A stretch of 64,000 nt of DNA from Pseudofrankia saprophytica (GTDB taxonomy: Bacteria; Actinomycetota; Actinomycetes; Frankiales; Frankiaceae): NCBI RefSeq assembly GCF_000235425.2, contig NZ_KI912266.1:7308720-7372719 (forward strand), in the 5' to 3' direction. This document shows positions 1 through 64,000 of the stretch, one piece after another. Position numbers and translations under genes: made by a program. The first letter of the stretch is position 1. Each line of letters begins with the position of its first letter. The notes under the pieces are model-generated. The model worked only from the letters and a program-made list of their open reading frames with translations. It was not told the DNA's origin and ran no database searches.

Positions 1-856
1 AGGCGGGCAGGTAGTGGGCCGCGCCCTCGACCTCCAGGAACACGGAGACCTTGGTGTCGACCGGCCCGGCGCCCGCGGGCAGCAGGGTCGCCACCTCGGC
101 CGGGTCGACGGGCGTGAACTGGACCTTCTGCACGAGCCGGTAGCCCGGGACGTAGGTCGCCACCGAGGCGACCATCTCCTCGATCGAGGCCCGCACCCGC
201 TCGTGGTCGGCGCCGCCGATGAGGCACAGGACGGTGTCGCGCATGATGAGCGGCGGCTCGGCCGGGTTGAGGATGATGATCGCCTTGCCGCGCCGGGCCT
301 TGCCGACCTGCTCGATGCCGTGCGCGGTGGTCTCGGTGAACTCGTCGATGTTGGCCCGGGTCCCCGGCCCGGCCGACTTCGACGAGACCGAGGCGACGAT
401 CTCGGCGTAGGGCACCTCGGTCACCCGGGACACCGCCGCCACGATCGGGATCGTGGCCTGGCCACCGCAGGTGACCATGTTGATGTTCGGGGCGTCGAGG
501 TGGTCCTCGAAGTTCACCGCGGGGATCACGAAGGGGCCGATCGCGGCCGGGGTGAGGTCGACGAGGCGCAGGTTGTAGGGCTCCAGCAGCTTGGCGTTCG
601 CGATGTGCGCGCCGGCGCTGGTGGCGTCGAGGACGATCTCCACCTCGCCGAACTCGGGCATCTTGATCAGCCCGGCCACGCCCTCGGCCGTCGTGGCGAC
701 GCCGAGGCGGCCCGCGCGGGCGAGGCCGTCCGAGTTCGGGTCGATGCCGACCATCGCGACCACGCGCAGGTTCGTCGACCCACGCAGAATCTTGATCATC
801 AGGTCGGTGCCGATGTTGCCGGAGCCGACGATCGCGACCCCCGTCTTCTCCGTCAT
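1..856 (-). CDS. mhpF: Acetaldehyde dehydrogenase (acylating), 3' end cut by window edge
   Basis: Converts acetaldehyde plus CoA and NAD+ to acetyl-CoA, the last step of meta-cleavage pathways (MhpF/BphJ/HsaG family), normally bound to the 4-hydroxy-2-oxovalerate aldolase. Translation from the ATG at 856 gives an N-terminal dinucleotide fold with [10 protein letters not shown], then the catalytic cysteine motif NMVTCGGQ and a conserved [10 protein letters not shown] stretch, all diagnostic. About 285 codons are present; the C-terminus lies beyond base 1. The start overlaps the stop of the upstream hydratase gene (ATGA), so translation is probably coupled. The partner aldolase gene is expected just left of the window. 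Family assignment is secure; MhpF versus steroid-type HsaG cannot be told apart here. Confidence 0.93.
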
Positions 857-1653
857 CCCTCGTCCTTTCTTGAGAACCGGGCCGTCACCGCGCCGAGCGG
901 CGCGATGTCGGCGACGAAGACGTCGCCGGGCGAGACGGAGACCATTGGGCCGAGCGCACCCGAGAGGACGAGGTCGCCCGCGCGCAGCGGCGTCCCGACC
1001 TCGATCAGGGTCGCGGCGAGCCAGGCCAGCGCGTTCAGCGGGTCACCCAGGCAGTCGCGGCCGGTGCCGGTCGAGACGACCTCGTCGCCGCGGCGCATCG
1101 TCATCGTCACGTCGATGGGCGCCACCTCGTCGAGCGGCGTTCCCGCCGCGCCGACCACGAAGACGCCGGAGGACGCGTTGTCGGCGACCGTGTCGGTGAT
1201 GCCGATCTTCCAGTCCGCGATCCGGCTGTCCACGATCTCCAGCGCGGGAAACGCCAGCTCCACCGCGGCGCGGACCGCCGCCGGGTCGGAGGCGTCGTCG
1301 ATGTCGCGCCCGAGCAGGAAGGCGACCTCCGCCTCGGCCTTCGGCTGCAACAGCCGGCCGACGGGGATCAGCTCGCCGTCGGCGTAGCTCATGTCGTCGA
1401 ACAGGACGCCGAAGTCGGGCCGGTCGACGCCGATCTGGGTCTGCACCGCGACCGACGTGAGGCCGATCTTGCGCCCGATGATCCGCGCCCCCGCCGCGAG
1501 CCGGCGCTCGGTGAGCCGCCGCTGCACCTGGTAGCCGGCGTCGATGTCGCCGGCGGGGACCAGGTCGGTGATCGGGGCGCAGGGGATGCCGGACGCGGTC
1601 GCGAGCTCCAGCCGGTCGGCGGCGGCCTCGACGGACGTCGTGGTGGCGGTCAT
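853..1653 (-). CDS. mhpD: 2-oxopent-4-enoate hydratase (2-keto-4-pentenoate hydratase)
   Basis: Adds water to 2-hydroxypenta-2,4-dienoate-type products of ring cleavage, giving 4-hydroxy-2-oxoacids for the aldolase (MhpD/BphH/HsaE family). The 266-aa protein has the family's usual length, the IGRKIGLTS segment near residue 60, the metal-site region with [12 protein letters not shown], and ALEIVDSRI further on. The ATG at 1653 was chosen because it starts a normal-length protein and overlaps the hydrolase stop by ATGA; the frame stays open upstream but that part has no family similarity. Second-last step of the operon 4315-1. Confidence 0.92.
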
Positions 1654-2519
1654 CGGTCCCGCCCCAGGAAGCTGTCCCGCCCGAGGAACTCCAGCGCGAT
1701 CGTGTCGAACTCCTCCTGCTGCTCCCACTGGGGCCAGTGGCCGGCGTTCTTGATGAGGCGGAACTCCCCGGCTGGGATGCGCTCGGCCATGTCGAGGCCG
1801 GCCTTCGCCGGGCCGGAGGGGTCGTCGCTGGTCCAGACCACCAGCGTCGGCGCGGTGATCGCGGCCAGCTCCTCGTCGGCGACGAGGTTGCGGCGGCGGA
1901 CCTCCGGGTCCTGCAGGCAAAGGATGTGTCGCATCGACTCGGCGAAGCCGGGCCGGCTGTAGACGCCACGGCGGATCGCGACGAGCTCGTCGGTGACCGA
2001 GGCGGCCGGGTCGGCCATCAGCCACGACAGCCGGGCGCGGATGCGCTCCTCGCTCGGGTCGTCGGCCGCGGCCTGGGACAGCGACCGGATGCGCTCCATC
2101 ACCTCGGGCGTAGCCATCGTCCCGCCGGGGGTATTGAGGACGAGCCGACCGACGCGCTCGGGATAGCGGGCGGCGAACTTGACCGCGACCCAGCCCCCGA
2201 GCGACTCACCCGACAGGTGAACGCGCTCCAGGCCGAGGACATCCAGCAGCCCGACCAGGTGATCGATGTAGTCGTCGATCTCCAGGTCCTTGGTCGTGGT
2301 CGTCGTCCACCCGTGCCCCGGGTAGTCGTAGGCGATGACCCGGTACTTGGCGCTGAGGGCGCGCAGGTTACGGGTGAAGGCCTCCAGATGCCCGCCGGTG
2401 CCATGCATGAAGACGAACGGCTCCCCGGCACCGCACTCCAGCACCCGGGTCGACCAGTGCCCTACGTCAACATGGCGGACCGTGTAGTCCAGGCCGGCCA
2501 GGTCCGTCCACAGCGTCAT
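1650..2519 (-). CDS. Alpha/beta hydrolase, meta-cleavage product C-C hydrolase type
   Basis: Probably hydrolyses the ring-opened 2-hydroxy-6-oxo-dienoate to the 2-hydroxypentadienoate used by the next enzyme (MhpC/BphD/HsaD-like). The 289-aa protein shows the oxyanion-hole HGTGG near residue 40, nucleophile elbow GESLGGW with Ser106, an acidic residue in WTSDDPSG and the late His in NAGHWPQWE, a complete alpha/beta-hydrolase triad. It lies between the FAD hydroxylase and the hydratase with ATGA overlaps on both sides, which supports the pathway role more than sequence alone. Substrate is unknown; no ring-cleavage dioxygenase gene is in the window, so it may sit left of it. Confidence 0.85.
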   Translation of the reverse strand: MTLWTDLAGLDYTVRHVDVGHWSTRVLECGAGEPFVFMHGTGGHLEAFTRNLRALSAKYRVIAYDYPGHGWTTTTTKDLEIDDYIDHLVGLLDVLGLERVHLSGESLGGWVAVKFAARYPERVGRLVLNTPGGTMATPEVMERIRSLSQAAADDPSEERIRARLSWLMADPAASVTDELVAIRRGVYSRPGFAESMRHILCLQDPEVRRRNLVADEELAAITAPTLVVWTSDDPSGPAKAGLDMAERIPAGEFRLIKNAGHWPQWEQQEEFDTIALEFLGRDSFLGRDR

Positions 2520-4315
2520 GCGTTCTCCTTCAGCGCGGGCTCCGTCGCCGCCGAGGCGGGCGCCGCCTCGGGCGGCGCGGCCACCGCGTCGCTCAGCGCG
2601 GCCACAGCGGGCACCGCCTCGGGCACCTCCGGCACCGCCGCGGCCACCGCCTCGGGGATGCCGATGGTGGCCCCGAACGCCCTGACCATGTCAGAGGCGG
2701 CGTGCGCGGCGCTCGCGCCCGCCACGATGCGGTCTGGACGCAACAACAGCACGGATTCCGGGTGCGCGTCGAACCAGCGCTTGAGCGCGCCGTCCAGGTC
2801 GCCGACGACCAGCACCGAGTCGTCGGGCTCGCCGCCGTCCGGCGTCGGGACGTTCCAGCGCAGCTGCACGGCCGGGCGGGCCTCCACCAGGCGGACACCG
2901 GCGCCGGCCAGCCTGCGCTGCGCGTCGTCGTCCAGGATCTGACGCGGGTCGTTGTTCCACGCGACGAGGGCGAACCAGGGGCCGAGGGCGTCGTCGAGCT
3001 TGGCCGACGGGGTGGCGCGCGTGCTCACGGTCGGCTGGATGAACAGCCGCCCCACCGGGCTGGGCTCGCTCACCGAGCCGACCCGGGTCAGCGCGCCCTC
3101 GCGCATCGTCGGCATCGGCTTGAACTTCATCGTCACGATGTAGGTCTTCGCCTTGGGGATGGCGGAGAGTCCCCGGAAGAACAGGTCGCGCGCGAACGCG
3201 GCGAACCGGTTGGTCACGGAGACCGCCTGGCCCACCCGGCGGGACAGGTCGATCATCGCGCGGGCGTGGTCGCGCCGCTCGGACTCGTAGGTGTCGAGCA
3301 GGTGGTCTCCCGCCAGCCCCTGGCGCACCATCGCGATCTTCCAGGACAGATTGAGCGCGTCGCGGATGCCGCTGTTGTAGCCCTGCCCCTGCCAGACCGG
3401 CATGATGTGCGCCGCGTCGCCGACGAGGAAGATCCGCCCGACGCGGAAGTGCTCCGCGAGCCGGGCGTGGTGGTTGTAGACCCGGCGGCGGATGACGTCG
3501 ACCTTCGCGGTCGGCGGGATGATCGGCGCGAGCAGCCGGGTGAGGAACTCGTCGGCCATCGCGTCCGCCTCGGTCTCGCCGGGCTTGAGCATGAACTCGA
3601 ACCGGCGGATGCCGTGCGGGATGCTGATCGAGACGTAGGGCCGCTTCGGGTCGCAGCAGACGTACGCGCCGGGGCGGCCGAGCGGGTCGTTGCGGATGTC
3701 GATGACGAACCACTGCGCGTCGGCGGTGCTGCCGTCGAAGCGCAGACCGAGCAGCGTCTCGCGGGTCACGCTGGCGCCGCCGTCCGCGCCGACGGCGTAG
3801 GCGGCCCGCACCGTCCGCTCGCCGTCCGGCGTCTCGACGGTGATGGTCACGCCGTCGGCGTCCTGCGCGTAGCCCGTGACCCGGGACGAGAAGCGCACGT
3901 CGACGTTGTCGAAGCGCCCAAGGCCCTCGAACAGCACCCGGTCGGCCAGCGGCTGGACGAAGCCGTTGCGCCGCGGCCAGCCGAACTCCGCGGTCGGCGG
4001 CGCGAGCCGGGCCAGGTCGCGCTGCTTCGCGTCGACGAAGGCGAGCACCTGGTGCGGGATCGTGTGCGGCAGGACGTCGTCGGCCAGGCCCACCGCCTGG
4101 AAGGTCCGCAGCGTCTCGTCGTCCATCCCGACGCCGCGGGGGAAGTCGATGAGCGCCGGGCCCGCCTCGAGGACCACGACGCGCAGCCCATAGAGGCCGA
4201 GAAGGTTGGCGGTCATCAGCCCGGAGGGGCCCGCGCCGACGACGGCGACGTCGACGTCCGCCGAGCCCGCGGGCAGCGGCGAGCCAGGCTGTGCCGTGCC
4301 GACCTGAGTGGACAC
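2516..4315 (-). CDS. FAD-dependent aromatic hydroxylase, MhpA-like
   Basis: Class A flavoprotein monooxygenase, likely hydroxylating a phenolic ring to a catechol before meta cleavage (as MhpA does with 3-(3-hydroxyphenyl)propionate). About 599 aa. Visible are the N-terminal FAD fold VVGAGPSGLM, the DG-type motif VGADGGAS, and the second FAD motif LVGDAAHIMPVWQGQGYNSG. The C-terminal 30-40 residues are Ala/Pro/Glu-rich. I chose the GTG at 4315 because GAGGAG sits five bases upstream; an ATG at 4372 is possible but lacks a ribosome site and adds an unconserved tail. First gene of the minus operon, divergent from the ligase at 4683. Confidence 0.88.
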   Translation of the reverse strand: MSTQVGTAQPGSPLPAGSADVDVAVVGAGPSGLMTANLLGLYGLRVVVLEAGPALIDFPRGVGMDDETLRTFQAVGLADDVLPHTIPHQVLAFVDAKQRDLARLAPPTAEFGWPRRNGFVQPLADRVLFEGLGRFDNVDVRFSSRVTGYAQDADGVTITVETPDGERTVRAAYAVGADGGASVTRETLLGLRFDGSTADAQWFVIDIRNDPLGRPGAYVCCDPKRPYVSISIPHGIRRFEFMLKPGETEADAMADEFLTRLLAPIIPPTAKVDVIRRRVYNHHARLAEHFRVGRIFLVGDAAHIMPVWQGQGYNSGIRDALNLSWKIAMVRQGLAGDHLLDTYESERRDHARAMIDLSRRVGQAVSVTNRFAAFARDLFFRGLSAIPKAKTYIVTMKFKPMPTMREGALTRVGSVSEPSPVGRLFIQPTVSTRATPSAKLDDALGPWFALVAWNNDPRQILDDDAQRRLAGAGVRLVEARPAVQLRWNVPTPDGGEPDDSVLVVGDLDGALKRWFDAHPESVLLLRPDRIVAGASAAHAASDMVRAFGATIGIPEAVAAAVPEVPEAVPAVAALSDAVAAPPEAAPASAATEPALKENA

Positions 4316-4682
4316 CTCGACTCCTCGGGTAGGCGGGTGCCGGGTGCGGCGGGTGTCGCGCAGCGCGCTCACCCGCCGCCGTGATCGGCACCGTGCTGAT
4401 CATCGCCGATCGGCAACTGTGTCAGTAGATGACGCCGTTGTGTCGGTAGACGACGCTGTGCAGTAGGTGCCCTAGCGCGGCAGACGACGTCGTGCAGTCG
4501 ACGACGCCGCACAGCGGGCAACCGCGTGCAGTATATGCAACCAGATATTCAATAACTGCGAAAAATCTAGTAACGTGCGCCCGACGCGTCAACCCTGCCC
4601 GGGCGTCCCAGCCGGTGCGTCCCCCGATGACCCCGCGGGCCGGACGCACGGACGAGGCTCCCCCTCACCGAGGACGTGATCG
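4316..4682. promoter_or_regulatory. Divergent promoter region between hydroxylase and ligase operons
   Basis: A 367-bp gap between divergent operons. It holds a 21-bp tandem repeat (4418-4459), a perfect 10-bp palindrome ACGACGTCGT at 4484-4493, and the only AT-rich stretch of the neighbourhood at about 4530-4575. GAGGACG lies upstream of the ATG at 4683. No protein-like frame was seen. Regulator-binding sites are likely, but no cognate regulator gene is adjacent. Confidence 0.55.
4418..4459. repeat. 21-bp tandem repeat, two copies
   Basis: Copies at 4418-4438 and 4439-4459 differ at three positions and share the core GTAGAYGACGCYGT. Degenerate related words (GCAGTAGG, CAGACGACG) follow to about 4510. 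The position in a divergent promoter suggests operator sites. Confidence 0.7.
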
Positions 4683-6359
4683 ATGTCGACCGGTCCCCTG
4701 CCTGTCTGGCTGGCCCTGTACCCGGCGCGGGTCGACCCCTCGCCGGAGATCACCCACGGGTCGGTCGTCGAGGCGTGGCGGGCCCGGGTCGCCGCGAACC
4801 CCGAGCGGGCCGCGGTGCGCTACTTCGACGGCTCGCTGTCCGCGGCCGAGCTGGACGCGCACGCCGACGCGCTGGCCGCCGAACTCCAGGCCCGGGGCAT
4901 CAGGCGGGGCGACCGGGTCGGCATCTACCTGCAGAACGTGCCCTACTACCCGATCAGCCTGCTCGCGATCTGGAAGGCCGGCGCCACCGCCGTCCCACTC
5001 AACCCGATGTACCGCGGGCCGGAGCTGCGCCGCCTGATCGACGACTCGGGCACCACCGGGGTCATCGCGGCCCGGGGCACGGACGCCGAGGTCCGCGAGA
5101 CGCTCGCCGGCGGCACGGTCGGCTGGGTGCTCTCCGCCTCGTCGCGCGACTTCCAGACCCGCGACGATCCACGCGCCTTCCCGGACCCGGTGGAGCCGGC
5201 GCCTTCGCCGGAGGGCGACCTCGGCGCCATCCTCGCCGCGCGGCGCGGGCAGCGCCCCGAACCGGTCGCGGTGGAGCTCGACGACACCGCGTTCATCACC
5301 TACACGTCGGGGACCACCGGCCCGCCGAAGGGCGCGCTGAACACCCACCGCAACTACCTGCACGCGGTGCTGAACTACGGCGACTGGCTCGGCCTGGAAC
5401 CCGGCGACGTCTCGTTCGCCATCGCGCCGCTGTTCCACATCACCGGCCTCTCGCTCAACGCCGGCATCGCGCTGCTGAACGACGCCACCCTCAGCATGAG
5501 CGGGCGCTTCGACCCCGCGGTCGTCCTCGACGCCTTCCGCGAGCACGGGGTCACCACGACGATCGGCTCGATCACCGCCTTCAACGCCTTCTTCCAGGTG
5601 CCGGCGGCCGGCCCCGAGCACTTCCGGACGATCAGGCTGCTCTACTCCGGCGGAGCGCCGATCCCGCCGTCGACGATCGAGGCGTTCCGCGCCCGCTTCG
5701 GCCCCTACCTGCACAACATCTGGGGCATGACGGAGACGACGGGCGGCGGCATCGCCGTGCCGCCCGGCGCCACCGCCCCCGTGCACCAGCCGAGCGGCAC
5801 GCTCTCGATCGGCGTCCCGGCGCCGAACGTGACGGTCGAGATCATCGATGCCGAGGACAGGTCCCAGCCGCCCGGCGCCGAGGGCGAGCTCGTCTTCACC
5901 GCGCCGCAGGTGGTTCCCGGGTACTGGCGCAACCCCGAGGCGACCGCGCACGCGTTGCCTGGTGGCCGGCTGCACACCGGCGACGTGGCCGTGATGGACG
6001 CCGAGGGCTGGATCTACCTCGTCGACCGGATCAAGGACCAGATCAACACCTCCGGCTTCAAGGTCTGGCCGCGCGAGGTGGAGGACGTCCTCTACGAGCA
6101 CCCGGCGGTCTTCGAGGCCGCGGTGGTCGGCCTCCCGGACGAGTACCGCGGCGAGCAGGTGGCCGCCTACGTCTCGCTGCGCCCCGGCGCGACGGCCAGC
6201 GAGGACGAGCTCATCGCCTTCACGAAGGAGCGCCTGGCGGCGTACAAGCGGCCGCGGCGCGTCGTCATCATCCCGGCGCTGCCGAAGACCGCGACCGGAA
6301 AGATCCAGCGGGCGGTGCTGCGCGAGCAGCCGGGCCCGCGGCTGACGGAGCGGCGCTGA
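4683..6359 (+). CDS. Acyl-CoA synthetase (AMP-binding, FadD-like)
   Basis: Activates a carboxylic acid to its CoA thioester with ATP. The 558-aa protein has the P-loop YTSGTTGPPKG near residue 205, WGMTETTG, the hinge-region motif TGDVAVMDAEGW, and the C-terminal catalytic-lysine motif KTATGKIQR. No transit or signal peptide. First gene of a plus-strand set (ligase, ACAD pair, ACAD, kinase, SDR), so it probably supplies their CoA ester, the role LvaE plays in levulinate breakdown. There is a 125-bp gap to the next gene. Substrate cannot be read from the sequence. Confidence 0.9.
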   Translation: MSTGPLPVWLALYPARVDPSPEITHGSVVEAWRARVAANPERAAVRYFDGSLSAAELDAHADALAAELQARGIRRGDRVGIYLQNVPYYPISLLAIWKAGATAVPLNPMYRGPELRRLIDDSGTTGVIAARGTDAEVRETLAGGTVGWVLSASSRDFQTRDDPRAFPDPVEPAPSPEGDLGAILAARRGQRPEPVAVELDDTAFITYTSGTTGPPKGALNTHRNYLHAVLNYGDWLGLEPGDVSFAIAPLFHITGLSLNAGIALLNDATLSMSGRFDPAVVLDAFREHGVTTTIGSITAFNAFFQVPAAGPEHFRTIRLLYSGGAPIPPSTIEAFRARFGPYLHNIWGMTETTGGGIAVPPGATAPVHQPSGTLSIGVPAPNVTVEIIDAEDRSQPPGAEGELVFTAPQVVPGYWRNPEATAHALPGGRLHTGDVAVMDAEGWIYLVDRIKDQINTSGFKVWPREVEDVLYEHPAVFEAAVVGLPDEYRGEQVAAYVSLRPGATASEDELIAFTKERLAAYKRPRRVVIIPALPKTATGKIQRAVLREQPGPRLTERR

Positions 6360-6382
6360 CCTGCGCCTTTCCCGCATGTGTT

Positions 6383-6397
6383 GAAAGTCCTGTTCTT
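6383..6397 (+). promoter_or_regulatory. Degenerate copy of the 15-bp dyad operator (tentative)
   Basis: GAAAGTCCTGTTCTT lies upstream of the ACAD pair at 6485 and matches the dyad at 17471-17485 at most positions, but only its right half-site (TTCT) is intact. It is listed because the paralogous ACAD pair at 34577 has a perfect dyad at the corresponding place. Confidence 0.3.
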
Positions 6398-6484
6398 GCG
6401 CGCGTCGAGAGCGCGGTGCGGTAGGAGGGTAACTCGTGGTGGCGTATGTCCTGATCTGCTCGGCGTTCCACTCCGGAGGTCGGG

Positions 6485-7600
6485 ATGCTGTCTGAGTTCA
6501 ACGAGGATCAACGGCTATGGCAGAGCACCGTCCGTGACGTGCTCACCAAGGAGTGCACACCCGCGCTGGTCCGCGCCGTCGCCGACACGGGGGCCGACAC
6601 CGATGGCCTGTGGCGGACCTACGCCAGCCTCGGCTGGACCCAGCTCGTCGATCCCAGCGAGACCGTCGAGCTCGGGATCGTCCTGGAGGAGCTGGGCCGG
6701 GCCGTCGACCCGACGCCGTTCCTGGCGACGATGAGCCAGTTCGTGCCGCTGGCACCCGACGTCGCCGAGCCGACGCAGACCGGCACCGCGGTCCACGAGG
6801 GGATCACGGCCCGCCGCGACGGCGACGGCTGGGTGCTCGACGGCACCGCGCACCGCGTGCTCGACGGCGACCGGGCCGACTGGCTCGCCGTCGTCACCAC
6901 CGAGGGAGTCTTCGCCGTCCCCGCCGCGTCGGTGACGACCCGGCGGGCCGCGATCTTCGACCCGTTGCTGCACGTCGCCGAGGTCACGCTGACCGGCATC
7001 CGGGTCACCGCCGACGCGCGGACCGGCGCCGACCCGGCGAAGGCCCGCGAGCACGCCCTCACCGGCCTGGCGATGACCATGGTCGGCGCCAGCCAGCGCG
7101 TGCTCGACCTGGTGCTGGACCATGCCAGGACCCGCCAGCAGTTCGGCGTGCCGATCGGCTCGTTCCAGGCGGTCAAGCACAAGGCGGCCGACATGCACGT
7201 GGCGATCGAGCGCGCCCGGGCCCTGGCCTACTTCGCGGCACTGACCATCGCGGAAGACGACCCGCGGCGCCGGCTCGCGGCCTCGATGGCGAAGGCGGCG
7301 GCCGGCGAATGCCAGTCGCTTGTGTTCCGCCACGGCCTGCAGCTGTTCGGCGGCATGGGCTACACCTGGGAGAACGACCTCCAGTTCGCCCTCAAGCGGG
7401 CCAAGGCCGGCGAGGCCCTCCTCGGCGGGGCGGACGAGCACCGATCTCTGATCGCCGAGGAGCACCGATCCCTGGTCGCCGAGGGAAGCCTGTCAGTGAC
7501 TCCGGGGACGGGGGCCGCCGGAGGTGCGAAAGAAGATCATTCGCATACCTCCGTCAGCGCTCCTGAGAAGGGTGGCGAGCACCGTGCGGCTCACGTTTGA
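6485..7600 (+). CDS. Acyl-CoA dehydrogenase, subunit without GGTxEIQ motif
   Basis: ACAD-fold protein of 371 aa, likely one half of a heteromeric alpha,beta-dehydrogenase with the next gene. It has the central helix motif RQQFGVPIGSFQAVKHKA and LFGGMGYTWENDL near the C-terminus, but not the GGTxEIQ segment, as in the partner subunits of two-gene ACADs. The start ATG has GGAGG five to six bases upstream. The C-terminus is extended: an 8-residue duplication (EHRSLxAE twice, 7436-7483) and a palindromic element (7520-7552) are read as protein, absent from the paralogue at 34577. It overlaps the next gene by 17 bases. Substrate unknown. Confidence 0.87.
   Translation: MLSEFNEDQRLWQSTVRDVLTKECTPALVRAVADTGADTDGLWRTYASLGWTQLVDPSETVELGIVLEELGRAVDPTPFLATMSQFVPLAPDVAEPTQTGTAVHEGITARRDGDGWVLDGTAHRVLDGDRADWLAVVTTEGVFAVPAASVTTRRAAIFDPLLHVAEVTLTGIRVTADARTGADPAKAREHALTGLAMTMVGASQRVLDLVLDHARTRQQFGVPIGSFQAVKHKAADMHVAIERARALAYFAALTIAEDDPRRRLAASMAKAAAGECQSLVFRHGLQLFGGMGYTWENDLQFALKRAKAGEALLGGADEHRSLIAEEHRSLVAEGSLSVTPGTGAAGGAKEDHSHTSVSAPEKGGEHRAAHV
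7436..7483 (+). repeat. 24-bp tandem duplication inside ACAD gene
   Basis: Units 7436-7459 and 7460-7483 differ at two bases and encode EHRSLIAE then EHRSLVAE. The duplication is in frame and close to the C-terminus. Confidence 0.85.
7520..7552. repeat. Palindromic element GCGAA-loop-TTCGC, copy 1
   Basis: Left arm GGAGGTGCGAA (7520-7530), loop AGAAGATCA, right arm 7540-7552 with a two-base insertion. Copies 2 to 4 are at 8768, 12311 and 36837. This copy lies within the end of the first ACAD gene of the pair. Confidence 0.6.
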
Positions 7601-8759
7601 CGACGACGTCGAGGAGTTCCGCGCCGAGTTCGTGGCGTTCCTCGATGCGAACGCGCCCAGCGCCGACGAGGCCGACCGCGCGTCGCGCTCCAGCGCCGAC
7701 GTGCCGGAGTGGGCCCGGCGCTGGCAGCGCCTCCAGTTCGACGCCGGCTGGCTGCTGCCCGGCAACCCGCCCGAGTTCGGCGGCCGGAGCGCGACCATCC
7801 TCCAGCAGTACGTCCACCGCGAGGAGCTGTCGAAGCGGCGGATCACCCACAGCTTCAACCCGCAGGGCGTCGGCATCATCGCGGCCTCCGTACTGACCTT
7901 CGGCACGCCGGAGCAGAAGCGCCGCTGGGCGGTGCCGCTCCTGCGCGCCGAGATCACCGGTGCCCTCGGGATGAGCGAGCCGGGCGCCGGCTCCGACCTC
8001 GCCGGGCTGCGAACCCGGGCGATCCTGGACGGCGACCACTTCGTCGTCAACGGGCAGAAGGTGTGGACGTCGGGCGCGCACGACGCGGATGTCCTGCTGG
8101 CCTTCGTGCGCACCGACCCGGACGCGCCCAAGCACAAGGGCATCAGCGTCCTGCTGATCCCGACCGACACCCCCGGGGTGACCCGACGGCCGTTTGGGTC
8201 GATCACCAGCCCGGACGACCTTGACTTCAACGAGGTCTTCTTCGACAACGCCCGCGTGCCGGCGGAGAACCTGATCGGCGAGCTGGGCGGCGGCTGGAAG
8301 GTCGCCAACGGCTCGCTCGGGCATGAGCGCACCCTGCTGTGGATGCTGTTCGCCGAGCGACTGGCGGACCTGGTCGAGGACTTCCACCCGGTCACGACGC
8401 TCGACAAGGACCGCTACGCCACCCTGGTGATGGACGCCCACGCGCTGCGTTGGATGGGGTCGGCGGCGCTCTCCAGGGAGGACCGCGGCGAGCAGGACGT
8501 CGCCGCCCTGTCGGTGCTGAAGCTGTTCGGGTCCGAGGCGGCGCAGGCAGGCACGGAGGCGGCGTTCGAGGCGGCGGGCATCGCGGCGCTCGACCACCCG
8601 ACACGCACCGGCCCGGAGTCGCACCTGACCGCGATGGACTATCTCGGCAGCTGGTTCGAGCGGTACGCCCGCACGTTCGGGGGCACGATCGCCGGCGGCA
8701 CGTCGGAGATCCAGCGGAACGTCATCGCCGAGCGGGTGCTCGGCCTGCCCCGCGGCTGA
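7584..8759 (+). CDS. Acyl-CoA dehydrogenase, FAD/substrate-loop subunit
   Basis: ACAD of 391 aa with MSEPGAGSDLAGL at the flavin/substrate loop and GGTSEIQRN near the C-terminus. The residue before GG in that motif is Ala, not the catalytic Glu of short- and medium-chain ACADs, so the base must lie elsewhere, as in several actinobacterial FadE proteins. The GTG at 7584 was chosen by alignment with the paralogue at 35619 (both begin xRLxFDDDVE) and because both pairs then show the same 17-base overlap with the preceding gene. Probably forms a heteromer with the preceding product. Confidence 0.88.
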   Translation: MRLTFDDDVEEFRAEFVAFLDANAPSADEADRASRSSADVPEWARRWQRLQFDAGWLLPGNPPEFGGRSATILQQYVHREELSKRRITHSFNPQGVGIIAASVLTFGTPEQKRRWAVPLLRAEITGALGMSEPGAGSDLAGLRTRAILDGDHFVVNGQKVWTSGAHDADVLLAFVRTDPDAPKHKGISVLLIPTDTPGVTRRPFGSITSPDDLDFNEVFFDNARVPAENLIGELGGGWKVANGSLGHERTLLWMLFAERLADLVEDFHPVTTLDKDRYATLVMDAHALRWMGSAALSREDRGEQDVAALSVLKLFGSEAAQAGTEAAFEAAGIAALDHPTRTGPESHLTAMDYLGSWFERYARTFGGTIAGGTSEIQRNVIAERVLGLPRG

Positions 8760-8767
8760 GGGCCAAA

Positions 8768-8800
8768 GGAGGTGTGAAAATGCCCCTCCTTCGCACCTCC
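8768..8800. repeat. Palindromic element GCGAA-loop-TTCGC, copy 2
   Basis: Arms 8768-8778 and 8790-8800 (11 bp, one mismatch) around an 11-base loop, nine bases after the ACAD stop and 35 bases before the next ATG. It could also act as a weak terminator or attenuator within the operon. Confidence 0.6.
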
Positions 8801-8835
8801 GGCGGCCCCTACCCTCGGAAGCACTGAGGAGCCTC

Positions 8836-10029
8836 ATGACCATCGACCTCTCCCCCGAACCGGCCGTCGCCGACCTCGCCGAGCGGACCGCGCGGTTCGT
8901 CCGCGAGGTGGTGCTCCCGGTCGAGGCGCGCCACCCGGCCGGCACGCCGTCGGAGGCGGTGCGCCGCGAGCTGCAGGACGCGGCCCGCGGCGCGGGCCTG
9001 TTCGCCCCGCACGTCGCCGCCGAGTACGGCGGTCACGGGCTCGACATGCGCGGCCGGGCCGCCGTGTTCGAGGAGGCCGGGTACGCCCTGCTCGGCCCGC
9101 TCGCCCTCAACATCGCCGCTCCCGACGAGGGCAACATGCACATGCTGGAGCTGATCGCGACGCCGGAGCAGAAGGAGCGCTACCTTCGCCCGCTGGCGAC
9201 CGGCGAGATCAGGTCCTGCTTCGCGATGACCGAGCCCGCGCCGGGAGCCGGCTCGGACCCCCGCGCGCTGGCCACCCGTGCCGAGCGGATCAGCGGCGGG
9301 TGGCGCATCAACGGTCGCAAGTGGTTCATCACCGGTGCCGACGGCACGGGGTTCGCGATCTGCATGGCCCGCACGTCGGGCGAGCCTGGGGCCGAGGGCG
9401 GCGCGACGATGTTCCTGGTCGACGCGGACAACCCCGGCATGAAGATCGTGCGGCACATCGAGACCCTCGACCAGACCTTCTACGGCGGCCACGCCGAGGT
9501 GCTCTTCGACAACTGCGACGTGCCCGACGACGCCGTGCTCGGCGAGGTCGACGAGGGATTCCGCTACGCGCAGGTCCGCCTCGGCCCGGCCAGGATGACG
9601 CACTGCATGCGCTGGCTCGGCATCGCCAACCATGCCCGCGACATCGCGGTCCGCCGGGCCGGCGAGCGCGAGCTGTTCGGCTCCCGGCTGGGCGAGCTGG
9701 GCATGGTGCAGCAGATGATCGCCGACAGCGAGATCGACATCGCCGCCGCGCGGGGCCTCATCCTGCAGGCGAGCTGGGAGCTGGACCAGGGCCGCTCGGG
9801 CGCCCAGTCGACGGCGATAGCCAAGACGTTCTGCGCCGAGGCGATCTGGCGGGTGGTGGACCGCTCGCTGCAGATCTGCGGTTCGCTCGGGGTCTCGGGC
9901 GACATCCCGCTCGGCCGGTTCCTGCGTGAGGTTCGCCCGTTCCGGATCTACGACGGGCCGTCCGAGACGCACCGGTGGGCCATCGCCCGCCGGGTCCTGC
10001 GCCGGCACACCCCGGCGGCGGCCCGATGA
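8836..10029 (+). CDS. Acyl-CoA dehydrogenase, ACAD10/ACAD11 (LvaC) type
   Basis: ACAD of 397 aa whose C-terminal motif is YDGPSETH, with Asp where classical ACADs have Glu. That is characteristic of the ACAD domain of mammalian ACAD10/11 and of bacterial partners of APH-type kinases. FAMTEPAPGAGSDP and INGRKWFITGA are the usual flavin-loop motifs. GAGGAG is five bases before the ATG. Its stop overlaps the start of the kinase gene (ATGA), the bacterial split version of the fused human kinase-ACAD. Likely role: converting 4-phosphoacyl-CoA to the enoyl-CoA and so removing a 4-hydroxyl. The role follows the family; the substrate is not known. Confidence 0.88.
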   Translation: MTIDLSPEPAVADLAERTARFVREVVLPVEARHPAGTPSEAVRRELQDAARGAGLFAPHVAAEYGGHGLDMRGRAAVFEEAGYALLGPLALNIAAPDEGNMHMLELIATPEQKERYLRPLATGEIRSCFAMTEPAPGAGSDPRALATRAERISGGWRINGRKWFITGADGTGFAICMARTSGEPGAEGGATMFLVDADNPGMKIVRHIETLDQTFYGGHAEVLFDNCDVPDDAVLGEVDEGFRYAQVRLGPARMTHCMRWLGIANHARDIAVRRAGERELFGSRLGELGMVQQMIADSEIDIAAARGLILQASWELDQGRSGAQSTAIAKTFCAEAIWRVVDRSLQICGSLGVSGDIPLGRFLREVRPFRIYDGPSETHRWAIARRVLRRHTPAAAR

Positions 10030-11060
10030 GCCCCACCGCCGTCGAAGGGCTCGACCTTCCCGCGCTTGAGCGGTTCCTCGCCCTTCAGGTGCCTGAGTTC
10101 CAGGGCAACCTGGACGCCAGGCTCCTGGCCGGAGGCCGGTCGAACCTGACCTACCTGCTCACCGACGGGACGTCGCGCTGGGTGCTGCGCCGGCCGCCGC
10201 TGGGCGGGCTCACCCCGTCGGCGCACGACGTGCTGCGCGAGTACCGGGTGATGGCGGCGCTGTCCGGGACCGACGTCCCCGTGGCCAACGCCGTCGCCCA
10301 TGACGAGGGCGAGACGCTGGGCGTGCCCTTCGCCCTCGTCGAGTACGTCACCGGACCGGTCATCCGCACCGAGGACGAGCTGCACGCCCTGCCCCAGGCG
10401 GACATCGACCGCTGCGCGTACGCGCTGATCGACGTGCTGGCCCGGCTGCACGCCCTCGACCCCGAGGCGATCGGCCTGGGGGCGTTCGGCCGCCCGCAGG
10501 GCTATCTGGGCCGCCAGATCCGGCGGTGGAACGACCAGTGGCGACGGGTCGGCACCCGGGAACTGCCCGACATCGACGCCCTGCACGCGGGGCTCGCCGC
10601 GACCCAGCCGGTGGAGTCCGGCGCGTCGGTCCTGCACGGCGACTTCCGCGTCGACAACGTGATCCTGTCCCCCGACGACCCGGCCGTCATCCGAGCGGTC
10701 GTCGACTGGGAGATGGCCGCGCTCGGCGACCCGCTCGCCGACCTGGGCGTGCACATCGCCTACTCGGACCCGGCGTTCGCCCCGGTGCTCGCCGGCTCCG
10801 CGGCGTCGACCAGCCCGCGGCTGCCCGGCGCGGACGCCCTGCTCGACCGCTACGCCACGCTCACCGGCCGGGACCTGAGCAACTTCGCGTTCTACCTCGC
10901 GCTGGGCTACTTCAAGGTGGCGGTCATCGCGGAGGGCATCTACGCCCGCTACCTGCAAGGTGTGACCCGCGGCGACGGGTTCGAGCTGGTCGGCGAGGCG
11001 ACGGCGCCGCTGGCCGCGGCCGGCCTTCGCGCGCTCGGAAGGGAACCAGCCAAGTCATGA
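10026..11060 (+). CDS. APH-family kinase, likely 4-hydroxyacyl-CoA kinase (LvaA/ACAD11-like)
   Basis: Aminoglycoside-phosphotransferase-fold protein, 344 aa. It shows LRRPPLGG and SAHDVLREYRV typical of the ACAD10/11 kinase branch, the Brenner motif LHGDFRVDNVIL near residue 205, and the metal-binding VVDWEMAALGDP. Antibiotic resistance is unlikely because it overlaps the ACAD gene on one side and the SDR gene on the other by ATGA. In Pseudomonas levulinate catabolism the homologous LvaA phosphorylates the 4-hydroxyl of hydroxyvaleryl-CoA, with help from small protein LvaB. No LvaB-like gene is visible here. Confidence 0.85.
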   Translation: MSPTAVEGLDLPALERFLALQVPEFQGNLDARLLAGGRSNLTYLLTDGTSRWVLRRPPLGGLTPSAHDVLREYRVMAALSGTDVPVANAVAHDEGETLGVPFALVEYVTGPVIRTEDELHALPQADIDRCAYALIDVLARLHALDPEAIGLGAFGRPQGYLGRQIRRWNDQWRRVGTRELPDIDALHAGLAATQPVESGASVLHGDFRVDNVILSPDDPAVIRAVVDWEMAALGDPLADLGVHIAYSDPAFAPVLAGSAASTSPRLPGADALLDRYATLTGRDLSNFAFYLALGYFKVAVIAEGIYARYLQGVTRGDGFELVGEATAPLAAAGLRALGREPAKS

Positions 11061-11824
11061 TCAACGTTCTGGACCTGTTCCGGCTGGACGGCCGGGTCGC
11101 CGTCGTCACCGGCGCGAGCTCCGGTCTCGGCGCCGGTTTCGCCCGCGCGCTCGGCCAGGCCGGCGCCGACGTCGTCCTCGCGGCCCGCCGGGCCGACCGG
11201 CTCGACAAGATCGCCGAGGAGGTGCGGGCGACGGGGCGGCGAGCGCTCACGGTCGCCACCGACGTCAGCGACCCCGACCAGTGCACCGCCCTCGCCGAGG
11301 CGGCGGTCGCCGAGTTCGGCCGGGTCGACATCCTGGTCAACAACGCCGGCATCGGCACCGCGGTGCCCGCCCTGCGCGAAAAGCCCGACGAGTTCCGCCA
11401 GGTCATCGACGTGAACCTCAACGGCGCCTACTGGGCCGCGCAGGCGTGCGCCCGGGTGATGCGACCAGGCTCCAGCATCATCAACATCTCCAGCGTCCTC
11501 GGACTCGTCAAGTCCTACGCCCCGCAGGCCGCCTACGCCGCCAGCAAGGCCGGGCTGATCGGCCTGACCCGCGACCTGGCGCAGCAGTGGTCCGGCCGCA
11601 AGGGAATCCGGGTCAACGCCATCGCGCCTGGCTACTTCGCCAGCGAGATGACCGCGGACATCCCGCAGGACCAGCTGATGACGTTCATCACCAACACCAG
11701 CCCGCTGGGCCGGCTCGGCGAGCAGCACGAGCTCGACGCCGCCGTCGTGTTCCTCGCCGGCGACGGCGCCTCGTTCATCACCGGAACGACCCTGGCGGTA
11801 GACGGCGGCATGAGCGGCCACTGA
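11057..11824 (+). CDS. Short-chain dehydrogenase/reductase (SDR)
   Basis: Classical SDR of 255 aa with cofactor motif TGASSGLG, NNAG near residue 95, catalytic Ser in ISSVLG and the YxxxK motif YAASK. After ACAD and APH kinase it takes the place of LvaD in the levulinate cluster, which reduces a 4-oxoacyl-CoA to the 4-hydroxyacyl-CoA, so that reaction is the best guess; a 3-hydroxyacyl-CoA dehydrogenase is the alternative. The ATG overlaps the kinase stop. Last gene of the plus operon. Confidence 0.85.
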   Translation: MINVLDLFRLDGRVAVVTGASSGLGAGFARALGQAGADVVLAARRADRLDKIAEEVRATGRRALTVATDVSDPDQCTALAEAAVAEFGRVDILVNNAGIGTAVPALREKPDEFRQVIDVNLNGAYWAAQACARVMRPGSSIINISSVLGLVKSYAPQAAYAASKAGLIGLTRDLAQQWSGRKGIRVNAIAPGYFASEMTADIPQDQLMTFITNTSPLGRLGEQHELDAAVVFLAGDGASFITGTTLAVDGGMSGH

Positions 11825-11855
11825 CCGAGCCCACGACCGCCGTGGCCCTGGTCAG
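11821..11855. terminator. Bidirectional hairpin between convergent genes
   Basis: Nested inverted repeat: outer CTGACC (11821-11826) with GGTCAG (11850-11855), inner CCACG (11831-11835) with CGTGG (11841-11845). It overlaps both convergent stop codons. There is no long T-tract, so termination is inferred. Confidence 0.5.
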
Positions 11856-12286
11856 CGCACGTCGGCCGGCTTGTTGACGAACCAGACGAGCTTCTCGGTG
11901 AGCTTCTCGCTCTTCCAGCCGTCCGGCGTGCGCACGAAGTCATGGAAGTAGTAGCCGCCGCAGAAGCTCGGCTCGGCCAGGCCGGGCAGCTGCATCGGGT
12001 TGTAGAACTGGGCGATCACCTTGGCGCGGTCGCCGTCGAGGTCGATCTCCACGTTGGTGACGTAGTGGATCTTCCAGGGTGTCTGGCCGAGGCCCCGCTC
12101 GAGCCAGGCCGCCATCTCGTCGCGCTTGCCGACGGGCAGCGTGCTCGACGTCGACGTGTAGTCGATGACCGCCTCGGGGGTGAACACCGACTTCCACAGG
12201 TCGAAGTCGTTCGTGTCCACGCCACGGGCATACCGCGCCAGCTGCTCCTGGATCTCGAGCTTGTCGGCGAGCGCCTGCAGGTCCAT
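11852..12286 (-). CDS. SnoaL-like / NTF2-fold protein
   Basis: Protein of 144 aa with the N-terminal pattern of the SnoaL-like family (EIQEQLARYARGVDTND, VFTPEAVIDY), a cone-shaped fold used by small isomerases, hydratases and dehydratases. No signal peptide. GAGGAG precedes the ATG. It lies 75 bp downstream of a same-strand SDR gene and probably acts on a small CoA ester or ketone in that local pathway. Function cannot be assigned from sequence. A relative is at 44416. Confidence 0.75.
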   Translation of the reverse strand: MDLQALADKLEIQEQLARYARGVDTNDFDLWKSVFTPEAVIDYTSTSSTLPVGKRDEMAAWLERGLGQTPWKIHYVTNVEIDLDGDRAKVIAQFYNPMQLPGLAEPSFCGGYYFHDFVRTPDGWKSEKLTEKLVWFVNKPADVR

Positions 12287-12310
12287 CGATGCTCCTCGTA
12301 ATGTTCGCCA

Positions 12311-12340
12311 GAGGCGCGAGGAAGAGCGTTTTCGCCCCTC
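12311..12340. repeat. Palindromic element GCGAA-loop-TTCGC, copy 3 (degenerate)
   Basis: Arms 12311-12320 and 12331-12340 around a 10-base loop, two mismatches. It lies in the 75-bp gap between the SDR and SnoaL-like genes. Confidence 0.45.
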
Positions 12341-12361
12341 CTCCGCCCCTCCGGCCGACGG

Positions 12362-13108
12362 TCAGCTGACGGTCAGGCCGTTGTCGACGGCGTAGACGGC
12401 GCCGGTGATCGACTTCGCCTCGCCCGACGCGAGGAAGGCGAACAGCGCCGCGATCTCCTCGGGCATGGCGACGCCGCGGTAGCCGGCCATCCGGCGGGCG
12501 AGGTCCGGGTCCCGGTCCTCGGGGAACGTCACGGTTCTGGCGATGTTGGTCAGGGTGCCGGCCGGCGCGATCGCGTTCACCCGCAGCGGCGTCTTGATGA
12601 ACTCGACCGCGAGCGACTTCGTCAGCTGGATGAGGCCGCCCTTGCTCGCGGCGTAGGCCGCCGAGTAGGGAACGCCCTGGACCCCGGCGTTGGACGCGAT
12701 GTTGATGATCGTGCCGCCGGCCGCCAGCAGGTGCGGGATCGCGGCCTGCGACAGGAAGAACGGGCCGTCGAGGTTCACCGCCAGCGTCCGCCGGTACAGC
12801 TCGACCGACGTCTCGGTGGTGTGCGCCGGGCGGTAGATCCCGGCGACGTTGCCCAGTACGTCGAGGCGCCCGAACTCCGACACCGCCGCCGCCACCGCCT
12901 CGGCGCACGCGGCCGGGTCCGCGACGTCGACGACCCGGACCGACACCGTCCCGCTCGCCAACCCCTTGGTCTCGGCCAGTGAGCCCTCGTCGATGTCGAC
13001 CGCGAGCACCGACGCGCCCTCGCTCGCCAGCCGGATGGTGATGGCGCGGCCCATGCCGGACCCAGCGCCGGTGATGAGCGTCACCTTGCCGTCGAACCGT
13101 CCCGTCAT
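12362..13108 (-). CDS. Short-chain dehydrogenase/reductase (SDR)
   Basis: Classical SDR of 248 aa: cofactor motif TGAGSGMG, acidic residue after the second strand (AVDID), favouring NAD(H), GNVAG in place of NNAG, active-site Ser in NIASNAG, and YAASK. Likely oxidises a hydroxyacyl-CoA or cyclic alcohol. It is divergent from the ACAD pair at 13258 with a 149-bp shared promoter region, and upstream of the SnoaL-like gene on the same strand. Substrate unknown. Confidence 0.85.
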   Translation of the reverse strand: MTGRFDGKVTLITGAGSGMGRAITIRLASEGASVLAVDIDEGSLAETKGLASGTVSVRVVDVADPAACAEAVAAAVSEFGRLDVLGNVAGIYRPAHTTETSVELYRRTLAVNLDGPFFLSQAAIPHLLAAGGTIINIASNAGVQGVPYSAAYAASKGGLIQLTKSLAVEFIKTPLRVNAIAPAGTLTNIARTVTFPEDRDPDLARRMAGYRGVAMPEEIAALFAFLASGEAKSITGAVYAVDNGLTVS

Positions 13109-13257
13109 GGCCGTGTTCTACCTCACGAAGTCCGACGGGCGCACCCGTTGGCGAAGTTTGACGTCGAAGTCGACACTTTGCGAACCTGTCGCTGGCGCCA
13201 CGCAACGATGCTGCTCAGGACCGTCGTGGCCCGACGAGCGGATCGAGGTACTGGACC

Positions 13258-14403
13258 ATGCTGCTGGAGCTGACCCCTGACCAGGAGGTCTTCCGGGAGG
13301 CGACCGCGCGCTTCCTGACCGACCGGGTGCCCCCGGACGTGATCCGCCGGCTGCGTGACGATCCGGCCGGCTTCTCGGCGGACTACTGGAGCGCCGGGGC
13401 GGAGCTCGGCTGGACCTCCCTGCTCGTCAGCGAGGAGCAGGGCGGCGGCTCGATCAGCGGCGGACCGCTCGTCGACCTGTCCATCCTCGCCCACGAGTTC
13501 GGCGCCCGTGCCGCCCCCGGGCCGCTCGCCGCGGCCAACGTCGTCGCGCTCGCGCTGTCGACCTGGGGCGGCGACGCGCACGCGGAGACGCTGGACGCTG
13601 TCCTGTCCGGCGCGTCGCTGGCCACCTGCGCGCTCGGCGAGCCCGGGGTGCCCGGCGAGCCGGCTGGCGTGACGGTCCAGGTCCGCGCCGACGGCGGCGA
13701 CGTCGTCCTCGACGGCACCGCCCGCCCGGTCGAGTCGGCCGCGCGGGCCGCCCACATCCTCGTCACCGCGCGGGTCGCCGGCACCGCCGGCTTCGCCCAG
13801 GTGCTGGTACCGGCCGACGCCACCGGGATGACCGTCACCCCGATGCGCTCCGCCGATCTCACCCGCCGGTTCGGGGTCGTCCAGTTCGAGGGGGTCCGGC
13901 TGCCCGCCGCGGCTGTCGTCGGTGAGTTCGGCGAGGTCGGCGAGCAGGTCGAGCGCCAGTTCCAGGCCGTCCTGGCGCTGAGCTGCGCGGAGAGCGTCGG
14001 CGCGATGCAGACCGCGTTCGACCTGGCCGTGCGGTGGGCGTTCGAGCGGTACTCGTTCGGCCGGCCGCTCGCGTCCTACCAGGAACTCAAGCACCGGTTC
14101 GCCGACATGAAGACGTGGCTGGAGGCGTCGCACGCGATCACCGACCGGGCGACGGCCGCGATCGACGCCGGCGCGCCCGAGGCGGCCGAGCTGGTCAGCG
14201 CCGCGAAGGCCTACATCGGCGACTACGGCGCCGAGCTGGTCCAGGACTGCGTCCAGATCCATGGCGGTATCGGCCTGACCTTCGAGCACGACCTGCACTT
14301 CTATCTGCGCCGGGTCACGCTGAACCGCGCGCTGCACGGCAACCCGGCGAGCCACCGGGCCCGCGTCACCGGCATCTTCGAGAACCTCAAGGAGCTCGCG
14401 TGA
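13258..14403 (+). CDS. Acyl-CoA dehydrogenase, subunit without GGTxEIQ motif
   Basis: ACAD-fold protein of 381 aa with RYSFGRPLASYQELKHRFADM and the C-terminal IHGGIGLTFEHDLHFYLRR. It lacks the GGTxEIQ segment that the next gene has. Together they form a two-gene ACAD with GTGA overlap, the layout of heteromeric dehydrogenases in actinobacterial steroid side-chain and ring breakdown (FadE28/FadE29 type). Divergent from the SDR at 12362. Confidence 0.86.
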   Translation: MLLELTPDQEVFREATARFLTDRVPPDVIRRLRDDPAGFSADYWSAGAELGWTSLLVSEEQGGGSISGGPLVDLSILAHEFGARAAPGPLAAANVVALALSTWGGDAHAETLDAVLSGASLATCALGEPGVPGEPAGVTVQVRADGGDVVLDGTARPVESAARAAHILVTARVAGTAGFAQVLVPADATGMTVTPMRSADLTRRFGVVQFEGVRLPAAAVVGEFGEVGEQVERQFQAVLALSCAESVGAMQTAFDLAVRWAFERYSFGRPLASYQELKHRFADMKTWLEASHAITDRATAAIDAGAPEAAELVSAAKAYIGDYGAELVQDCVQIHGGIGLTFEHDLHFYLRRVTLNRALHGNPASHRARVTGIFENLKELA

Positions 14404-15701
14404 GCACGTCCGCCGCCGCAGGCGCGGCCAAAGGCACAGCCGCAGCCGCAGGCGAGAGCGTCGAAGACTTCCGGGCCAGGGCGCGCGTCTGGATCCGTGC
14501 CAACCTGCGGCCGCTGGAGGTGCACGAGGAGGTCGGCATTCTGCGGGTGACGCGGACCGACGAGGAGGAGCTGGCCGCCGCCGCCCGGGAGCGGGAGGTG
14601 CAGCGGATGCTCTTCGACAACGGCCTCGCTGGCATCTGCTTCCCGGCCGAGTACGGCGGGCTGGGCCTCACCGTCGCCCATCAGCGGGCGTTCGACGAGG
14701 AGATCGACGGCTATGAGTACCCGCAGCGCATCCAGGTGCCGACGCTGACGCCGTGCGCGGCGGTGCTGCTGGAGTTCGGCACCGAGGAGCAGAAGCTCGC
14801 CCACATCCCCGCCATGCTGAAGGGCGAGGAGATCTGGATGCAGTTCCTGTCCGAGCCGTCCAGCGGCTCGGACGTGGCGGCGGCGCTCACCTCCGCGGTC
14901 CGCGACGGCGACGACTGGCTGCTCAACGGCTCGAAGATCTGGACGACCGGCGCCTGGTGGTCCGACTGGGCCCTGTGCCTGGCCCGGACGAACTGGGACG
15001 TCCCCAAGCACCGCGGCCTCACGGTCTTCATCCTGCCGCTCACCGCCCAGGGCGTCGACGTGCAGCGGATCGAGATGCTCAACGGGCTGAAGGAGTTCTG
15101 CCAGGAGTTCATGACCGACGTCCGGGTGCCCGACTCCGACCGCATCGGAGCCGTCGACGACGGCTGGACGATCGGCACCCGCTGGATGTTCCACGAGCGG
15201 ATGGCCAGCAACTCGCCGTACGTCACCAGCCCCGGCACGAGCGCGCACCACCGGATCGGGCCCGACTGGCTGCTCGACATCGCCCGCGACGCCGGCCGGC
15301 TCGAGGACCCGGTGGTGCGGGACCTGATCGGCGAGAGCCGGGTGCTGGACCTGGTCGGGAGCGCGCTGCAGCCGCGGCTCGCCGTCGGCATGACGACCGG
15401 CAAGCTGTCGGACCAGTCGGCGGCGATCGCGCGGCTGTTCGCCGGCGTCACCGCGACCCAGCACATGACCAACGCGTTCGACATCGTCGGCGACCGGGGC
15501 GCGGCCTGGGTGGAGAGTGACGGCGCCGTGTTCGACGTTGGCCAGGACTTCCTGATGCGCCAGACCGCGACGATCGGCGGCGGCACCACCGAGATGGCCC
15601 GCAACGTCATCAGCGAGCGGGTTCTCGGCATGCCCCGCGAGGCCGCGCTCGACCGGGGCCTGGCGTTCCGCGACGTCCCCCGCGGCGCCCGCAACAGCTG
15701 A
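14400..15701 (+). CDS. Acyl-CoA dehydrogenase, large subunit of pair
   Basis: ACAD of 433 aa starting with GTG inside the preceding stop codon. It has an Ala-rich tail of about 20 residues, LSEPSSGSDVAAALT at the flavin loop, LNGSKIWTTGAWW, and IGGGTTEMARN near the C-terminus (Glu-less variant of the catalytic motif). Longer than the other ACADs by an insert around residues 265-300 (HERMASNSPY region). Probably a heteromer with the 13258 product; substrate unknown. A strong hairpin follows at 15717. Confidence 0.86.
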   Translation: MSTSAAAGAAKGTAAAAGESVEDFRARARVWIRANLRPLEVHEEVGILRVTRTDEEELAAAAREREVQRMLFDNGLAGICFPAEYGGLGLTVAHQRAFDEEIDGYEYPQRIQVPTLTPCAAVLLEFGTEEQKLAHIPAMLKGEEIWMQFLSEPSSGSDVAAALTSAVRDGDDWLLNGSKIWTTGAWWSDWALCLARTNWDVPKHRGLTVFILPLTAQGVDVQRIEMLNGLKEFCQEFMTDVRVPDSDRIGAVDDGWTIGTRWMFHERMASNSPYVTSPGTSAHHRIGPDWLLDIARDAGRLEDPVVRDLIGESRVLDLVGSALQPRLAVGMTTGKLSDQSAAIARLFAGVTATQHMTNAFDIVGDRGAAWVESDGAVFDVGQDFLMRQTATIGGGTTEMARNVISERVLGMPREAALDRGLAFRDVPRGARNS

Positions 15702-15716
15702 GGCGGGGAAAGGCGA

Positions 15717-15743
15717 GGCGGGGGCGCGAAACACGCCCCCGCC
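15717..15743. terminator. Bidirectional terminator hairpin
   Basis: Perfect 10-bp stem GGCGGGGGCG (15717-15726) with 15734-15743, loop of seven bases, between the convergent ACAD and MFS genes. Confidence 0.65.
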
Positions 15744-15789
15744 CGTCAGCGGATCCTGGCCATCTCCCAGCCGGTCGGCTGCTTCCCGG

Positions 15790-17349
15790 TTAGTCGATCG
15801 CGGTGACCGCCGCGACCTGCTCCGCGGCCGTCCGCTCGGACGCGACCCGCGGCGCGGGCATGGCCGAGACGCCCGGGGCCGGGACAACCTGAGCCGGGAC
15901 AGCCGGGACAGCCGGGGCCGGGGCGTCCGCGATCCTGCGCGGGAGGGCGAGGGCGATGACGCAGCTCGCCAGCGCCGCCCCGCCACCGATCAGCAGGCCG
16001 ACCCGCAGGCCGCTCTCCGACGGGAGAACCGCCGAGCCGACCGTGGTCGTCATGCTCGACATCACCGTGCCAAGCACCGCGCTCGCGCCGGAGGTGCCGA
16101 TCGAGCGCATCAGCGTGTTCAGGCCGTTCGCGGCCGCGCCCTCCTCGGCCGGCACCGACCGCATGATCAGGGTGGGCATCGCCGCGTACGAGAGGCCGAC
16201 GCCGGCGCTGATCACGGCGCAGAACGCGAGCACCCCGGCGGGGCTGCCCATCAGCGGGAGCGCGAGCACGTAGCCGGCGGCCACGACGACGGCGCCGGCG
16301 GCCAGGGCGACCCGCGGGCCGCGCCCGGAGATCAGCCGACCGGCGAACGGCGAGACGACCATCATCGCGAGGCCCGCCGGCGCCATCCACAGTCCGGTGG
16401 CGAGCAGCGACTGGCCGAGGCCGTAGCCCGTGGCCTTCGGCAGCTGCATCAGCTGCGGAGCGATCAGCGACTGCGCGTACATCCCGAAGCCCAGCGCCAC
16501 GGAAGCGATGTTGGTGAGCAGCACGGGGCGCCGGCTCATGGTGCGCAGGTCGATCAGCGGGCTGTCGACGCGCAGCTCGAACGCGCCCCAGGCGAGCAGG
16601 ACGACGACGCCACCGGCGAGCAGGCCCAGCGTGGTGAGGCTCGCCCAGCCCCAGTCGCCGCCCTTCGACACGGCGAGCAGCACGCCGACCAGACCGACCG
16701 ACAGCAGGACCGTGCCCGGCACGTCGAAGCCACCGACGCCGCGCACCGGCGACTCGGGGACCAGGACGGCGACGAGGGCGCCCAGCAGCAGGCCGATCAC
16801 GGCGGAGCCCCAGAACAGCACGTGCCAGTCGGCGTTCTGGGCGACCACCGCGCCGATCGGCAGGCCGAGCGCGCCGCCGACGCCGAGCGAGGAGCTCATG
16901 ATCGCCATCGCGGAGACCATCCGCTTGGGCGGCAGCAGGTCGCGCAGGATGCTCACGCCGAGCGGGATGGTGGCGAAGCCGATGCCCTGCAGCCCGCGGC
17001 CCACGACCATCGGCACGATCGACGAGCTCAGCGCGCAGATCAGCGCGCCCACGGTCTGGGTGCCCAGGGCGATCAGCAACAGCCGCCGCTTGCCGAACAG
17101 GTCGCCGAGGCGGCCGAACAGCGGGTTGGCGATCGCCCCGACGAGCAGGGTGGCGGTGATCGCCCAGAAGGCGTTGGAGGACGAGGTGTGCAGCAGCGTC
17201 GGCAGCTTCGGGATCAGCGGCACCATCAGCGTCTGCATCAGCGACATCGCGGTGCCCGCGGCCGCGAGGACCGCGACGAGGGTGTTCGCCCGCGCCGTGC
17301 GACCCGCCACGCTGGCCGGGGCGGTGCCGGTGGTCTTGCTGGCGCTCAT
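15790..17349 (-). CDS. MFS transporter, DHA2 (14-helix) type
   Basis: Proton-driven exporter in the cytoplasmic membrane, 519 aa with about 14 hydrophobic segments, as in the DHA2 drug-efflux family. Loop motif GRLGDLFGKRRLL between helices 2 and 3 is the MFS signature. The ATG at 17349 has GGGAGG upstream; the frame stays open further but reads into the promoter. The C-terminal 45 residues are Ala/Pro/Val-rich. Divergent from a TetR gene, the classic exporter-repressor layout, so it probably exports a substrate, intermediate or toxic analogue of the adjacent operon. Confidence 0.88.
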   Translation of the reverse strand: MSASKTTGTAPASVAGRTARANTLVAVLAAAGTAMSLMQTLMVPLIPKLPTLLHTSSSNAFWAITATLLVGAIANPLFGRLGDLFGKRRLLLIALGTQTVGALICALSSSIVPMVVGRGLQGIGFATIPLGVSILRDLLPPKRMVSAMAIMSSSLGVGGALGLPIGAVVAQNADWHVLFWGSAVIGLLLGALVAVLVPESPVRGVGGFDVPGTVLLSVGLVGVLLAVSKGGDWGWASLTTLGLLAGGVVVLLAWGAFELRVDSPLIDLRTMSRRPVLLTNIASVALGFGMYAQSLIAPQLMQLPKATGYGLGQSLLATGLWMAPAGLAMMVVSPFAGRLISGRGPRVALAAGAVVVAAGYVLALPLMGSPAGVLAFCAVISAGVGLSYAAMPTLIMRSVPAEEGAAANGLNTLMRSIGTSGASAVLGTVMSSMTTTVGSAVLPSESGLRVGLLIGGGAALASCVIALALPRRIADAPAPAVPAVPAQVVPAPGVSAMPAPRVASERTAAEQVAAVTAID

Positions 17350-17485
17350 GGGCCCTCCCGTTGGTGCGGCACCATAGATATGCACGATGCACATAATATG
17401 TATCACGCACATTCGAGAAGCGAAAGCGCCACCGGCCGCGACATGGGGTGACTTCGCCCACCCGACATGCCAGAATCCTGTTCTG
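17350..17485. promoter_or_regulatory. Divergent promoter, MFS / TetR operon
   Basis: 136-bp gap with an AT-rich centre. It contains the perfect 11-bp palindrome ACATAATATGT (17391-17401) inside a repeated TGCAC/GCACAT region, and the dyad at 17471-17485. Confidence 0.6.
17471..17485. promoter_or_regulatory. 15-bp dyad operator, site 1
   Basis: CAGAATCCTGTTCTG, 5-bp arms, directly abutting the ATG of the TetR gene. It shares arms and spacing with dyads at 22171, 34491 and 46263. Likely a TetR-type operator; binding here would block initiation or translation of the regulator's own gene. Confidence 0.55.
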
Positions 17486-18256
17486 ATGACGCAGAACGCA
17501 GATCGGCTCCTGGCGGTGACGCCGGGTTCCCCGCCTTCCGAGGCGCCGGGCGGCACGCCCGCGGCGACACCGGGCGACCCGTCCGTGGCGGCACCGGGTA
17601 TCCAGTCCCAGCCGGCCGGCGACGTCGCCGCCCGCACGGCGGCGCGCACGCTCGCCGCGCGCACCGCCGGCTACACGAACGAGGTGCGCCGGCTGCTCGA
17701 CGCCGGTTTAGAGGTGATCCGGCGCAACGGCATCTCATCACGCCCCCGGGTCGCCGACATCGTCGCCGAGGCGGGACTGTCCAACGACGCGTTCTACCGC
17801 CACTTCCCGTCCAAGGACGCGCTGGTCACCGCGCTGATCGAGGACGGGAGCGAGCGGCTGGCCAGCTACACCGCCCACCAGATGAGCAAGGAGCCGACGC
17901 CCGCGGGCCAGGTGCGCCGCTGGGTGGAGGCCGTGCTCGGGCAGGCCAGGGGCGAGGTGGCCGCGTCGACGCTGGCCGTGATGTGGAACGGGAGCAGCAC
18001 CAGGAACGCCACTCCCGGCCTCCACCCGGCCGCCGGGTCGATGTCGGTGCTGCTGCGCGCGCCGTTCGCCGCGCTGGGCAGCGGGCACCCCGAGCCGGAC
18101 GCGACGCTGGCCGCGTTCGCCGTCTTCGGCGCGTTGTCGGACTTCCTGTGGCGACGGAACGAACCCACCGACGCCGAGATCGACCAGGTCACCGCCTTCT
18201 GCCTGCGGGCGGCCCAACCACCGATTCCCCAGCCCAGTCAGGGAGCGCACTCATGA
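17486..18256 (+). CDS. TetR/AcrR-family transcriptional regulator
   Basis: DNA-binding repressor, about 256 aa. A Pro/Ala-rich tail of about 50 residues precedes the helix-turn-helix, recognised by VADIVAEAGLSNDAFYRHF near residue 95; the ligand domain follows. The ATG at 17486 was chosen over 17387 because the longer form reads through promoter DNA and the dyad. No ribosome site is visible before it, so a leaderless transcript is possible. Its stop overlaps the next start (ATGA). It probably controls the MFS gene and its own operon. Confidence 0.85.
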   Translation: MTQNADRLLAVTPGSPPSEAPGGTPAATPGDPSVAAPGIQSQPAGDVAARTAARTLAARTAGYTNEVRRLLDAGLEVIRRNGISSRPRVADIVAEAGLSNDAFYRHFPSKDALVTALIEDGSERLASYTAHQMSKEPTPAGQVRRWVEAVLGQARGEVAASTLAVMWNGSSTRNATPGLHPAAGSMSVLLRAPFAALGSGHPEPDATLAAFAVFGALSDFLWRRNEPTDAEIDQVTAFCLRAAQPPIPQPSQGAHS

Positions 18257-19206
18257 AGGCTGTCCGTTCGGCGGGCGGCGCCGTGTCGGTCATCGACGTC
18301 GACCTACCGCCAGGCGAGGGCGACGAGCTGTTGACGATGAAGTCCGCGAGCATCTGCAGCTCGGACCTCATGTACCTCAGATACGGCCTGAGCCAGGTCG
18401 TCGGCCACGAGCTCGCCGGAGTCCGCGCCGACGGCACGCCGGTCATCGTCGAGGCGGTGTTCGGCTGCGGCACGTGCGACCAGTGCCAGATCGGCCGGTA
18501 CAACCTCTGCCCAGTCCATTTCACCCGAGCGCTGGGCGCCAACGCCGACGGCGGCATGGCCGAGCAGTTCCGCGCCCCGAGCCCCCGGCTCGTGCCGGTC
18601 CCCGACGGGCTCGCCGTCACGGACGCCTCCCTCGCCGAGCCGGCCGCCGTCTCCTGGCACGCGCTGCGCCTCGCCGGCACCGGCAAGGACACCAGCGTGG
18701 CGGTCGTCGGCGCGGGCGCTCTCGGCCTGCTGGCCGTCGCCGGTGCCCGCAGGCTCGGCGCCCCCGAGGTCACGCTCGACGCGCGCCACCGCCACCAGGC
18801 CGAGGCGGGTGAGCGCCTGGGTGCGCGGATCGGCGCGGACGGCCGCTACGACGTCGTCCTCGACGCCGCCGGCACCACGGAGAGCCTCGCCCGCGCGATC
18901 GAGCTCGTCGGCCCGCGCGGAACCGTGGTCTCGGTCGCCGTCCACATGGGCCCGGTCGAGATCGCCTGGAGCACCCTGTTCCACCTGGAGGCCCGCGTCA
19001 TCCCGTCCGTGGGCTACTGCACGCACGACGACGGCGCTGGCGGTAGCGTGACCGAGCTGGCGGAGGTCGCGGCAATGCTGGCGGAGAATCCCGAAATCCC
19101 CAAGACGCTGATCACGCACCGGTTTCCGCTCGAGGACGCCGCCGAGGCGTTCCGGGTGGCGGGCGACAAGACGACAGGCGCTATCCGAGTGGTGGTGGAG
19201 CTGTGA
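18253..19206 (+). CDS. Zinc-type alcohol dehydrogenase (MDR family)
   Basis: NAD(P)-dependent alcohol dehydrogenase, 317 aa. It has the catalytic-zinc GHE-type motif VGHELAG, the structural-zinc cysteines CGTCDQCQIGRYNLC, and the cofactor motif VVGAGALGLLAV. It is shorter than the usual 340-360 aa. Zinc ligand Cys in ICSSDLMY is present. Start ATG overlaps the TetR stop. It probably oxidises an alcohol in the pathway run by this operon; substrate unknown. Confidence 0.86.
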   Translation: MKAVRSAGGAVSVIDVDLPPGEGDELLTMKSASICSSDLMYLRYGLSQVVGHELAGVRADGTPVIVEAVFGCGTCDQCQIGRYNLCPVHFTRALGANADGGMAEQFRAPSPRLVPVPDGLAVTDASLAEPAAVSWHALRLAGTGKDTSVAVVGAGALGLLAVAGARRLGAPEVTLDARHRHQAEAGERLGARIGADGRYDVVLDAAGTTESLARAIELVGPRGTVVSVAVHMGPVEIAWSTLFHLEARVIPSVGYCTHDDGAGGSVTELAEVAAMLAENPEIPKTLITHRFPLEDAAEAFRVAGDKTTGAIRVVVEL

Positions 19207-19679
19207 CGACGCTACGGCCAGAGGACCAGTTCCACGCCGGGGTCATCGTCGAGGACTTCGAGGGCACCCTCGACCGGCTGACGAAGCTGTTCGGCTTCGA
19301 GTGGTGCGACGAGCTGGTGAGCGACGTGGCGGTACGGATCATCACCCCGGACGGCCCCGTGGACACCACCGTCACGACGCGTTTCTCCTACTCGGTGAAC
19401 GAGCCCCGCCTCGAGGTCATCCGGCCCATTCCCGGGACCGTCTGGGTGCCCGCCGACTCGGGCGTGCACCACCTCGGCTACTGGTCGGACGACGTGCCGG
19501 GCGACTCCGCGGCGCTCGCCGCGCTGGGAATGCCGCTGGAGGTCGCCGGCATCGGCCCGGACGGGCAGCCCTACTGGGCTTACCACCGGGGCACCGACGG
19601 TCCGCGGATCGAGCTGGTGAGCCGGAGCATCAAGCCGGGGCTGGAGCAGTACTGGGCGCACAGCCGGCGCCCGGCGTGA
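19203..19679 (+). CDS. VOC-superfamily protein (glyoxalase/dioxygenase fold)
   Basis: 158-aa protein of the vicinal-oxygen-chelate fold: N-terminal HAGVIVEDFEGTLDRL and later HHLGYWSDDV match the two paired beta-alpha-beta modules, with His and Glu candidates for metal binding (HAG, HHLGY, IELVS). GTG start within the preceding stop (GTGA). Isomerases, epimerases and some lactone- or CoA-ester-processing enzymes have this fold; the reaction is not readable. Confidence 0.75.
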   Translation: MTTLRPEDQFHAGVIVEDFEGTLDRLTKLFGFEWCDELVSDVAVRIITPDGPVDTTVTTRFSYSVNEPRLEVIRPIPGTVWVPADSGVHHLGYWSDDVPGDSAALAALGMPLEVAGIGPDGQPYWAYHRGTDGPRIELVSRSIKPGLEQYWAHSRRPA

Positions 19680-21028
19680 GCCTGGCGGCGCCGACCGAGC
19701 TGGTCGGGCTGACCGGCGGCAAGGGGGTCATGCTCGCCTCGCCGGTACCGGCCGACGTCGCGGCCGTCGGCTACGTCGAGCACGAGCTCGCCGCGGCAGG
19801 GACGGCGACCGCCTACCGGGCCGTCGGCGAACTCTCGGCGGACGGCCGCTGGACGTTCGGGCCCGCCGGCTCGGCGCCCTACCGCACCCGGGTCGTCGTG
19901 CGCCGCCCGGTCGCGGCCGAGCGCTTCAGCGGCACCGCGGTCGTCGAGTGGCTCAACGTCAGCTCCGGCCACGACGCCGACGTCATCTGGGCGACCAACC
20001 ACGAGGAGATCACCCGCCGCGGCCACGCCTGGGTCGGCGTGTCGGCCCAGCTCATCGGAGTCGCGGGCGGCCCCGTGCTCGCCTCGCCCGTCGAGGGCGC
20101 CGACGCGCCCGGACTCGTGGGCACCGACCCGGAGCGCTACGGCTCGCTCGTCCACCCCGGCGACGGGTTCGCGTTCGACCTGTTCACCCAGACGGCCCGC
20201 TCGGTCCGCGACGGGACGCTGCTGGGGGGTCTCACCCCGCGGCTCGTGCTCGCCGCCGGCCAGTCCCAGTCCGCCTACGCGATGGTCACCTACGTCAACG
20301 GGGTCGAGCCGCTCGTCCGCGGGCTGTTCGACGGCTACCTGCTGCACAGCCGCGGGCTGGGCGCGCTGAACCTCGCCGCTCCTGGTCAGCCGGCGGGCCT
20401 GCACGCGCTGACCGCGACCAGCCCGGTGCTCGTCCGGGAGGACACCACCACCCCGGTACTCATCGTCCAGGCCGAGGGCGACCTGAACCAGGTGCTGCAC
20501 TCGCTCGGCTCCCGCCAGGACGACCTCGAGCACGTCCGCACGTGGGAGGTCGCCGGCGCCGCCCACGCCGACCAGCACACCGTCGGCCCGTTCGCCGACC
20601 TGCTCGGCTGCGGCGTCGACGTCAACGACGCCCCGATGCACGTCGTCGTCAAGGCCGCGCTGCGCGCGCTGGAGACCTGGGCGCGCGGCGGCACTCCGCC
20701 GCCCGCCTCGCCGCGGATAACGACCGCGGGCGGCGAGATCGTCCGCGACGGCGACGGCATCGCGCTCGGCGGGATCCGCACGCCACCGGTCGACGTGCCG
20801 GTCGACGTGCTGTCCGGCATCCCCGGCCCGAACCCGTCGGTGATCTGCCAGCTGTTCGGCTCGACGATCGCGCTGCCGGCCGCGCGGGTCGCCGAGCTCT
20901 ACCCGTCGCGCGCGCACTACCTGGCGCGTTACACCGCCGCCGTCGACCGGCTCGTCGCCGACGGCTTCGCCCTCGCCGAGGACCGCGAGGCCCTCCTCGC
21001 CTACGCCCAGCCCGACCGGATCTCGTAG
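19676..21028 (+). CDS. Alpha/beta hydrolase domain protein (Abhydrolase_10-like)
   Basis: 450-aa hydrolase. N-terminal GYVEHELAAAGTATAY, VEWLNVSSG, and the nucleophile elbow AGQSQSAY (Ser in QSQ) fit the large alpha/beta-hydrolase domain family found in actinobacterial and proteobacterial catabolic islands. The acid is likely in QAEGDLNQ and the base in GAAHADQHT. No signal peptide. GTG start overlaps the VOC stop. Probably an esterase or lactonase. Assigned from recalled family features, not a search. Confidence 0.75.
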   Translation: MSLAAPTELVGLTGGKGVMLASPVPADVAAVGYVEHELAAAGTATAYRAVGELSADGRWTFGPAGSAPYRTRVVVRRPVAAERFSGTAVVEWLNVSSGHDADVIWATNHEEITRRGHAWVGVSAQLIGVAGGPVLASPVEGADAPGLVGTDPERYGSLVHPGDGFAFDLFTQTARSVRDGTLLGGLTPRLVLAAGQSQSAYAMVTYVNGVEPLVRGLFDGYLLHSRGLGALNLAAPGQPAGLHALTATSPVLVREDTTTPVLIVQAEGDLNQVLHSLGSRQDDLEHVRTWEVAGAAHADQHTVGPFADLLGCGVDVNDAPMHVVVKAALRALETWARGGTPPPASPRITTAGGEIVRDGDGIALGGIRTPPVDVPVDVLSGIPGPNPSVICQLFGSTIALPAARVAELYPSRAHYLARYTAAVDRLVADGFALAEDREALLAYAQPDRIS

Positions 21029-21072
21029 CCGCGGGCTTTCCGGGGCCCCGTCGAGCGAGGAGTGATCCGCGC

Positions 21073-22092
21073 ATGAGCACGTCAGCCCAGCCGAACGGCC
21101 GCGCGATGACCGGCCCGGCGTCGCCCACCGGCCCGGCGCTCTCGACGCCGCCGCCACGGCCAGGGCTCGTGCGCCGGACGACGACGCACGACTCGCTGCG
21201 GCCCGCCGGCCTGTCCGGTCCCGTGATGCTGGACGCGCGTGGCCGGGACGTGCGTGTCGAGGCCGACGGCGCCCTGACCGTCCTGGACGCGGCGCGCCTC
21301 GACGCCGAGATCGCCTTCCCCCGCCGGGAGGTCACCCGGATCGGCTTCGACCCGGACGAGCCACGGCTCGCGGCGCTCGTCGGCGTCCGGGCGGCTTCGG
21401 GCTTCCGGCAGGCGGTCTACGCCGCCCTGCCCGACGAGCGCGCCAGCCACTCGGTCCGCTTCCAGCTGCTCGACGACCTGCCTACGGCGGTGCTGGTCAG
21501 CGGCTACGCCACCCAGTGGGTGGCGCCTGGGCCCTTCCCGCAGTGGCGGCAGGGAATGGCCTCGCAGTACCCGGACCTGTGCGCCGGCTGGGTCACCGAC
21601 GGCACGATCATCCGCGGGATCGAGGCCACCGGGCGGGTGCCGGCCCCGTTCGGGCCGCCGGTGCCGCCGATCGAGGGCGACGACCCGGACGGCTGGCACG
21701 AGGTGGCGCCGCTGCCGGCGCACGGGATGCGCCGGCGCCGTCGGCTCGACGTCTGGCGGGCGGGCGCCGAGGCGCGGGCCGAGTGCTTCTTCCGCGACAG
21801 CCACGTCGATCCGGACGGCGTCGAGACCGCGGTGCACGAGTACACCGTGCACGCCACGCTCGACCCGGCGACGACGACGTTCACGGCGTGCACGGCGGAG
21901 TTCGGCGCGCTGCCGTGGCCGGAGTGCCCGCTCGCGCTGGCCAGCGCTGGCCGCCTGGTGGGACAGCGCCCGGACGGGTTGCGCCGCGAGGTGCGGGACA
22001 CCTTCACCGGGGTCACGACGTGCACGCACCTCAACGACACTCTGCGCTCGCTCGAGGACGTCGGCGCGCTGCTCGCCCGCCTACCGGTCTGA
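21073..22092 (+). CDS. DUF2889-domain protein, function unknown
   Basis: 339 aa. The central and C-terminal parts match what I recall of DUF2889: RRREV-type strands, RDSHVDPDGVETAVHEYTV, and the closing TCTHLNDTLRSLEDV. N-terminal 40 residues are Pro/Thr/Ser-rich. No signal peptide or membrane helix. It follows the hydrolase by 44 bp with its own GAGGAGT-type site, last in the TetR-led operon. The family is often found next to acyl-CoA and terpenoid or steroid catabolism genes, but no activity is established to my knowledge. Confidence 0.65.
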   Translation: MSTSAQPNGRAMTGPASPTGPALSTPPPRPGLVRRTTTHDSLRPAGLSGPVMLDARGRDVRVEADGALTVLDAARLDAEIAFPRREVTRIGFDPDEPRLAALVGVRAASGFRQAVYAALPDERASHSVRFQLLDDLPTAVLVSGYATQWVAPGPFPQWRQGMASQYPDLCAGWVTDGTIIRGIEATGRVPAPFGPPVPPIEGDDPDGWHEVAPLPAHGMRRRRRLDVWRAGAEARAECFFRDSHVDPDGVETAVHEYTVHATLDPATTTFTACTAEFGALPWPECPLALASAGRLVGQRPDGLRREVRDTFTGVTTCTHLNDTLRSLEDVGALLARLPV

Positions 22093-22117
22093 GGCGGCCC
22101 GCCTCGGCCATGGCCGA

Positions 22118-22150
22118 GGATCTTCGTTCCGGCAGGCGTTCCGAAGATCC
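22118..22150. terminator. Inverted repeat GGATCTTCG ... CGAAGATCC
   Basis: Perfect 9-bp arms 22118-22126 and 22142-22150 with a 15-base spacer, between the end of the DUF2889 gene and the dyad operator. It may be a terminator of the upstream operon or a second operator. Confidence 0.45.
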
Positions 22151-22170
22151 AAACTTGTGTTCGGCATTGT

Positions 22171-22185
22171 CAGAATCGTATTCTG
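22171..22185. promoter_or_regulatory. 15-bp dyad operator, site 2
   Basis: CAGAATCGTATTCTG, perfect 6-bp arms, 26 bases before the GTG of the ACAD-kinase operon. Same family as sites at 17471, 34491 and 46263. Confidence 0.6.
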
Positions 22186-22211
22186 GCGAAGACGACCAGG
22201 AAGGACACACC

Positions 22212-23513
22212 GTGGCGTGGGACTTCGAGACCGATCCCGAGTACCAGAAGAAGCTGGACTGGGCGAACGAGTTCGTCCGCAGCGAGGTCGAGCCGCTTGA
22301 CCTCGCGTTCCCGGACCTGCAGTTCGTACCGCTCACCGACAAGCGCCGGGAGCTCATCGACCCGCTCAAGCAGCAGGTCCGCGACCAGGGCCTGTGGGCG
22401 ACCCACCTGAGCCCCGAGCTCGGCGGCCAGGGCTTCGGCCAGCAGAAGCTGGGGCTGCTCAACGAGATCCTCGGCCGCTCCTCCTGGGCGCCGATCGTCT
22501 TCGGCTGCCAGGCGCCGGACACCGGCAACGCCGAGATCATCGCCCACTACGGCACGCCGGAGCAGAAGGAGAAGTACCTCCGGCCGCTGCTCGACGGCGA
22601 GATGTTCTCCAGCTACTCGATGACCGAGCCGCAGGCCGGCGCGGACCCGACGCAGTTCACCTGCCGCGCCCACAAGGAGGGCGGCGAGTGGATCATCAAC
22701 GGGTGGAAGTACTTCTCGTCGAACGCCAAGACCGCGAGCTTCTTCATCGTCATGGTGGTCACGAACCCCGACGTGAGCGCGTACCGAGGCATGTCGATGT
22801 TCCTGGTGCCGGCCGACACGCCGGGCATCAACATCGTCCGTAACGTCGGCCTTTTCGGCGAGCCACTGGGCGAGGGCTTCCACGCGCTCATCCACTACGA
22901 GGACGTGCGGGTGCCCGAGTCCGCGCTGCTCGGCGGCGAGGGCCAGGCGTTCGCCATCGCCCAGACCCGGCTCGGCGGCGGGCGCATCCACCACGCGATG
23001 CGCACCATCGGCCAGGCGCAGCGGCTGCTGGACATGACCTGCGAGCGCGCGCTGTCGCGCACCACCGCGGGCAGCAAGCTCGCGGAGAAGCAGTTCGTCC
23101 AGGGCTTCATCGCCGACTCGTACGCGCAGCTGCTGCAGTTCCGGCTGCTCGTCATGTACGTCGCCTGGGAGATCGACAAGTACCAGGACTACAAGCGCGT
23201 CCGCAAGGACATCGCCACGGCGAAGATCGTCATGCCGACCATCCTGCACGACATCGCCTGGCGGGCGATGCAGATCCACGGCGCGCTCGGCACCACGAAC
23301 GAGATGCCGTTCTTCCGGTACATCCACGGCGCCGCCGTGATGGGCCTGGCCGACGGGCCGACCGAGGTCCACAAGATGACCGTCGCCAAGCAGGTCCTGC
23401 GCGACTACAAGCCGGCCGAGGGCATGTGGCCGACCGAGTGGATCCCGGGCAAGCTCGACGCCTCCCGGGCCAAGTACGCCAAGTTCCTTGAGCACGAGGT
23501 GGGAAACCTGTGA
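22212..23513 (+). CDS. Acyl-CoA dehydrogenase, ACAD11-like
   Basis: 433-aa ACAD with SMTEPQAGADPTQF at the flavin loop, INGWKYFSSNA, and LADGPTEVHKM near the C-terminus. Asp replaces the classical catalytic Glu, as in ACAD10/11 and the 8836 protein. GTG start chosen because AGGAAGGA lies eight bases upstream and because the long open frame upstream is antisense shadow. It overlaps the kinase gene by GTGA. Likely substrate is a 4-phosphoacyl-CoA made by the kinase; side-chain length unknown. Confidence 0.88.
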   Translation: MAWDFETDPEYQKKLDWANEFVRSEVEPLDLAFPDLQFVPLTDKRRELIDPLKQQVRDQGLWATHLSPELGGQGFGQQKLGLLNEILGRSSWAPIVFGCQAPDTGNAEIIAHYGTPEQKEKYLRPLLDGEMFSSYSMTEPQAGADPTQFTCRAHKEGGEWIINGWKYFSSNAKTASFFIVMVVTNPDVSAYRGMSMFLVPADTPGINIVRNVGLFGEPLGEGFHALIHYEDVRVPESALLGGEGQAFAIAQTRLGGGRIHHAMRTIGQAQRLLDMTCERALSRTTAGSKLAEKQFVQGFIADSYAQLLQFRLLVMYVAWEIDKYQDYKRVRKDIATAKIVMPTILHDIAWRAMQIHGALGTTNEMPFFRYIHGAAVMGLADGPTEVHKMTVAKQVLRDYKPAEGMWPTEWIPGKLDASRAKYAKFLEHEVGNL

Positions 23514-24562
23514 GCGCCGAGACCGAGACCGAAACCACGCTCGACTTCGAGCGGCTCGCCGCCTGGATGGACGCCCAGGGGCTGCCCGGCGCGGGCGCCC
23601 CGCTGGAGCACAAGTTCCTCTCCGGCGGCACGCAGAACGAGATCTACCTGCTGACCCGCGGCGACTTCCAGTGCGTCATCCGGATCCCACCGGCCACGGC
23701 GCCGGCCGACCGGGACAACGGCATCGTGCGGGAATGGCGGATCATCGAGGCGCTCGACGGCACCGACGTCCCGCACACCGCCGCCGTGGCGGTCTGCACC
23801 GACTCGTCGGTGCTCGGCCGGACCTTCTACCTCATGGGCTTCGTCGACGGCTGGTCGCCGATGAGCATGAAGGACCGCAAGTGGCCCGAGCCGTTCAACA
23901 GCGACCTGGAGCTGCGCAAGGGCCTGGGCTATCAGCTGGCCGAGGGCATCGCGCTGCTGTCGAAGGTCGACTGGCAGGCCAAGGGGCTGCAGACCCTGGG
24001 CCGTCCGGACGGCTTCCACGAGCGCCAGGTCGACCGCTGGCTGCGTTTCTTCAACAGGATCAAGGCCCGTGAGCTCGACGGCATGGACACGGTCACCGAG
24101 TGGCTGCGGGGCCACCGGCCGCTCGACTACATCCCCGGCCTGATGCACGGCGACTACCAGTTCGCCAACGTCATGTTCAAGAACGAGGTCCCGGCGAAGC
24201 TGGCCGCGCTGGTCGACTGGGAGATGGGTACCGTCGGTGACCCGAAGCTGGACCTGGCCTGGATGATCATGAGTTGGCCGGACGACACGTCTGAACCCAC
24301 GTCGGGTTACGTCGACCTGCAGGGCATGCCCACCCGCGACCAGATCGTCGAGCACTACGCCAAGGTCTCCGGTCGCCAGGTCGACGACCTTGACTACTAC
24401 CTCGTCCTGGCCCGGTGGAAGATGGCGATCGTCCTGGAGCAGGGCTTCCAGCGCGCGGGCAGCGACCCGAAGCTGCTCGCGTTCGGGCCGGTCATCGAGA
24501 AGTCCATGACGGAGGCGGCCGAGTTCGCCTCGACCACCGACTACAGCTACACGGGGCGCTGA
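23510..24562 (+). CDS. APH-family kinase, likely 4-hydroxyacyl-CoA kinase
   Basis: 350 aa with the APH kinase fold: nucleotide loop SGGTQNEIYLL, VIRIPP in the VAIK position, Brenner motif LMHGDYQFANVMF near residue 213 and VDWEMGTVGDPKLDL. Only distantly like the 10026 kinase (different N-terminus and lid), so the two modules probably handle different acyl chains. Joined to the ACAD by GTGA overlap and followed one base later by the quinone oxidoreductase gene. Confidence 0.84.
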   Translation: MSAETETETTLDFERLAAWMDAQGLPGAGAPLEHKFLSGGTQNEIYLLTRGDFQCVIRIPPATAPADRDNGIVREWRIIEALDGTDVPHTAAVAVCTDSSVLGRTFYLMGFVDGWSPMSMKDRKWPEPFNSDLELRKGLGYQLAEGIALLSKVDWQAKGLQTLGRPDGFHERQVDRWLRFFNRIKARELDGMDTVTEWLRGHRPLDYIPGLMHGDYQFANVMFKNEVPAKLAALVDWEMGTVGDPKLDLAWMIMSWPDDTSEPTSGYVDLQGMPTRDQIVEHYAKVSGRQVDDLDYYLVLARWKMAIVLEQGFQRAGSDPKLLAFGPVIEKSMTEAAEFASTTDYSYTGR

Positions 24563-24563
24563 C

Positions 24564-25541
24564 ATGCTGGCGGCGGTGTGTGCGGAGAACGGCGCGCCGG
24601 AGGTCATCCAGGTCAAGGAGATCGACACGCCGCCGGTAGGCCCGGGCCAGGTCCGGGTCGGCGTCCGGGCGGCGGCGGTCAACTTCCCCGACGTGCTCGT
24701 CATCGCGGGCACCTACCAGGTGAAGGCGCCCGTGCCCTTCGTGCCGGGAAGCGAGTTCGCCGGCATCGTCGAGGAGGTCGGCGACGGTGTCACCGGCCTC
24801 GCCCCCGGCGACCGGGTGGCGGGGACGGTGTTCGTCGGCGCCTTCGCGCAGCAGGTCGTGTGCGCCGCCGACTCGGTGCGGCCCGTCCCGGACGGGGTGG
24901 ACGACCGGTCGGCCGCGGCCTTCTCCGTCGGGCACCGCACGTCGTATCACGTGCTGCGCTCGATGGCCCGGGTGCAGCCGGGTGACCGGGTCGTGGTGCT
25001 CGGCGCGGGTGGCGGCGTCGGTCTCGCCGCCGTCCAGCTCGCCGTCGCCCTCGGGGCCGAGGTGACCGCGGTGGCGAACTCGTCGGACAAGCTGCAGGCG
25101 GCCGCGGCGAACGGCGCGACGACGCTGATCGACAACGAGGCCGAGGACCTGCGGAAGGCGTTGAAGGTCGCGCACCCGGCGGGCGTCGACGTCGTCGTCG
25201 ACATGGTCGGCGGAGATCTCTCGGAGGCGGCGCTGCGGGCGCTGCGCTTCGACGGCCGCTTCGTGACCATCGGCTACGCCTCGGGGACCATCCCGCGGAT
25301 CCCGCTCAACCTGGTGCTGCTCAAGGGCGCGCACATCATGGGCTTCCAGATGCGCGACTTCGCCACCCACCGGCCGGACGAGCTGGCCCGTGACGAGCGG
25401 GAGCTCATGGAGCTGCTCTCCTCGGGGAAGGTGCGTCCGCACATCGGCGCGGTGTTCGCACTCGCCGACACGGCCGACGCGCTGCGGTTCGTCACCGACG
25501 GCAAGGCGATCGGCAAGGTCGTCCTCGACGTCGCGCCCTGA
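24564..25541 (+). CDS. NADPH:quinone oxidoreductase, zinc-independent MDR
   Basis: 325-aa medium-chain reductase of the quinone-oxidoreductase/enoyl-reductase branch: NFPDVLVIAGTYQ, cofactor motif GAGGGVGLAAVQ near residue 150, no zinc cysteines, GKVVLDV at the C-terminus. It reduces quinones or alpha,beta-unsaturated carbonyls with NADPH. Third gene of the second ACAD-kinase operon, where an enoyl-CoA or enone reduction is the likely job. The start is one base after the kinase stop. Confidence 0.86.
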   Translation: MLAAVCAENGAPEVIQVKEIDTPPVGPGQVRVGVRAAAVNFPDVLVIAGTYQVKAPVPFVPGSEFAGIVEEVGDGVTGLAPGDRVAGTVFVGAFAQQVVCAADSVRPVPDGVDDRSAAAFSVGHRTSYHVLRSMARVQPGDRVVVLGAGGGVGLAAVQLAVALGAEVTAVANSSDKLQAAAANGATTLIDNEAEDLRKALKVAHPAGVDVVVDMVGGDLSEAALRALRFDGRFVTIGYASGTIPRIPLNLVLLKGAHIMGFQMRDFATHRPDELARDERELMELLSSGKVRPHIGAVFALADTADALRFVTDGKAIGKVVLDVAP

Positions 25542-25959
25542 GCGGGACCGGTAGCCCTGTGTCCCCGGTGCGTCCGGCGTGGTGACACCCGGAACCGAGC
25601 TTGTCGCCGGGCAACCGGCGCGGCCTTTCTCGGTGTCGCGGTCTGAACCGTTTCCGTGGCATCGGGTTCGGTGGCATCGTGCGCCGCGACATTAAGCACA
25701 TATCATTTGCGCGCGACTACCCGTGACGGGATGAGGGCGCCCGGCATTCGCCGGGCGCCCCTTTCCGTTGCCTGACAGCGCGGTCGATAGCATCGACTCC
25801 GATATCGACGTCAATAGGAGATCCGGGGCCGCGTCATTCCGTGCCGCGCGCTCCGCCGTGACGCGGGGAACACCGCTCTCGGCGCCGGGCCTCCAGGGTG
25901 ACGGGCGCGAGGCTCACAAGGCCGAGCGGCCGCCATATCTCCAGAGGAGTTTCCCCGCA
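25542..25959. other. 418-bp gap before the binding-protein array
   Basis: Holds a strong hairpin at 25735-25760, an AT-rich stretch (25690-25712, with CATATCATTTG) that could be a promoter, and a leader ending in AGAGGAG before the ATG at 25960. The frame of copy 1 is open back to 25768, but that part is unlike the signal peptides of the paralogues and is probably untranslated. Confidence 0.6.
25735..25760 (+). terminator. Rho-independent terminator
   Basis: Perfect 11-bp stem GGGCGCCCGGC (25735-25745) with 25750-25760, tetraloop ATTC, followed by CTTTCC. It ends the ACAD-kinase operon. Confidence 0.75.
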
Positions 25960-27252
25960 ATGTCGCTACCTCTTCGTCGACGAGCGTTGAGGGCCGCAGC
26001 GCTTGCGGCCAGCGCCAGCAGCCTGGCGGCCGGCCTGGTGGCCTGCGGCGGCTCGAGCGACAACGCAGCCGCCGGCACCTGCACCACCACGGCGCCGGGT
26101 ATCACGCCCACCGAGGTCAAGGCCGGCATGATCTGGAGCGACACCGGCCCGTCCGCCAGCAGCATGCGGGCCTTCCGGGCCGGCGTGGACGCCCGGTTGG
26201 AAAGCGCCAACGACGAGGAGGGCGGCGTCTTCGGCCGCAAGCTCAAATACGCTTGGCGGGACGACCGGGCGGACCAGGCGCTCAACCTGAGCGGCACCCA
26301 GGATCTCATCAACAATGAGCATGTCTTCGGGCTCATCGCGATGCCCAGCGCGAGCGGCTCCGCCTCGGTGGACTGGCTCAGCCGGCAGAAGATCCCGGTC
26401 ATGGGCCTGGCCAGCGACCCGAGCTGGCTGGGCAAGACCAACATGTTCTCCTGGTTCTACCTGGGCACCGGCTCCGCCACCACCTGGGGCAAGTACATCC
26501 ATGACCAGGGCGGGACCCGCGCGGCCGTGTTCGCCGTCGCCTCGAGCGCGTCCAACAACGACTTCAACCAGCAGTACATCGCAAGCCTGAAGGCCAGCGG
26601 CGTCCAGGTCGTCAGGACGTTCCAGACCGCCAGCGCGGTCATCAGCTACCCGAACGTCGCGCAGCAGATCAAGGCGGAGGACATCGACGCCATCGGCGGC
26701 GTCCTGCTCCCGGAGATGGCGGCGAACCTGCTGCCGGAGCTCCGCAAGGTCGGCCTGGCCCTCGGCGGGAATCTCAAGGTCGCGCTGATGCCGCTCGGCT
26801 ACGACGGCAGCAGCCTGGCGACGTATGGCACGTCGCTCGCCGGCGCGTCGATCTTCACAGCCGTCAAACCCTTCGAGGTCAACACTCCCGGGCAGCAGAA
26901 GTTCAGGCAGGCGATGAACACCTACTCTCCGGAGATCCAGCCGTCGACGCAGGACAGCGCGGTCGACGGCTGGCTCTCGGCCGACCTGTTTATCCGCGGC
27001 CTCAAGGAGGCCGGGCAGTGCCCGACCAGGGAGTCGTTCATCACCGGACTGCGCGCCGTGAAGGACTACGACGGCGCCGGAATGACACCACAGGACGCCA
27101 ACGACCTGTCAACGAACTACCGGGATATCTCGGTCTGCTACTACGCCATCAAGGTCAGCCAGGACGGAAGCCGGTTCGAGGCCGACAGCCAGCCCGAATG
27201 CGGCGCCCCGATCAGCCAGGAGCAGATGAACGCCCTGAACCAGCAGCCCTGA
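25960..27252 (+). CDS. ABC-transporter-type substrate-binding lipoprotein, array copy 1
   Basis: Periplasmic-binding-protein family 6 (branched-chain amino acid / amide / urea type), 430 aa. Signal peptide MSLPLRRRAL..., lipobox LVAC with Cys29, so anchored outside the membrane. The two lobes show TPTEVKAGMIWSDTGPS and RAVKDYDGAG motifs; the C-terminus ends in ALNQQP, as in all copies. The most divergent of the five (for instance MPSASGSASVDW where the others have YAPGGGRDSAK). Ribosome site AGAGGAG precedes the ATG. No permease or ATPase gene is near. Ligand unknown; family members bind small carboxylates, amides and aromatic acids. Confidence 0.9.
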   Translation: MSLPLRRRALRAAALAASASSLAAGLVACGGSSDNAAAGTCTTTAPGITPTEVKAGMIWSDTGPSASSMRAFRAGVDARLESANDEEGGVFGRKLKYAWRDDRADQALNLSGTQDLINNEHVFGLIAMPSASGSASVDWLSRQKIPVMGLASDPSWLGKTNMFSWFYLGTGSATTWGKYIHDQGGTRAAVFAVASSASNNDFNQQYIASLKASGVQVVRTFQTASAVISYPNVAQQIKAEDIDAIGGVLLPEMAANLLPELRKVGLALGGNLKVALMPLGYDGSSLATYGTSLAGASIFTAVKPFEVNTPGQQKFRQAMNTYSPEIQPSTQDSAVDGWLSADLFIRGLKEAGQCPTRESFITGLRAVKDYDGAGMTPQDANDLSTNYRDISVCYYAIKVSQDGSRFEADSQPECGAPISQEQMNALNQQP

Positions 27253-27287
27253 CGGAGTTACCAGACCGGTGCCGATCGGTCACTCCG
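27253..27287 (+). terminator. Hairpin after copy 1
   Basis: CGGAGT (27253-27258) pairs with ACTCCG (27282-27287), with inner ACCG/CGGT pairs, directly after the stop. No T-tract. Confidence 0.45.
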
Positions 27288-27380
27288 CGCGCCGCCCACG
27301 GGCGGATCCAGGGAAATTCCGCGTAACGAATCCGAAACGCAGGCATTTGTTTGCACTTCGGCCTCATGTGGATTAAGAGT

Positions 27381-27391
27381 TCACTACTATC
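27381..27391 (+). promoter_or_regulatory. Conserved TCACTACTATC block upstream of copy 2
   Basis: The 11-mer recurs as TCACTACTATC at 30594-30604 and TCATTACTATC at 32210-32220, each about 155-170 bases before the start of a binding-protein gene. TACTAT resembles a -10 hexamer, implying long conserved leaders. Confidence 0.5.
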
Positions 27392-27548
27392 AGCCTCGCC
27401 GGGAAGGGCCAGTCACGCCCGAACCGTCGCGCCGGATCCCCCTCCACTGGCGCAAGACAGCGGCTGCTATGGCGCGCGACCCTACCCACGCGGCAGATGC
27501 CCGCCCACCCAGACCAGTATCGCCACGACACGTCAAAGGAGACGCGAC

Positions 27549-28841
27549 ATGAGGTCGCCAGTCAGATATCGATTAGTGAGAGCGACGGCGCTCGCGATGA
27601 GCGCCGGCGGTCTGGCCGCATCCCTGGTCGCCTGCGGCGACCAGTCGGCCGCGGAGGGGGCGGGTGGGGCGTGCTCGACCACGACGCCCGGCATAACCCC
27701 CACCGAGATCAAGGCCGGGATGGTCTGGAGCGACACTGGGCCGGCGGCGGGGACCATGCGTTCCTTCCGCGCCGGCGTGGACGCCCGCCTCCACGTCGCC
27801 AACGAGGAGGACGGCGGCGTCTTCGGCCGCAAGATCACGTACGCCTGGCGTGACGACCAGGCGGACCAGCAGCTCAACCTCAGCATGGTTCAGGAGCTCC
27901 TCGACCAGGAGAAGATCTTCGGGCTCATCTACTCCCCCGGCGCCGGCACCCAGTCGGCAAAGCTCCTGCAGGAACGCAACATCCCCGTCACGGGCCTGGG
28001 CAGCGACCCAGTCTGGCTGGGGATGAACAACATGTTCTCGTGGGTGTATCTCGGAGACGGCTCCAGCACGACCTGGGGCAAGTACGTCCACGACCAGGGC
28101 GGCACCCGCGCGGGCGTCTTCGCGATCGACACGAACGCCACGAACGGGGACTTCACCCAACAGATCGTGGCGAGCCTGAAGGCGAGCGACGTCAAGGTCG
28201 TCAAGATGTTCTACACCGGCGAGATCACCAGCTGGCAGACCGTCGCCCAGCAGATCAAGGCGAACAACATCGACGCCCTCGCCGGCGTCCTGCTGCCGGA
28301 CGCGGCCTCGAAGCTGCTGCCCGAGCTCGCCAAGATCGGCGTCGCCTTCGGCGGCAGCCTCAAGGTCGCTCAGATGCCCCTGGGCTATGACAACAGCAAC
28401 CTCGACCAGTTCGGCCGGTCGCTCGCCGGCGCTTCCATCTTCACCGCCATCCAGCCCTTCGAGCTGAACACCCCCGGCCAGCAGAAGTTCGAGCAGGCGA
28501 TGAGCGACTACGCCCCCGAGATCCAGCCACCGACCCAGGACATGGCCGTCGACGGCTGGATCTCCGCCGATCTTTTCATCCGCGGCCTCGAAGTGGCCGG
28601 AAAATGCCCCACCCGGGAGTCCTTCATCGCCGGCCTGCGCGCCGTCAAGGACTACGACGGCGCCGGCATGACCCCCAACGCTCACAACGACCTCTCCACC
28701 AACTTCCGGCAGACCTCGACCTGCTACTACGCCATCAAGATCAGCAAGGACGGCTCGAAGTTCGAGCCGACCAGCGACGCGGCGATGTGCGGAAACGTCA
28801 TCAGCCCGGAGCAGATGGCCGCCCTGAACCAGCAGCCCTGA
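27549..28841 (+). CDS. Substrate-binding lipoprotein, array copy 2
   Basis: Paralogue of copy 1, 430 aa, signal peptide with lipobox LVAC (Cys29), same two-lobe family 6 fold and C-terminal ALNQQP. Besides the lipid Cys there are four cysteines (ACSTT, GKCPT, TCYYA, MCGN) conserved across the array, possibly two disulfides. AAAGGAG lies about eight bases upstream of the ATG; the frame is open back to 27351, but that part is not conserved. Much closer to copies 3-5 than to copy 1. Followed by a strong terminator. Confidence 0.9.
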   Translation: MRSPVRYRLVRATALAMSAGGLAASLVACGDQSAAEGAGGACSTTTPGITPTEIKAGMVWSDTGPAAGTMRSFRAGVDARLHVANEEDGGVFGRKITYAWRDDQADQQLNLSMVQELLDQEKIFGLIYSPGAGTQSAKLLQERNIPVTGLGSDPVWLGMNNMFSWVYLGDGSSTTWGKYVHDQGGTRAGVFAIDTNATNGDFTQQIVASLKASDVKVVKMFYTGEITSWQTVAQQIKANNIDALAGVLLPDAASKLLPELAKIGVAFGGSLKVAQMPLGYDNSNLDQFGRSLAGASIFTAIQPFELNTPGQQKFEQAMSDYAPEIQPPTQDMAVDGWISADLFIRGLEVAGKCPTRESFIAGLRAVKDYDGAGMTPNAHNDLSTNFRQTSTCYYAIKISKDGSKFEPTSDAAMCGNVISPEQMAALNQQP

Positions 28842-28857
28842 CGACCGCGAAGGCGAG

Positions 28858-28887
28858 CCGGCCAGCCCCTTGGTGGGGGCTGGCCGG
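28858..28887 (+). terminator. Strong terminator after copy 2
   Basis: Perfect 12-bp stem CCGGCCAGCCCC (28858-28869) with 28876-28887, six-base loop TTGGTG. Copy 3 has a decayed version of the same hairpin at 30438-30466. Confidence 0.7.
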
Positions 28888-29131
28888 AAAAATTCCGTGT
28901 ACATCTTTTGAGGGCCGGCACCTTCCGGCATCCCGACGGCCCAGTGAGTACCCGTTCACCGGTACTGGCGTATACAAGAGGAGTAAGCCGCCTCGGAACT
29001 GACGTAACGTCGCGCCTGGATCATCGCTCTAGGCGCAAAACGAAGATTACGTCAGCGCGCGGCTCTCCCTGTACGGCGGACACCCGCCCGTCCGAGCGGG
29101 TACCGCCGCGATACGCCGAAGGAGCCGCGGC

Positions 29132-30421
29132 ATGTTATCGCCGGCGAATAGCCGATTAATAAGAGCAGCCACCCTCGCCGTCAGCGCCGGTGGCCTGGCC
29201 GCGTCGCTGGTGGCCTGCGGCCGCGGGGACGCGAGCGCGGCGGGCGGGGCGTGCTCGACCGCGGTGCCCGGCATAACCCCCACCGGGGTCAAGGCGGGAA
29301 TGGTGTTCAGCGACACCGGGCCGGGAGCCGCGACCCTGCACGCGTTCAGGGCCGGGGTGGACGCCCGTTTCCACTTCGCCAACGAGGAGGACGGCGGCGT
29401 CTACGGCCGCAAGATCACCTATGCCTGGCGTGACGACGGAGCAGACCCGGCACTCAACGTGCCCAGGGTGCAGGAGCTCCTCGACCAGGAGAAGATCTTC
29501 GGGCTCATCTACGCCCCCGGCGGGGGCAGGGACTCCGCCAAGCTCCTGCAGCAGCGCAACGTGCCGGTCACGGGCCTCGCCAGCGACCCGGTCTGGCTTG
29601 GGTTGAACAACATGTTCTCGTGGTTCTACCTCGGGGACGGCTCCAGCACGACGATGGGCAAGTACATCCACGACCAGGGCGGCTCCCGCGCGGCCGTCTT
29701 CGCCATCGGCAGCACCTCCTCCAGCGGGGACTACACCCAGCAGGTCGTGGCAAGCCTGAAGGCGAACAACGTCCAGGTCGTCAAGACCTTCGCCACCAGC
29801 CAGATCACCAGCTTTCAGACCGTCGCCGCGCAGATCAAGGCCGCCGGCATCGACACCCTCGCCGGCGTCCTGCTACCGGACGCGGCCGCCAAGCTGCTCC
29901 CCGAGCTCGCCAAGATCGGCGTCACCATCGGCGGCAGTCTCAAGGTCGCCGTGATGCCCCTCGGGTACGACAACAACGTCCTCACCCAGTACGGCCCCGC
30001 GCTCGCCGGCGCCTCCATCATCACCTCCGTCCAGCCCTTCGAGCTGAACACCCCCGGCCAGCAGAAGTTCGAGCAGGCGATGAGCAACTACGCCCCCGAG
30101 ATCCAGCCACCGACCCAGGACCAGGCGGTGAACGGCTGGATCTCCGCCGACCTGTTCATCCGTGGCCTGCAGGCGGCGGGACAATGCCCGAGCAGGGAGT
30201 CGTTCATCGCGGGCCTGCGCGCCGTCAAGGACTACGACGGCGCGGGCATGACCCCCGACGCCAGCAACGACCTGTCCACCAACTTCCGCCAGACCTCCAC
30301 CTGCTACTACGCAATCAAGATCAGTAAGGACGGCTCGAAGTTCGAGCCCGTCAGCTCTGCCGCCCTGTGCGGCGACGTCATCAGCCCGGAGCAGCTGGCT
30401 GCCCTGAACCAGCAATCCTGA
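29132..30421 (+). CDS. Substrate-binding lipoprotein, array copy 3
   Basis: Paralogue of 429 aa with lipobox LVAC (Cys29), AGMVFSDTGPGA, YAPGGGRDSAK, VKDYDGAGMTP and C-terminal ALNQQS. AAGGAG stands eight bases before the ATG, and the 75-base leader resembles that of copy 4 (CTCTCCC...TACNGCGG). The ligand pocket probably differs from the others at the NVPRVQ and TSQITSF segments. No transporter gene adjacent. Confidence 0.9.
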   Translation: MLSPANSRLIRAATLAVSAGGLAASLVACGRGDASAAGGACSTAVPGITPTGVKAGMVFSDTGPGAATLHAFRAGVDARFHFANEEDGGVYGRKITYAWRDDGADPALNVPRVQELLDQEKIFGLIYAPGGGRDSAKLLQQRNVPVTGLASDPVWLGLNNMFSWFYLGDGSSTTMGKYIHDQGGSRAAVFAIGSTSSSGDYTQQVVASLKANNVQVVKTFATSQITSFQTVAAQIKAAGIDTLAGVLLPDAAAKLLPELAKIGVTIGGSLKVAVMPLGYDNNVLTQYGPALAGASIITSVQPFELNTPGQQKFEQAMSNYAPEIQPPTQDQAVNGWISADLFIRGLQAAGQCPSRESFIAGLRAVKDYDGAGMTPDASNDLSTNFRQTSTCYYAIKISKDGSKFEPVSSAALCGDVISPEQLAALNQQS

Positions 30422-30437
30422 CGGCTCGGAGCAGCGC

Positions 30438-30466
30438 CCGGCCGGCCCCTTGACGGGACGGTCCGG
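30438..30466 (+). terminator. Imperfect terminator after copy 3
   Basis: Stem of 12 positions with three mismatches, loop of five, homologous in place and sequence to the perfect hairpin at 28858-28887. Confidence 0.45.
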
Positions 30467-30476
30467 CAAAGACACA

Positions 30477-30524
30477 CGCGGACACTCGGGACGCCGGCGA
30501 CCACCGGCGTCCCGAGTGTCCGCG
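30477..30524. terminator. 21-bp perfect hairpin between copies 3 and 4
   Basis: Arms 30477-30497 and 30504-30524 are perfectly complementary over 21 bp with a six-base loop CGACCA. It follows the weaker hairpin and precedes the promoter block of copy 4. Function may be termination or RNA stability. Confidence 0.7.
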
Positions 30525-30593
30525 GCCCAGCGGCGCGGCGCCCGATGGCGACTCCCCGCGGCCCGGGTACGCCGGGCACCCGCGGGGTGAGGC

Positions 30594-30604
30594 TCACTAC
30601 TATC
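30594..30604 (+). promoter_or_regulatory. Conserved TCACTACTATC block upstream of copy 4
   Basis: Identical to the block at 27381-27391 and, like 32210-32220, preceded by GGGGTGAG. A -10-like TACTAT spans 30598-30603, 161 bases before the start of copy 4. Confidence 0.5.
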
Positions 30605-30764
30605 GCTCGACAAGAAGAACCAGCTGTGCGCGAGCCGACGCATCTGTCGCGCTGGCCCCACCTCCGGTGCAGTATCGAGGCCGCGTCGGCGGGCGACTCT
30701 CCCGTACAGCGGGCGCTCGCCATTCGGGCGGGCAGCGCCGCGATGATGCCGAAGGAGCCGCGGC

Positions 30765-32060
30765 ATGCTGCCACCCGTCAGGAAACGATTAACCAGAAGC
30801 GCCGCGCTCGCGGCCAGTGTGGGCAGCCTGGCCGCCTCCCTCTCGCTGGCCGCCTGCGGCCAGGGAGGCGCGAACGGGGCGGGCGGGGCCTGCTCACCCA
30901 CGGTGCCCGGCATCACGCCCACCGGGGTCAAGGCCGGGATGGTCTGGACCGACACCGGGCCGGGGGCGGCCACCATGCGATCCTTCCGGGCCGGCGTGGA
31001 CGCCCGCCTCCACGTCGCCAACGAGGAGGACGGCGGCGTCTACGGCCGCAAGATCACCTATGCCTGGCGTGACGACATGGGCGACCCGGCGCTCAACGTG
31101 CCGAGGGTCCAGGAGCTCCTCGACCAGGAGAAGATCTTCGGCCTCATCTACGCTCCCGGCGGCGGCCGTGACTCGGCCAAACTCCTGGAGCAGCGCAACG
31201 TCCCCGTCACCGGCATAGCCAGCGACCCGGTCTGGCTGGGGCTGAACAACATGTTCTCGTGGTTCTACCTGGGCGACGGCTCCAGCACCACCTGGGGAAA
31301 ATACGTCCATGACCAGGGCGGAACCCGCGCGGCCCTCTTCGCCACGGCCCAGACCGCCGGGAACGGAGACTTCGCCTCGCAGATCACGGCGAGCCTGAAG
31401 GCCAGTGGCGTCAAGGTCGTCAAGACCTTCTACATCGGCCAGATCACCAGCTACCAGACCCTCGCCGAGCAGATCAAGGCGAACAACATCGACGCCCTCA
31501 CCGGCGTCCTGCTCCCGGACGCGGCCGCCAAGCTGCTCCCCGAGCTGGCCAAGCTCGGCATCACCCTCGGCGGGGGCCTCAAGGTCGCGGTGATGCCCCT
31601 GGGCTACGACGACAACAACCTCACCCAGTTCGGCCGCTCGATCGCCGGCGTGACCGTTCTGACGGCCACCCAGCCCTTCGAGCTGAACACCGCGGGCCAG
31701 CAGACGTTCAAGAAGGCGATGAGCGAGTACGCCCCCGAGATCCAGCCGCCGACCCAGGACCTGGCCGTGGACGGATGGATCTCGGCCGACCTGTTCATTC
31801 GGGGCCTCGAAGCGGCCGGAAAATGCCCGACTCGGGAGTCCTTCATCGCCGGCCTGCGTGCCGTGAAGGACTACGACGGTGCCGGCCTGACTCCCGACGC
31901 CAGCATCGACCTGTCCACCAACCTCCGCGAGACCTCGACCTGCTATTACGCCATCAAGATCAGCAAGGATGGCTCCAGGTTCGAGCCCACCAGCGAGACA
32001 GCCATCTGCGGAGATGTCATCAGCCCAGAGCAGATGACCGCCCTGAACCAGCAGCCCTGA
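30765..32060 (+). CDS. Substrate-binding lipoprotein, array copy 4
   Basis: Paralogue of 431 aa. Signal peptide with lipobox LAAC (Cys31), two residues longer than in copies 1-3. Conserved SDTGPGA-type motif reads TDTGPGA; YAPGGGRDSAK, VKDYDGAG and ALNQQP are kept. AAGGAG lies eight bases before the ATG. Differs from copy 3 mainly around FYIGQITSYQ and GVTVLTATQPF, both likely near the ligand cleft. No transporter gene adjacent. Confidence 0.9.
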   Translation: MLPPVRKRLTRSAALAASVGSLAASLSLAACGQGGANGAGGACSPTVPGITPTGVKAGMVWTDTGPGAATMRSFRAGVDARLHVANEEDGGVYGRKITYAWRDDMGDPALNVPRVQELLDQEKIFGLIYAPGGGRDSAKLLEQRNVPVTGIASDPVWLGLNNMFSWFYLGDGSSTTWGKYVHDQGGTRAALFATAQTAGNGDFASQITASLKASGVKVVKTFYIGQITSYQTLAEQIKANNIDALTGVLLPDAAAKLLPELAKLGITLGGGLKVAVMPLGYDDNNLTQFGRSIAGVTVLTATQPFELNTAGQQTFKKAMSEYAPEIQPPTQDLAVDGWISADLFIRGLEAAGKCPTRESFIAGLRAVKDYDGAGLTPDASIDLSTNLRETSTCYYAIKISKDGSRFEPTSETAICGDVISPEQMTALNQQP

Positions 32061-32209
32061 CGGACCAATGGTCCTGAAGGAGCCAACAGCCAGCCGGTTC
32101 CGGAACAGCCCGGCCGGCTCCTTGGTGGTGGCGGTCCGACGAAACTACGCACATCTGGCCCGGGGCACCGGCAAACGCCGGCGCTCCGGGCGCCCCGCGG
32201 GGTGAGTGC

Positions 32210-32220
32210 TCATTACTATC
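32210..32220 (+). promoter_or_regulatory. Conserved TCATTACTATC block upstream of copy 5
   Basis: Third member of the block family, preceded by GGGGTGAG as in copy 4. An in-frame ATG at 32228 begins eight bases after it, about where transcription would start, so a leaderless long form of copy 5 is conceivable. Confidence 0.45.
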
Positions 32221-32413
32221 CACGTCCATGACAGGACCCAGCGACGCCCGGGCCGACAGGTCGGCGCAGAGGACTCACCTTTTCCGGCGCAGGACCGTGA
32301 CCACGTCAACGCGCGCATCCTCCGCGCACTGTGAGCGCTTACCCGCCCAGGCGGCCACGGCCGCTATATGCCCGCGAAACCGCGGCCCGCTGTTACCGCC
32401 CAGCAATCGATTA

Positions 32414-33676
32414 ATGCGGGCCGCGGCGGCCGCGTTCAGCGCGGGTGGGCTGGCCGCCTCCCTGGTCGCCTGCGGTGGCGGCGGCTCGAACGCGGCGGGC
32501 GGGGCCTGCTCGGCCACGGTGCCCGGCATCACGCCCACCGAGGTCAAGGCCGGCATGGTCTGGAGCGACACCGGACCGGGAGCCGCCACCCTGCGCGCCT
32601 TCCGGGCCGGCGTGGATGCCCGTCTCCACGTCCTCAACGAGGAGGAAGGCGGCGTCTACGGCCGCAAGGTCACCTACGCCTGGCGCGACGACCGGGCCGA
32701 CCCCACCCTCAACGTTTCCATGGTCCAGGAGCTCCTTGACCAGGAGAAGATCTTCGGACTCATCTACGCTCCCGGCGGCGGCAGGGACTCGGCCAAACTC
32801 CTGCAGGAACGCAACATCCCCGTCACGGGCATCGCCAGCGACCCGGTCTGGCTCGGGATGAACAACATGTTTTCGTGGTTCTACCTCGGAGACGGCTCCA
32901 GCACCACCTGGGGCAAGTATGTCCGCGAACAGGGCGGCACCCGCGCGGGCGTCTTCGCGATTGGCGCGAGCGCGACGAGTGGGGGCTTCACGCAGCAGGT
33001 CGTGGCGAGCCTGAAGGCGAACGACGTCAAGGTCGTCAAGACGTTCAACGTCAGCGAGATCACGAGCTACCAGACCGTCGCCCAGCAGATCAAGGCGAAC
33101 AACATCGACACCCTCACCGGTGTTCTGCTGCCAGACGCGGCCGCCAAGCTGCTCCCCGAGCTGGCGAAGCTCGGCGTCACCCTCGGCGGCAGCCTCAAGG
33201 TCGTTCTGTTGCCGACCGGCTACGACGGCAGCAGCCTGGCGACATACGGCAGGTCGCTCGCCGGCGCGTCCATCTTCACCTCCGTCCAGCCCTTCGAGCT
33301 CGACACTCCGGGGCAGCGGAAGTTCGAGCAGGCCATGAGCGACTACACCCCGGAGATTCAGCCCCCGACCCAGGGCCTGGCGGTGAGCGGCTGGATCGCG
33401 GCCGACCTGTTCACCCGCGGCCTCGAAGCGGCTGGAAAATGCCCGACGAGGGAGTCGTTCATCTCCGGCCTGCGCGCCGTCAAGGACTACGACGGCGCAG
33501 GCCTGACCCCCGACGCCAGCATCGACCTGTCCACCAACTTCCGCCAGACCTCGACCTGCTACTACGCCATCAAGATCAGCCCGGACGGCTCGAAGTTCCA
33601 ACTGACCGGCTCCACGGCCACCTGCGGGGACAGCATCACCCCGCAGCAGATGACCGCCCTCAACCAGCAGCCCTGA
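32414..33676 (+). CDS. Substrate-binding lipoprotein, array copy 5, start signals eroded
   Basis: Paralogue with intact mature protein: lipobox LVAC, SDTGPGA, YAPGGGRDSAK, VKDYDGAG, ALNQQP. From the ATG at 32414 it is 420 aa with a short signal peptide (lipid Cys20). By alignment the ancestral start codon corresponds to CTG at 32390, and the GGAG of copies 3 and 4 is lost there. Alternatives are CTG 32390, GTG 32297, or ATG 32228 next to the promoter block (482 aa, long Arg-rich extension). The body of the gene looks functional; its expression may not be. Confidence 0.8.
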   Translation: MRAAAAAFSAGGLAASLVACGGGGSNAAGGACSATVPGITPTEVKAGMVWSDTGPGAATLRAFRAGVDARLHVLNEEEGGVYGRKVTYAWRDDRADPTLNVSMVQELLDQEKIFGLIYAPGGGRDSAKLLQERNIPVTGIASDPVWLGMNNMFSWFYLGDGSSTTWGKYVREQGGTRAGVFAIGASATSGGFTQQVVASLKANDVKVVKTFNVSEITSYQTVAQQIKANNIDTLTGVLLPDAAAKLLPELAKLGVTLGGSLKVVLLPTGYDGSSLATYGRSLAGASIFTSVQPFELDTPGQRKFEQAMSDYTPEIQPPTQGLAVSGWIAADLFTRGLEAAGKCPTRESFISGLRAVKDYDGAGLTPDASIDLSTNFRQTSTCYYAIKISPDGSKFQLTGSTATCGDSITPQQMTALNQQP

Positions 33677-33708
33677 CCCGGTAGCCGCCAACCCCCGGGG
33701 TTCGCCCG

Positions 33709-34398
33709 TCACCTCTCGGCGTGGCGGGCGAACCCTCCCGAGCAGAAGTCCCACACCTCGTCCGTCGTGAGCGGGTGCGCGCCCTCGCTCTCCCCCGCGA
33801 CCGCGGTCGACTGGGCGAGGAACATCACCGACTGCATGACCATCGCGGCCGCCCGGCGCGGGCGCAGGCTCGTCCGCAGCTGGCCGACCGCGTCGACGCG
33901 GGTCATCAGCTCCGCGAACACGCTGAGCATCGGCTCGTGCGCGGACCTGACCTCGGCGGGGTAGGTCATCAGCAGCTGCGTGGCGAAGTCCGTGAACAGC
34001 GGGTGGCGGGTGGACGGATCCGGCAGCGAGCTCTCGAACAGCATCCGGATGGCGACCTCGAGCCCGGTCAGCGGGTCGACCTCGGCACCCGCCGCGATGC
34101 GGATCTCGTCCGCGGAGCGGCGCAGGGCGTTCTCGAACAGCGCCAGCAGCAGCTCGTGCTTGCCGCCGAAGTGCTGGTAGAAGCTGCGCAGCGACTGGTG
34201 CGACCGGTCGACGACTTCCTGTACGGTGAAGTCGGTCGACCCCTTCTCCAGAATGATCGCCTGGGCGGCCTCGAGGAACTGCTGGACCTTGCGCTCCGCG
34301 CGCAGGCGCGCGGCCTTGGTGGAGCGCTCGACGGCACGCTGCTTCCAAGCCGGTTCCTCGCTCAGCGTGCTCACAGCAAGCTCCTGGTCGTGCGCCAT
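33709..34398 (-). CDS. TetR/AcrR-family regulator
   Basis: 229-aa repressor. Helix-turn-helix FTVQEVVDRSHQSLRSFYQHFGGKHELL spans roughly residues 56-85 and follows a Lys/Arg-rich N-terminal helix; the C-terminal ligand domain includes TDFATQLLMTYP. It is divergent from the ACAD pair at 34577, and the gap holds the perfect dyad 34490-34506, so it probably represses that pair and itself, releasing on an acyl-CoA ligand. It may also act on the same dyad at other promoters in the window. Confidence 0.87.
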   Translation of the reverse strand: MAHDQELAVSTLSEEPAWKQRAVERSTKAARLRAERKVQQFLEAAQAIILEKGSTDFTVQEVVDRSHQSLRSFYQHFGGKHELLLALFENALRRSADEIRIAAGAEVDPLTGLEVAIRMLFESSLPDPSTRHPLFTDFATQLLMTYPAEVRSAHEPMLSVFAELMTRVDAVGQLRTSLRPRRAAAMVMQSVMFLAQSTAVAGESEGAHPLTTDEVWDFCSGGFARHAER

Positions 34399-34489
34399 GA
34401 GTAGAACGTACTCCCCAGCGTGCGTACAGCCATGTGCACTCCTCGCCCCCCTGGCCCGCGGCGCCCGCGAGACCGATGCTTCCGTCTTC

Positions 34490-34506
34490 GGAGAATGTTA
34501 TTCTCC
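34490..34506. promoter_or_regulatory. Dyad operator, site 3 (perfect)
   Basis: GGAGAATGTTATTCTCC, perfect 7-bp arms around GTT, in the 178-bp gap between the divergent TetR and ACAD genes. It is the best copy of the shared motif AGAAT-N3-ATTCT. Confidence 0.65.
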
Positions 34507-34576
34507 ATCGGGTCCGGGCGGAATACCGTCAGGAGGCCCTCCGTGGCGCAGATTCCACCAACCGTCGGGAGCCGGC

Positions 34577-35635
34577 ATGCTCTTTGAGCTGGACTCCGAC
34601 CAGCAGCTGTGGCGCACGACCGTCCGCGATGTCCTCGCGAAGGAGTGCCCGCCCGCGCTGGTCCGTTCCGTCGCCGACCAGGGCGCGGACCCGGGACCGC
34701 TCTGGCGGACCTTCACCGGCCTCGGCTGGACCGAGCTGACCGAGGCGACCGAGGCAGTCGAGCTCGCGATCCTGCTCGAGGAGCTCGGCCGGGCCACCGA
34801 CCCGACGCCCTACCTCGCGACCATGACCTGGTTCACCCCCCTCGCGCCGGGCGTCATCTCCGGCGAGCAGTCCGGTACCGCCGTCCTCGACGGCGTCAGC
34901 GCCCACCGTGACCCGCACGGCGGCGAGGGCTGGATCCTCGACGGCACCGGCCATCACGTCCTCGACGGCGACCGGGCCGACTGGTTCGCCGTGGTCACCG
35001 ACGCCGGCGTGTTCACCGTTCCCGCCACCGAGGCGACCGTCCACCGCGAGAGCGTCTTCGACCCGCTGCTGCACGTCGCCGACGTCAGCTTCTGGCAGGT
35101 CAGGGTTGGTGAGGAGAGCAGGACCGGCGCCGACGTCGACCTCGCCCGCGACATCGCGCTCACCGGCCTCGCGCTGACCATGGCCGGTGCCTGCAAGCGG
35201 ATCCTGGAGCTCACGCTCGCCCACGTCCGCACCCGCGAGCAGTTCGGCGTCCCGATCGGCTCGTTCCAGGCCGTCAAGCACAAGGCCGTCGACATGCACG
35301 TGGCGATCGAGCGCGCGACGGCTCTCGCCTACTTCGCCGCGCTGACGATCGCCGAGCAGGACCCGCGGCGCGCCACCGCCGCCGCGATGGCGAAGGCGGC
35401 CGCCGGCGAGTGCACGACGGTCGTGTTCGAGACCGGCTTCCAGCTGTTCGGCGGCATGGGCTTCACCTGGGAGAACGACCTGCAGTTCGCGCTGAAGCGG
35501 GCGCTGTCCGGCGAGCTGCTGCTCGGCGGCGCCGACGTACACCGGGCCAGGATCGCAGCCGCGCTGCTCGACGCCCCCGCGGTGACCCCGGCGGCCAGCC
35601 CAACCTCGGAGGAGCACCATGCGGCTGCGGTTTGA
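34577..35635 (+). CDS. Acyl-CoA dehydrogenase, subunit without GGTxEIQ (duplicate of 6485)
   Basis: 352-aa ACAD-fold protein, a close paralogue of the 6485 product along its whole length (DVLAKECPPALVRSVAD, REQFGVPIGSFQAVKHKA, LFGGMGFTWENDL) but without that gene's C-terminal repeat insertions. The ATG has GGGAG six bases upstream; the open frame back to 34226 crosses the divergent promoter and is rejected. It overlaps the next gene by 17 bases, exactly as in the first pair. Half of a heteromeric dehydrogenase; substrate unknown. Confidence 0.88.
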   Translation: MLFELDSDQQLWRTTVRDVLAKECPPALVRSVADQGADPGPLWRTFTGLGWTELTEATEAVELAILLEELGRATDPTPYLATMTWFTPLAPGVISGEQSGTAVLDGVSAHRDPHGGEGWILDGTGHHVLDGDRADWFAVVTDAGVFTVPATEATVHRESVFDPLLHVADVSFWQVRVGEESRTGADVDLARDIALTGLALTMAGACKRILELTLAHVRTREQFGVPIGSFQAVKHKAVDMHVAIERATALAYFAALTIAEQDPRRATAAAMAKAAAGECTTVVFETGFQLFGGMGFTWENDLQFALKRALSGELLLGGADVHRARIAAALLDAPAVTPAASPTSEEHHAAAV

Positions 35636-36794
35636 CGACGACGTCGAGGCCTTCCGCGCCGAGTTCGCGGCCTTCCTCGACGCGAACCTGCCAGGCGTCG
35701 AGGAGACCACCGAGCGGCCGACCTCCACCGCGCACATGCCGGCGTGGACGAGGCGCTGGCAGCGGCTGCTGTTCGACAACGGCTGGCTGCTGCCGGGCAA
35801 CCCGCCCGAGTACGGCGGCCGGGGCGCCACGCTGCTGCAGCAGTTCGTCCACCTGGAGGAGCTGGGCAGGCGGCACGTCTACCACAGCTTCAACCCCCAG
35901 GGCCTCGGCATCATCGCCGCCTCGCTGCTCACGTTCGGCACCGAGGAGCAGAAGAAGCGCTGGGCGGTGCCGATCCTGCGCGCCGAGATCACGGCGGCGC
36001 TCGGCATGAGCGAGCCGGGCGCGGGCTCCGACCTCGCGGGGCTGCGCACCCGGGCGGCGCTCGACGGCGACCACTTCGTGGTCAACGGGCAGAAGATCTG
36101 GACCTCGGGCGCACACGACGCGGACATCCTGCTGACGTTCGTGCGTACCGACCCGGACGCGCCCAAGCACAAGGGCATCAGCGTCCTGGTGATCCCGACC
36201 GACCTCCCGGGCATCACCCGCCGGCCGTTCGGCTCGATCGTCGGCGCGGACGACCTCGACTTCAACGAGGTCTTCTTCGACGACGTCCGGGTACCGGCGG
36301 AGAACCTGATCGGCGAGCTGAACAAGGGCTGGCACGTCGCGAACGGCTCGCTCGGCCACGAGCGCACCATGCTGTGGCTCAGCTTCGCCGACCACCTCGA
36401 CGAGCTGGTCGACGACTTCCGACCGACGTCGGCGCTGGACCGCGACCGGTACGCCACCCTCGCGATGGACGCCCAGGCGCTGCGGCTGCTCGGCTCCGCG
36501 GCCCTGGCCCGAGCGTCGCGCGGGGAGGAGGACGTGGCCTCGATCTCGGTGCTCAAGCTGTTCGGCTCCGAGGCGGTCCGCACGTCCACCCGGCACGCGC
36601 TCCTCGCGCAGGGACCGGCCGGGCTGACCCGCGACAAGCCGAGCCGGCCCTTCGAGCACCTGAACCTCGACTGGTTCTTCGCCAGCTGGTTCGACCGGTA
36701 CGCGCGCAGCTTCTCCGGCACCATCGCTGGCGGGACGTCCGAGATCCAGCGCACGATTGTCGCCGAGCGGGTCCTCGGCCTGCCCCGGGGCTGA
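35619..36794 (+). CDS. Acyl-CoA dehydrogenase, FAD-loop subunit (duplicate of 7584)
   Basis: 391 aa, same length as the paralogue at 7584 and alike from MRLRFDDDVEAF to the final VLGLPRG. It has MSEPGAGSDLAGL and IAGGTSEIQRT; the classical Glu is replaced here too. GGAGGAG precedes the ATG. It differs from the first copy in the segment after LKLFGSEA (about residues 312-345), a region that lines the acyl pocket in ACADs, so substrates may have diverged. Confidence 0.89.
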   Translation: MRLRFDDDVEAFRAEFAAFLDANLPGVEETTERPTSTAHMPAWTRRWQRLLFDNGWLLPGNPPEYGGRGATLLQQFVHLEELGRRHVYHSFNPQGLGIIAASLLTFGTEEQKKRWAVPILRAEITAALGMSEPGAGSDLAGLRTRAALDGDHFVVNGQKIWTSGAHDADILLTFVRTDPDAPKHKGISVLVIPTDLPGITRRPFGSIVGADDLDFNEVFFDDVRVPAENLIGELNKGWHVANGSLGHERTMLWLSFADHLDELVDDFRPTSALDRDRYATLAMDAQALRLLGSAALARASRGEEDVASISVLKLFGSEAVRTSTRHALLAQGPAGLTRDKPSRPFEHLNLDWFFASWFDRYARSFSGTIAGGTSEIQRTIVAERVLGLPRG

Positions 36795-36836
36795 ACCGTC
36801 AGGGGCTGAACCATCGGCCCGAGAACATCGGCCGCC

Positions 36837-36869
36837 GGGCGCGCGAAGAAAGATCATTTTCGCACGCCC
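36837..36869. repeat. Palindromic element GCGAA-loop-TTCGC, copy 4
   Basis: Arms GGGCGCGCGAA (36837-36847) and 36859-36869, one mismatch, loop GAAAGATCATT. It lies just after the second gene of the duplicated ACAD pair, where copy 2 lies after the first pair. Confidence 0.6.
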
Positions 36870-36906
36870 TTCGGCCCACCAGCCGAACGGTCATGGGAGT
36901 ACTGAC

Positions 36907-37704
36907 TTGTACATTCTCTACGACGTCGCCGACAACATCGCGACGATCACGTTGAACCGGCCGGAAGCCGCCAACGCCCAGAACGGCGCGCTGCTGGAGG
37001 AGCTCAACGACGCCTGGGTCAAGGCGGCCGAGGACCCGGATGTGAAGGTCATCATCCTGCGCGGCGAGGGCAAGCACTTCTCCGCCGGCCACGACCTGAA
37101 GCCGGACCCCTCCACCCCGGCGCCGGCCAAGATCACACTTGAGGACATCTACCGGATCGAGGCCCGGCGCTACCTGGAGTTCTCGCTGCGCTGGCGCAAC
37201 GTCCCGAAGCCGTCGATCGCCGCTGTCCAGGGCCGCTGCATCGCCGGCGCGCTGCTGCTGTGCTGGCCGTGCGACCTGATCATCGCGGCGGACGACGCGA
37301 AGTTCTCCGACCCCGTCGTCGCGATGGGCATCGGCGGCGTCGAGTACCACGGCCACACCTGGGAGCTCGGGGCGCGCAAGGCCAAGGAGATCCTGTTCAC
37401 CGGCCGGGCGATCACCGCCGAGGAGGCGGAGAAGGTCGGCATGGTGAACAAGGTCGTCCCCCGGGCCGACCTGGACACCGAGACCCGGGCGCTGGCCGCC
37501 CAGATCGCGGCGATGCCGTCGTTCGGTCTTCGCCAGGCCAAGCGCGCCGTCAACCAGACCCTGGACGTCCAGGGCTTCTACGCGGCGATCCAGTCGGTCT
37601 TCGACATCCACGAGACCGGCCACGGCAACGCGCTCTCGGTGTCCGGCTTCCCGGTCCTGGTCAACCTCGACCAGATGAAGACCACCATCAAGTCCGCCAG
37701 CTAG
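36907..37704 (+). CDS. Enoyl-CoA hydratase/isomerase (crotonase family)
   Basis: Hydrates 2-enoyl-CoA or acts as an isomerase; 265 aa. Crotonase signatures: ITLNRPEAANAQN, oxyanion loop FSAGHDL near residue 65, and AVQGRCIAGALLL near residue 108. One of the usual catalytic Glu positions reads GGVEYHGH, so the reaction may be non-standard. The TTG start is supported by GGGAG seven bases upstream and by homology beginning there; the in-frame extension to 36757 overlaps the ACAD gene. It follows the duplicated ACAD pair, fitting a beta-oxidation step. Confidence 0.86.
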   Translation: MYILYDVADNIATITLNRPEAANAQNGALLEELNDAWVKAAEDPDVKVIILRGEGKHFSAGHDLKPDPSTPAPAKITLEDIYRIEARRYLEFSLRWRNVPKPSIAAVQGRCIAGALLLCWPCDLIIAADDAKFSDPVVAMGIGGVEYHGHTWELGARKAKEILFTGRAITAEEAEKVGMVNKVVPRADLDTETRALAAQIAAMPSFGLRQAKRAVNQTLDVQGFYAAIQSVFDIHETGHGNALSVSGFPVLVNLDQMKTTIKSAS

Positions 37705-37714
37705 GCGGTCCTCA

Positions 37715-37745
37715 GCGGCCGGCTCCGTCACCACAGTCCGGCCGC
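37715..37745 (+). terminator. Hairpin after enoyl-CoA hydratase gene
   Basis: GCGGCCGG (37715-37722) pairs perfectly with CCGGCCGC (37738-37745), loop of 15 bases. Confidence 0.45.
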
Positions 37746-37847
37746 GAGCGTCCGCGGGACGTCGTGGGAGTCCCGTCGGGCGTAGTGGGGCCATGGGAAG
37801 GTGCGACGGCCACGGAGGCGGTAGCGTAGAGGTCCGGAAGGCACGCC

Positions 37848-39434
37848 ATGTTGTACGGACTCCTGGCCGACCTCGTGGTGATGATCCACCTCGTTGCCAT
37901 CGGCTTCATTGCCGCCGGCGGTCTACTCGTCTGGCGATGGCCGCGCGTGCTGTGGTTGCATGTGCCCGCCGTCGGCTGGGGTGTGGCGATCATCTCCATC
38001 GGCTTCGCCTGCCCGCTGACCCTGCTGGAGAAATACCTCCGCCGGCTGGGCGGCGAGCACGTGTACCCAGGCCCGTTCATAGATCACTATCTGGCAGGTG
38101 TCGTCTATCCCGAGCGGTTCACCTGGCTTGTGCGTGCGCTGGTGGCCGTAGCTGTGCTCGCTGGATATCTGGCCAGCCTGGTCAGGCTGCGTCGCCGACG
38201 CCAACAGGCCCAGAAGCGACAGCGGGCGACCCGGGATTCCGCTCGCCGCTCCGGTCGGCCTGCTCGCGGTCGCCGTCCCCTTGGTCCTGCGGGCGACATA
38301 CGCCGACACACCCGGTGCGCGGGCCTGGTGCACGGTCTTTCTCCTGCTGGCCAGGCGTCTCGCGGGCGGGAGCGTCGGGCCGAAGACCGGTCAGGAGCCG
38401 TCGGCGCAGCTGGTGCCGGGCGGGGGCGCGGCGGCGGTGACCAGGTACCGCTGCTCCAGGTCCGCGACGCACCGGGAATTGAAGAAGGCGATGTGGGCGT
38501 CGCCGTCATACCTGGCGACGGCCGCGTGCTCGATCTCGTCGGCGACCCGCAGCGCCAGGGTGTAGGGCGCGAGCGGGTTGTGCCGGGTGACGACGAGCAG
38601 GATCGGCGGCGTGCCCTGCACGCGCGGTGGCCGCGCGTCGACCCGGGGCGGGTAGGGCCAGCCCAGGCAGCCGGTCAGGTAGTCCCAGGAGTCCGCCGCT
38701 CCCCGAGTGTGTGGGGCGAGCGCGCGGATCTCGGTCCGCAGCCGCTGAAGCTCGGCGAAGGCCGCGCCGTCGCCGGCGGGCAGCTCGTTGCGGAAGTCGA
38801 GGCAGCCGACGGCCCGGTACGGGTGGTAGTAGGCGGGTCCGAAGTTGTACGGGTAGGCCTGGCCGAACAGGCTGTTGCCCAGCTGGGCCTGCCGAAGCCC
38901 GTAGGCGAGGTCGGCCCAGCCGCCGTGGCCAGCCGGAAGGTTGCCGTTCGCCAGCGCGTACATCGTCATGAAGGAGATCTCCTCTCCGGTCACGGGATGG
39001 TCGACCCCCGGCGTGGGGATCGGTTCGCGGGTGGCTCGGGCGATCAGCTCGTCGTACACCGCGGCCACGTCCTGGCCATGCAGCGCGCAGTCGGGAGCCC
39101 GGTCGCACCACGCGGTGAACCGTCGGAAGCTCTCCTCGACGGCGAGGACCTGTTCACGCACATACCTGGCGGTCGGCACCGAGTGGTCGAGCGGGCTGTC
39201 GATGACCATGGCTCGGACCCGGTCCGGGTAGAGGTGGGCGTAGGTCTGCGCGACGAGGCTGGCGTAGGTCCAGGCGAACCAGCTCAGTACCGGCTCGCCG
39301 AGGGCGCGCCGGACCGCCTCCGCGTCCCGGGCCTGGCTTACCGCGTCGACCTGTCCGACCAGGGAGGCGCGGCTGGCGCCACCGTCCCCGCCGCCCCGGC
39401 AGCTCGCGGCGAGTGCACCGTTGCGGCCGCGTAG
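37848..39434 (+). CDS. DUF2784 membrane protein with run-on reading frame
   Basis: The first 125 or so residues are a DUF2784 integral membrane protein: three hydrophobic helices (about 5-27, 30-52, 95-115) and the motif CPLTLLEKYLR. GGAAGG precedes the ATG. The family normally ends here, but this frame has no stop until 39434 (528 aa) and runs over 1,000 bases antisense to the S33-type hydrolase gene; the extra part is Arg/Gly-rich with no domain. The run-on is probably a lost stop or frameshift near 38230. From 38240 another frame reads PLAAPVGLLAVAVPLVL, which could be a displaced helix. Only the N-terminal part is assigned. Confidence 0.6.
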   Translation: MLYGLLADLVVMIHLVAIGFIAAGGLLVWRWPRVLWLHVPAVGWGVAIISIGFACPLTLLEKYLRRLGGEHVYPGPFIDHYLAGVVYPERFTWLVRALVAVAVLAGYLASLVRLRRRRQQAQKRQRATRDSARRSGRPARGRRPLGPAGDIRRHTRCAGLVHGLSPAGQASRGRERRAEDRSGAVGAAGAGRGRGGGDQVPLLQVRDAPGIEEGDVGVAVIPGDGRVLDLVGDPQRQGVGRERVVPGDDEQDRRRALHARWPRVDPGRVGPAQAAGQVVPGVRRSPSVWGERADLGPQPLKLGEGRAVAGGQLVAEVEAADGPVRVVVGGSEVVRVGLAEQAVAQLGLPKPVGEVGPAAVASRKVAVRQRVHRHEGDLLSGHGMVDPRRGDRFAGGSGDQLVVHRGHVLAMQRAVGSPVAPRGEPSEALLDGEDLFTHIPGGRHRVVERAVDDHGSDPVRVEVGVGLRDEAGVGPGEPAQYRLAEGAPDRLRVPGLAYRVDLSDQGGAAGATVPAAPAARGECTVAAA

Positions 39435-40085
39435 CGCGGCGAACGCGGCCTGGTCACTCGGGAAGCGCGTCACGGTGGGGCTGTTGAAGGGCAGCGCGCA
39501 GTCGAGGGGAGCGCTGTGCACGGTCGCGTCATGCTCGCCAAGGGTCAGGTCGAGACCGCCGCCACGCGGATCGATGCCGACGAGGTCGAACCGGCGGGCC
39601 AGCTCCTCGGCCGGCCCGAGGCCGCCGCTGGACGGGCTGGCGACCTGGTTGACGACCGAGACGCCGGCACCGGGCATGAACAGCAGCGTGCCGATCCGGT
39701 GAGCCTGGTCGGTGGCGGGGTGCCGGGCGATCGCGAGCGTCGTCGTGGGTCCGTCGGGGTCGGACCAGTCGAGAGGGACACCGAGCGTCGCGCACCGCGA
39801 GGTCGGATCCGTGCGGGGACCGCACGACGTCCACGCCAACGGCGACGCCGCCGCGGCGGCCGGTACGGTGGCCGCCGGCCCGGCCGGGCAGGCACCTGCC
39901 AGGATCGGCATGGTCAGCCCCAGCCCCAGCGCCACGCCGAAGGGCGCCATGCGCGTCCGGAACGGGTCCCACCGGCCACCAGCCCCGCCAGACACCCTCC
40001 TTCGCGCCGTCGTCGCGGCTGGGCCCTTCGTGGTTCCGCGCCTGGTCCTGGTCCTGGTCCTGGTTTCAGTCTCGGGCACCTGCAT
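38391..40085 (-). CDS. S33-type alpha/beta hydrolase lacking canonical triad
   Basis: Resembles secreted tripeptidyl aminopeptidases of Streptomyces; 564 aa, Arg-rich N-terminus then one hydrophobic segment (MAPFGVALGLGLTMPILAG), so probably exported or anchored. FDLVGIDPRGGG and AHLYPDRVRAMVIDSPLDHS match the family. The nucleophile elbow, normally G-x-S-x-G, reads A-W-T-Y-A (Thr273), and the acid position reads RHNPLAPY with Asn for Asp; only the His (DGDAHIAFF) remains. It may be a non-catalytic or altered enzyme. ATG 40085 is preceded by GAGGTGG; ATG 40118 is an alternative. Confidence 0.82.
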   Translation of the reverse strand: MQVPETETRTRTRTRRGTTKGPAATTARRRVSGGAGGRWDPFRTRMAPFGVALGLGLTMPILAGACPAGPAATVPAAAAASPLAWTSCGPRTDPTSRCATLGVPLDWSDPDGPTTTLAIARHPATDQAHRIGTLLFMPGAGVSVVNQVASPSSGGLGPAEELARRFDLVGIDPRGGGLDLTLGEHDATVHSAPLDCALPFNSPTVTRFPSDQAAFAALRGRNGALAASCRGGGDGGASRASLVGQVDAVSQARDAEAVRRALGEPVLSWFAWTYASLVAQTYAHLYPDRVRAMVIDSPLDHSVPTARYVREQVLAVEESFRRFTAWCDRAPDCALHGQDVAAVYDELIARATREPIPTPGVDHPVTGEEISFMTMYALANGNLPAGHGGWADLAYGLRQAQLGNSLFGQAYPYNFGPAYYHPYRAVGCLDFRNELPAGDGAAFAELQRLRTEIRALAPHTRGAADSWDYLTGCLGWPYPPRVDARPPRVQGTPPILLVVTRHNPLAPYTLALRVADEIEHAAVARYDGDAHIAFFNSRCVADLEQRYLVTAAAPPPGTSCADGS

Positions 40086-40248
40086 GTCGTCCACCTCTCG
40101 CGTCCTTCGTGGCATCGCCCTTTCTGGCCATGCGTCGCGAAAGGTAGAAAGCAGCGACGCGACGCGCGTCCCGCCAGCGCGGACGCCGTGATACCGGATT
40201 CGCGGTAGGTGCCGCAGCCGCGACGACGGTCGCACGGCGATGCGGAGA

Positions 40249-40917
40249 TCAGGCCTCGGTGGCGGAGACCAGACCGGTCTGGTAGGCGAGTACCACCAGC
40301 TGCGCGCGATCCCGCACGTGCAGTTTGACCATCGCCCGGTTGACATGTGTCTTAGCGGTGGCCGGGCTCAGGTGAAGCCGCCCGCCGATCTCCCGGTCGC
40401 TCAACCCTTCCGCGACGAGGGCCACCACCTCGGTCTCCCGCGCGGTGAGCACGGCCAGTCGGGCGACATCGGCGCGGTGATGGGCGGGTTGGGCGACGAA
40501 CGCGGCCACCAGTCGCCGGGTGACCCCTGGCGAGAGCAGGGCGTCGCCCCGGGCCACCACCCGCACGGCGGCGCGCAGGTCGGCCGGCTCGATGTCCTTC
40601 ACCAGGAAGCCGCTGGCCCCCGCCCGCAGCGCGCCGAACACGTACTCGTCGAGCTCATAAGTGGTGAGCATGATGACGCGGGTCGCCGCCAGCCTGTCGT
40701 CCGCGACGATCCGCCGGGTGGCCGCCACCCCGTCCAGCACCGGCATGCGGACGTCCATCAGGACGACGTCCGGCCGGGTCGACACGGCCAGCCCCACGGC
40801 CTGCTCGCCGTCGCCGGCCTCACCGACGACCTCGAGGTCGTCGGCCTGTTCCAGCAGGACCCGGAAACCCGCCCGTACGAGGGCCTGGTCGTCGGCAAGC
40901 AGCACCCGCACGGTCAC
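40249..40917 (-). CDS. NarL/FixJ-family response regulator
   Basis: Two-component response regulator, 222 aa. Receiver domain with phosphoacceptor Asp in VVLMDVRMP and conserved Lys in FLVKDIEPADL; C-terminal LuxR helix-turn-helix with LTARETEVVALVAEGLSDREI. GTG start overlaps the stop of the kinase gene (GTGA), so the pair is co-translated. Target genes are not evident; the neighbouring hydrolase is a candidate. Confidence 0.93.
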   Translation of the reverse strand: MTVRVLLADDQALVRAGFRVLLEQADDLEVVGEAGDGEQAVGLAVSTRPDVVLMDVRMPVLDGVAATRRIVADDRLAATRVIMLTTYELDEYVFGALRAGASGFLVKDIEPADLRAAVRVVARGDALLSPGVTRRLVAAFVAQPAHHRADVARLAVLTARETEVVALVAEGLSDREIGGRLHLSPATAKTHVNRAMVKLHVRDRAQLVVLAYQTGLVSATEA

Positions 40918-42227
40918 GGCCGCTCCAGGGCGGGTAGCCAGGCCCGGACCACGCAGCCAGCCGGATGCCCGGGTCCGACGTCGAGCCGACCGCCGACGGA
41001 CGCGGCCCGTTCGGCCATCCCGACCAGCCCGTATCCGCCCGCGCTCGGGCCGGTGGACCGCGGGCTCTGCCCATGCCGGGCGCGCCCGGCGGACAACCCT
41101 CGGCCATCGTCCGCCACCTCGACCGCCATCCCCTCGCGCTGGTAGTCGATCCTGATCGTCGCGACGCCGGCGCCCGCATGCCGGACCACGTTCGTCAGCG
41201 ACTCCTGGATGATCCGGTACGCGGCGAGCTCCACCGCCGCCGGCACCGCCCGGGCCTCGCCGACCACGGTCAGATCGACGCGCAGACCGGCGCCGCGCGC
41301 GGTGTCGAGAAGCTGCGCGAGCTGATCCAGCCGAGGTGCGGGCGCGGGCGGCGCGTCGAGGGTCTCCCCGCCCGTTGGCGCCGGCCTTCCCGCCGACCAG
41401 GCTCCCGATCCGGAGCCCTCCCCCGCGAACGGGGAGCGGGGCGCCGTGCCTGCTCGCGGGTGGCCGGCCGGTTGCCGCAGGACGCCGATCACCACGCGCA
41501 GCTCGGCCAGCGCCTGTCGGCAGGTGGCGCGGACCGTCTCGATGGCGGTCCGGGCGACGGCGGGCCGACGGTCCAGCACGTCCGCGGCGACTCCCGCATG
41601 CACCGTGATCACACTCACCGTGCTCGCGAGGATGTCGTGCAGGTCCCGGGCTATCCGCAGGCGCTCCTCGTCGACCCGTCGGCAGGCCTCCCACTCCCGC
41701 TCCTGCGCTGCCTGTCGGCGCAGGTCGTCGCGCGCCCGGACGGCGTACCCGAGCAGGAACGCGGCGGCCAGCGTGAGACTGCCGTCGGCGCCGGCGTCCA
41801 GCAGATAGGCGCCCGGGTGCTCACCGGGATAGGCCCGTCCCGCGAGGTCGGTCGTGAGCAACCAGGCGGCCAGGAGCATGCCGCGACGCATGTTGCCGGA
41901 CGAGGCCGCGACCGTGAACAGCGCCACCCACAGCGCCGGCGCCGGCGCCCCGCCCGGGAGATCCGCGATGTGGTAGCCGAGCCAGAGAAGCGAGTCCACC
42001 AGCAGCACGGTCAGCGGCCAGCGACGCCGTGCCAGCAGCATCGCCGCCATGGTGAGACCGAGCGCGTACGCCGGAGAACCAGGGTTCGTCGTCGCGAGCC
42101 CGCCGGGGCCGACCGAGATCCGGTAGGCGATCCACGCGGCGGCGACCGCGGCGACGATGACGTCGGTCAACCAGTCGGGCACGCGGCGTCGCGGCCGGGC
42201 CAGCCACCGCCGGCCACCAAGACTCAT
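40914..42227 (-). CDS. Sensor histidine kinase, NarL-type (HisKA_3)
   Basis: Membrane sensor, 437 aa. About four hydrophobic segments in residues 20-165 form the sensing region with little periplasmic loop. Dimerisation/phosphoacceptor box ERLRIARDLHDILAS carries the His; the ATPase domain follows, with N-box ESLTNVVRHAG and G-motifs DDGRGL and GGYGLVGM. A Gly/Ser/Pro-rich linker (about residues 255-285) separates them. ATG 42227 chosen over TTG 42236 and GTG 42233. Signals to the 40249 regulator; stimulus unknown. Confidence 0.92.
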   Translation of the reverse strand: MSLGGRRWLARPRRRVPDWLTDVIVAAVAAAWIAYRISVGPGGLATTNPGSPAYALGLTMAAMLLARRRWPLTVLLVDSLLWLGYHIADLPGGAPAPALWVALFTVAASSGNMRRGMLLAAWLLTTDLAGRAYPGEHPGAYLLDAGADGSLTLAAAFLLGYAVRARDDLRRQAAQEREWEACRRVDEERLRIARDLHDILASTVSVITVHAGVAADVLDRRPAVARTAIETVRATCRQALAELRVVIGVLRQPAGHPRAGTAPRSPFAGEGSGSGAWSAGRPAPTGGETLDAPPAPAPRLDQLAQLLDTARGAGLRVDLTVVGEARAVPAAVELAAYRIIQESLTNVVRHAGAGVATIRIDYQREGMAVEVADDGRGLSAGRARHGQSPRSTGPSAGGYGLVGMAERAASVGGRLDVGPGHPAGCVVRAWLPALERP

Positions 42228-42315
42228 GGTCACCAACGGTAGAAGAGGTCAGTCCCGGGCACATCGGCCTGCCGCGGGCCCTTCCTGGCACGTCACCTAC
42301 CGCGGCGGCGGTACT

Positions 42316-42353
42316 GGCCAACCGGGTACCGCGGCCGCGGTACCCGGTTGGCC
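42316..42353. terminator. 38-bp perfect palindrome
   Basis: Bases 42316-42334 are the exact reverse complement of 42335-42353 with no spacer. It lies between the end of the minus-strand ACAD operon and the start of the histidine kinase gene. Likely a terminator hairpin of the former, though such a loop-free palindrome could also be a cruciform or protein site. Confidence 0.6.
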
Positions 42354-42422
42354 GGCCCGCCGGGGTGCGCGCGGGAACGGGCGTCGGCGGCCACCGGCAG
42401 CCGGGCTTTGGCCGTTACCCCG

Positions 42423-43241
42423 CTACAGCTGAGCCAGCCGGGGCGCGACACCCTGGGCACGGATGAGGGCGCCGGCCTGGCGGGTGAGCTCTCGGGAGTT
42501 GCCGAGCAGGCCGTCGAGGACCAGGGCGCGGCGGATGTGGTGGTGCAGGGCGTGCTCGGCGGTGAAGCCGATGCCGCCGAGGACCTGTTGGCAGTGACGG
42601 GCGGCGTCGAGCGCCGCCTGGCCGGCGGACGCCTTGGCCAGCAGGGAGCCAAGCTCGTCCTCGGCGACCGTGAGCGTGGCCTCGGCGCCCTCCAGGGCGA
42701 CGTAGGTTTCCGCGAGGCGGTGGCGCACGGCCTGGAACGCCGCGATCGGCTTGCCGAACTGGGCCCGGTCGAGCGCGTGCGTGCGGGCGAGGTCGAGCAT
42801 CGCCCGGCCGGTGCCGACCAGCCACCAGCCGAGCGCCCGGCGGCCCGCGGCGAGCGCCGCCGGATCGGCGGCCGCCTTCCCGCCGTCGGCCGCGTCCGGA
42901 TCGACGGCCCGCAGCGGCAGGGCGGCGTCGAGCAGTTCGCCGTCGTCACCCGCGTCCCCGCGCTCCCACACGACGTGGCGGCCGCCGGCATAGGGCAGCG
43001 CCACGGCGGCGCCGACGGGCTGGCCCGCGGCGACGAGCAGCACGTCGCCCAGCAGTGAGGCGTGCGCGCCCGTCTCTCCCAGCAGCGAGAAGACCAGCGG
43101 GACGGCGACGTCGGGCTCCTCGGCGAGCAGGTCCTCCCAGCCGAGCTCGGCCAGGGCCGCGTCGAGCGCGGCCCCCGCCGGGGTCTCGGTCATGGTCCCG
43201 CGCAGCGCCGCGGCGAGCAGCTCCCGTTCCTCCGCGTCCAC
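42423..43241 (-). CDS. Short acyl-CoA dehydrogenase-like protein (partner subunit)
   Basis: 272 aa, clearly shorter than normal ACADs (370-400): the N-terminal helical domain is reduced and the beta domain is small and degenerate, while the C-terminal helices are intact (RAQFGKPIAAFQAVRHRLAE, VLGGIGFTAEHALH). Likely the minor half of a heteromeric ACAD with the 391-aa product of the upstream gene, whose stop is two bases away. GTG start. It may have lost the substrate loop and serve mainly to bind FAD at the interface, as in known two-gene ACADs. Confidence 0.8.
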   Translation of the reverse strand: MDAEERELLAAALRGTMTETPAGAALDAALAELGWEDLLAEEPDVAVPLVFSLLGETGAHASLLGDVLLVAAGQPVGAAVALPYAGGRHVVWERGDAGDDGELLDAALPLRAVDPDAADGGKAAADPAALAAGRRALGWWLVGTGRAMLDLARTHALDRAQFGKPIAAFQAVRHRLAETYVALEGAEATLTVAEDELGSLLAKASAGQAALDAARHCQQVLGGIGFTAEHALHHHIRRALVLDGLLGNSRELTRQAGALIRAQGVAPRLAQL

Positions 43242-43243
43242 GG

Positions 43244-44419
43244 TTACTCCTTGCCCAGGTTGAGGAGCCGGCGGGCGACGATGTTGCGCTGGATCTCGGC
43301 GGTGCCGCCGTAGATGGTCGCGGCCCGCGAGTACAGGTACTCGGTGCGCCAGTCACTGTCGGCCAGCTCGATCACCCCGGGCAGCACGTCGCGCGCCGTG
43401 TTGGACAGCAGCTGCTCGGCGGTCGCCAGCAGGATCTTGTCCACGGACGTCTCCGGGCCCAGGTTCGCGCCGGCCGCGAGCCGGCGCTGGGTGTTGCGCG
43501 AACGGCAGCGGACGGTGTGCAGCGCCAGGTAGGCGGCACCCAGGGCCGCGTCCGTGGTCGCGGTCGGCTCGCTTCCGTCCGTGTCCGCGTCGACGACGAG
43601 TCGGTCGAGCCGGGTGAACAGGTAGGTGATCCGGTGCCAGAAGCAGGTGGACCGCTCGTACGGGAGCAGGTCCATCGCGAGGCTCCAGCCGTCGCCTTCC
43701 TTGCCGAGCATCCGCTCGTTCGGAATGACGACGTCGTCGAAGAACACCTCGGCGAACTCGTCGACGCCGTGCATGGTGCGCAGCGGGCGGACGGTGATGC
43801 CGGGGGTGTCCATGTCGACGAAGAACGCGGTGATGCCGGCGTGGCCGGGCGCGGTGCGGGTGAGCAGCACGCACCGCTGGGCGTACTGGGCGAGGCTCGT
43901 CCAGACCTTCTGGCCGTTGATGACCCAGGCGCCGTCCTCGCGCTGGACCGCGCGGGTCGTCAGCGACGCGAGGTCGCTGCCGGAACCGGGCTCGGAGAAG
44001 CCCTGGCACCACTGCTCGCGGCCGGACAGCAGCAACGGCAGCATCTGGGCCGCCAACTCCGGCTTCGCGTACGAGATCATCGTCGGGGCGAGGACCTCGA
44101 CGAGCGAGTAGTTGGTCGCGTCGGTGAGGTCGCGGTTCGCGACCTCCTCTCCTAGCACCGCCCGCAGCACGTCCGGCCCGCCGAGGCCCCCGGCCTCGAC
44201 CGGCCAGCCGTAGCGCATCCAGCCGGCGTCGAACAGGGCGCGGCGGACCTTGCCGAGCTGGGCGACCTCGGCGTCGAGCGAGTGGTCGGCGGGTTTGGCG
44301 AGCTCGGTCGCGCGCTCGTCGAGCCAGGCGCGCACCGCGGCGCGGAACTCCTCGACGGTGACCGTCTCCCCGTCCACCGGCGGGACGAACCCGGCGGGCA
44401 CCAGCGAGGTCGGGCTCAC
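43244..44419 (-). CDS. Acyl-CoA dehydrogenase, catalytic-loop subunit
   Basis: 391 aa with FSEPGSGSDLASLTT, INGQKVWTSLAQYAQ and YGGTAEIQRNIVARRLL. GTG start at 44419 lies inside the stop region of the SnoaL-like gene (GTGA). The open frame upstream to 44584 is shadow. Pairs with the short ACAD at 42423 and belongs to the minus operon led by the amidohydrolase. Confidence 0.87.
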   Translation of the reverse strand: MSPTSLVPAGFVPPVDGETVTVEEFRAAVRAWLDERATELAKPADHSLDAEVAQLGKVRRALFDAGWMRYGWPVEAGGLGGPDVLRAVLGEEVANRDLTDATNYSLVEVLAPTMISYAKPELAAQMLPLLLSGREQWCQGFSEPGSGSDLASLTTRAVQREDGAWVINGQKVWTSLAQYAQRCVLLTRTAPGHAGITAFFVDMDTPGITVRPLRTMHGVDEFAEVFFDDVVIPNERMLGKEGDGWSLAMDLLPYERSTCFWHRITYLFTRLDRLVVDADTDGSEPTATTDAALGAAYLALHTVRCRSRNTQRRLAAGANLGPETSVDKILLATAEQLLSNTARDVLPGVIELADSDWRTEYLYSRAATIYGGTAEIQRNIVARRLLNLGKE

Positions 44420-44995
44420 AGGTTGATCCGCTCGATGACGTGCGGGATGCCGTGGTCGTGCGCGCCGCTGCGGCGGATGAACGTCATGGCCCTGGTGCGC
44501 AGCCGCCAGCCGTCGGCGGTGCGCAGGTAGGTGTCCCGGTAGTAGCCGATGCGCATGTCGTGCTTGGAGTGCTCGATGAAGCACAGCGGCTGGGTGCCGG
44601 TGGCGTTGATCCCGTCGTCGGCGAAGTCGATGGCGGGCGTTCCGGTCAGGAACAGGCCCTTGGGAGCGGCCGCGACCAGCGCCGGGAAGTCCTTCAGCGC
44701 GAAGGTGTCCCCGAAGGCGGTGTAGGTGCCGTCGGGGGTGAAGACCTTGGTCAGGCCGTCGATGTCGCCCTGAGTGATGGTCACCGCGTAGCGGGCGAGG
44801 GTCTGCTGGATCTCGACCAGATCCTCGATGCGGTTCGGCTTCACCGTCGCGGTCTCCGGCGCCCGGTTCTCGAACACCGGGCTCTCGGCGACAGGGTTCT
44901 CGGCGCCGGAGTTCACGGGCACGGAGTTCTCGGGCACGGGGTTCTCCGCGGCTGGGGTCTCGGACACTGGGGTCTCCGGCGCGCTGGTCTCGGGC

Positions 44996-45018
<23 letters not shown>
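44416..45018 (-). CDS. SnoaL-like / NTF2-fold protein with repeat-rich N-terminus
   Basis: 200 aa. Residues from about 60 on match the SnoaL-like fold (IEDLVEIQQTLARYAVTI, VFTPDGTYTAFG, RLRTRAMTFIRR), related to the 11852 protein. The first 55 residues are a degenerate Pro/Glu/Thr/Ser/Asn repeat (PETPVSETPAAENPVPEN), acidic and surely disordered, not usual for the family; the DNA beneath it is repetitive. The start is uncertain: GTG 45018 or TTG 45006, either overlapping the amidohydrolase stop. Function unknown, probably a small hydratase or isomerase in the operon. Confidence 0.72.
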
Positions 45019-46207
<1,189 letters not shown>

Positions 46208-46262
46208 GGAAGTGCTCACCTCTTCCCTTCGAGCCCGGCCAGGATACGACCAGCCAGGTTAG

Positions 46263-46277
46263 GAGAATCACGTTCTC
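46263..46277. promoter_or_regulatory. 15-bp dyad operator, site 4
   Basis: GAGAATCACGTTCTC, 5-bp arms with the spacing of the dyads at 17471, 22171 and 34491, 56 bases before the amidohydrolase ATG. Confidence 0.55.
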
Positions 46278-46567
46278 AGAGTTGAGTGCCAGATTTTCAC
46301 GTGGTGCGCCGCCGCGTCAAACGTCCCAGCCCGGAGCCCTGACCGCCGTGCAGAAGCCGCGAGCCCTCAACCAGCGCGAATCGGGCCGGGCGCGGGGGCA
46401 CCCCGACCCCGAAGATCGACTGCACAGTTGATTCTCGCAGGGCGAGAAGCTAGTTTCCCTACAGGAGAACAGAGCCGATCAGCAGTACCTACGGCGGCGC
46501 CCGAAACGGTCCACACGCTGGCGCGGGGCGCCTCGGACGCCCGGGCGCCCTCACGGGCAGCCGCGCC

Positions 46568-46647
46568 GAGGAAGTTCTCACCGTGCCACGGAAGTTCTCA
46601 CCGTGCCGAGGAGGTTCTCACCGAGGCGAGGAAGTCCTCACCGAGGC
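46568..46647 (+). repeat. 20-bp tandem repeat, four copies
   Basis: Units at 46568, 46588, 46608 and 46628 follow the consensus GAGGAAGTTCTCACCGWGSC. The unit length is not a multiple of three, so it is not a protein repeat. It lies directly before the ribosome site (GGAAGG) of the aldehyde dehydrogenase gene. Confidence 0.8.
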
Positions 46648-46683
46648 GAGGGCACCCGCGACCGTGGAAGGGAAGGTAGCCCG

Positions 46684-48171
46684 GTGAGCGTCACCGACAC
46701 CACGAACGCGGCCGCCGGCCCGACGGGGGCCGTCAGCGCGGCCGTCACGGCGCCGCGGCGGCACGAGCACTGGATCAACGGCGTGGCCGCGGCCCCCGCG
46801 GGCGGGGCCTACTTCCCCACCCGCAACCCCGCGACCCGCGAGCCGGCCGGCGAGATCGCCGCCGGCACGGCGGCCGACGTCGAGCGCGCCGTCGCCGGGG
46901 CGGCGGCCGCCTGGCCCGCGTGGGCGGCGCGGCCCGCCGGCGAGCGCGCCGACGTCCTGCACGCGGTCGCCGACGCGATGGCGGCCGGGGCCGGCGAGCT
47001 CACCGAGCTGGAGCGGGCCGACACCGGCAAGACGGACGGTCAGCTCAAGCTCGAGATCGACATGTCGGTCGCGTACTTCCGGTACTACGCCGGGGTGCTG
47101 CGCGCGCTGCACGGCCGCACGATCGACCTCGGCGCCGGGGCGCACGCCTACACCCGGCTCGAGCCGTACGGCGTCATCGGGGCGATCACCCCGTGGAACC
47201 TGCCGCTGAACCAGGCGAGCCGCGCGCTCGCCCCGGCGCTGGCCGTCGGCAACGCCGTCGTCGCCAAGCCGAGCGAGTTCACCTCGACGTCCACGGTGCG
47301 CCTCGCCCGGCTCGCGACCGCCGCCGGGCTGCCGGACGGGCTGCTCAACGTGGTCACCGGCACCGGGCCCGACGTCGGCACCCCGCTCGCCGCTCACCCG
47401 CTGGTGCGCAAGGTGGCGTTCACGGGCTCCGTCGCCACCGGGCGCCACCTGGCCCGGGTCGCGGGCGACCGGCTGATCCCGGTGACCCTCGAGCTCGGCG
47501 GCAAGTCCCCGGTCGTCGTCTTCGCCGACGCCGACCTCGACCGCGCCGCGGCCGCCGCCGCAGGCGCGATCCAGGCGAACTCCGGCCAGGTCTGCTCGGC
47601 CACGACCCGCCTGCTCGTCGAGGACGCGGTCCACGACGAGGTGGTCGCGCGCGTCGTCGAGAGACTCGAGCGGCTCCAGCCGGGGGCCGACTTCGGCCCG
47701 ATCATCACCGAGGCGCAGTTCACCAGGGTGCTCGCCGCCTTCACCCAGGCCGCGCGGGACGGCATCCTCCCGGTGACCGGCGGCGCCGCCTACGACGACG
47801 GCCCGGGCGCGGCCGGCCAGTACGTGCGCCCGACCGTGTACGCCGACGTGCCGCCGACGCATCCGCTCGCCCGCGAGGAGGTCTTCGGGCCGGTCCTCGT
47901 CACCCGCCGGTTCTCCGGCGAGGCGGAGGCGCTCGCCTTCGCGAACGACACCGAGTACGGCCTGGTCGCGAGCGTCTGGAGCGGTGACGTCGCCCGCGGG
48001 CTGCGGCTCGCCGAGGGGATCCAGGCCGGCCAGGTAGCCGTCAACGGCGGCCCGCTGAACATCGAGACGCCGTTCGGCGGCTACAAGAACAGCGGCTACG
48101 GCCGCGAGAAGGGCGTCGAGGCCCTGCACGACTACGCCCAGACCAAGACCATCAGCCTCTCCCTGGGCTAG
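46684..48171 (+). CDS. Aldehyde dehydrogenase (NAD(P)+-dependent)
   Basis: Oxidises an aldehyde to the acid; 495 aa, usual family length. ITPWNLPLNQ and VAKPSEFTSTST form the cofactor site, LELGGKSP holds the general-base Glu, SGQVCSATTR the catalytic Cys near 295, and EVFGPVL the family motif. GTG start with GGAAGG upstream, chosen because the open frame to 46603 reads the repeats. Betaine-aldehyde/gamma-aminobutyraldehyde dehydrogenase-like; substrate unknown. First of a three-gene operon. Confidence 0.9.
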   Translation: MSVTDTTNAAAGPTGAVSAAVTAPRRHEHWINGVAAAPAGGAYFPTRNPATREPAGEIAAGTAADVERAVAGAAAAWPAWAARPAGERADVLHAVADAMAAGAGELTELERADTGKTDGQLKLEIDMSVAYFRYYAGVLRALHGRTIDLGAGAHAYTRLEPYGVIGAITPWNLPLNQASRALAPALAVGNAVVAKPSEFTSTSTVRLARLATAAGLPDGLLNVVTGTGPDVGTPLAAHPLVRKVAFTGSVATGRHLARVAGDRLIPVTLELGGKSPVVVFADADLDRAAAAAAGAIQANSGQVCSATTRLLVEDAVHDEVVARVVERLERLQPGADFGPIITEAQFTRVLAAFTQAARDGILPVTGGAAYDDGPGAAGQYVRPTVYADVPPTHPLAREEVFGPVLVTRRFSGEAEALAFANDTEYGLVASVWSGDVARGLRLAEGIQAGQVAVNGGPLNIETPFGGYKNSGYGREKGVEALHDYAQTKTISLSLG

Positions 48172-48189
48172 AGCGAAGGAGCACGGACC

Positions 48190-48627
48190 GTGGACGATGC
48201 GCTGAGCGCCGCGTACGCGCTGCGCAGGGCCATGCTGGGCGACGCCTACGTCGATCGGCAGACCGGCGAGACCGACCCGGTCGCCCGGGATTTCCAGGAC
48301 CACATCACCCGCCAGGCCTGGGGTGTCTGGACCCGCGGCGGAGCCCTCTCCAACCGGGACCGCAGCCTGCTGGTGCTGGCGATGACCGCGGCTCTCGGCC
48401 GGATGGAGGAGTTCCGGCTGCACGCCAGCGCGCAGGCGCGCACCGGCGTGACCGACGCCGAACTCGACGAGCTGCTCTTCCAGGTCGCCGCCTACTGCGG
48501 CGCGCCCGCGGCGATCTCCGCTCGCCGCGCCCTGCGCGAGGTACGCGCCGGCCGCGCCGCTCAGGAGGCCGCCCAGGAGACGGCCACCGCCGCGGACAGC
48601 GGGTCCGCGCCCGGCGAAGGGGCGTGA
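48190..48627 (+). CDS. Carboxymuconolactone decarboxylase-family protein
   Basis: 145 aa of the AhpD/CMD fold: WTRGGALSNRDRSLLVLAMTAALGR and the late YCGAPAAISARRAL match PcaC-type decarboxylases, with the Cys-Gly before PAA. GTG start 18 bases after the aldehyde dehydrogenase. It could decarboxylate a lactone or act as a peroxidase-like hydrolase; without pca neighbours the classical protocatechuate role is unlikely. The last 25 residues are Ala/Thr-rich. Confidence 0.82.
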   Translation: MDDALSAAYALRRAMLGDAYVDRQTGETDPVARDFQDHITRQAWGVWTRGGALSNRDRSLLVLAMTAALGRMEEFRLHASAQARTGVTDAELDELLFQVAAYCGAPAAISARRALREVRAGRAAQEAAQETATAADSGSAPGEGA

Positions 48628-49493
48628 CGATGACCTCCCCGACGGTTGGCTTCGTCGGCCTCGGCAACATGGGCGCCGCACTCGCCGAAAACCTCGTCAG
48701 GTATGGCTTCGACGTCGTCGCCTTCGACGTGGCCGGCCCGGACCGGGCACCCGAGCGTTCCCGGTTCGCGGCCGACCTGGCCGAGGTGGCACGCGAGGCC
48801 GACATCGTCGTGTTCAGCCTCCCGGACGGCACCGTCTCCGAGAAGGTCGCCACCGAGGTGGCCGGCGCGGCCGACCGCCGCGTCACCCACATCATCGACA
48901 CGTCGACGATCGGTGTCGCCGCGGCCGGCCGTATCACCGAGCTGCTCACCGCCGCCGGCATCGGCTATGTCGACGCGCCCGTGTCGGGCGGTGTGGCCGG
49001 CGCCAGGGCCCGCAGGCTGGCGGTCATGTACGCGGGCACCGACGACGCCGTCGAGGCCGTCTACTCGGTGCTCGCCGGGCTGTCGGACAAGATCCGCCGC
49101 GTCGGTGACCGCGCTGGCCTCGGCCAGGCGCTGAAGCTCGCGAACAACTTCCTGTCCGCCACGGCGCTGGCCGCCACCAGCGAGGCCGTCGCGTTCGGCG
49201 TCCAGGCGGGCCTCGACATGAAGACCATGATCGAGGTCCTCAACACCTCCAGTGGCCGCAGCGCCGCCACCGACGACAAGTTCCCGAACGACGTCCTCAC
49301 CGGCCGCTACGGCTCCGGCTTCGCCAACACCCTCATGGCCAAGGACGTCCGCCTCTACCTGGCCGAGGTCCGCGAGGCCGCCGCTCCGGACACCGTGGGG
49401 GCGACGACCGAGGACATCTGGAAGCGCTTCGCCGAAGCCGAGCCAGGGGTCGACTTCACCCGTATCTACCCCTTCGTGGAGGGCTCGGCCTGA
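48624..49493 (+). CDS. NAD(P)-dependent 3-hydroxyisobutyrate dehydrogenase-like enzyme
   Basis: Beta-hydroxyacid dehydrogenase family, 289 aa. N-terminal VGFVGLGNMGAALAENL is the cofactor motif, DAPVSGGVAGA the substrate loop, and LKLANNFLSA carries the catalytic Lys near residue 172. GTG at 48624 overlaps the previous stop (GTGA); ATG at 48630 is the alternative. With the aldehyde dehydrogenase it suggests stepwise oxidation of a hydroxy acid; substrate unknown. Confidence 0.87.
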   Translation: MTMTSPTVGFVGLGNMGAALAENLVRYGFDVVAFDVAGPDRAPERSRFAADLAEVAREADIVVFSLPDGTVSEKVATEVAGAADRRVTHIIDTSTIGVAAAGRITELLTAAGIGYVDAPVSGGVAGARARRLAVMYAGTDDAVEAVYSVLAGLSDKIRRVGDRAGLGQALKLANNFLSATALAATSEAVAFGVQAGLDMKTMIEVLNTSSGRSAATDDKFPNDVLTGRYGSGFANTLMAKDVRLYLAEVREAAAPDTVGATTEDIWKRFAEAEPGVDFTRIYPFVEGSA

Positions 49494-49495
49494 CC

Positions 49496-49540
49496 GGAGG
49501 CCGAGCCGGCCCGGGTCTCGGGTCCCGGGTCATGGCCTCC
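49496..49540 (+). terminator. Hairpin after oxidoreductase operon
   Basis: GGAGGCC (49496-49502) pairs with GGCCTCC (49534-49540) and an inner CCCGGG/CCCGGG pair lies in the loop. Confidence 0.5.
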
Positions 49541-49712
49541 TGAATCCATGCCTCCCGTATCCCCTCCGGGTCCGTTAGGGAAGATCTCGTGCCGAACCGT
49601 GGCCGTCCGCTTCCTGACACGGCAGGGATGCCCGTTCGCCTTCCCAGTGTTGCGCCACATACGGGACGATATGTGCGCGTAACGGAGCGGCCGGATCGCC
49701 AGCGAGGGGACC

Positions 49713-51221
49713 ATGGATCTGCCTGAGCGGACCGACCCGTCGACTGGTATCGGAGACGGCGGCCGCCCGGGTGCCGCTCCGGCGGGCGCCGCCGCCGACC
49801 CGCGCGGCTCCTTACCCCTCAACCGCCATCCGCTGGCCGTCGCGATCGGGAACGCCTCCCTGCTGTGCGTCGGGTACGTGATGCTGGGCTGGCGGCGGCG
49901 GGCGGTCGCCGTCGGCCTGGTGACGTTCGTGCTCGTCATCGTCCTCGCCACGGCGGTGCGGACCGGGTGGTTCGAGGTCGTCTTCGCCGCGTGGTGGCTG
50001 GCTCTCGTCGTGCACGGCTGGCTCCTGGCCGGCGGATGGCCGCGGCGCCGGCGGCGGGCCGGCGGGCGGGCCCGGCTGGTCACCGCGCTCGCGTTCGCGC
50101 TTCCGATGCTCGCGGCCGTCGCCCTGCTCCGCCTCGACGTCGCCGGGATCAACTCGGACCTGGCGGGGGCGGTCCGGGACGGCGACTGCCCACGAGCGAC
50201 GGCGGCCCTGGACGAGAGGTCCGCGGCCCACTACCTGGCCGACCCGCCCGGAGCGGCCCAGGGCGACGTCACCGGGCGGGCCTGCGCCCAGATCCAGAAC
50301 GCGGACGCCCAGTTCGACGCGGCTCTGGGCGCCGACGATGGCGCGCTGACGCAGGGCTTCAGCGACCTGTCGGGAGTTCTCGCGGACATGCCCGGCCACG
50401 AGCGCATGGTCGACAGGGTCCTCGACGGGTTCCTCGACCGCCTGCCCGTGTCGGATGCCTGCGACACCGTGAAGATCCTCGACGGCCTGCGAGCGAGGAA
50501 ACCGACCGGCGACAGGCTGGACCGCGCCGCCGGCGTCGTCCCCCGGCTGGCGCCCGCGGCCATCGTCGGCTGCGGCGACAGCCTCCTGGCCGCGAGCGAC
50601 TGGGAGCCGGCACGCACCGAGTACCAGCGGCTGCTCGACCAGTACCCGGGCGACAAGCTCGCGAGCAAGGCCACCGACGGGATCCGCAAGGCGGGCCAGC
50701 AGATCGAGCTGGCGCACGTCCGCGACCTGCTGGGAACCGGGACCGGCGGCACACAGCCCGCCTACTGCTCCGGCCCGGCGCCCTACAGCGGCGCCGCCCC
50801 GTACCGCGGTGGCAGCCCGAACCGGGCCCTGGTACGCGGCGACAACACGTACGTCGGCAAGCTGCCCCCCGAGTGGTTCACGAACGACGTCGCCGACGCG
50901 GTGGTCGTCGTCTGCGCGGGTGACAAGGAGTACGGAGACACGGTCCGCAGCTGCTCCTACGAGTCCACGTTCAGTCCCTTCGGGCAGAGTGTGGCGTTCA
51001 AGAAGATCGCGATTCCGATCAAGGTCATCGAAGTCCAGACGGGTCGCGTCGTGTCGGACCTGCGGGTGCAGATCAACGGCGCGAGCTGCCCCGCGTCGAT
51101 CAGCTACACCACCTCCGGCTACATCGACACCGGCCCGCCCTCGCAGATGTACGTCGACGCCTCGGATGACGCCATCGCAGGCGGGGTGCGGGCAGCGCTC
51201 GGGCCCGTGATCGCTCCGTGA
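49713..51221 (+). CDS. Membrane-anchored protein of unknown function, tandem copy 1
   Basis: 502 aa. Not recognised to a named family. Three or so hydrophobic helices lie in residues 42-145 (LLCVGYVMLGW, VLVIVLATAV, ALAFALPMLAAVALL); the rest is probably extracellular. A helical region with TPR-like character (DWEPARTEYQRLLDQYPGDKLASKATDG) follows, then a C-terminal beta-rich part with many cysteines (ACDT, GCGDS, YCSGPAP, VCAGD, SCSYES, SCPAS), consistent with disulfides outside the cell. Paralogue of the next gene. A role in envelope sensing or transport is only a guess. Confidence 0.75.
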   Translation: MDLPERTDPSTGIGDGGRPGAAPAGAAADPRGSLPLNRHPLAVAIGNASLLCVGYVMLGWRRRAVAVGLVTFVLVIVLATAVRTGWFEVVFAAWWLALVVHGWLLAGGWPRRRRRAGGRARLVTALAFALPMLAAVALLRLDVAGINSDLAGAVRDGDCPRATAALDERSAAHYLADPPGAAQGDVTGRACAQIQNADAQFDAALGADDGALTQGFSDLSGVLADMPGHERMVDRVLDGFLDRLPVSDACDTVKILDGLRARKPTGDRLDRAAGVVPRLAPAAIVGCGDSLLAASDWEPARTEYQRLLDQYPGDKLASKATDGIRKAGQQIELAHVRDLLGTGTGGTQPAYCSGPAPYSGAAPYRGGSPNRALVRGDNTYVGKLPPEWFTNDVADAVVVVCAGDKEYGDTVRSCSYESTFSPFGQSVAFKKIAIPIKVIEVQTGRVVSDLRVQINGASCPASISYTTSGYIDTGPPSQMYVDASDDAIAGGVRAALGPVIAP

Positions 51222-52654
51222 CCGCCGACCCGGATGGGTCGGCAACTCCTGAGCGCAGTCCGTTGGCCATCGCGGTGGCCAACGCATCCCTGCTGTGCGT
51301 CGGGTACGTCAGGCTGGGCTGGCGGAAGCGGGCGCTCGCCGTCGGCCTGGTGACGCTGACGCTCGTCATCCTGCTCGGCACGGCGTTCCGCACGGTCTGG
51401 TTCGAGATCGTCTTCGTCGTGTGGTGGTTCGCCCAGGTCGCGCACGGCTGGTTCCTCGCGGGCGGGTGGCCACGGCGCCGACCGCGGGCACGCGTGCGGG
51501 CGGGGCTGAGGCCGGCGCTCGCCCTGGCCCTCCCGCTGCTCCTGTTCGTCAGCCTGCTGCGCCTCGACGTCGCGCGGATCAACGGCGACGTCGCGGCGGC
51601 GGTCCGGGACGGCGACTGCGCCCGGGCGACGAAGGCCCTGGACCGCCGAACGTGGGCCCACTATCTCGTGGACGGGCCCGGAGCGGTCCGCAGCGACTCC
51701 ACCGGGCCCGTCTGCAGCCGGATCGAGATCGCCGACGGCCAGTTCGACGCGGTCCTGCGCGGCGACGAAGCGGCCCTGACGCTGGGCTTCGACGGGCTGG
51801 CGGACGTACTCGCGGACGCGCCCGGTCACGAGCACATGGTCGACGCAGTCCTCGACAGATTCCTCGACCGCCTGCCACTGCGGGACTCCTGCTACACCGT
51901 GACGATCCTCGACAGACTGCGCGCCCGGAAACCCACCGGCGACCTGCTGGACCGCGCGGGCGGCACCGTGCCCCGACTCGCACCCGCGGCGATCGTCGAC
52001 TGCGGTGACAGTCTCCTGGCCTCCCAGAAGTGGGAGCCCGCGCGTACCACGTACCAGCGGCTGCTCGACGAGTACCCGGGCGACAAGCTCGCGGGCAGGG
52101 CCACCGACGGGGCCCGCAAGGCGGGCCAGCAGATCGAGCTGGCGCACGTCCGCGAGCTGCTGAAGACAGGGGCGCAGGGCACGCCGTCCGGCTATTGCGC
52201 CGGCCCGGCGCCCTATAGCGGTGCCGCGCCGTACGGCGGCGACGGTCCATACCGCACGCTTTTCATCGGCGGCAGCAAGTACCTCAACGGACTGCCCGCC
52301 GAATGGTCGACGCACGACATCGCCGACGCTGTACTCGCGGTCTGCGCCGGGGGAAAGGGCTACGGCGACGCCACGCGGAGCTGCTCGTACGAGTCCCGAC
52401 CCGGGTCCGACGGCCCCTTCACCGTCACGTTCCACAAGATCGCAATATCCGTCAAGGTGTACGAGGTGCGGACCGCACGCCTCGTGTCGGACATCCGGTT
52501 GCAGGTCGACGGCGTGAGCTGCCCGAGCAACATCTTCTGGGGCAGCTTCAGCTACGAGGAGAGCAGGGCACCCGGCGACATGTTCGTCCGTGTGTCGGAT
52601 GACGAGATCGCCGCCACCGTGCGCGACGCCCTGAAACCGGTGATCGATCCCTGA
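51218..52654 (+). CDS. Membrane-anchored protein of unknown function, tandem copy 2
   Basis: 478 aa, colinear with the 49713 product along its full length: same helices, TPR-like segment (KWEPARTTYQRLLDEYPGDKLAGRATDG) and Cys-rich C-terminal domain (YCAGPAPYSGAAPY, VCAGGK, SCSYES, SCPSN). It lacks about 30 N-terminal residues of copy 1. GTG start lies within the copy 1 stop (GTGA), so the two are co-translated and the products probably interact. Followed by a strong hairpin. Confidence 0.75.
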   Translation: MTADPDGSATPERSPLAIAVANASLLCVGYVRLGWRKRALAVGLVTLTLVILLGTAFRTVWFEIVFVVWWFAQVAHGWFLAGGWPRRRPRARVRAGLRPALALALPLLLFVSLLRLDVARINGDVAAAVRDGDCARATKALDRRTWAHYLVDGPGAVRSDSTGPVCSRIEIADGQFDAVLRGDEAALTLGFDGLADVLADAPGHEHMVDAVLDRFLDRLPLRDSCYTVTILDRLRARKPTGDLLDRAGGTVPRLAPAAIVDCGDSLLASQKWEPARTTYQRLLDEYPGDKLAGRATDGARKAGQQIELAHVRELLKTGAQGTPSGYCAGPAPYSGAAPYGGDGPYRTLFIGGSKYLNGLPAEWSTHDIADAVLAVCAGGKGYGDATRSCSYESRPGSDGPFTVTFHKIAISVKVYEVRTARLVSDIRLQVDGVSCPSNIFWGSFSYEESRAPGDMFVRVSDDEIAATVRDALKPVIDP

Positions 52655-52658
52655 CGGG

Positions 52659-52694
52659 GACCGGGCGGCGCAGGACGACGGAGGCCGCCCGGTC
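52659..52694. terminator. Bidirectional terminator between convergent genes
   Basis: Perfect 11-bp stem GACCGGGCGGC (52659-52669) with 52684-52694, loop of 14 bases, five bases after the stop of the membrane protein gene. Confidence 0.65.
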
Positions 52695-52733
52695 CAGACG
52701 GACGGACGGCCTCCCAGACCGGCACGGGCTGGA

Positions 52734-53873
52734 CTACAGCCCGAGGTCCTTGGCGATGATGGTCTTCATGATCTCGCTGGAGCCGCCGTAGATGCGGCCG
52801 ACCCGCGCGTCGGCCCAGGCCCGGGCGACCGGGTACTCGGTCATGTAGCCGTAGCCGCCGAACAGCTGCAGGCAGGCGTCGGTGACCCGGCCCTGCATCT
52901 CGGTGACGAACAGCTTGACCTTCGCCGCGTCCGTCGGCGTCAGCTCGCCGGCGTCGAGCGCGGTCAGCGCCCGGTCGAGCATCGCCCAGCCGGCCTCGAC
53001 CTCGGTCGCGCAGCCGGCCAGGACGAACTTGGTGTTCTGGAAGTGGCCGATCGTCTTGCCGAACGCCTTGCGGCCGTTCACGTAGTCGACGGTCTGCCCG
53101 ACGACGGACGCGGCCGAGGCCTGGGCGTTGACGGAGATGGACATCCGCTCCTGCGGCAGGTGGGAGGTCAGGTAGGTGAACCCCTGGCCCACCTCCCCCA
53201 GCAGGTTGGCCACCGGCACCCGGACGTCGTCGAAGAAGATCTCGCAGGCCTCCTGGATGTGCAGGCCGATCTTCTTCATGGGCGCGCCCCGGGAGACGCC
53301 GGGCGCGTCCGCGTCGATGACCAGGAGCGACAGCCCGGCGTGCCGCTGGGTCGGGTCGGTCTTCACCGCGGTGAGGAAGACGTCGGCGTTCAGGCCGCCG
53401 GTGATGAACGTCTTCGAGCCGTTCACCACGTACTCGTCACCGTCGAGCCGGGCGCTGGCCGACAGGCCCGCGAGGTCGGAGCCCGCGCCCGGCTCGGTGA
53501 GGGCCAGGGCGCAGACCAGCTCGCCGCTGGCCAGGCCCGGCAGCCAGCGTGCCTTCTGCTCGTCGTTCGCGTGGTCCACGAAGTACGGCACGCTGATGTC
53601 GCAGTGGATGCGCAGCGGGCCGAGGCCGAGACCCAGGCGGCCGGCCTCCTCGGCGACGACAGCGTTGAACAGGTACGAGGCGCCGCCGCCGCCGTACTCC
53701 TCCGGGATTCCGAGCCCCAGGATGCCGAGGTCGCCGCACTTGTCGTAGAAGTCGCGCGGCGGCATGCCGCGCTCCTCCCACTCGTCGAAGTGGGCGACGA
53801 CCTCCTTCTCGAAGAAGGTCCGGACCGCCGCCCGGAAGGCCTCGTGCTCTGGACCGTAGACCGTGCGTCGCAT
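52734..53873 (-). CDS. Acyl-CoA dehydrogenase (single-gene type)
   Basis: 379-aa ACAD with LALTEPGAGSDLAGL, VNGSKTFITGGLNAD, RKAFGKTIGHFQNTKF, QLFGGYGYMTEYPVARAWAD and IYGGSSEIMK. It has both the flavin and the C-terminal motifs, so it should be a normal homotetramer, unlike the paired ones. Last gene of a minus operon (ACAD pair, enoyl-CoA hydratase, this ACAD); it starts 21 bases after the hydratase stop. Chain specificity unknown. Confidence 0.9.
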   Translation of the reverse strand: MRRTVYGPEHEAFRAAVRTFFEKEVVAHFDEWEERGMPPRDFYDKCGDLGILGLGIPEEYGGGGASYLFNAVVAEEAGRLGLGLGPLRIHCDISVPYFVDHANDEQKARWLPGLASGELVCALALTEPGAGSDLAGLSASARLDGDEYVVNGSKTFITGGLNADVFLTAVKTDPTQRHAGLSLLVIDADAPGVSRGAPMKKIGLHIQEACEIFFDDVRVPVANLLGEVGQGFTYLTSHLPQERMSISVNAQASAASVVGQTVDYVNGRKAFGKTIGHFQNTKFVLAGCATEVEAGWAMLDRALTALDAGELTPTDAAKVKLFVTEMQGRVTDACLQLFGGYGYMTEYPVARAWADARVGRIYGGSSEIMKTIIAKDLGL

Positions 53874-53894
53874 CGGCCGTCCCCTCCGAACCGG

Positions 53895-54671
53895 TCAGGA
53901 CTTGCTGGTGAGCTTCTTGACGATGGTGGCGAAGTCCTCCGTTTTGAAGGACTGCTCCTCGGCGTTCGTCGCGTAGTCGAGGCTCGCCATCACCGCCCGT
54001 TCCAGGTGGATGTTCAGCAGCCGCTTCGTCGACTCGACGGCCTGGCGGGGCAGGCCGGCGATCTTCTTCGCGCACTCGAGGGCCTCGGCGAACGGGTCGG
54101 CGACGATGTGGTTCGCCAGGCCCATCTGCAGCGCCCGCTCGGCGGGGATCTTCGCGCCGGTGAGGGCGTACTCCTTGGCCCAGTGCAGGCTCGTGTGCAG
54201 CGGCCAGGTGAGCGGGCCGCCGTCGGCCGCGACCAGGCCGACCTGCACGTGCGGGTCGAGCAGGTACGCCCGCTCGGCCAGGTAGACGATGTCGGACAGC
54301 GCCACCAGGCTGCATCCGAGGCCGGCCGCCGGGCCGTTGACCGCGGCCACGACCGGCACCCGGCAGCGCGCCATGCCGAGCACGAGCTCCCGGCCATGCA
54401 TGATGGTCAGCCGCTGCAGGTCGGGGTCCTGGCGCAGCCGGTCCAGGTAGGCGAAGTCGCCGCCGGCCGAGAACGCCCGCCCGGCGCCGGTGATCACCGC
54501 GGCCCGGGCCTCCAGGTCCTCCGACAGCAGCGTCCACACCTTGGCGAGCCCGAGGTGCAGCTCGTGGTTCACCGCGTTGAGGTGGTCCGGTCGGTTCAGC
54601 GTGATGATCCGGATCGGGCCGTCGGCCCGGACCTGGATCTCGTCCGGCAGGTCGTAGAGGTTGTCCGACAC
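53895..54671 (-). CDS. Enoyl-CoA hydratase/isomerase
   Basis: 258-aa crotonase: ITLNRPDHLNAVN, oxyanion loop FSAGGDFAYL near residue 67, AAVNGPAAGLGCSLV near residue 105. The second usual Glu position reads VAADGGP (Asp), so isomerase or hydrolase activity is possible. GTG start with AAGGGAA six bases upstream; a 20-bp direct repeat (54676-54695 and 54699-54718) duplicates this ribosome-site region. Confidence 0.87.
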   Translation of the reverse strand: MSDNLYDLPDEIQVRADGPIRIITLNRPDHLNAVNHELHLGLAKVWTLLSEDLEARAAVITGAGRAFSAGGDFAYLDRLRQDPDLQRLTIMHGRELVLGMARCRVPVVAAVNGPAAGLGCSLVALSDIVYLAERAYLLDPHVQVGLVAADGGPLTWPLHTSLHWAKEYALTGAKIPAERALQMGLANHIVADPFAEALECAKKIAGLPRQAVESTKRLLNIHLERAVMASLDYATNAEEQSFKTEDFATIVKKLTSKS

Positions 54672-54675
54672 TGTG

Positions 54676-54718
54676 TTCCCTTCAGGCCTGGCGGCCGTTT
54701 CCCTTCAGGCCTGGCGGC
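54676..54718. repeat. 20-bp direct repeat around a ribosome-binding site
   Basis: TTCCCTTCAGGCCTGGCGGC occurs at 54676-54695 and 54699-54718, three bases apart. On the minus strand each gives GAAGGGAA; only the proximal copy can serve the GTG at 54671. Confidence 0.75.
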
Positions 54719-54763
54719 GCCGGAGACCGCCCGCCGCCAGCCACCAGCAGCGTGGCCGCGCGG

Positions 54764-55864
54764 CTAGCTCGTCGGCAGGCCGAGGATGCGGCCCGCGATG
54801 ATGTTCTTCTGGATCTGGGACGTGCCACCCATGACGCTCTGCGCCCGGCTGTACAGGTAGGCCTCGAGGTTCTCCCGGTCCCTGGTGCCGGTGACGGCCA
54901 GCGCCGCGTGGCCGACGGACTGCTCGACCCAGGTCATGAGCAGCTTGTCCAGCGAGCCGTCCGAGGTGTGCGTGACGCCGTCGAGCTGCTCGGACAGCCG
55001 CCGGCGCACGTGCAGCCGCAGCATCTCGGCCTGCACCGCCGCCCAGCGCAGGTCGTCGGGCACCTTCCCGCCGGAGGCGTCGGCCGTCTTCGCGAGCGAC
55101 CGGACGAGTTTGCCGTAGCGGGCGGAGAAGCCCAGCGTCGAGGGCTCGCGCTCGTGGCCGACGACGGTCATCGCGAGCTTCCAGCCGTCGCCGGGCTTGC
55201 CGACCATGTTGGCGGCCGGCACCCGGGCGCCGTCGAAGACCACCTGGCCGAACTCGGCCGACACCCCATTGATCATCTTCAGGGGCCGCTGCTCGACGCC
55301 CGGCTGGTGCATCGAGACGATGAAGCCGGAGATGCCCTTGTGCCGGGGCACGTCCGGGTCGGTGCGGGCGAGCACCAGGCACAGGTCCGCGACGTCGGAG
55401 TAGCTCGTCCAGATCTTGTGGCCATGGATGACGTACTCGTCGCCGTCGAGCTCGGCCCGGGTGGTCAGCGAGGCGAGGTCCGAGCCGGCGCCCGGCTCGC
55501 TGAAGCCCTGGCACCAGCGCTCGGTCCCGTTGATCATTCCCGGCAGGAAGCGCTGCTGGACCTCCTCGCTCGCGTGCCGGCCGAGGCCGTGCGCGAGGTA
55601 GCCGAGGCTCGGGCGCGGCGGGGCGCCGGCGATGGCCAGCTCCTCGTCCAGGATGACGTCGTAGACCGGCGGCTGGTCGTGGCCGCCGAACCGCTTCGGC
55701 CAGGACAGGCCGAAGAAGCCGCCCTCGTAGAGCGCGGTGTGCCAGCGCCCGGCCTGGTGCCAGTAGTCGTCGCCGGACGCCTTGAACTCGCCGGCGTGCT
55801 CGGCCAGCCATGCCCGCAGCCGCGCGCGGAACGCGGCCTCTTCCGGGGAGTCACGAAAGTCCAA
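54764..55864 (-). CDS. Acyl-CoA dehydrogenase, catalytic-loop subunit of pair
   Basis: 366-aa ACAD with FSEPGAGSDLASLTT, HGHKIWTSYSDVAD and VMGGTSQIQKNIIAGRILGLP. TTG start chosen because GAGGAG lies seven bases upstream; TTG 55879 is possible but overlaps that site. Overlaps the preceding ACAD gene by 14 bases. Forms an apparent heteromer with the 55851 product. Confidence 0.87.
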   Translation of the reverse strand: MDFRDSPEEAAFRARLRAWLAEHAGEFKASGDDYWHQAGRWHTALYEGGFFGLSWPKRFGGHDQPPVYDVILDEELAIAGAPPRPSLGYLAHGLGRHASEEVQQRFLPGMINGTERWCQGFSEPGAGSDLASLTTRAELDGDEYVIHGHKIWTSYSDVADLCLVLARTDPDVPRHKGISGFIVSMHQPGVEQRPLKMINGVSAEFGQVVFDGARVPAANMVGKPGDGWKLAMTVVGHEREPSTLGFSARYGKLVRSLAKTADASGGKVPDDLRWAAVQAEMLRLHVRRRLSEQLDGVTHTSDGSLDKLLMTWVEQSVGHAALAVTGTRDRENLEAYLYSRAQSVMGGTSQIQKNIIAGRILGLPTS

Positions 55865-56792
55865 GGTCGATCTCCTCAAGACTGGCCGGGATCAGCTCCG
55901 CGGACGTCAGCACGCGCCGCAGGAAGACATGCGCGAGGCACTCCCAGGTGTTGCCGATGCCGCCGTGCACCTGGATGGAGGTCTCGCAGATGGTGCGGGC
56001 GGCGCGCTCGATGTAGACCTTCGCGACGAGCGCGGCCTGGACGGCCTCGGCCGCCGACAGCTCGTCGACCGCCCACGCCGCGTGCCGCAGCACGCTCACC
56101 GAGCCCTCGACGAGCGCGAGCGCCTCGGCGAGCAGATGGGCGATCGCCTGGTACGAGCCGATGGCGTGGCCGTACTGCTGGCGCACCTTGGCGTACTCGA
56201 CGGCGAGGTTCTGCGCGCCGCGGGCGGCACCCAGCATGTCGGCCGTGGCCGCGACGAGCGCGAGCGCGCGCCACCGCAGCACGGCCTCGTCGTCGAGCTC
56301 GCCGACCACCGTGAGCGGGCCGGCCGGCTCGCCGGTCAGCCTGGTCAGGTCGACGCCCTCGGCGGTCGCTCCGACGGCGCCGACGAGCACCTGGGTGCCC
56401 TCCAGCGCGAGCAGGCCGCGCAGGCCCTTGGCGTCGACGGCGACGCCGTCCAGGGCGACCGTGGCCGCGCCGGCCGCCGCGGCCTCGAGACCGTCGGGAA
56501 CGGGCCCATCCGCCGCCGTGAGCCGCGTGTACAGGTCGTCGGCCAGCACCGGGCCGAGGAACGGCACATCGATCAGGCCGCGGGCGAACTCCTCGACGAC
56601 CAGGGCGACCTCGACGCCGGAGGCGCCGTCGGACCGCAGGGTCCGCCAGCCGGTCGCCGCGATCGCCTTCTCCAGCCTGGCCGCGCGGTCGTCGTCGGCC
56701 AGGTCGAGCACGGACCCGGGTCCTAGATCATCCGCCAGCCGGGCGGCCGCGCCCCGCAGCTCACGCTGCTCAGTCGTCAGACGAACGTCCAT
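55851..56792 (-). CDS. Acyl-CoA dehydrogenase, partner subunit of pair
   Basis: 313 aa, shorter than a full ACAD, with a shrunken N-terminal and middle domain and intact C-terminal helices (KVRQQYGHAIGSYQAIAHLLAE, IQVHGGIGNTWECLAHVFLRR). No flavin-loop SEPGxGSD or GGTxEIQ motif, as expected of the minor subunit. AAGGAG precedes the ATG at 56792. First gene of the minus operon; upstream lies a repeat region. Confidence 0.85.
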   Translation of the reverse strand: MDVRLTTEQRELRGAAARLADDLGPGSVLDLADDDRAARLEKAIAATGWRTLRSDGASGVEVALVVEEFARGLIDVPFLGPVLADDLYTRLTAADGPVPDGLEAAAAGAATVALDGVAVDAKGLRGLLALEGTQVLVGAVGATAEGVDLTRLTGEPAGPLTVVGELDDEAVLRWRALALVAATADMLGAARGAQNLAVEYAKVRQQYGHAIGSYQAIAHLLAEALALVEGSVSVLRHAAWAVDELSAAEAVQAALVAKVYIERAARTICETSIQVHGGIGNTWECLAHVFLRRVLTSAELIPASLEEIDLGLS

Positions 56793-57216
56793 GCTGCTCC
56801 TTGTTTCTGGTTCGCTCCGTGCGGGCGCCGCGCTCCGGCCCCGTCCCTTGCTTCGCTGCGGGACGGGACCTCCGCGCGGCGTCCTCCTCCGCTCACGTGC
56901 CCTCCGGCGACCTCCGCTGCGGTCCAACCACGTCGCTTCGCTCGTGGCCGGGCCTCCGCGGAGGCGCGCCTCCGGGCCAGCTCGGTCGCGGTCCGCCGAA
57001 CCTCACTAAACCGAAGCTGCATCTCCGCGGGGCCACGTCGCTTCGCTCGTGGCCGGGCCCCTGCTGTGGCACGCCTGCGGGCCAGCTTCGTTGCGAGCCG
57101 CTCGAGCGTCACGGACTGGGGCTGGCCCTTGCGGAAAGGGCCACATCGCTTCGCTCGTGGTCGGGGCGACGCGGGGGCGCGGCGCTTGAATGTCCTGGGC
57201 GGAGGCGGGCCCGCGG
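56793..57216. other. 424-bp gap with repeat array
   Basis: No protein-like frame. Most of it is a degenerate tandem repeat of about 105 bp (entry 56928-57167). The minus-strand frame reads repeated LARRRA and ARPRAKRRG peptides without domain character. Confidence 0.6.
56928..57167. repeat. Degenerate 105-bp tandem repeat with hairpin core
   Basis: The core CCACGTCGCTTCGCTCGTGG plus CCGGGCC stands at 56928-56954 and 57033-57059, identical over 27 bases, and with four differences at 57141-57167. Sequence between cores is alike (CGGGCCAGCTYSGTYGCG). The core is itself an imperfect hairpin. A fainter unit may begin near 56850. Confidence 0.75.
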
Positions 57217-58812
57217 TCATCCGGCACTCCGAAGGGACTCTGACGTGAGGGACTCCGGGGCGAGAGCTGCGTCGCGTAAGACGCGGCGCAGCACCTTCCC
57301 GGACGGCAGCCGCGGGATCTCGGGGACGAACACCACCTGGCGCGGCCGCTTGTAGGACGCGAGCCGCGTACCGACCAGGGTGAGCAGTTCGGCGGCCAAC
57401 GTGTCGTCCGACGTGGCGGGCCCCACATCCGCCGCCTGGCCGGCGGCGGACGAGACCGGGGCGGTAGTGGCGGGAGTGGAGGTGGAGGCAGGCGCGGGGG
57501 CGGGGGCCGGGGCCACGCGGGTGACGGCGGCGACGATCGCCTCGCCGGCCGCCGCGTCCGGCACGCCGAACACCGCGCAGTCGGCGACGGCCGGGTGGCC
57601 GTACAGCACCGCCTCGACCTCGGCGGGCGCGACCTGGAAGCCGCGCACTTTGATCATTTCCTTGCGCCGGTCGGTGAGCCGCACCCAGCCGTCGGCGTCG
57701 ATGGTGCCGACGTCGCCGGTGCGGTACCAGCCATCGTCGAAGGCGTCCGCGTTCGCCTCCTGGGGCAGGTAGCCGGCCATCAGCGACGGCGATCGGGCCT
57801 GGATCTCGCCGGTCTCCCCCGGGCCGGCCGGCTTGCCGGTCTCCAGGTCGACGACGCGCAGCGCCACTCCCGGCGCGGCCTTCCCGACGCTGTCCAGCCG
57901 GGCGCCCTCGAGCGGGTTGCAGGCGAGGACGGGCAGCTCGCTCGCGCCGTAGGCGGGCAGCCACCGGACCCCGGCTCGGCGGGTGACGGTCTCGGCGACG
58001 CTGGCCGTGACGGGGGTCGCGCCCCACATGATGAAGCGCAGCGACGAGAGGTCGAACGACTCCAGGTCCGGGTGCGAGGCCATCGCGAGCGCGATCGGGG
58101 CGACCGCCATCTCGATGGTGATCCGGTCATCCTGGATCGAGCGCAGCAGCGCGTCCAGGTCGAAGCGGCGGTGCAGCCGCATCCAGGTGCCGGTCTCGAG
58201 CGCGGTGACGATGTTGAGGATGCCAAGGATGTGCGACGGCGGGGTCGCGACCTGGATACGGTCCGCCGCCGTCATCCCGAGCACGTCGCGCCAGTGGCCG
58301 ACGGCGGCGGCGAACGAGCCGTGGGTGTGCCGCACGGCTTTCGGAAGCCCGGTCGTGCCTGAGCTGAACACGAACAGCGCGTCCGCGCCGGGGTCTGGGC
58401 CAGGGTCGGAGCCGGGAGCGGGAGCCGCTGCCTCGCCGGGAGCGGCCGCGTCGTCGGCGGCGGCGGCGACGGGCTTGGCGGGCTGGGTAAGCTCGACGGG
58501 CTCGTCCAGGTGCAGCATCGGCATCAGCTCGGCGAGCACCGGGTGGTCGCCGACGGCGTGTGCCGGCTTGCTGACGGCCAGGGCATGCTCGACGTCACCG
58601 CGCTTCCACGCGGGGCTGAGCAGCACGACGGAAGCACCCAGGCGCCAGATGGCCCGGACGGCGATGATGAATTCAGGACGGGTCGACGACATCAGCGCCA
58701 CGCGGTCACCGGCACGGACCCCACCAGCAGCGAGCCGGTGGGCCAACCCGCCGGTCAGAGCGTCCAGCTGGGCCTGACTGTATGCCTGCTCCTCGAAGAC
58801 GAGGACCACCAT
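57217..58812 (-). CDS. Acyl-CoA synthetase (AMP-binding) with low-complexity inserts
   Basis: 531 aa. P-loop FSSGTTGLPKA, TGDVGTIDADGW, RKEMIKVRGFQVAPAEVE and the final PRLPSGKVLRR with catalytic Lys. Two Ala/Pro-rich inserts: about 25 residues before the P-loop, and about 40 residues (APAPAPAPASTSTPATT...) in the small C-terminal domain, between AAVTR and LAAELL, where most ligases have a short loop. ATG 58812 has GGGAG eight bases upstream. Divergent from the reductase at 58888; likely supplies a CoA ester to nearby genes. Confidence 0.85.
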   Translation of the reverse strand: MVVLVFEEQAYSQAQLDALTGGLAHRLAAGGVRAGDRVALMSSTRPEFIIAVRAIWRLGASVVLLSPAWKRGDVEHALAVSKPAHAVGDHPVLAELMPMLHLDEPVELTQPAKPVAAAADDAAAPGEAAAPAPGSDPGPDPGADALFVFSSGTTGLPKAVRHTHGSFAAAVGHWRDVLGMTAADRIQVATPPSHILGILNIVTALETGTWMRLHRRFDLDALLRSIQDDRITIEMAVAPIALAMASHPDLESFDLSSLRFIMWGATPVTASVAETVTRRAGVRWLPAYGASELPVLACNPLEGARLDSVGKAAPGVALRVVDLETGKPAGPGETGEIQARSPSLMAGYLPQEANADAFDDGWYRTGDVGTIDADGWVRLTDRRKEMIKVRGFQVAPAEVEAVLYGHPAVADCAVFGVPDAAAGEAIVAAVTRVAPAPAPAPASTSTPATTAPVSSAAGQAADVGPATSDDTLAAELLTLVGTRLASYKRPRQVVFVPEIPRLPSGKVLRRVLRDAALAPESLTSESLRSAG

Positions 58813-58887
58813 GGAGAGGCTCCCGTCTCGTCGGTGGAAACTGTATTCTCGTCTAGTTAGAACCTTAATACCAGAGGATGTCGTCAC
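58813..58887. promoter_or_regulatory. Short divergent promoter, ligase / reductase
   Basis: 75 bp with the AT-rich stretch TATTCTCGTCTAGTTAGAAC and TTAATA. Both operons must start here. The 15-bp dyad found at other promoters is not present. Confidence 0.5.
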
Positions 58888-59931
58888 ATGCCGAGACCTC
58901 CGCTGTTCCAGCGTGCGACCGTCACCCGGGTGATCGAGGAGACGGCCGACGCGCGAACGTTCGCGCTCGCCCCGGTCGCGGGCCCGTGGGAGTACCGCGC
59001 CGGCCAGTTCTGCACGTTCAAGGTCACGGTCGCCGGCGAGGAGCTGCTGCGCAGCTATTCCATGTCGAGCGCGCCGGAGACCGACGGCGAACTCGCGGTG
59101 ACCGTCAAGCGCGTCCCGGCCGGCCAGGTGTCGAACTGGATGATCGACAACCTGGCCAAGGGCGACGAGGTCGAGCTGACGAGGCCGCACGGCGTCTTCT
59201 GCCTGCGCGAGACCGACGCGCCGCTGATCGGCTTCTGCGGCGGCAGCGGGATCACCCCGGTCATCTCCCTGGCCAAGAGCGCGCTCGCCTCGACGAACCG
59301 CCGGGTCCGGCTGCTGTGCGCCGATCGCGACCAGCCGGCCGCGATCTTCTGGCAGGCGCTGACCGACCTGGCCGAGCAGTACCCGGACCGGCTGTCGGTC
59401 ACCCGCCACCTGGACGTCGAGAAGGGCTTCCTCGACGCGGAGGCCGTCCGCGCCTTCCTCGGCGAGGACACCGGCGCCGACGTCTACATCTGCGGCCCGA
59501 CGCCGTTCATGGACCTGGTCGAGGCCGCCATCCCCGCGGTGGGGAAGGTCTTCATCGAGCGGTTCGGGGCGACGGCGCCGCTGCCTCCGGAGGAGGACGA
59601 AGCCACCGGAGCGCAGGCCGGGGGCACGGGCTCGGCGGCGGCGGCCAGCAAGGTGGTCGAGGGCTCGGTCACGATCATCCTGGGCCGCAAGAAGGTCACG
59701 CTCCCCCGCCGGCCTGGCGAGACGTTCCTGGAGAGCGCGCGCCGCGGCGGGCTCACCCCACCGTTCTCCTGCGAGTCCGGCACCTGCGCGACCTGCATGG
59801 CCCACGTCGAGGAGGGCGAGGTCTCGATGCGGGTGAACGACGCGCTGACCGACGACGAGGTCGCCGAGGGCTACGTGCTCACCTGCCAGGGCCTGCCCGA
59901 GTCGGACAAGGTCGTCGTCAAGTACGAATAG
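58888..59931 (+). CDS. Ferredoxin-type oxygenase reductase, KshB-like
   Basis: Passes electrons from NAD(P)H via FAD and a plant-type [2Fe-2S] centre to a Rieske oxygenase; 347 aa. FAD motif RSYSMSS near residue 51, nucleotide motif CGGSGITP near 113, and the C-terminal cluster CESGTCATC with a fourth Cys in LTCQG. The order FAD-NAD-[2Fe-2S] and the motif spacing fit KshB (3-ketosteroid 9alpha-hydroxylase reductase) or the related phenylacetyl-CoA type. A 25-residue Gly/Ala linker joins the domains. No oxygenase gene is in the window. Confidence 0.87.
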   Translation: MPRPPLFQRATVTRVIEETADARTFALAPVAGPWEYRAGQFCTFKVTVAGEELLRSYSMSSAPETDGELAVTVKRVPAGQVSNWMIDNLAKGDEVELTRPHGVFCLRETDAPLIGFCGGSGITPVISLAKSALASTNRRVRLLCADRDQPAAIFWQALTDLAEQYPDRLSVTRHLDVEKGFLDAEAVRAFLGEDTGADVYICGPTPFMDLVEAAIPAVGKVFIERFGATAPLPPEEDEATGAQAGGTGSAAAASKVVEGSVTIILGRKKVTLPRRPGETFLESARRGGLTPPFSCESGTCATCMAHVEEGEVSMRVNDALTDDEVAEGYVLTCQGLPESDKVVVKYE

Positions 59932-59952
59932 CCAGGCCCAGACACGAACCGA

Positions 59953-59990
59953 ACGCGCCCGGTCGCCCAGCGGCCGGGCGCGTCGCGTTT
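59953..59990 (+). terminator. Rho-independent terminator after reductase gene
   Basis: Perfect 10-bp stem ACGCGCCCGG (59953-59962) with 59974-59983, followed by CGCGTTTT. It lies between convergent genes. Confidence 0.75.
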
Positions 59991-60005
59991 TGGGTGCCGC
60001 GCGGG

Positions 60006-61202
60006 CTATGCCGCACCGTGTTCACCGAGAGCGGGGGGCGGGCCGTAGACCGGCTCGTAGCCGGCGATGCGGATGGGGCTGCCGATCAGACGGAAGCCGC
60101 CGCCCGCGTCGACGACGGTTTCGGGGGCCTCGGCCAGCGCCTCGGGCAGGGAACGCACCGCCGCGATCGGGATGCCCTGGGGCCGCAGCCGCGCCTCCCA
60201 GCCGCGCGCGGTGTCGGCCGCCAGCGCTCTGATGACGACCGCCAGCACCTCCTCGCGGTGCGCGGCCCGGTCGGCCATCGTCGGGAAGGCCGCGACCTCC
60301 TGTTCGGGTATGCCGGCCTCCGCCACGAACGTCCGCCAGGAGCGGTCGTGCGTCAGGAACATGGCGACGAAGCCGTCCGCGGTCGGGAACAGCTGTGCCG
60401 GCACGTAGTACGAGTGCGCGCCGAACGGGTGGCGCACCGGCTCCGCGCCCTCGTTCAGGTACGCCGACACCTTGTAGTTGAGCTGGGAGAGCATGACGTC
60501 GCGCAGCGACACCTCGACCTGCCCGCCCCGGCCGGAGATGATCTGCGCGAGCAGGCCCAGCGCGGCGGTCAGGCCGGCGGAGTTGTCCGCCGCCGTGTAG
60601 CCGGGCAGCGTCGGCGGGCCGTCCGGTTCGCCGGTGAGCGCCGCGACGCCGGTGGCCGCCTGGATGATGTAGTCGAACGCCGGGTCGTCGTCGGCCCGCA
60701 GGCCGTAGCCGGTGATCGCGACGCAGACGAGCTTCTCGTTGTACGGCCGGAGCGCCTCATAGGTCAGCCCGAGCTTGCGGATCGCGGACGGCCGCTGGTT
60801 GACGATCAGCGCGTGCGCGCCCGCGGCCAGCTCGTGCAGCCGGTCCTGCCCTTCCCGGGTGGTCAGGTCGGCGACGACGCTGCGCTTGCCGCGGTTGAGG
60901 CTGGCGAAGTAGGCGTCGCCGACCTGCCGCGACATGTCGCCCGTCGGCGGCTCGATCTTGGTGACCTCGGCGCCGAGGTCCGACAGCACCATCGAGGCGT
61001 ACGGGCCGGCCAGTATGTGGCCGGCCTCGAGAATCCTGATTCCCGCCAGCGGCCCCTGGCCGAAGGTCATGCGACCATGTTCCTCGGTCGCATGACCTTC
61101 GGCCACCGGCGGCCCCTGGCCGAAGGTCATGCGGTCATGTTCCTCGGTCGCATGGCCTTCGGCCACCGGCGGCACGGGCCCGGTGCCGTCCGCCCCGGTC
61201 AT
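60006..61202 (-). CDS. Class III CoA-transferase (CaiB/BaiF family)
   Basis: Moves CoA between carboxylates; up to 398 aa. Core begins at PLAGIRILEAGHILAGPYA, followed by GAEVTKIEPP and the catalytic-Asp region GYTAADNSAGL. The first 45 residues hold two copies of a 20-residue unit (VAEGHATEEH, RMTFGQG) encoded by 60-bp palindromic repeats. ATG 61202 forms a TGATG overlap with the LLM gene stop; ATG 61070, inside the repeat, would give the normal family N-terminus and 354 aa. Both are possible. Confidence 0.86.
   Translation of the reverse strand: MTGADGTGPVPPVAEGHATEEHDRMTFGQGPPVAEGHATEEHGRMTFGQGPLAGIRILEAGHILAGPYASMVLSDLGAEVTKIEPPTGDMSRQVGDAYFASLNRGKRSVVADLTTREGQDRLHELAAGAHALIVNQRPSAIRKLGLTYEALRPYNEKLVCVAITGYGLRADDDPAFDYIIQAATGVAALTGEPDGPPTLPGYTAADNSAGLTAALGLLAQIISGRGGQVEVSLRDVMLSQLNYKVSAYLNEGAEPVRHPFGAHSYYVPAQLFPTADGFVAMFLTHDRSWRTFVAEAGIPEQEVAAFPTMADRAAHREEVLAVVIRALAADTARGWEARLRPQGIPIAAVRSLPEALAEAPETVVDAGGGFRLIGSPIRIAGYEPVYGPPPALGEHGAA
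61051..61170. repeat. 60-bp palindromic unit, two tandem copies, in coding sequence
   Basis: Units 61051-61110 and 61111-61170 are identical at 57 of 60 bases. Unit 1 contains a perfect 19-bp inverted repeat (61058-61076 with 61086-61104, loop ATGTTCCTC); unit 2 has three mismatches in its arms. The unit is a multiple of three, so the frame is kept. Confidence 0.88.
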
Positions 61203-62164
61203 CAATCTCGAAGGTCGGCGGCGATCTGGGCGTAGACCTCGCGGGTGCGGCGCTTGGAGGCCACCAGCTCGTCGCGGTTGTCGCCGATCGGCAGGAGGCG
61301 CGCCGAGAGGTCGGTGACGCCGGCGTCGAGGAACTGCCTGATCCTGGCGGCGATCATCTCCTCGTCACCGACAGCCGCGAGGTCGCCGACGCCGGTGGCG
61401 TCGCCCTGGTCGAGCAGCCGCTGGTAGTTCGGGGAGACCTCGGCCTCGCCGAGGATCCGGTTGGCGCGCGCCTTGGCCTCGTCGACCTGGTCCGGCTGGC
61501 ACAGGCACATCGGAATGCCCGCGACGATCCGAGGCGCCGGCCGCCCGGCCTCCTCGGCTGCCTTGGTGATCCGCGGCGCGATGTGCTCGCCGATGGCGCG
61601 CTCGTCGGCCAGCCACAGCACGGTGCCGTCCGCCTTCTCGCCGGCGATGCGCAGCATCACCGGGCCGAGGGCGGCGACCAGCACCGGCAGCGGCGCGACC
61701 GGGGTGAGGCCGAGCGGGTTGTGCACCGTGAAGGTGTCGTTCTCGACGTCGGCGCCCCCGGTGCCCGCCAGGGCGGCGTTCAGCACCTCGAGGTAGTCGC
61801 GGGTGAACGCGGCCGGCTTGTCGTAGGGCAGGCCGAGCATGTCCTTGACGATCCAGTGGTGCGACGGCCCGACGCCGAGCGCCAGCCGGCCGTTCGTCGC
61901 GGCGTGCGCCGACATCGCGGACCGCGCCAGCGCGATCGGGTGCTGCGGCTGCAGCGGGACCACCGCGGTCCCCAACTCGATGCGCTCGGTCACCGTGCCC
62001 ATGAGCGCGACGGTGATCAGCGCGTCGAAGTCCGTCGGGACCTGGGGAATCCAGGCGGTGTCCATCCCGGCGCCCTCGGCCCAGCGCACGTCGTCGAGCA
62101 TCCGCGCGACCTTGCGCGCGGAGTCCCCGCGCTCGGGCCCGATCATCACGCCGAACCGCGCCAT
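61202..62164 (-). CDS. LLM-class (F420-type) oxidoreductase
   Basis: TIM-barrel luciferase-like monooxygenase family, 320 aa; many actinobacterial members use cofactor F420. MARFGVMIGPERGDSARKV start, AEGAGMDTAWIPQ, and LALGVGPSHHWIVKDMLGLPYD are characteristic. Reaction could be a Baeyer-Villiger or dehydrogenation step on a CoA ester or ketone. ATG 62164 has AGGTGG upstream and is preferred to GTG 62173. It is followed by the CoA-transferase with a TGATG overlap. Confidence 0.87.
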   Translation of the reverse strand: MARFGVMIGPERGDSARKVARMLDDVRWAEGAGMDTAWIPQVPTDFDALITVALMGTVTERIELGTAVVPLQPQHPIALARSAMSAHAATNGRLALGVGPSHHWIVKDMLGLPYDKPAAFTRDYLEVLNAALAGTGGADVENDTFTVHNPLGLTPVAPLPVLVAALGPVMLRIAGEKADGTVLWLADERAIGEHIAPRITKAAEEAGRPAPRIVAGIPMCLCQPDQVDEAKARANRILGEAEVSPNYQRLLDQGDATGVGDLAAVGDEEMIAARIRQFLDAGVTDLSARLLPIGDNRDELVASKRRTREVYAQIAADLRD

Positions 62165-62193
62165 CTTCTCCACCTAACTCTTCAGTGCGACGG

Positions 62194-63699
62194 TCAACGC
62201 AGCTGGTCCTTCATGACCTTGCCCGTCGCGTTCAGCGGAAGGGCGTCGAGGAACTCGACGAAACGCGGCGCCTTGAACCCGGCCATCCGCTCCTTGGACC
62301 AGGACATGACCTCCTCGGCGGTCACCTCGGCGCCCGCGCGCCGGACGATGAACGCCTTGCACACCTCGCCGAGGCGCGCGTCGGGCACGCCGATGACGGC
62401 GGCCTGAGCCACGGCCGGGTGCTCCAGAAGGTATCCCTCGATCTCGGCGGGATAGGCGTTGAAACCGCCGACGATGAACATGTCCTTCTTGCGGCCGACG
62501 ATCTTCAGGTAGCCACGCTCGTCGAGCGAGCCGAGGTCGCCGGTGTGCAGCCAGCCGTCGGCATCGACGGTCTCGGCGGTGGCCAACGGGTCGTCGAAGT
62601 AGCCCTGCATGACGCTGTAGCCGCGGATGAGCACCTCGCCGTCACCGGCGACCGCGACCTCGATCCCGTCGCAGGGCGCGCCGACGGTCGTCGCGATCGA
62701 CTCGAACGAGTCGCCGGGACGCGACGCCGTCGCGGTGCCGGCCTCGGTGAGGCCGTAGCCGGTCATGATGTGCTGGAACGGCAGCTCGGCCTTCATCCGG
62801 CGGATGAGCTCCACCGGGATGTCGGCCGAGCCGGTGACCGCGCAGCGCAGGGATGACAGGTCGTGCTTGCCGCCGGCCTCGAGCAGCGAGTGGTAGATGG
62901 TCGGCGCGCCGGGGAGCATCGTGATCTTCTCCCGCTCGACCAGCTCGCCGACCTTGTCCACATCGAAGACGGCGAGCGGCAGGATCGTCGCGCCACGAAT
63001 GAGTGACGCGACAAGCCCTGCCTTGTAGCCGAACGTGTGGAAGAACGGGTTGACGATCAGGTACCGGTCACCCTCGCGCAGATCCGCCTGGTAGCACCAC
63101 TCGGAATACAGCCGCAGCGTCTGCCGGTGGTTCATCGTCACGCCCTTGGGGCGCCCGGTCGTGCCGGACGTGAAGATGATGTCGGCGATGTCGCCGCCGT
63201 CGACCTCCCGCTCGAACGGCGAGCCGCTCGCGAGGAAGTCCGACTTCAGGTCGAGGTTCGTGACCCCGTCCGGGACCTCGTAGTCGATACCGAGGAAGCC
63301 GGGCTGGGTGAGCACCGCCTTGGCCCCGCTGCGCACGATGATGTCGGCGGCCTCGGCCGCCTTGTAGCGGGTGTTGACGGGAACCAGGACACCGCCGGCG
63401 GTCAGCAGCCCGAAGGCCGCGATCGCCCACTCGGCCGAGTTCGGCGCCCAGATAGCCACCCGGTCGCCCTTGCCGACGCCCAGCGCGGCGAACGCGCCGG
63501 CGGCCCGGCGGACCCGCTCGACCAGCTCGACGTAGGTCAGGCGCAGGTCACCGTCGACGAGCGCCTCGGCGTCGCCGAACCGCTCCGCGGTACTCGCCAC
63601 CATCCGCGGGATGGTGTCCCACGGCAGCCCCGTGAACGTCGCGCTCTCGGTGCTCCCGGCAATGGTCAAGTCCCCGGCAACCCGGAGGTTCTCTGTCAC
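62194..63699 (-). CDS. Acyl-CoA synthetase, FadD3-like
   Basis: 501-aa AMP-binding ligase. P-loop FTSGTTGRPKG, GYGLTEAGT, TGDLGSLDERGY, KDMFIVGGFNAYPAEIE, C-terminal NATGKVMK with the catalytic Lys. Length and these motifs resemble actinobacterial FadD3, which activates the steroid C/D-ring propionate (HIP) in cholesterol breakdown; that link is suggestive only. GTG start at 63699. The LLM gene follows 29 bases later, then the CoA-transferase, one operon. Confidence 0.87.
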   Translation of the reverse strand: MTENLRVAGDLTIAGSTESATFTGLPWDTIPRMVASTAERFGDAEALVDGDLRLTYVELVERVRRAAGAFAALGVGKGDRVAIWAPNSAEWAIAAFGLLTAGGVLVPVNTRYKAAEAADIIVRSGAKAVLTQPGFLGIDYEVPDGVTNLDLKSDFLASGSPFEREVDGGDIADIIFTSGTTGRPKGVTMNHRQTLRLYSEWCYQADLREGDRYLIVNPFFHTFGYKAGLVASLIRGATILPLAVFDVDKVGELVEREKITMLPGAPTIYHSLLEAGGKHDLSSLRCAVTGSADIPVELIRRMKAELPFQHIMTGYGLTEAGTATASRPGDSFESIATTVGAPCDGIEVAVAGDGEVLIRGYSVMQGYFDDPLATAETVDADGWLHTGDLGSLDERGYLKIVGRKKDMFIVGGFNAYPAEIEGYLLEHPAVAQAAVIGVPDARLGEVCKAFIVRRAGAEVTAEEVMSWSKERMAGFKAPRFVEFLDALPLNATGKVMKDQLR

Positions 63700-63761
63700 C
63701 TCGACGTCCTCGTCATTCGGTGTCCGAACTGCTCGGTGTCCTGATCCGCCCCGCGCGGCGC

Positions 63762-64000
63762 TCAGCCGTCGATCAGCTTGGCGAGGTTGCCGCCCATGAC
63801 CTTGAACTTGTCATCCTCGCTGAGGTCTCCCAGCTCGCTGACATGGGTCACCGGGTCGCCAAGGCCCTCGGGGTGCGGGTAGTCCGAGCCGAACAGGATC
63901 CGCTCGATGCCGAGCAGCTCGCCGAGGTCCGCGTAGCTCTCCTCCCAGAAGGGAGAGATGTTGATGTTGCGGCGCATGACGTCGATCGGGTGCTCGTCGA
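63762..64000 (-). CDS. Amidohydrolase (Amidohydrolase_2 family), 5' end cut by window edge
   Basis: Only the last 78 codons are visible. VMRRNINISPFWEES, LLGIERILFGSDYPHPEGL and the final GGNLAKLIDG match metal-dependent TIM-barrel hydrolases and decarboxylases of the ACMSD-like group common in actinobacterial lipid and steroid islands; the Asp of GSDYPH is the last metal ligand. It ends 62 bases before the FadD3-like gene and is probably in the same operon. Confidence 0.85.
   Translation of the reverse strand, partial: DEHPIDVMRRNINISPFWEESYADLGELLGIERILFGSDYPHPEGLGDPVTHVSELGDLSEDDKFKVMGGNLAKLIDG

Follow-up and report, generated by a model that had tools for sequence, protein, structure and literature searches.

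We analysed a window of 64,000 nt (the whole stretch of DNA under study, C1:7308720-7372719) from a host genome of 9.98 Mb in two contigs. Positions 25960-33676 of the + strand hold five consecutive genes for Peripla_BP_6 lipoproteins, i.e. solute-binding proteins (SBP). Copy 1 (25960..27252, 430 aa) is divergent and has orthologues in Pseudofrankia sp. BMG5.36 and P. asymbiotica. Copy 2 (27549..28841, 430 aa) has orthologues that are 90-92% identical, copy 3 (29132..30421, 429 aa) has a mosaic sequence, and copy 4 (30765..32060, 431 aa), for which we made an AlphaFold2 model, has orthologues that are 87% identical. Copy 5 (32414..33676, 420 aa from the ATG at 32414) is also mosaic and is lacking in P. 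asymbiotica. Its start might instead be at 32390, where the position aligned with the other starts has a CTG with a weak ribosome-binding site and no ATG, GTG or TTG; the BMG5.36 orthologue has a GTG start. Read from the sequence, all five proteins begin with a basic and hydrophobic stretch, a signal peptide closed by an LVAC or LAAC lipobox, and each has one Peripla_BP_6 domain. In a genome-wide profile search they scored 236-248 bits against PF13458, all above the gathering cut-off of 31.7 bits (copy 1: 247 bits, E 4e-73; copy 4: 243 bits, E 8e-72; profile positions 1-342). Such E-values (about 1e-72) and the conservation of the genes in relatives exclude a chance array. In full-length alignments, copies 2-5 are mutually 77-79% identical, against 64-68% for copy 1 versus the others. 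An earlier note on this DNA had described five tandem same-strand lipoproteins, each with signal peptide and lipobox, with four close copies and a divergent first one, and the reading frames, order, strand, motifs and identities agree with it throughout. It had also pointed to four fixed non-lipid cysteines. These are indeed fixed, but they do not mark the array: all 20 paralogues aligned from the wider family have them, which makes them a family trait.

A strong hairpin with a CTTT tail (25735..25760, + strand) is the probable terminator of the preceding operon and sets the array apart. The leader of copy 2 (27253..27548) carries a TCACTACTATC box about 167 nt before the ATG and an AAGGAG ribosome-binding site; across the gaps the box is partly conserved, and AAGGAG precedes most starts. 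The region between copies 2 and 3 (28842..29131) starts with a hairpin and holds the leader of copy 3, that between copies 3 and 4 (30422..30764) holds a hairpin with a perfect 21-bp stem and the leader of copy 4, and that between copies 4 and 5 (32061..32413) holds a GC hairpin and a leader, all on the + strand. Three of the four gaps contain a hairpin; the one between copies 3 and 4 (approximately 30477-30524) is the strongest fold in the region, and BMG5.36 has a similar one. About 150 nt of leader are conserved among copies 2-5 and dispersed relatives: single copies lie elsewhere, several with a recognisable piece of the array leader. Because the intergenic gaps span 290-353 nt, each gene may be its own transcription unit, duplicated together with the gene. 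A scan for sigma-70 promoters found none, and an Rfam scan of positions 20000-40000 gave no match. We considered a structured leader RNA and do not claim it, as consensus folding gave 9 weak pairs and -5.6 kcal/mol.

The array is part of a catabolic island. Its conserved left neighbour is a zinc-type (quinone oxidoreductase-like) dehydrogenase (24564..25541, + strand) and its conserved right neighbour a convergent TetR regulator (33709..34398, - strand). A meta-cleavage operon (1-4315) encodes a 3-(3-hydroxyphenyl)propionate hydroxylase-like protein, a hydrolase, a 2-keto-4-pentenoate hydratase and an acetylating acetaldehyde dehydrogenase, and the window also has acyl-CoA dehydrogenases, CoA ligases, a CoA-transferase and a PaaE-like reductase. 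The segment 38391-42182 (TAP-like hydrolase, histidine kinase and LuxR-type response regulator) was not found in the aligned segments of BMG5.36 and P. asymbiotica, and is probably an insertion into the island. Two adjacent similar proteins of 446 and 459 aa (49881-51221 and 51275-52654), with a hydrophobic start and no Pfam match, are conserved in relatives. No Liv-type permease or ATPase gene was found in the window, in line with the earlier note: the profile search gave no BPD_transp_2 domain in it, none of its reading frames is LivF-like or permease-like, and none combines a Walker A motif with an ABC signature. In Liv-type (HAAT) importer systems, the SBP gene is accompanied by genes for the permeases and two ATPases; here the nearest complete set is 39 kb downstream and non-contiguous.

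Orphan SBP are common in this genome, in which profile searches gave 102 matches to Peripla_BP_6 and 65 BPD_transp_2 domains. Among the 100 SBP places included in the count, 71 have no permease domain within 10 kb. The array family has approximately 33 members in the host genome, nearly all without an adjacent permease (28 of 33 have no permease domain within 10 kb), and in four relatives only 2 of 48 members have a listed permease on the same strand within 15 kb. Searched with an array-family profile at E 1e-80, 23 of 247 Actinomycetes genomes gave matches, representing 4 of 95 genera, all in the Frankiaceae. A plasmid search returned no close relative, the best match having 31% identity (Rhodococcus sp. 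YL-1). Given that dispersed close relatives adjoin unrelated genes, e.g. the ATP synthase operon, the family is not tied to catabolism. A family-wide tie to acyl-CoA catabolism was weak and we did not retain it (marker genes in 7/20 neighbourhoods versus 2/20 random ones, p=0.046). In another Frankiaceae genus, a family member is directly upstream of a fused LivHMG/LivF (locus L100), and therefore the array family can provide a Liv-type SBP. The search via L100 for a permease type dedicated to the family was given up, as in Pseudofrankia the counterpart lies near a different SBP of its own. A second large and mostly orphan Peripla_BP_6 family, the L089 type, has about 24 copies in the host genome. 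It includes a four-gene orphan tandem array outside the window (C1:4156593-4163292), whose proteins are 47-50% identical to the SBP adjoining a permease at G008:C9.

Close loci are found in Pseudofrankia sp. BMG5.36, P. asymbiotica NRRL B-16386, Frankia nepalensis CN7 and Frankia sp. AgB1.9, which places the host in Pseudofrankia. BMG5.36, with five copies, and P. asymbiotica, with four, show synteny over the whole island, and the dehydrogenase and TetR genes flank the array in all three genomes. F. nepalensis has three SBP after the same left neighbours, two of which begin with identical signal peptides, while AgB1.9 and an EuI1c-like genome (G001) have two SBP each at the array site. In the tree, copies 1, 2 and 4 cluster by position and not by genome, and a windowed comparison showed that their positional orthology holds along nearly the whole gene. 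The same comparison showed that the nearest relative of copies 3 and 5 switches along their length, which marks them as recombinant mosaics. In a triplet recombination test, 84 of 2184 ordered triples exceeded 1500 permutations, where about 1.5 would be expected if triples were independent, which they are not. This is strong, if inexact, evidence for recombination. Tandem duplication at a single fixed position in the island gave rise to the five genes before the split of the three Pseudofrankia species; copies 1, 2 and 4 have been kept as distinct orthologues, and copies 3 and 5 swap sequence with other copies.

We then turn to selection. Between orthologues, dN/dS of the array copies is 0.2-0.5 (0.09-0.41 for the flanking genes). 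Between paralogues it is about 0.2 for residues 44-186 and 296-400, versus 0.84 for residues 187-205, 0.67 for 206-274 and 0.66 for 275-295. Replacements are in excess in 187-295, a segment chosen after inspection of the data, among both paralogues (p=3e-4) and orthologues (p=4e-4). Lobe 1 and the C-terminal part are thus under strong constraint, and lobe 2 under less. The faster change of lobe 2 fits adaptive diversification as well as relaxed constraint. Variable sites are clustered (p=0.0002) in residues 187-205, 275-295 and 401-412 (copy 4 numbering). The earlier note had placed the differences in ligand-cleft segments, and this held in part: segments 187-205 and 275-295 overlap predicted cleft-side loops of lobe 2, but the enrichment over all predicted cleft loops was not significant (p 0.14-0.31), in a mapping that is approximate because it used the secondary-structure ends of a medium-confidence model and no coordinates. 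Similarly, the suggested selection for a set of receptors is borne out as a retained set with diverged ligand lobes, but not as positive selection, since dN/dS is below 1 in every segment (maximum 0.84).

The model of copy 4 (pLDDT 74, pTM 0.69) shows a two-lobed type-I periplasmic binding fold. The best PDB matches in a Foldseek search were the aromatic-acid-binding SBP 4evs (E 4e-19, TM to target 0.75), 4evq and 4q6w, and the actinobacterial fatty-acid SBP 4n03. The Peripla_BP_6 SBP of Rhodopseudomonas palustris that bind aromatic acids (4evs, 4evq, 4f06, 4f8j) rank with the best structural hits, but they share only 16-20% identity with the modelled protein, so that their ligands are not transferable. 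On the basis of the structure matches and of the catabolic genes in the window, our best guess is that the array receptors may bind aromatic or phenylpropanoid-type acids.

The BPD_transp_2 domain nearest to the array is found 39.4 kb downstream of it and 9 kb beyond the window. It belongs to a LivH-LivM-LivG fusion (967 aa) that is encoded together with LivF on the same strand as the array (about C1:7381707-7385371). Cognate permease and ATPase genes just outside and co-transcribed were to count against the reading of the earlier note, and this applies by half: such a set does lie just outside, but 39 kb from the array and with oppositely oriented genes in between. Searching relatives for the array and a shared permease, as had been proposed, recovered the array in BMG5.36 and P. 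asymbiotica, and LivHMG/LivF was located on the strand of the SBP genes, 34-50 kb downstream of them, in 5/5 genomes with both on one contig (the orthologues in the four other genomes are 83-92% identical). The linkage of permease and array may be plain synteny. In Pseudofrankia sp. G002, neither the SBP locus nor the permease was found at the cut-offs used. None of the five genomes has an intact SBP adjoining the permease. The host, BMG5.36 and P. asymbiotica have a gap of 1.26-1.42 kb upstream of it with broken SBP fragments, which resemble the intact SBP next to the permease of F. nepalensis (e.g. 54% over 72 aa and 58% over 45 aa). In the host this pseudogene remnant is at the window-equivalent positions 71621-72987, just upstream of the fusion. 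AgB1.9 and G001 have a gap of 0.5 kb with no SBP match, an apparent full deletion. Among these five SBP-less genomes the dN/dS of the permease is 0.15-0.26 (0.20-0.25 in most pairs), which indicates purifying selection despite the loss of its own SBP. Since a Liv-type importer would not be expected to function if it had no SBP, some SBP would have to deliver ligands to the island permease in trans.

The five genes encode membrane-anchored solute receptors with a type-I periplasmic fold, from a Frankiaceae-specific and almost wholly orphan branch of Peripla_BP_6. We propose that their ligands are small carboxylic compounds of the island, overlapping between copies, and that the receptors pass these in trans to one Liv-type ABC importer which they share; the leading candidate would be LivHMG with LivF, with its decayed SBP and conserved permease. 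We give this proposal about an even chance. The earlier note had suggested that the array might feed one distant transporter: a suitable SBP-less one exists, and its use by the array is possible. A simple cognate partnership between the two was weakened by the homologous permeases of sister genera, of F. nepalensis and of a second system in G001, which keep an adjacent SBP of the other family, the L089 type, to which the decayed SBP also belongs. The array may thus feed one or more other Liv-type permeases (the genome has 65 BPD_transp_2 domains), and the island permease may depend on the approximately 24, mostly orphan, L089-type proteins of the host, equally or more natural partners for it. 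Consistent with this alternative, one array-family SBP lies in a catabolic cluster on the same strand as another fused Liv permease, which comes with an SBP of its own (L102/L103). It is nevertheless the less probable account: no other permease is linked to the array by position or co-occurrence, and no SBP group but the array was seen in the conserved island segment that holds the permease. About as probable as this rival account is a bolder reading, in which an array of another Peripla_BP_6 family took the place of the SBP that the importer had lost, with copies 3 and 5 as recombining cassettes that would put new ligand lobes on a fixed docking surface.

Two further explanations seem unlikely. 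The receptors might sense rather than transport: when ligand-bound they would signal to a membrane kinase, or they would bind plant or root compounds at the surface. The earlier note, too, had considered sensors, for the surrounding catabolic island. Sensing has been proposed for orphan SBP (PMC5994714), and nearly the whole array family is orphan. Yet no conserved sensor is fused to the receptors or adjoins them, the aligned syntenic segments of the relatives lack the one set of two-component genes noticed in the window (40249-42182), and the fold of copy 4 matches transport SBP. Slightly less plausible still is a near-neutral amplification, in which unequal recombination grows and shrinks the array and the copies matter only for dosage. 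The variable copy number (5, 5, 4, 3, 2), the mosaic copies and the doubtful start or absence of copy 5 are what it would produce; but it sits poorly with copies 1, 2 and 4, which stayed separate orthologues through speciation under the constraint described above, with fixed differences partly in predicted cleft-side loops.

The claim that such an arrangement was undescribed did not survive comparison with published sets. In Rhodoplanes, SBP of the TTT family are massively expanded, mostly orphan, and sometimes in tandem arrays of 2-9 genes; like the Bug proteins of Bordetella, they resemble our family in being a lineage-specific expansion in which mostly orphan SBP far outnumber membrane components (PMC5994714). 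They differ in being SBP of tripartite tricarboxylate transporters of Proteobacteria, whereas those studied here are ABC Peripla_BP_6 proteins. TTT and Bug proteins are also soluble and periplasmic, not lipoproteins. Borrelia burgdorferi has five paralogous SBP, OppA1-A5, with shared permeases and diverged ligand cavities (PMC5736914, PMC7822543); three are arranged in tandem on the chromosome under separate promoters, but the five are experimentally studied peptide SBP with permease genes at the same chromosomal locus. The five SBP DppA1-A5 of Pseudomonas aeruginosa, of overlapping specificity, serve one importer, DppBCDF (PMC4206461); one is unlinked, but most are near the permease operon, and they belong to a dipeptide family. 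An early Frankia secretome paper reports many solute-binding proteins and, in the passages covered, mentions no tandem orphan arrays. Of the features of the Opp, Dpp and TTT arrangements, paralogy and a shortage of permeases are seen here, and delivery in trans may apply, as suggested by the permease that lost its SBP. What is new here is that these are ABC-type lipoproteins, of a family specific to Frankiaceae, with a nearby importer that lacks its own receptor.

Many bacteria have far more binding proteins than transporters, and the role of the orphan ones is an old question. A permease under selection next to a pseudogene SBP, together with a retained array in the same island, provides a concrete and testable pair. 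The proposed takeover, if true, would mean that a functioning ABC importer changed in nature to receptors of another family. Expansions of orphan SBP of the Bug/TTT kind also occur with ABC-type lipoproteins, in Frankiaceae, bacteria in which little is known about surface receptors for plant compounds.
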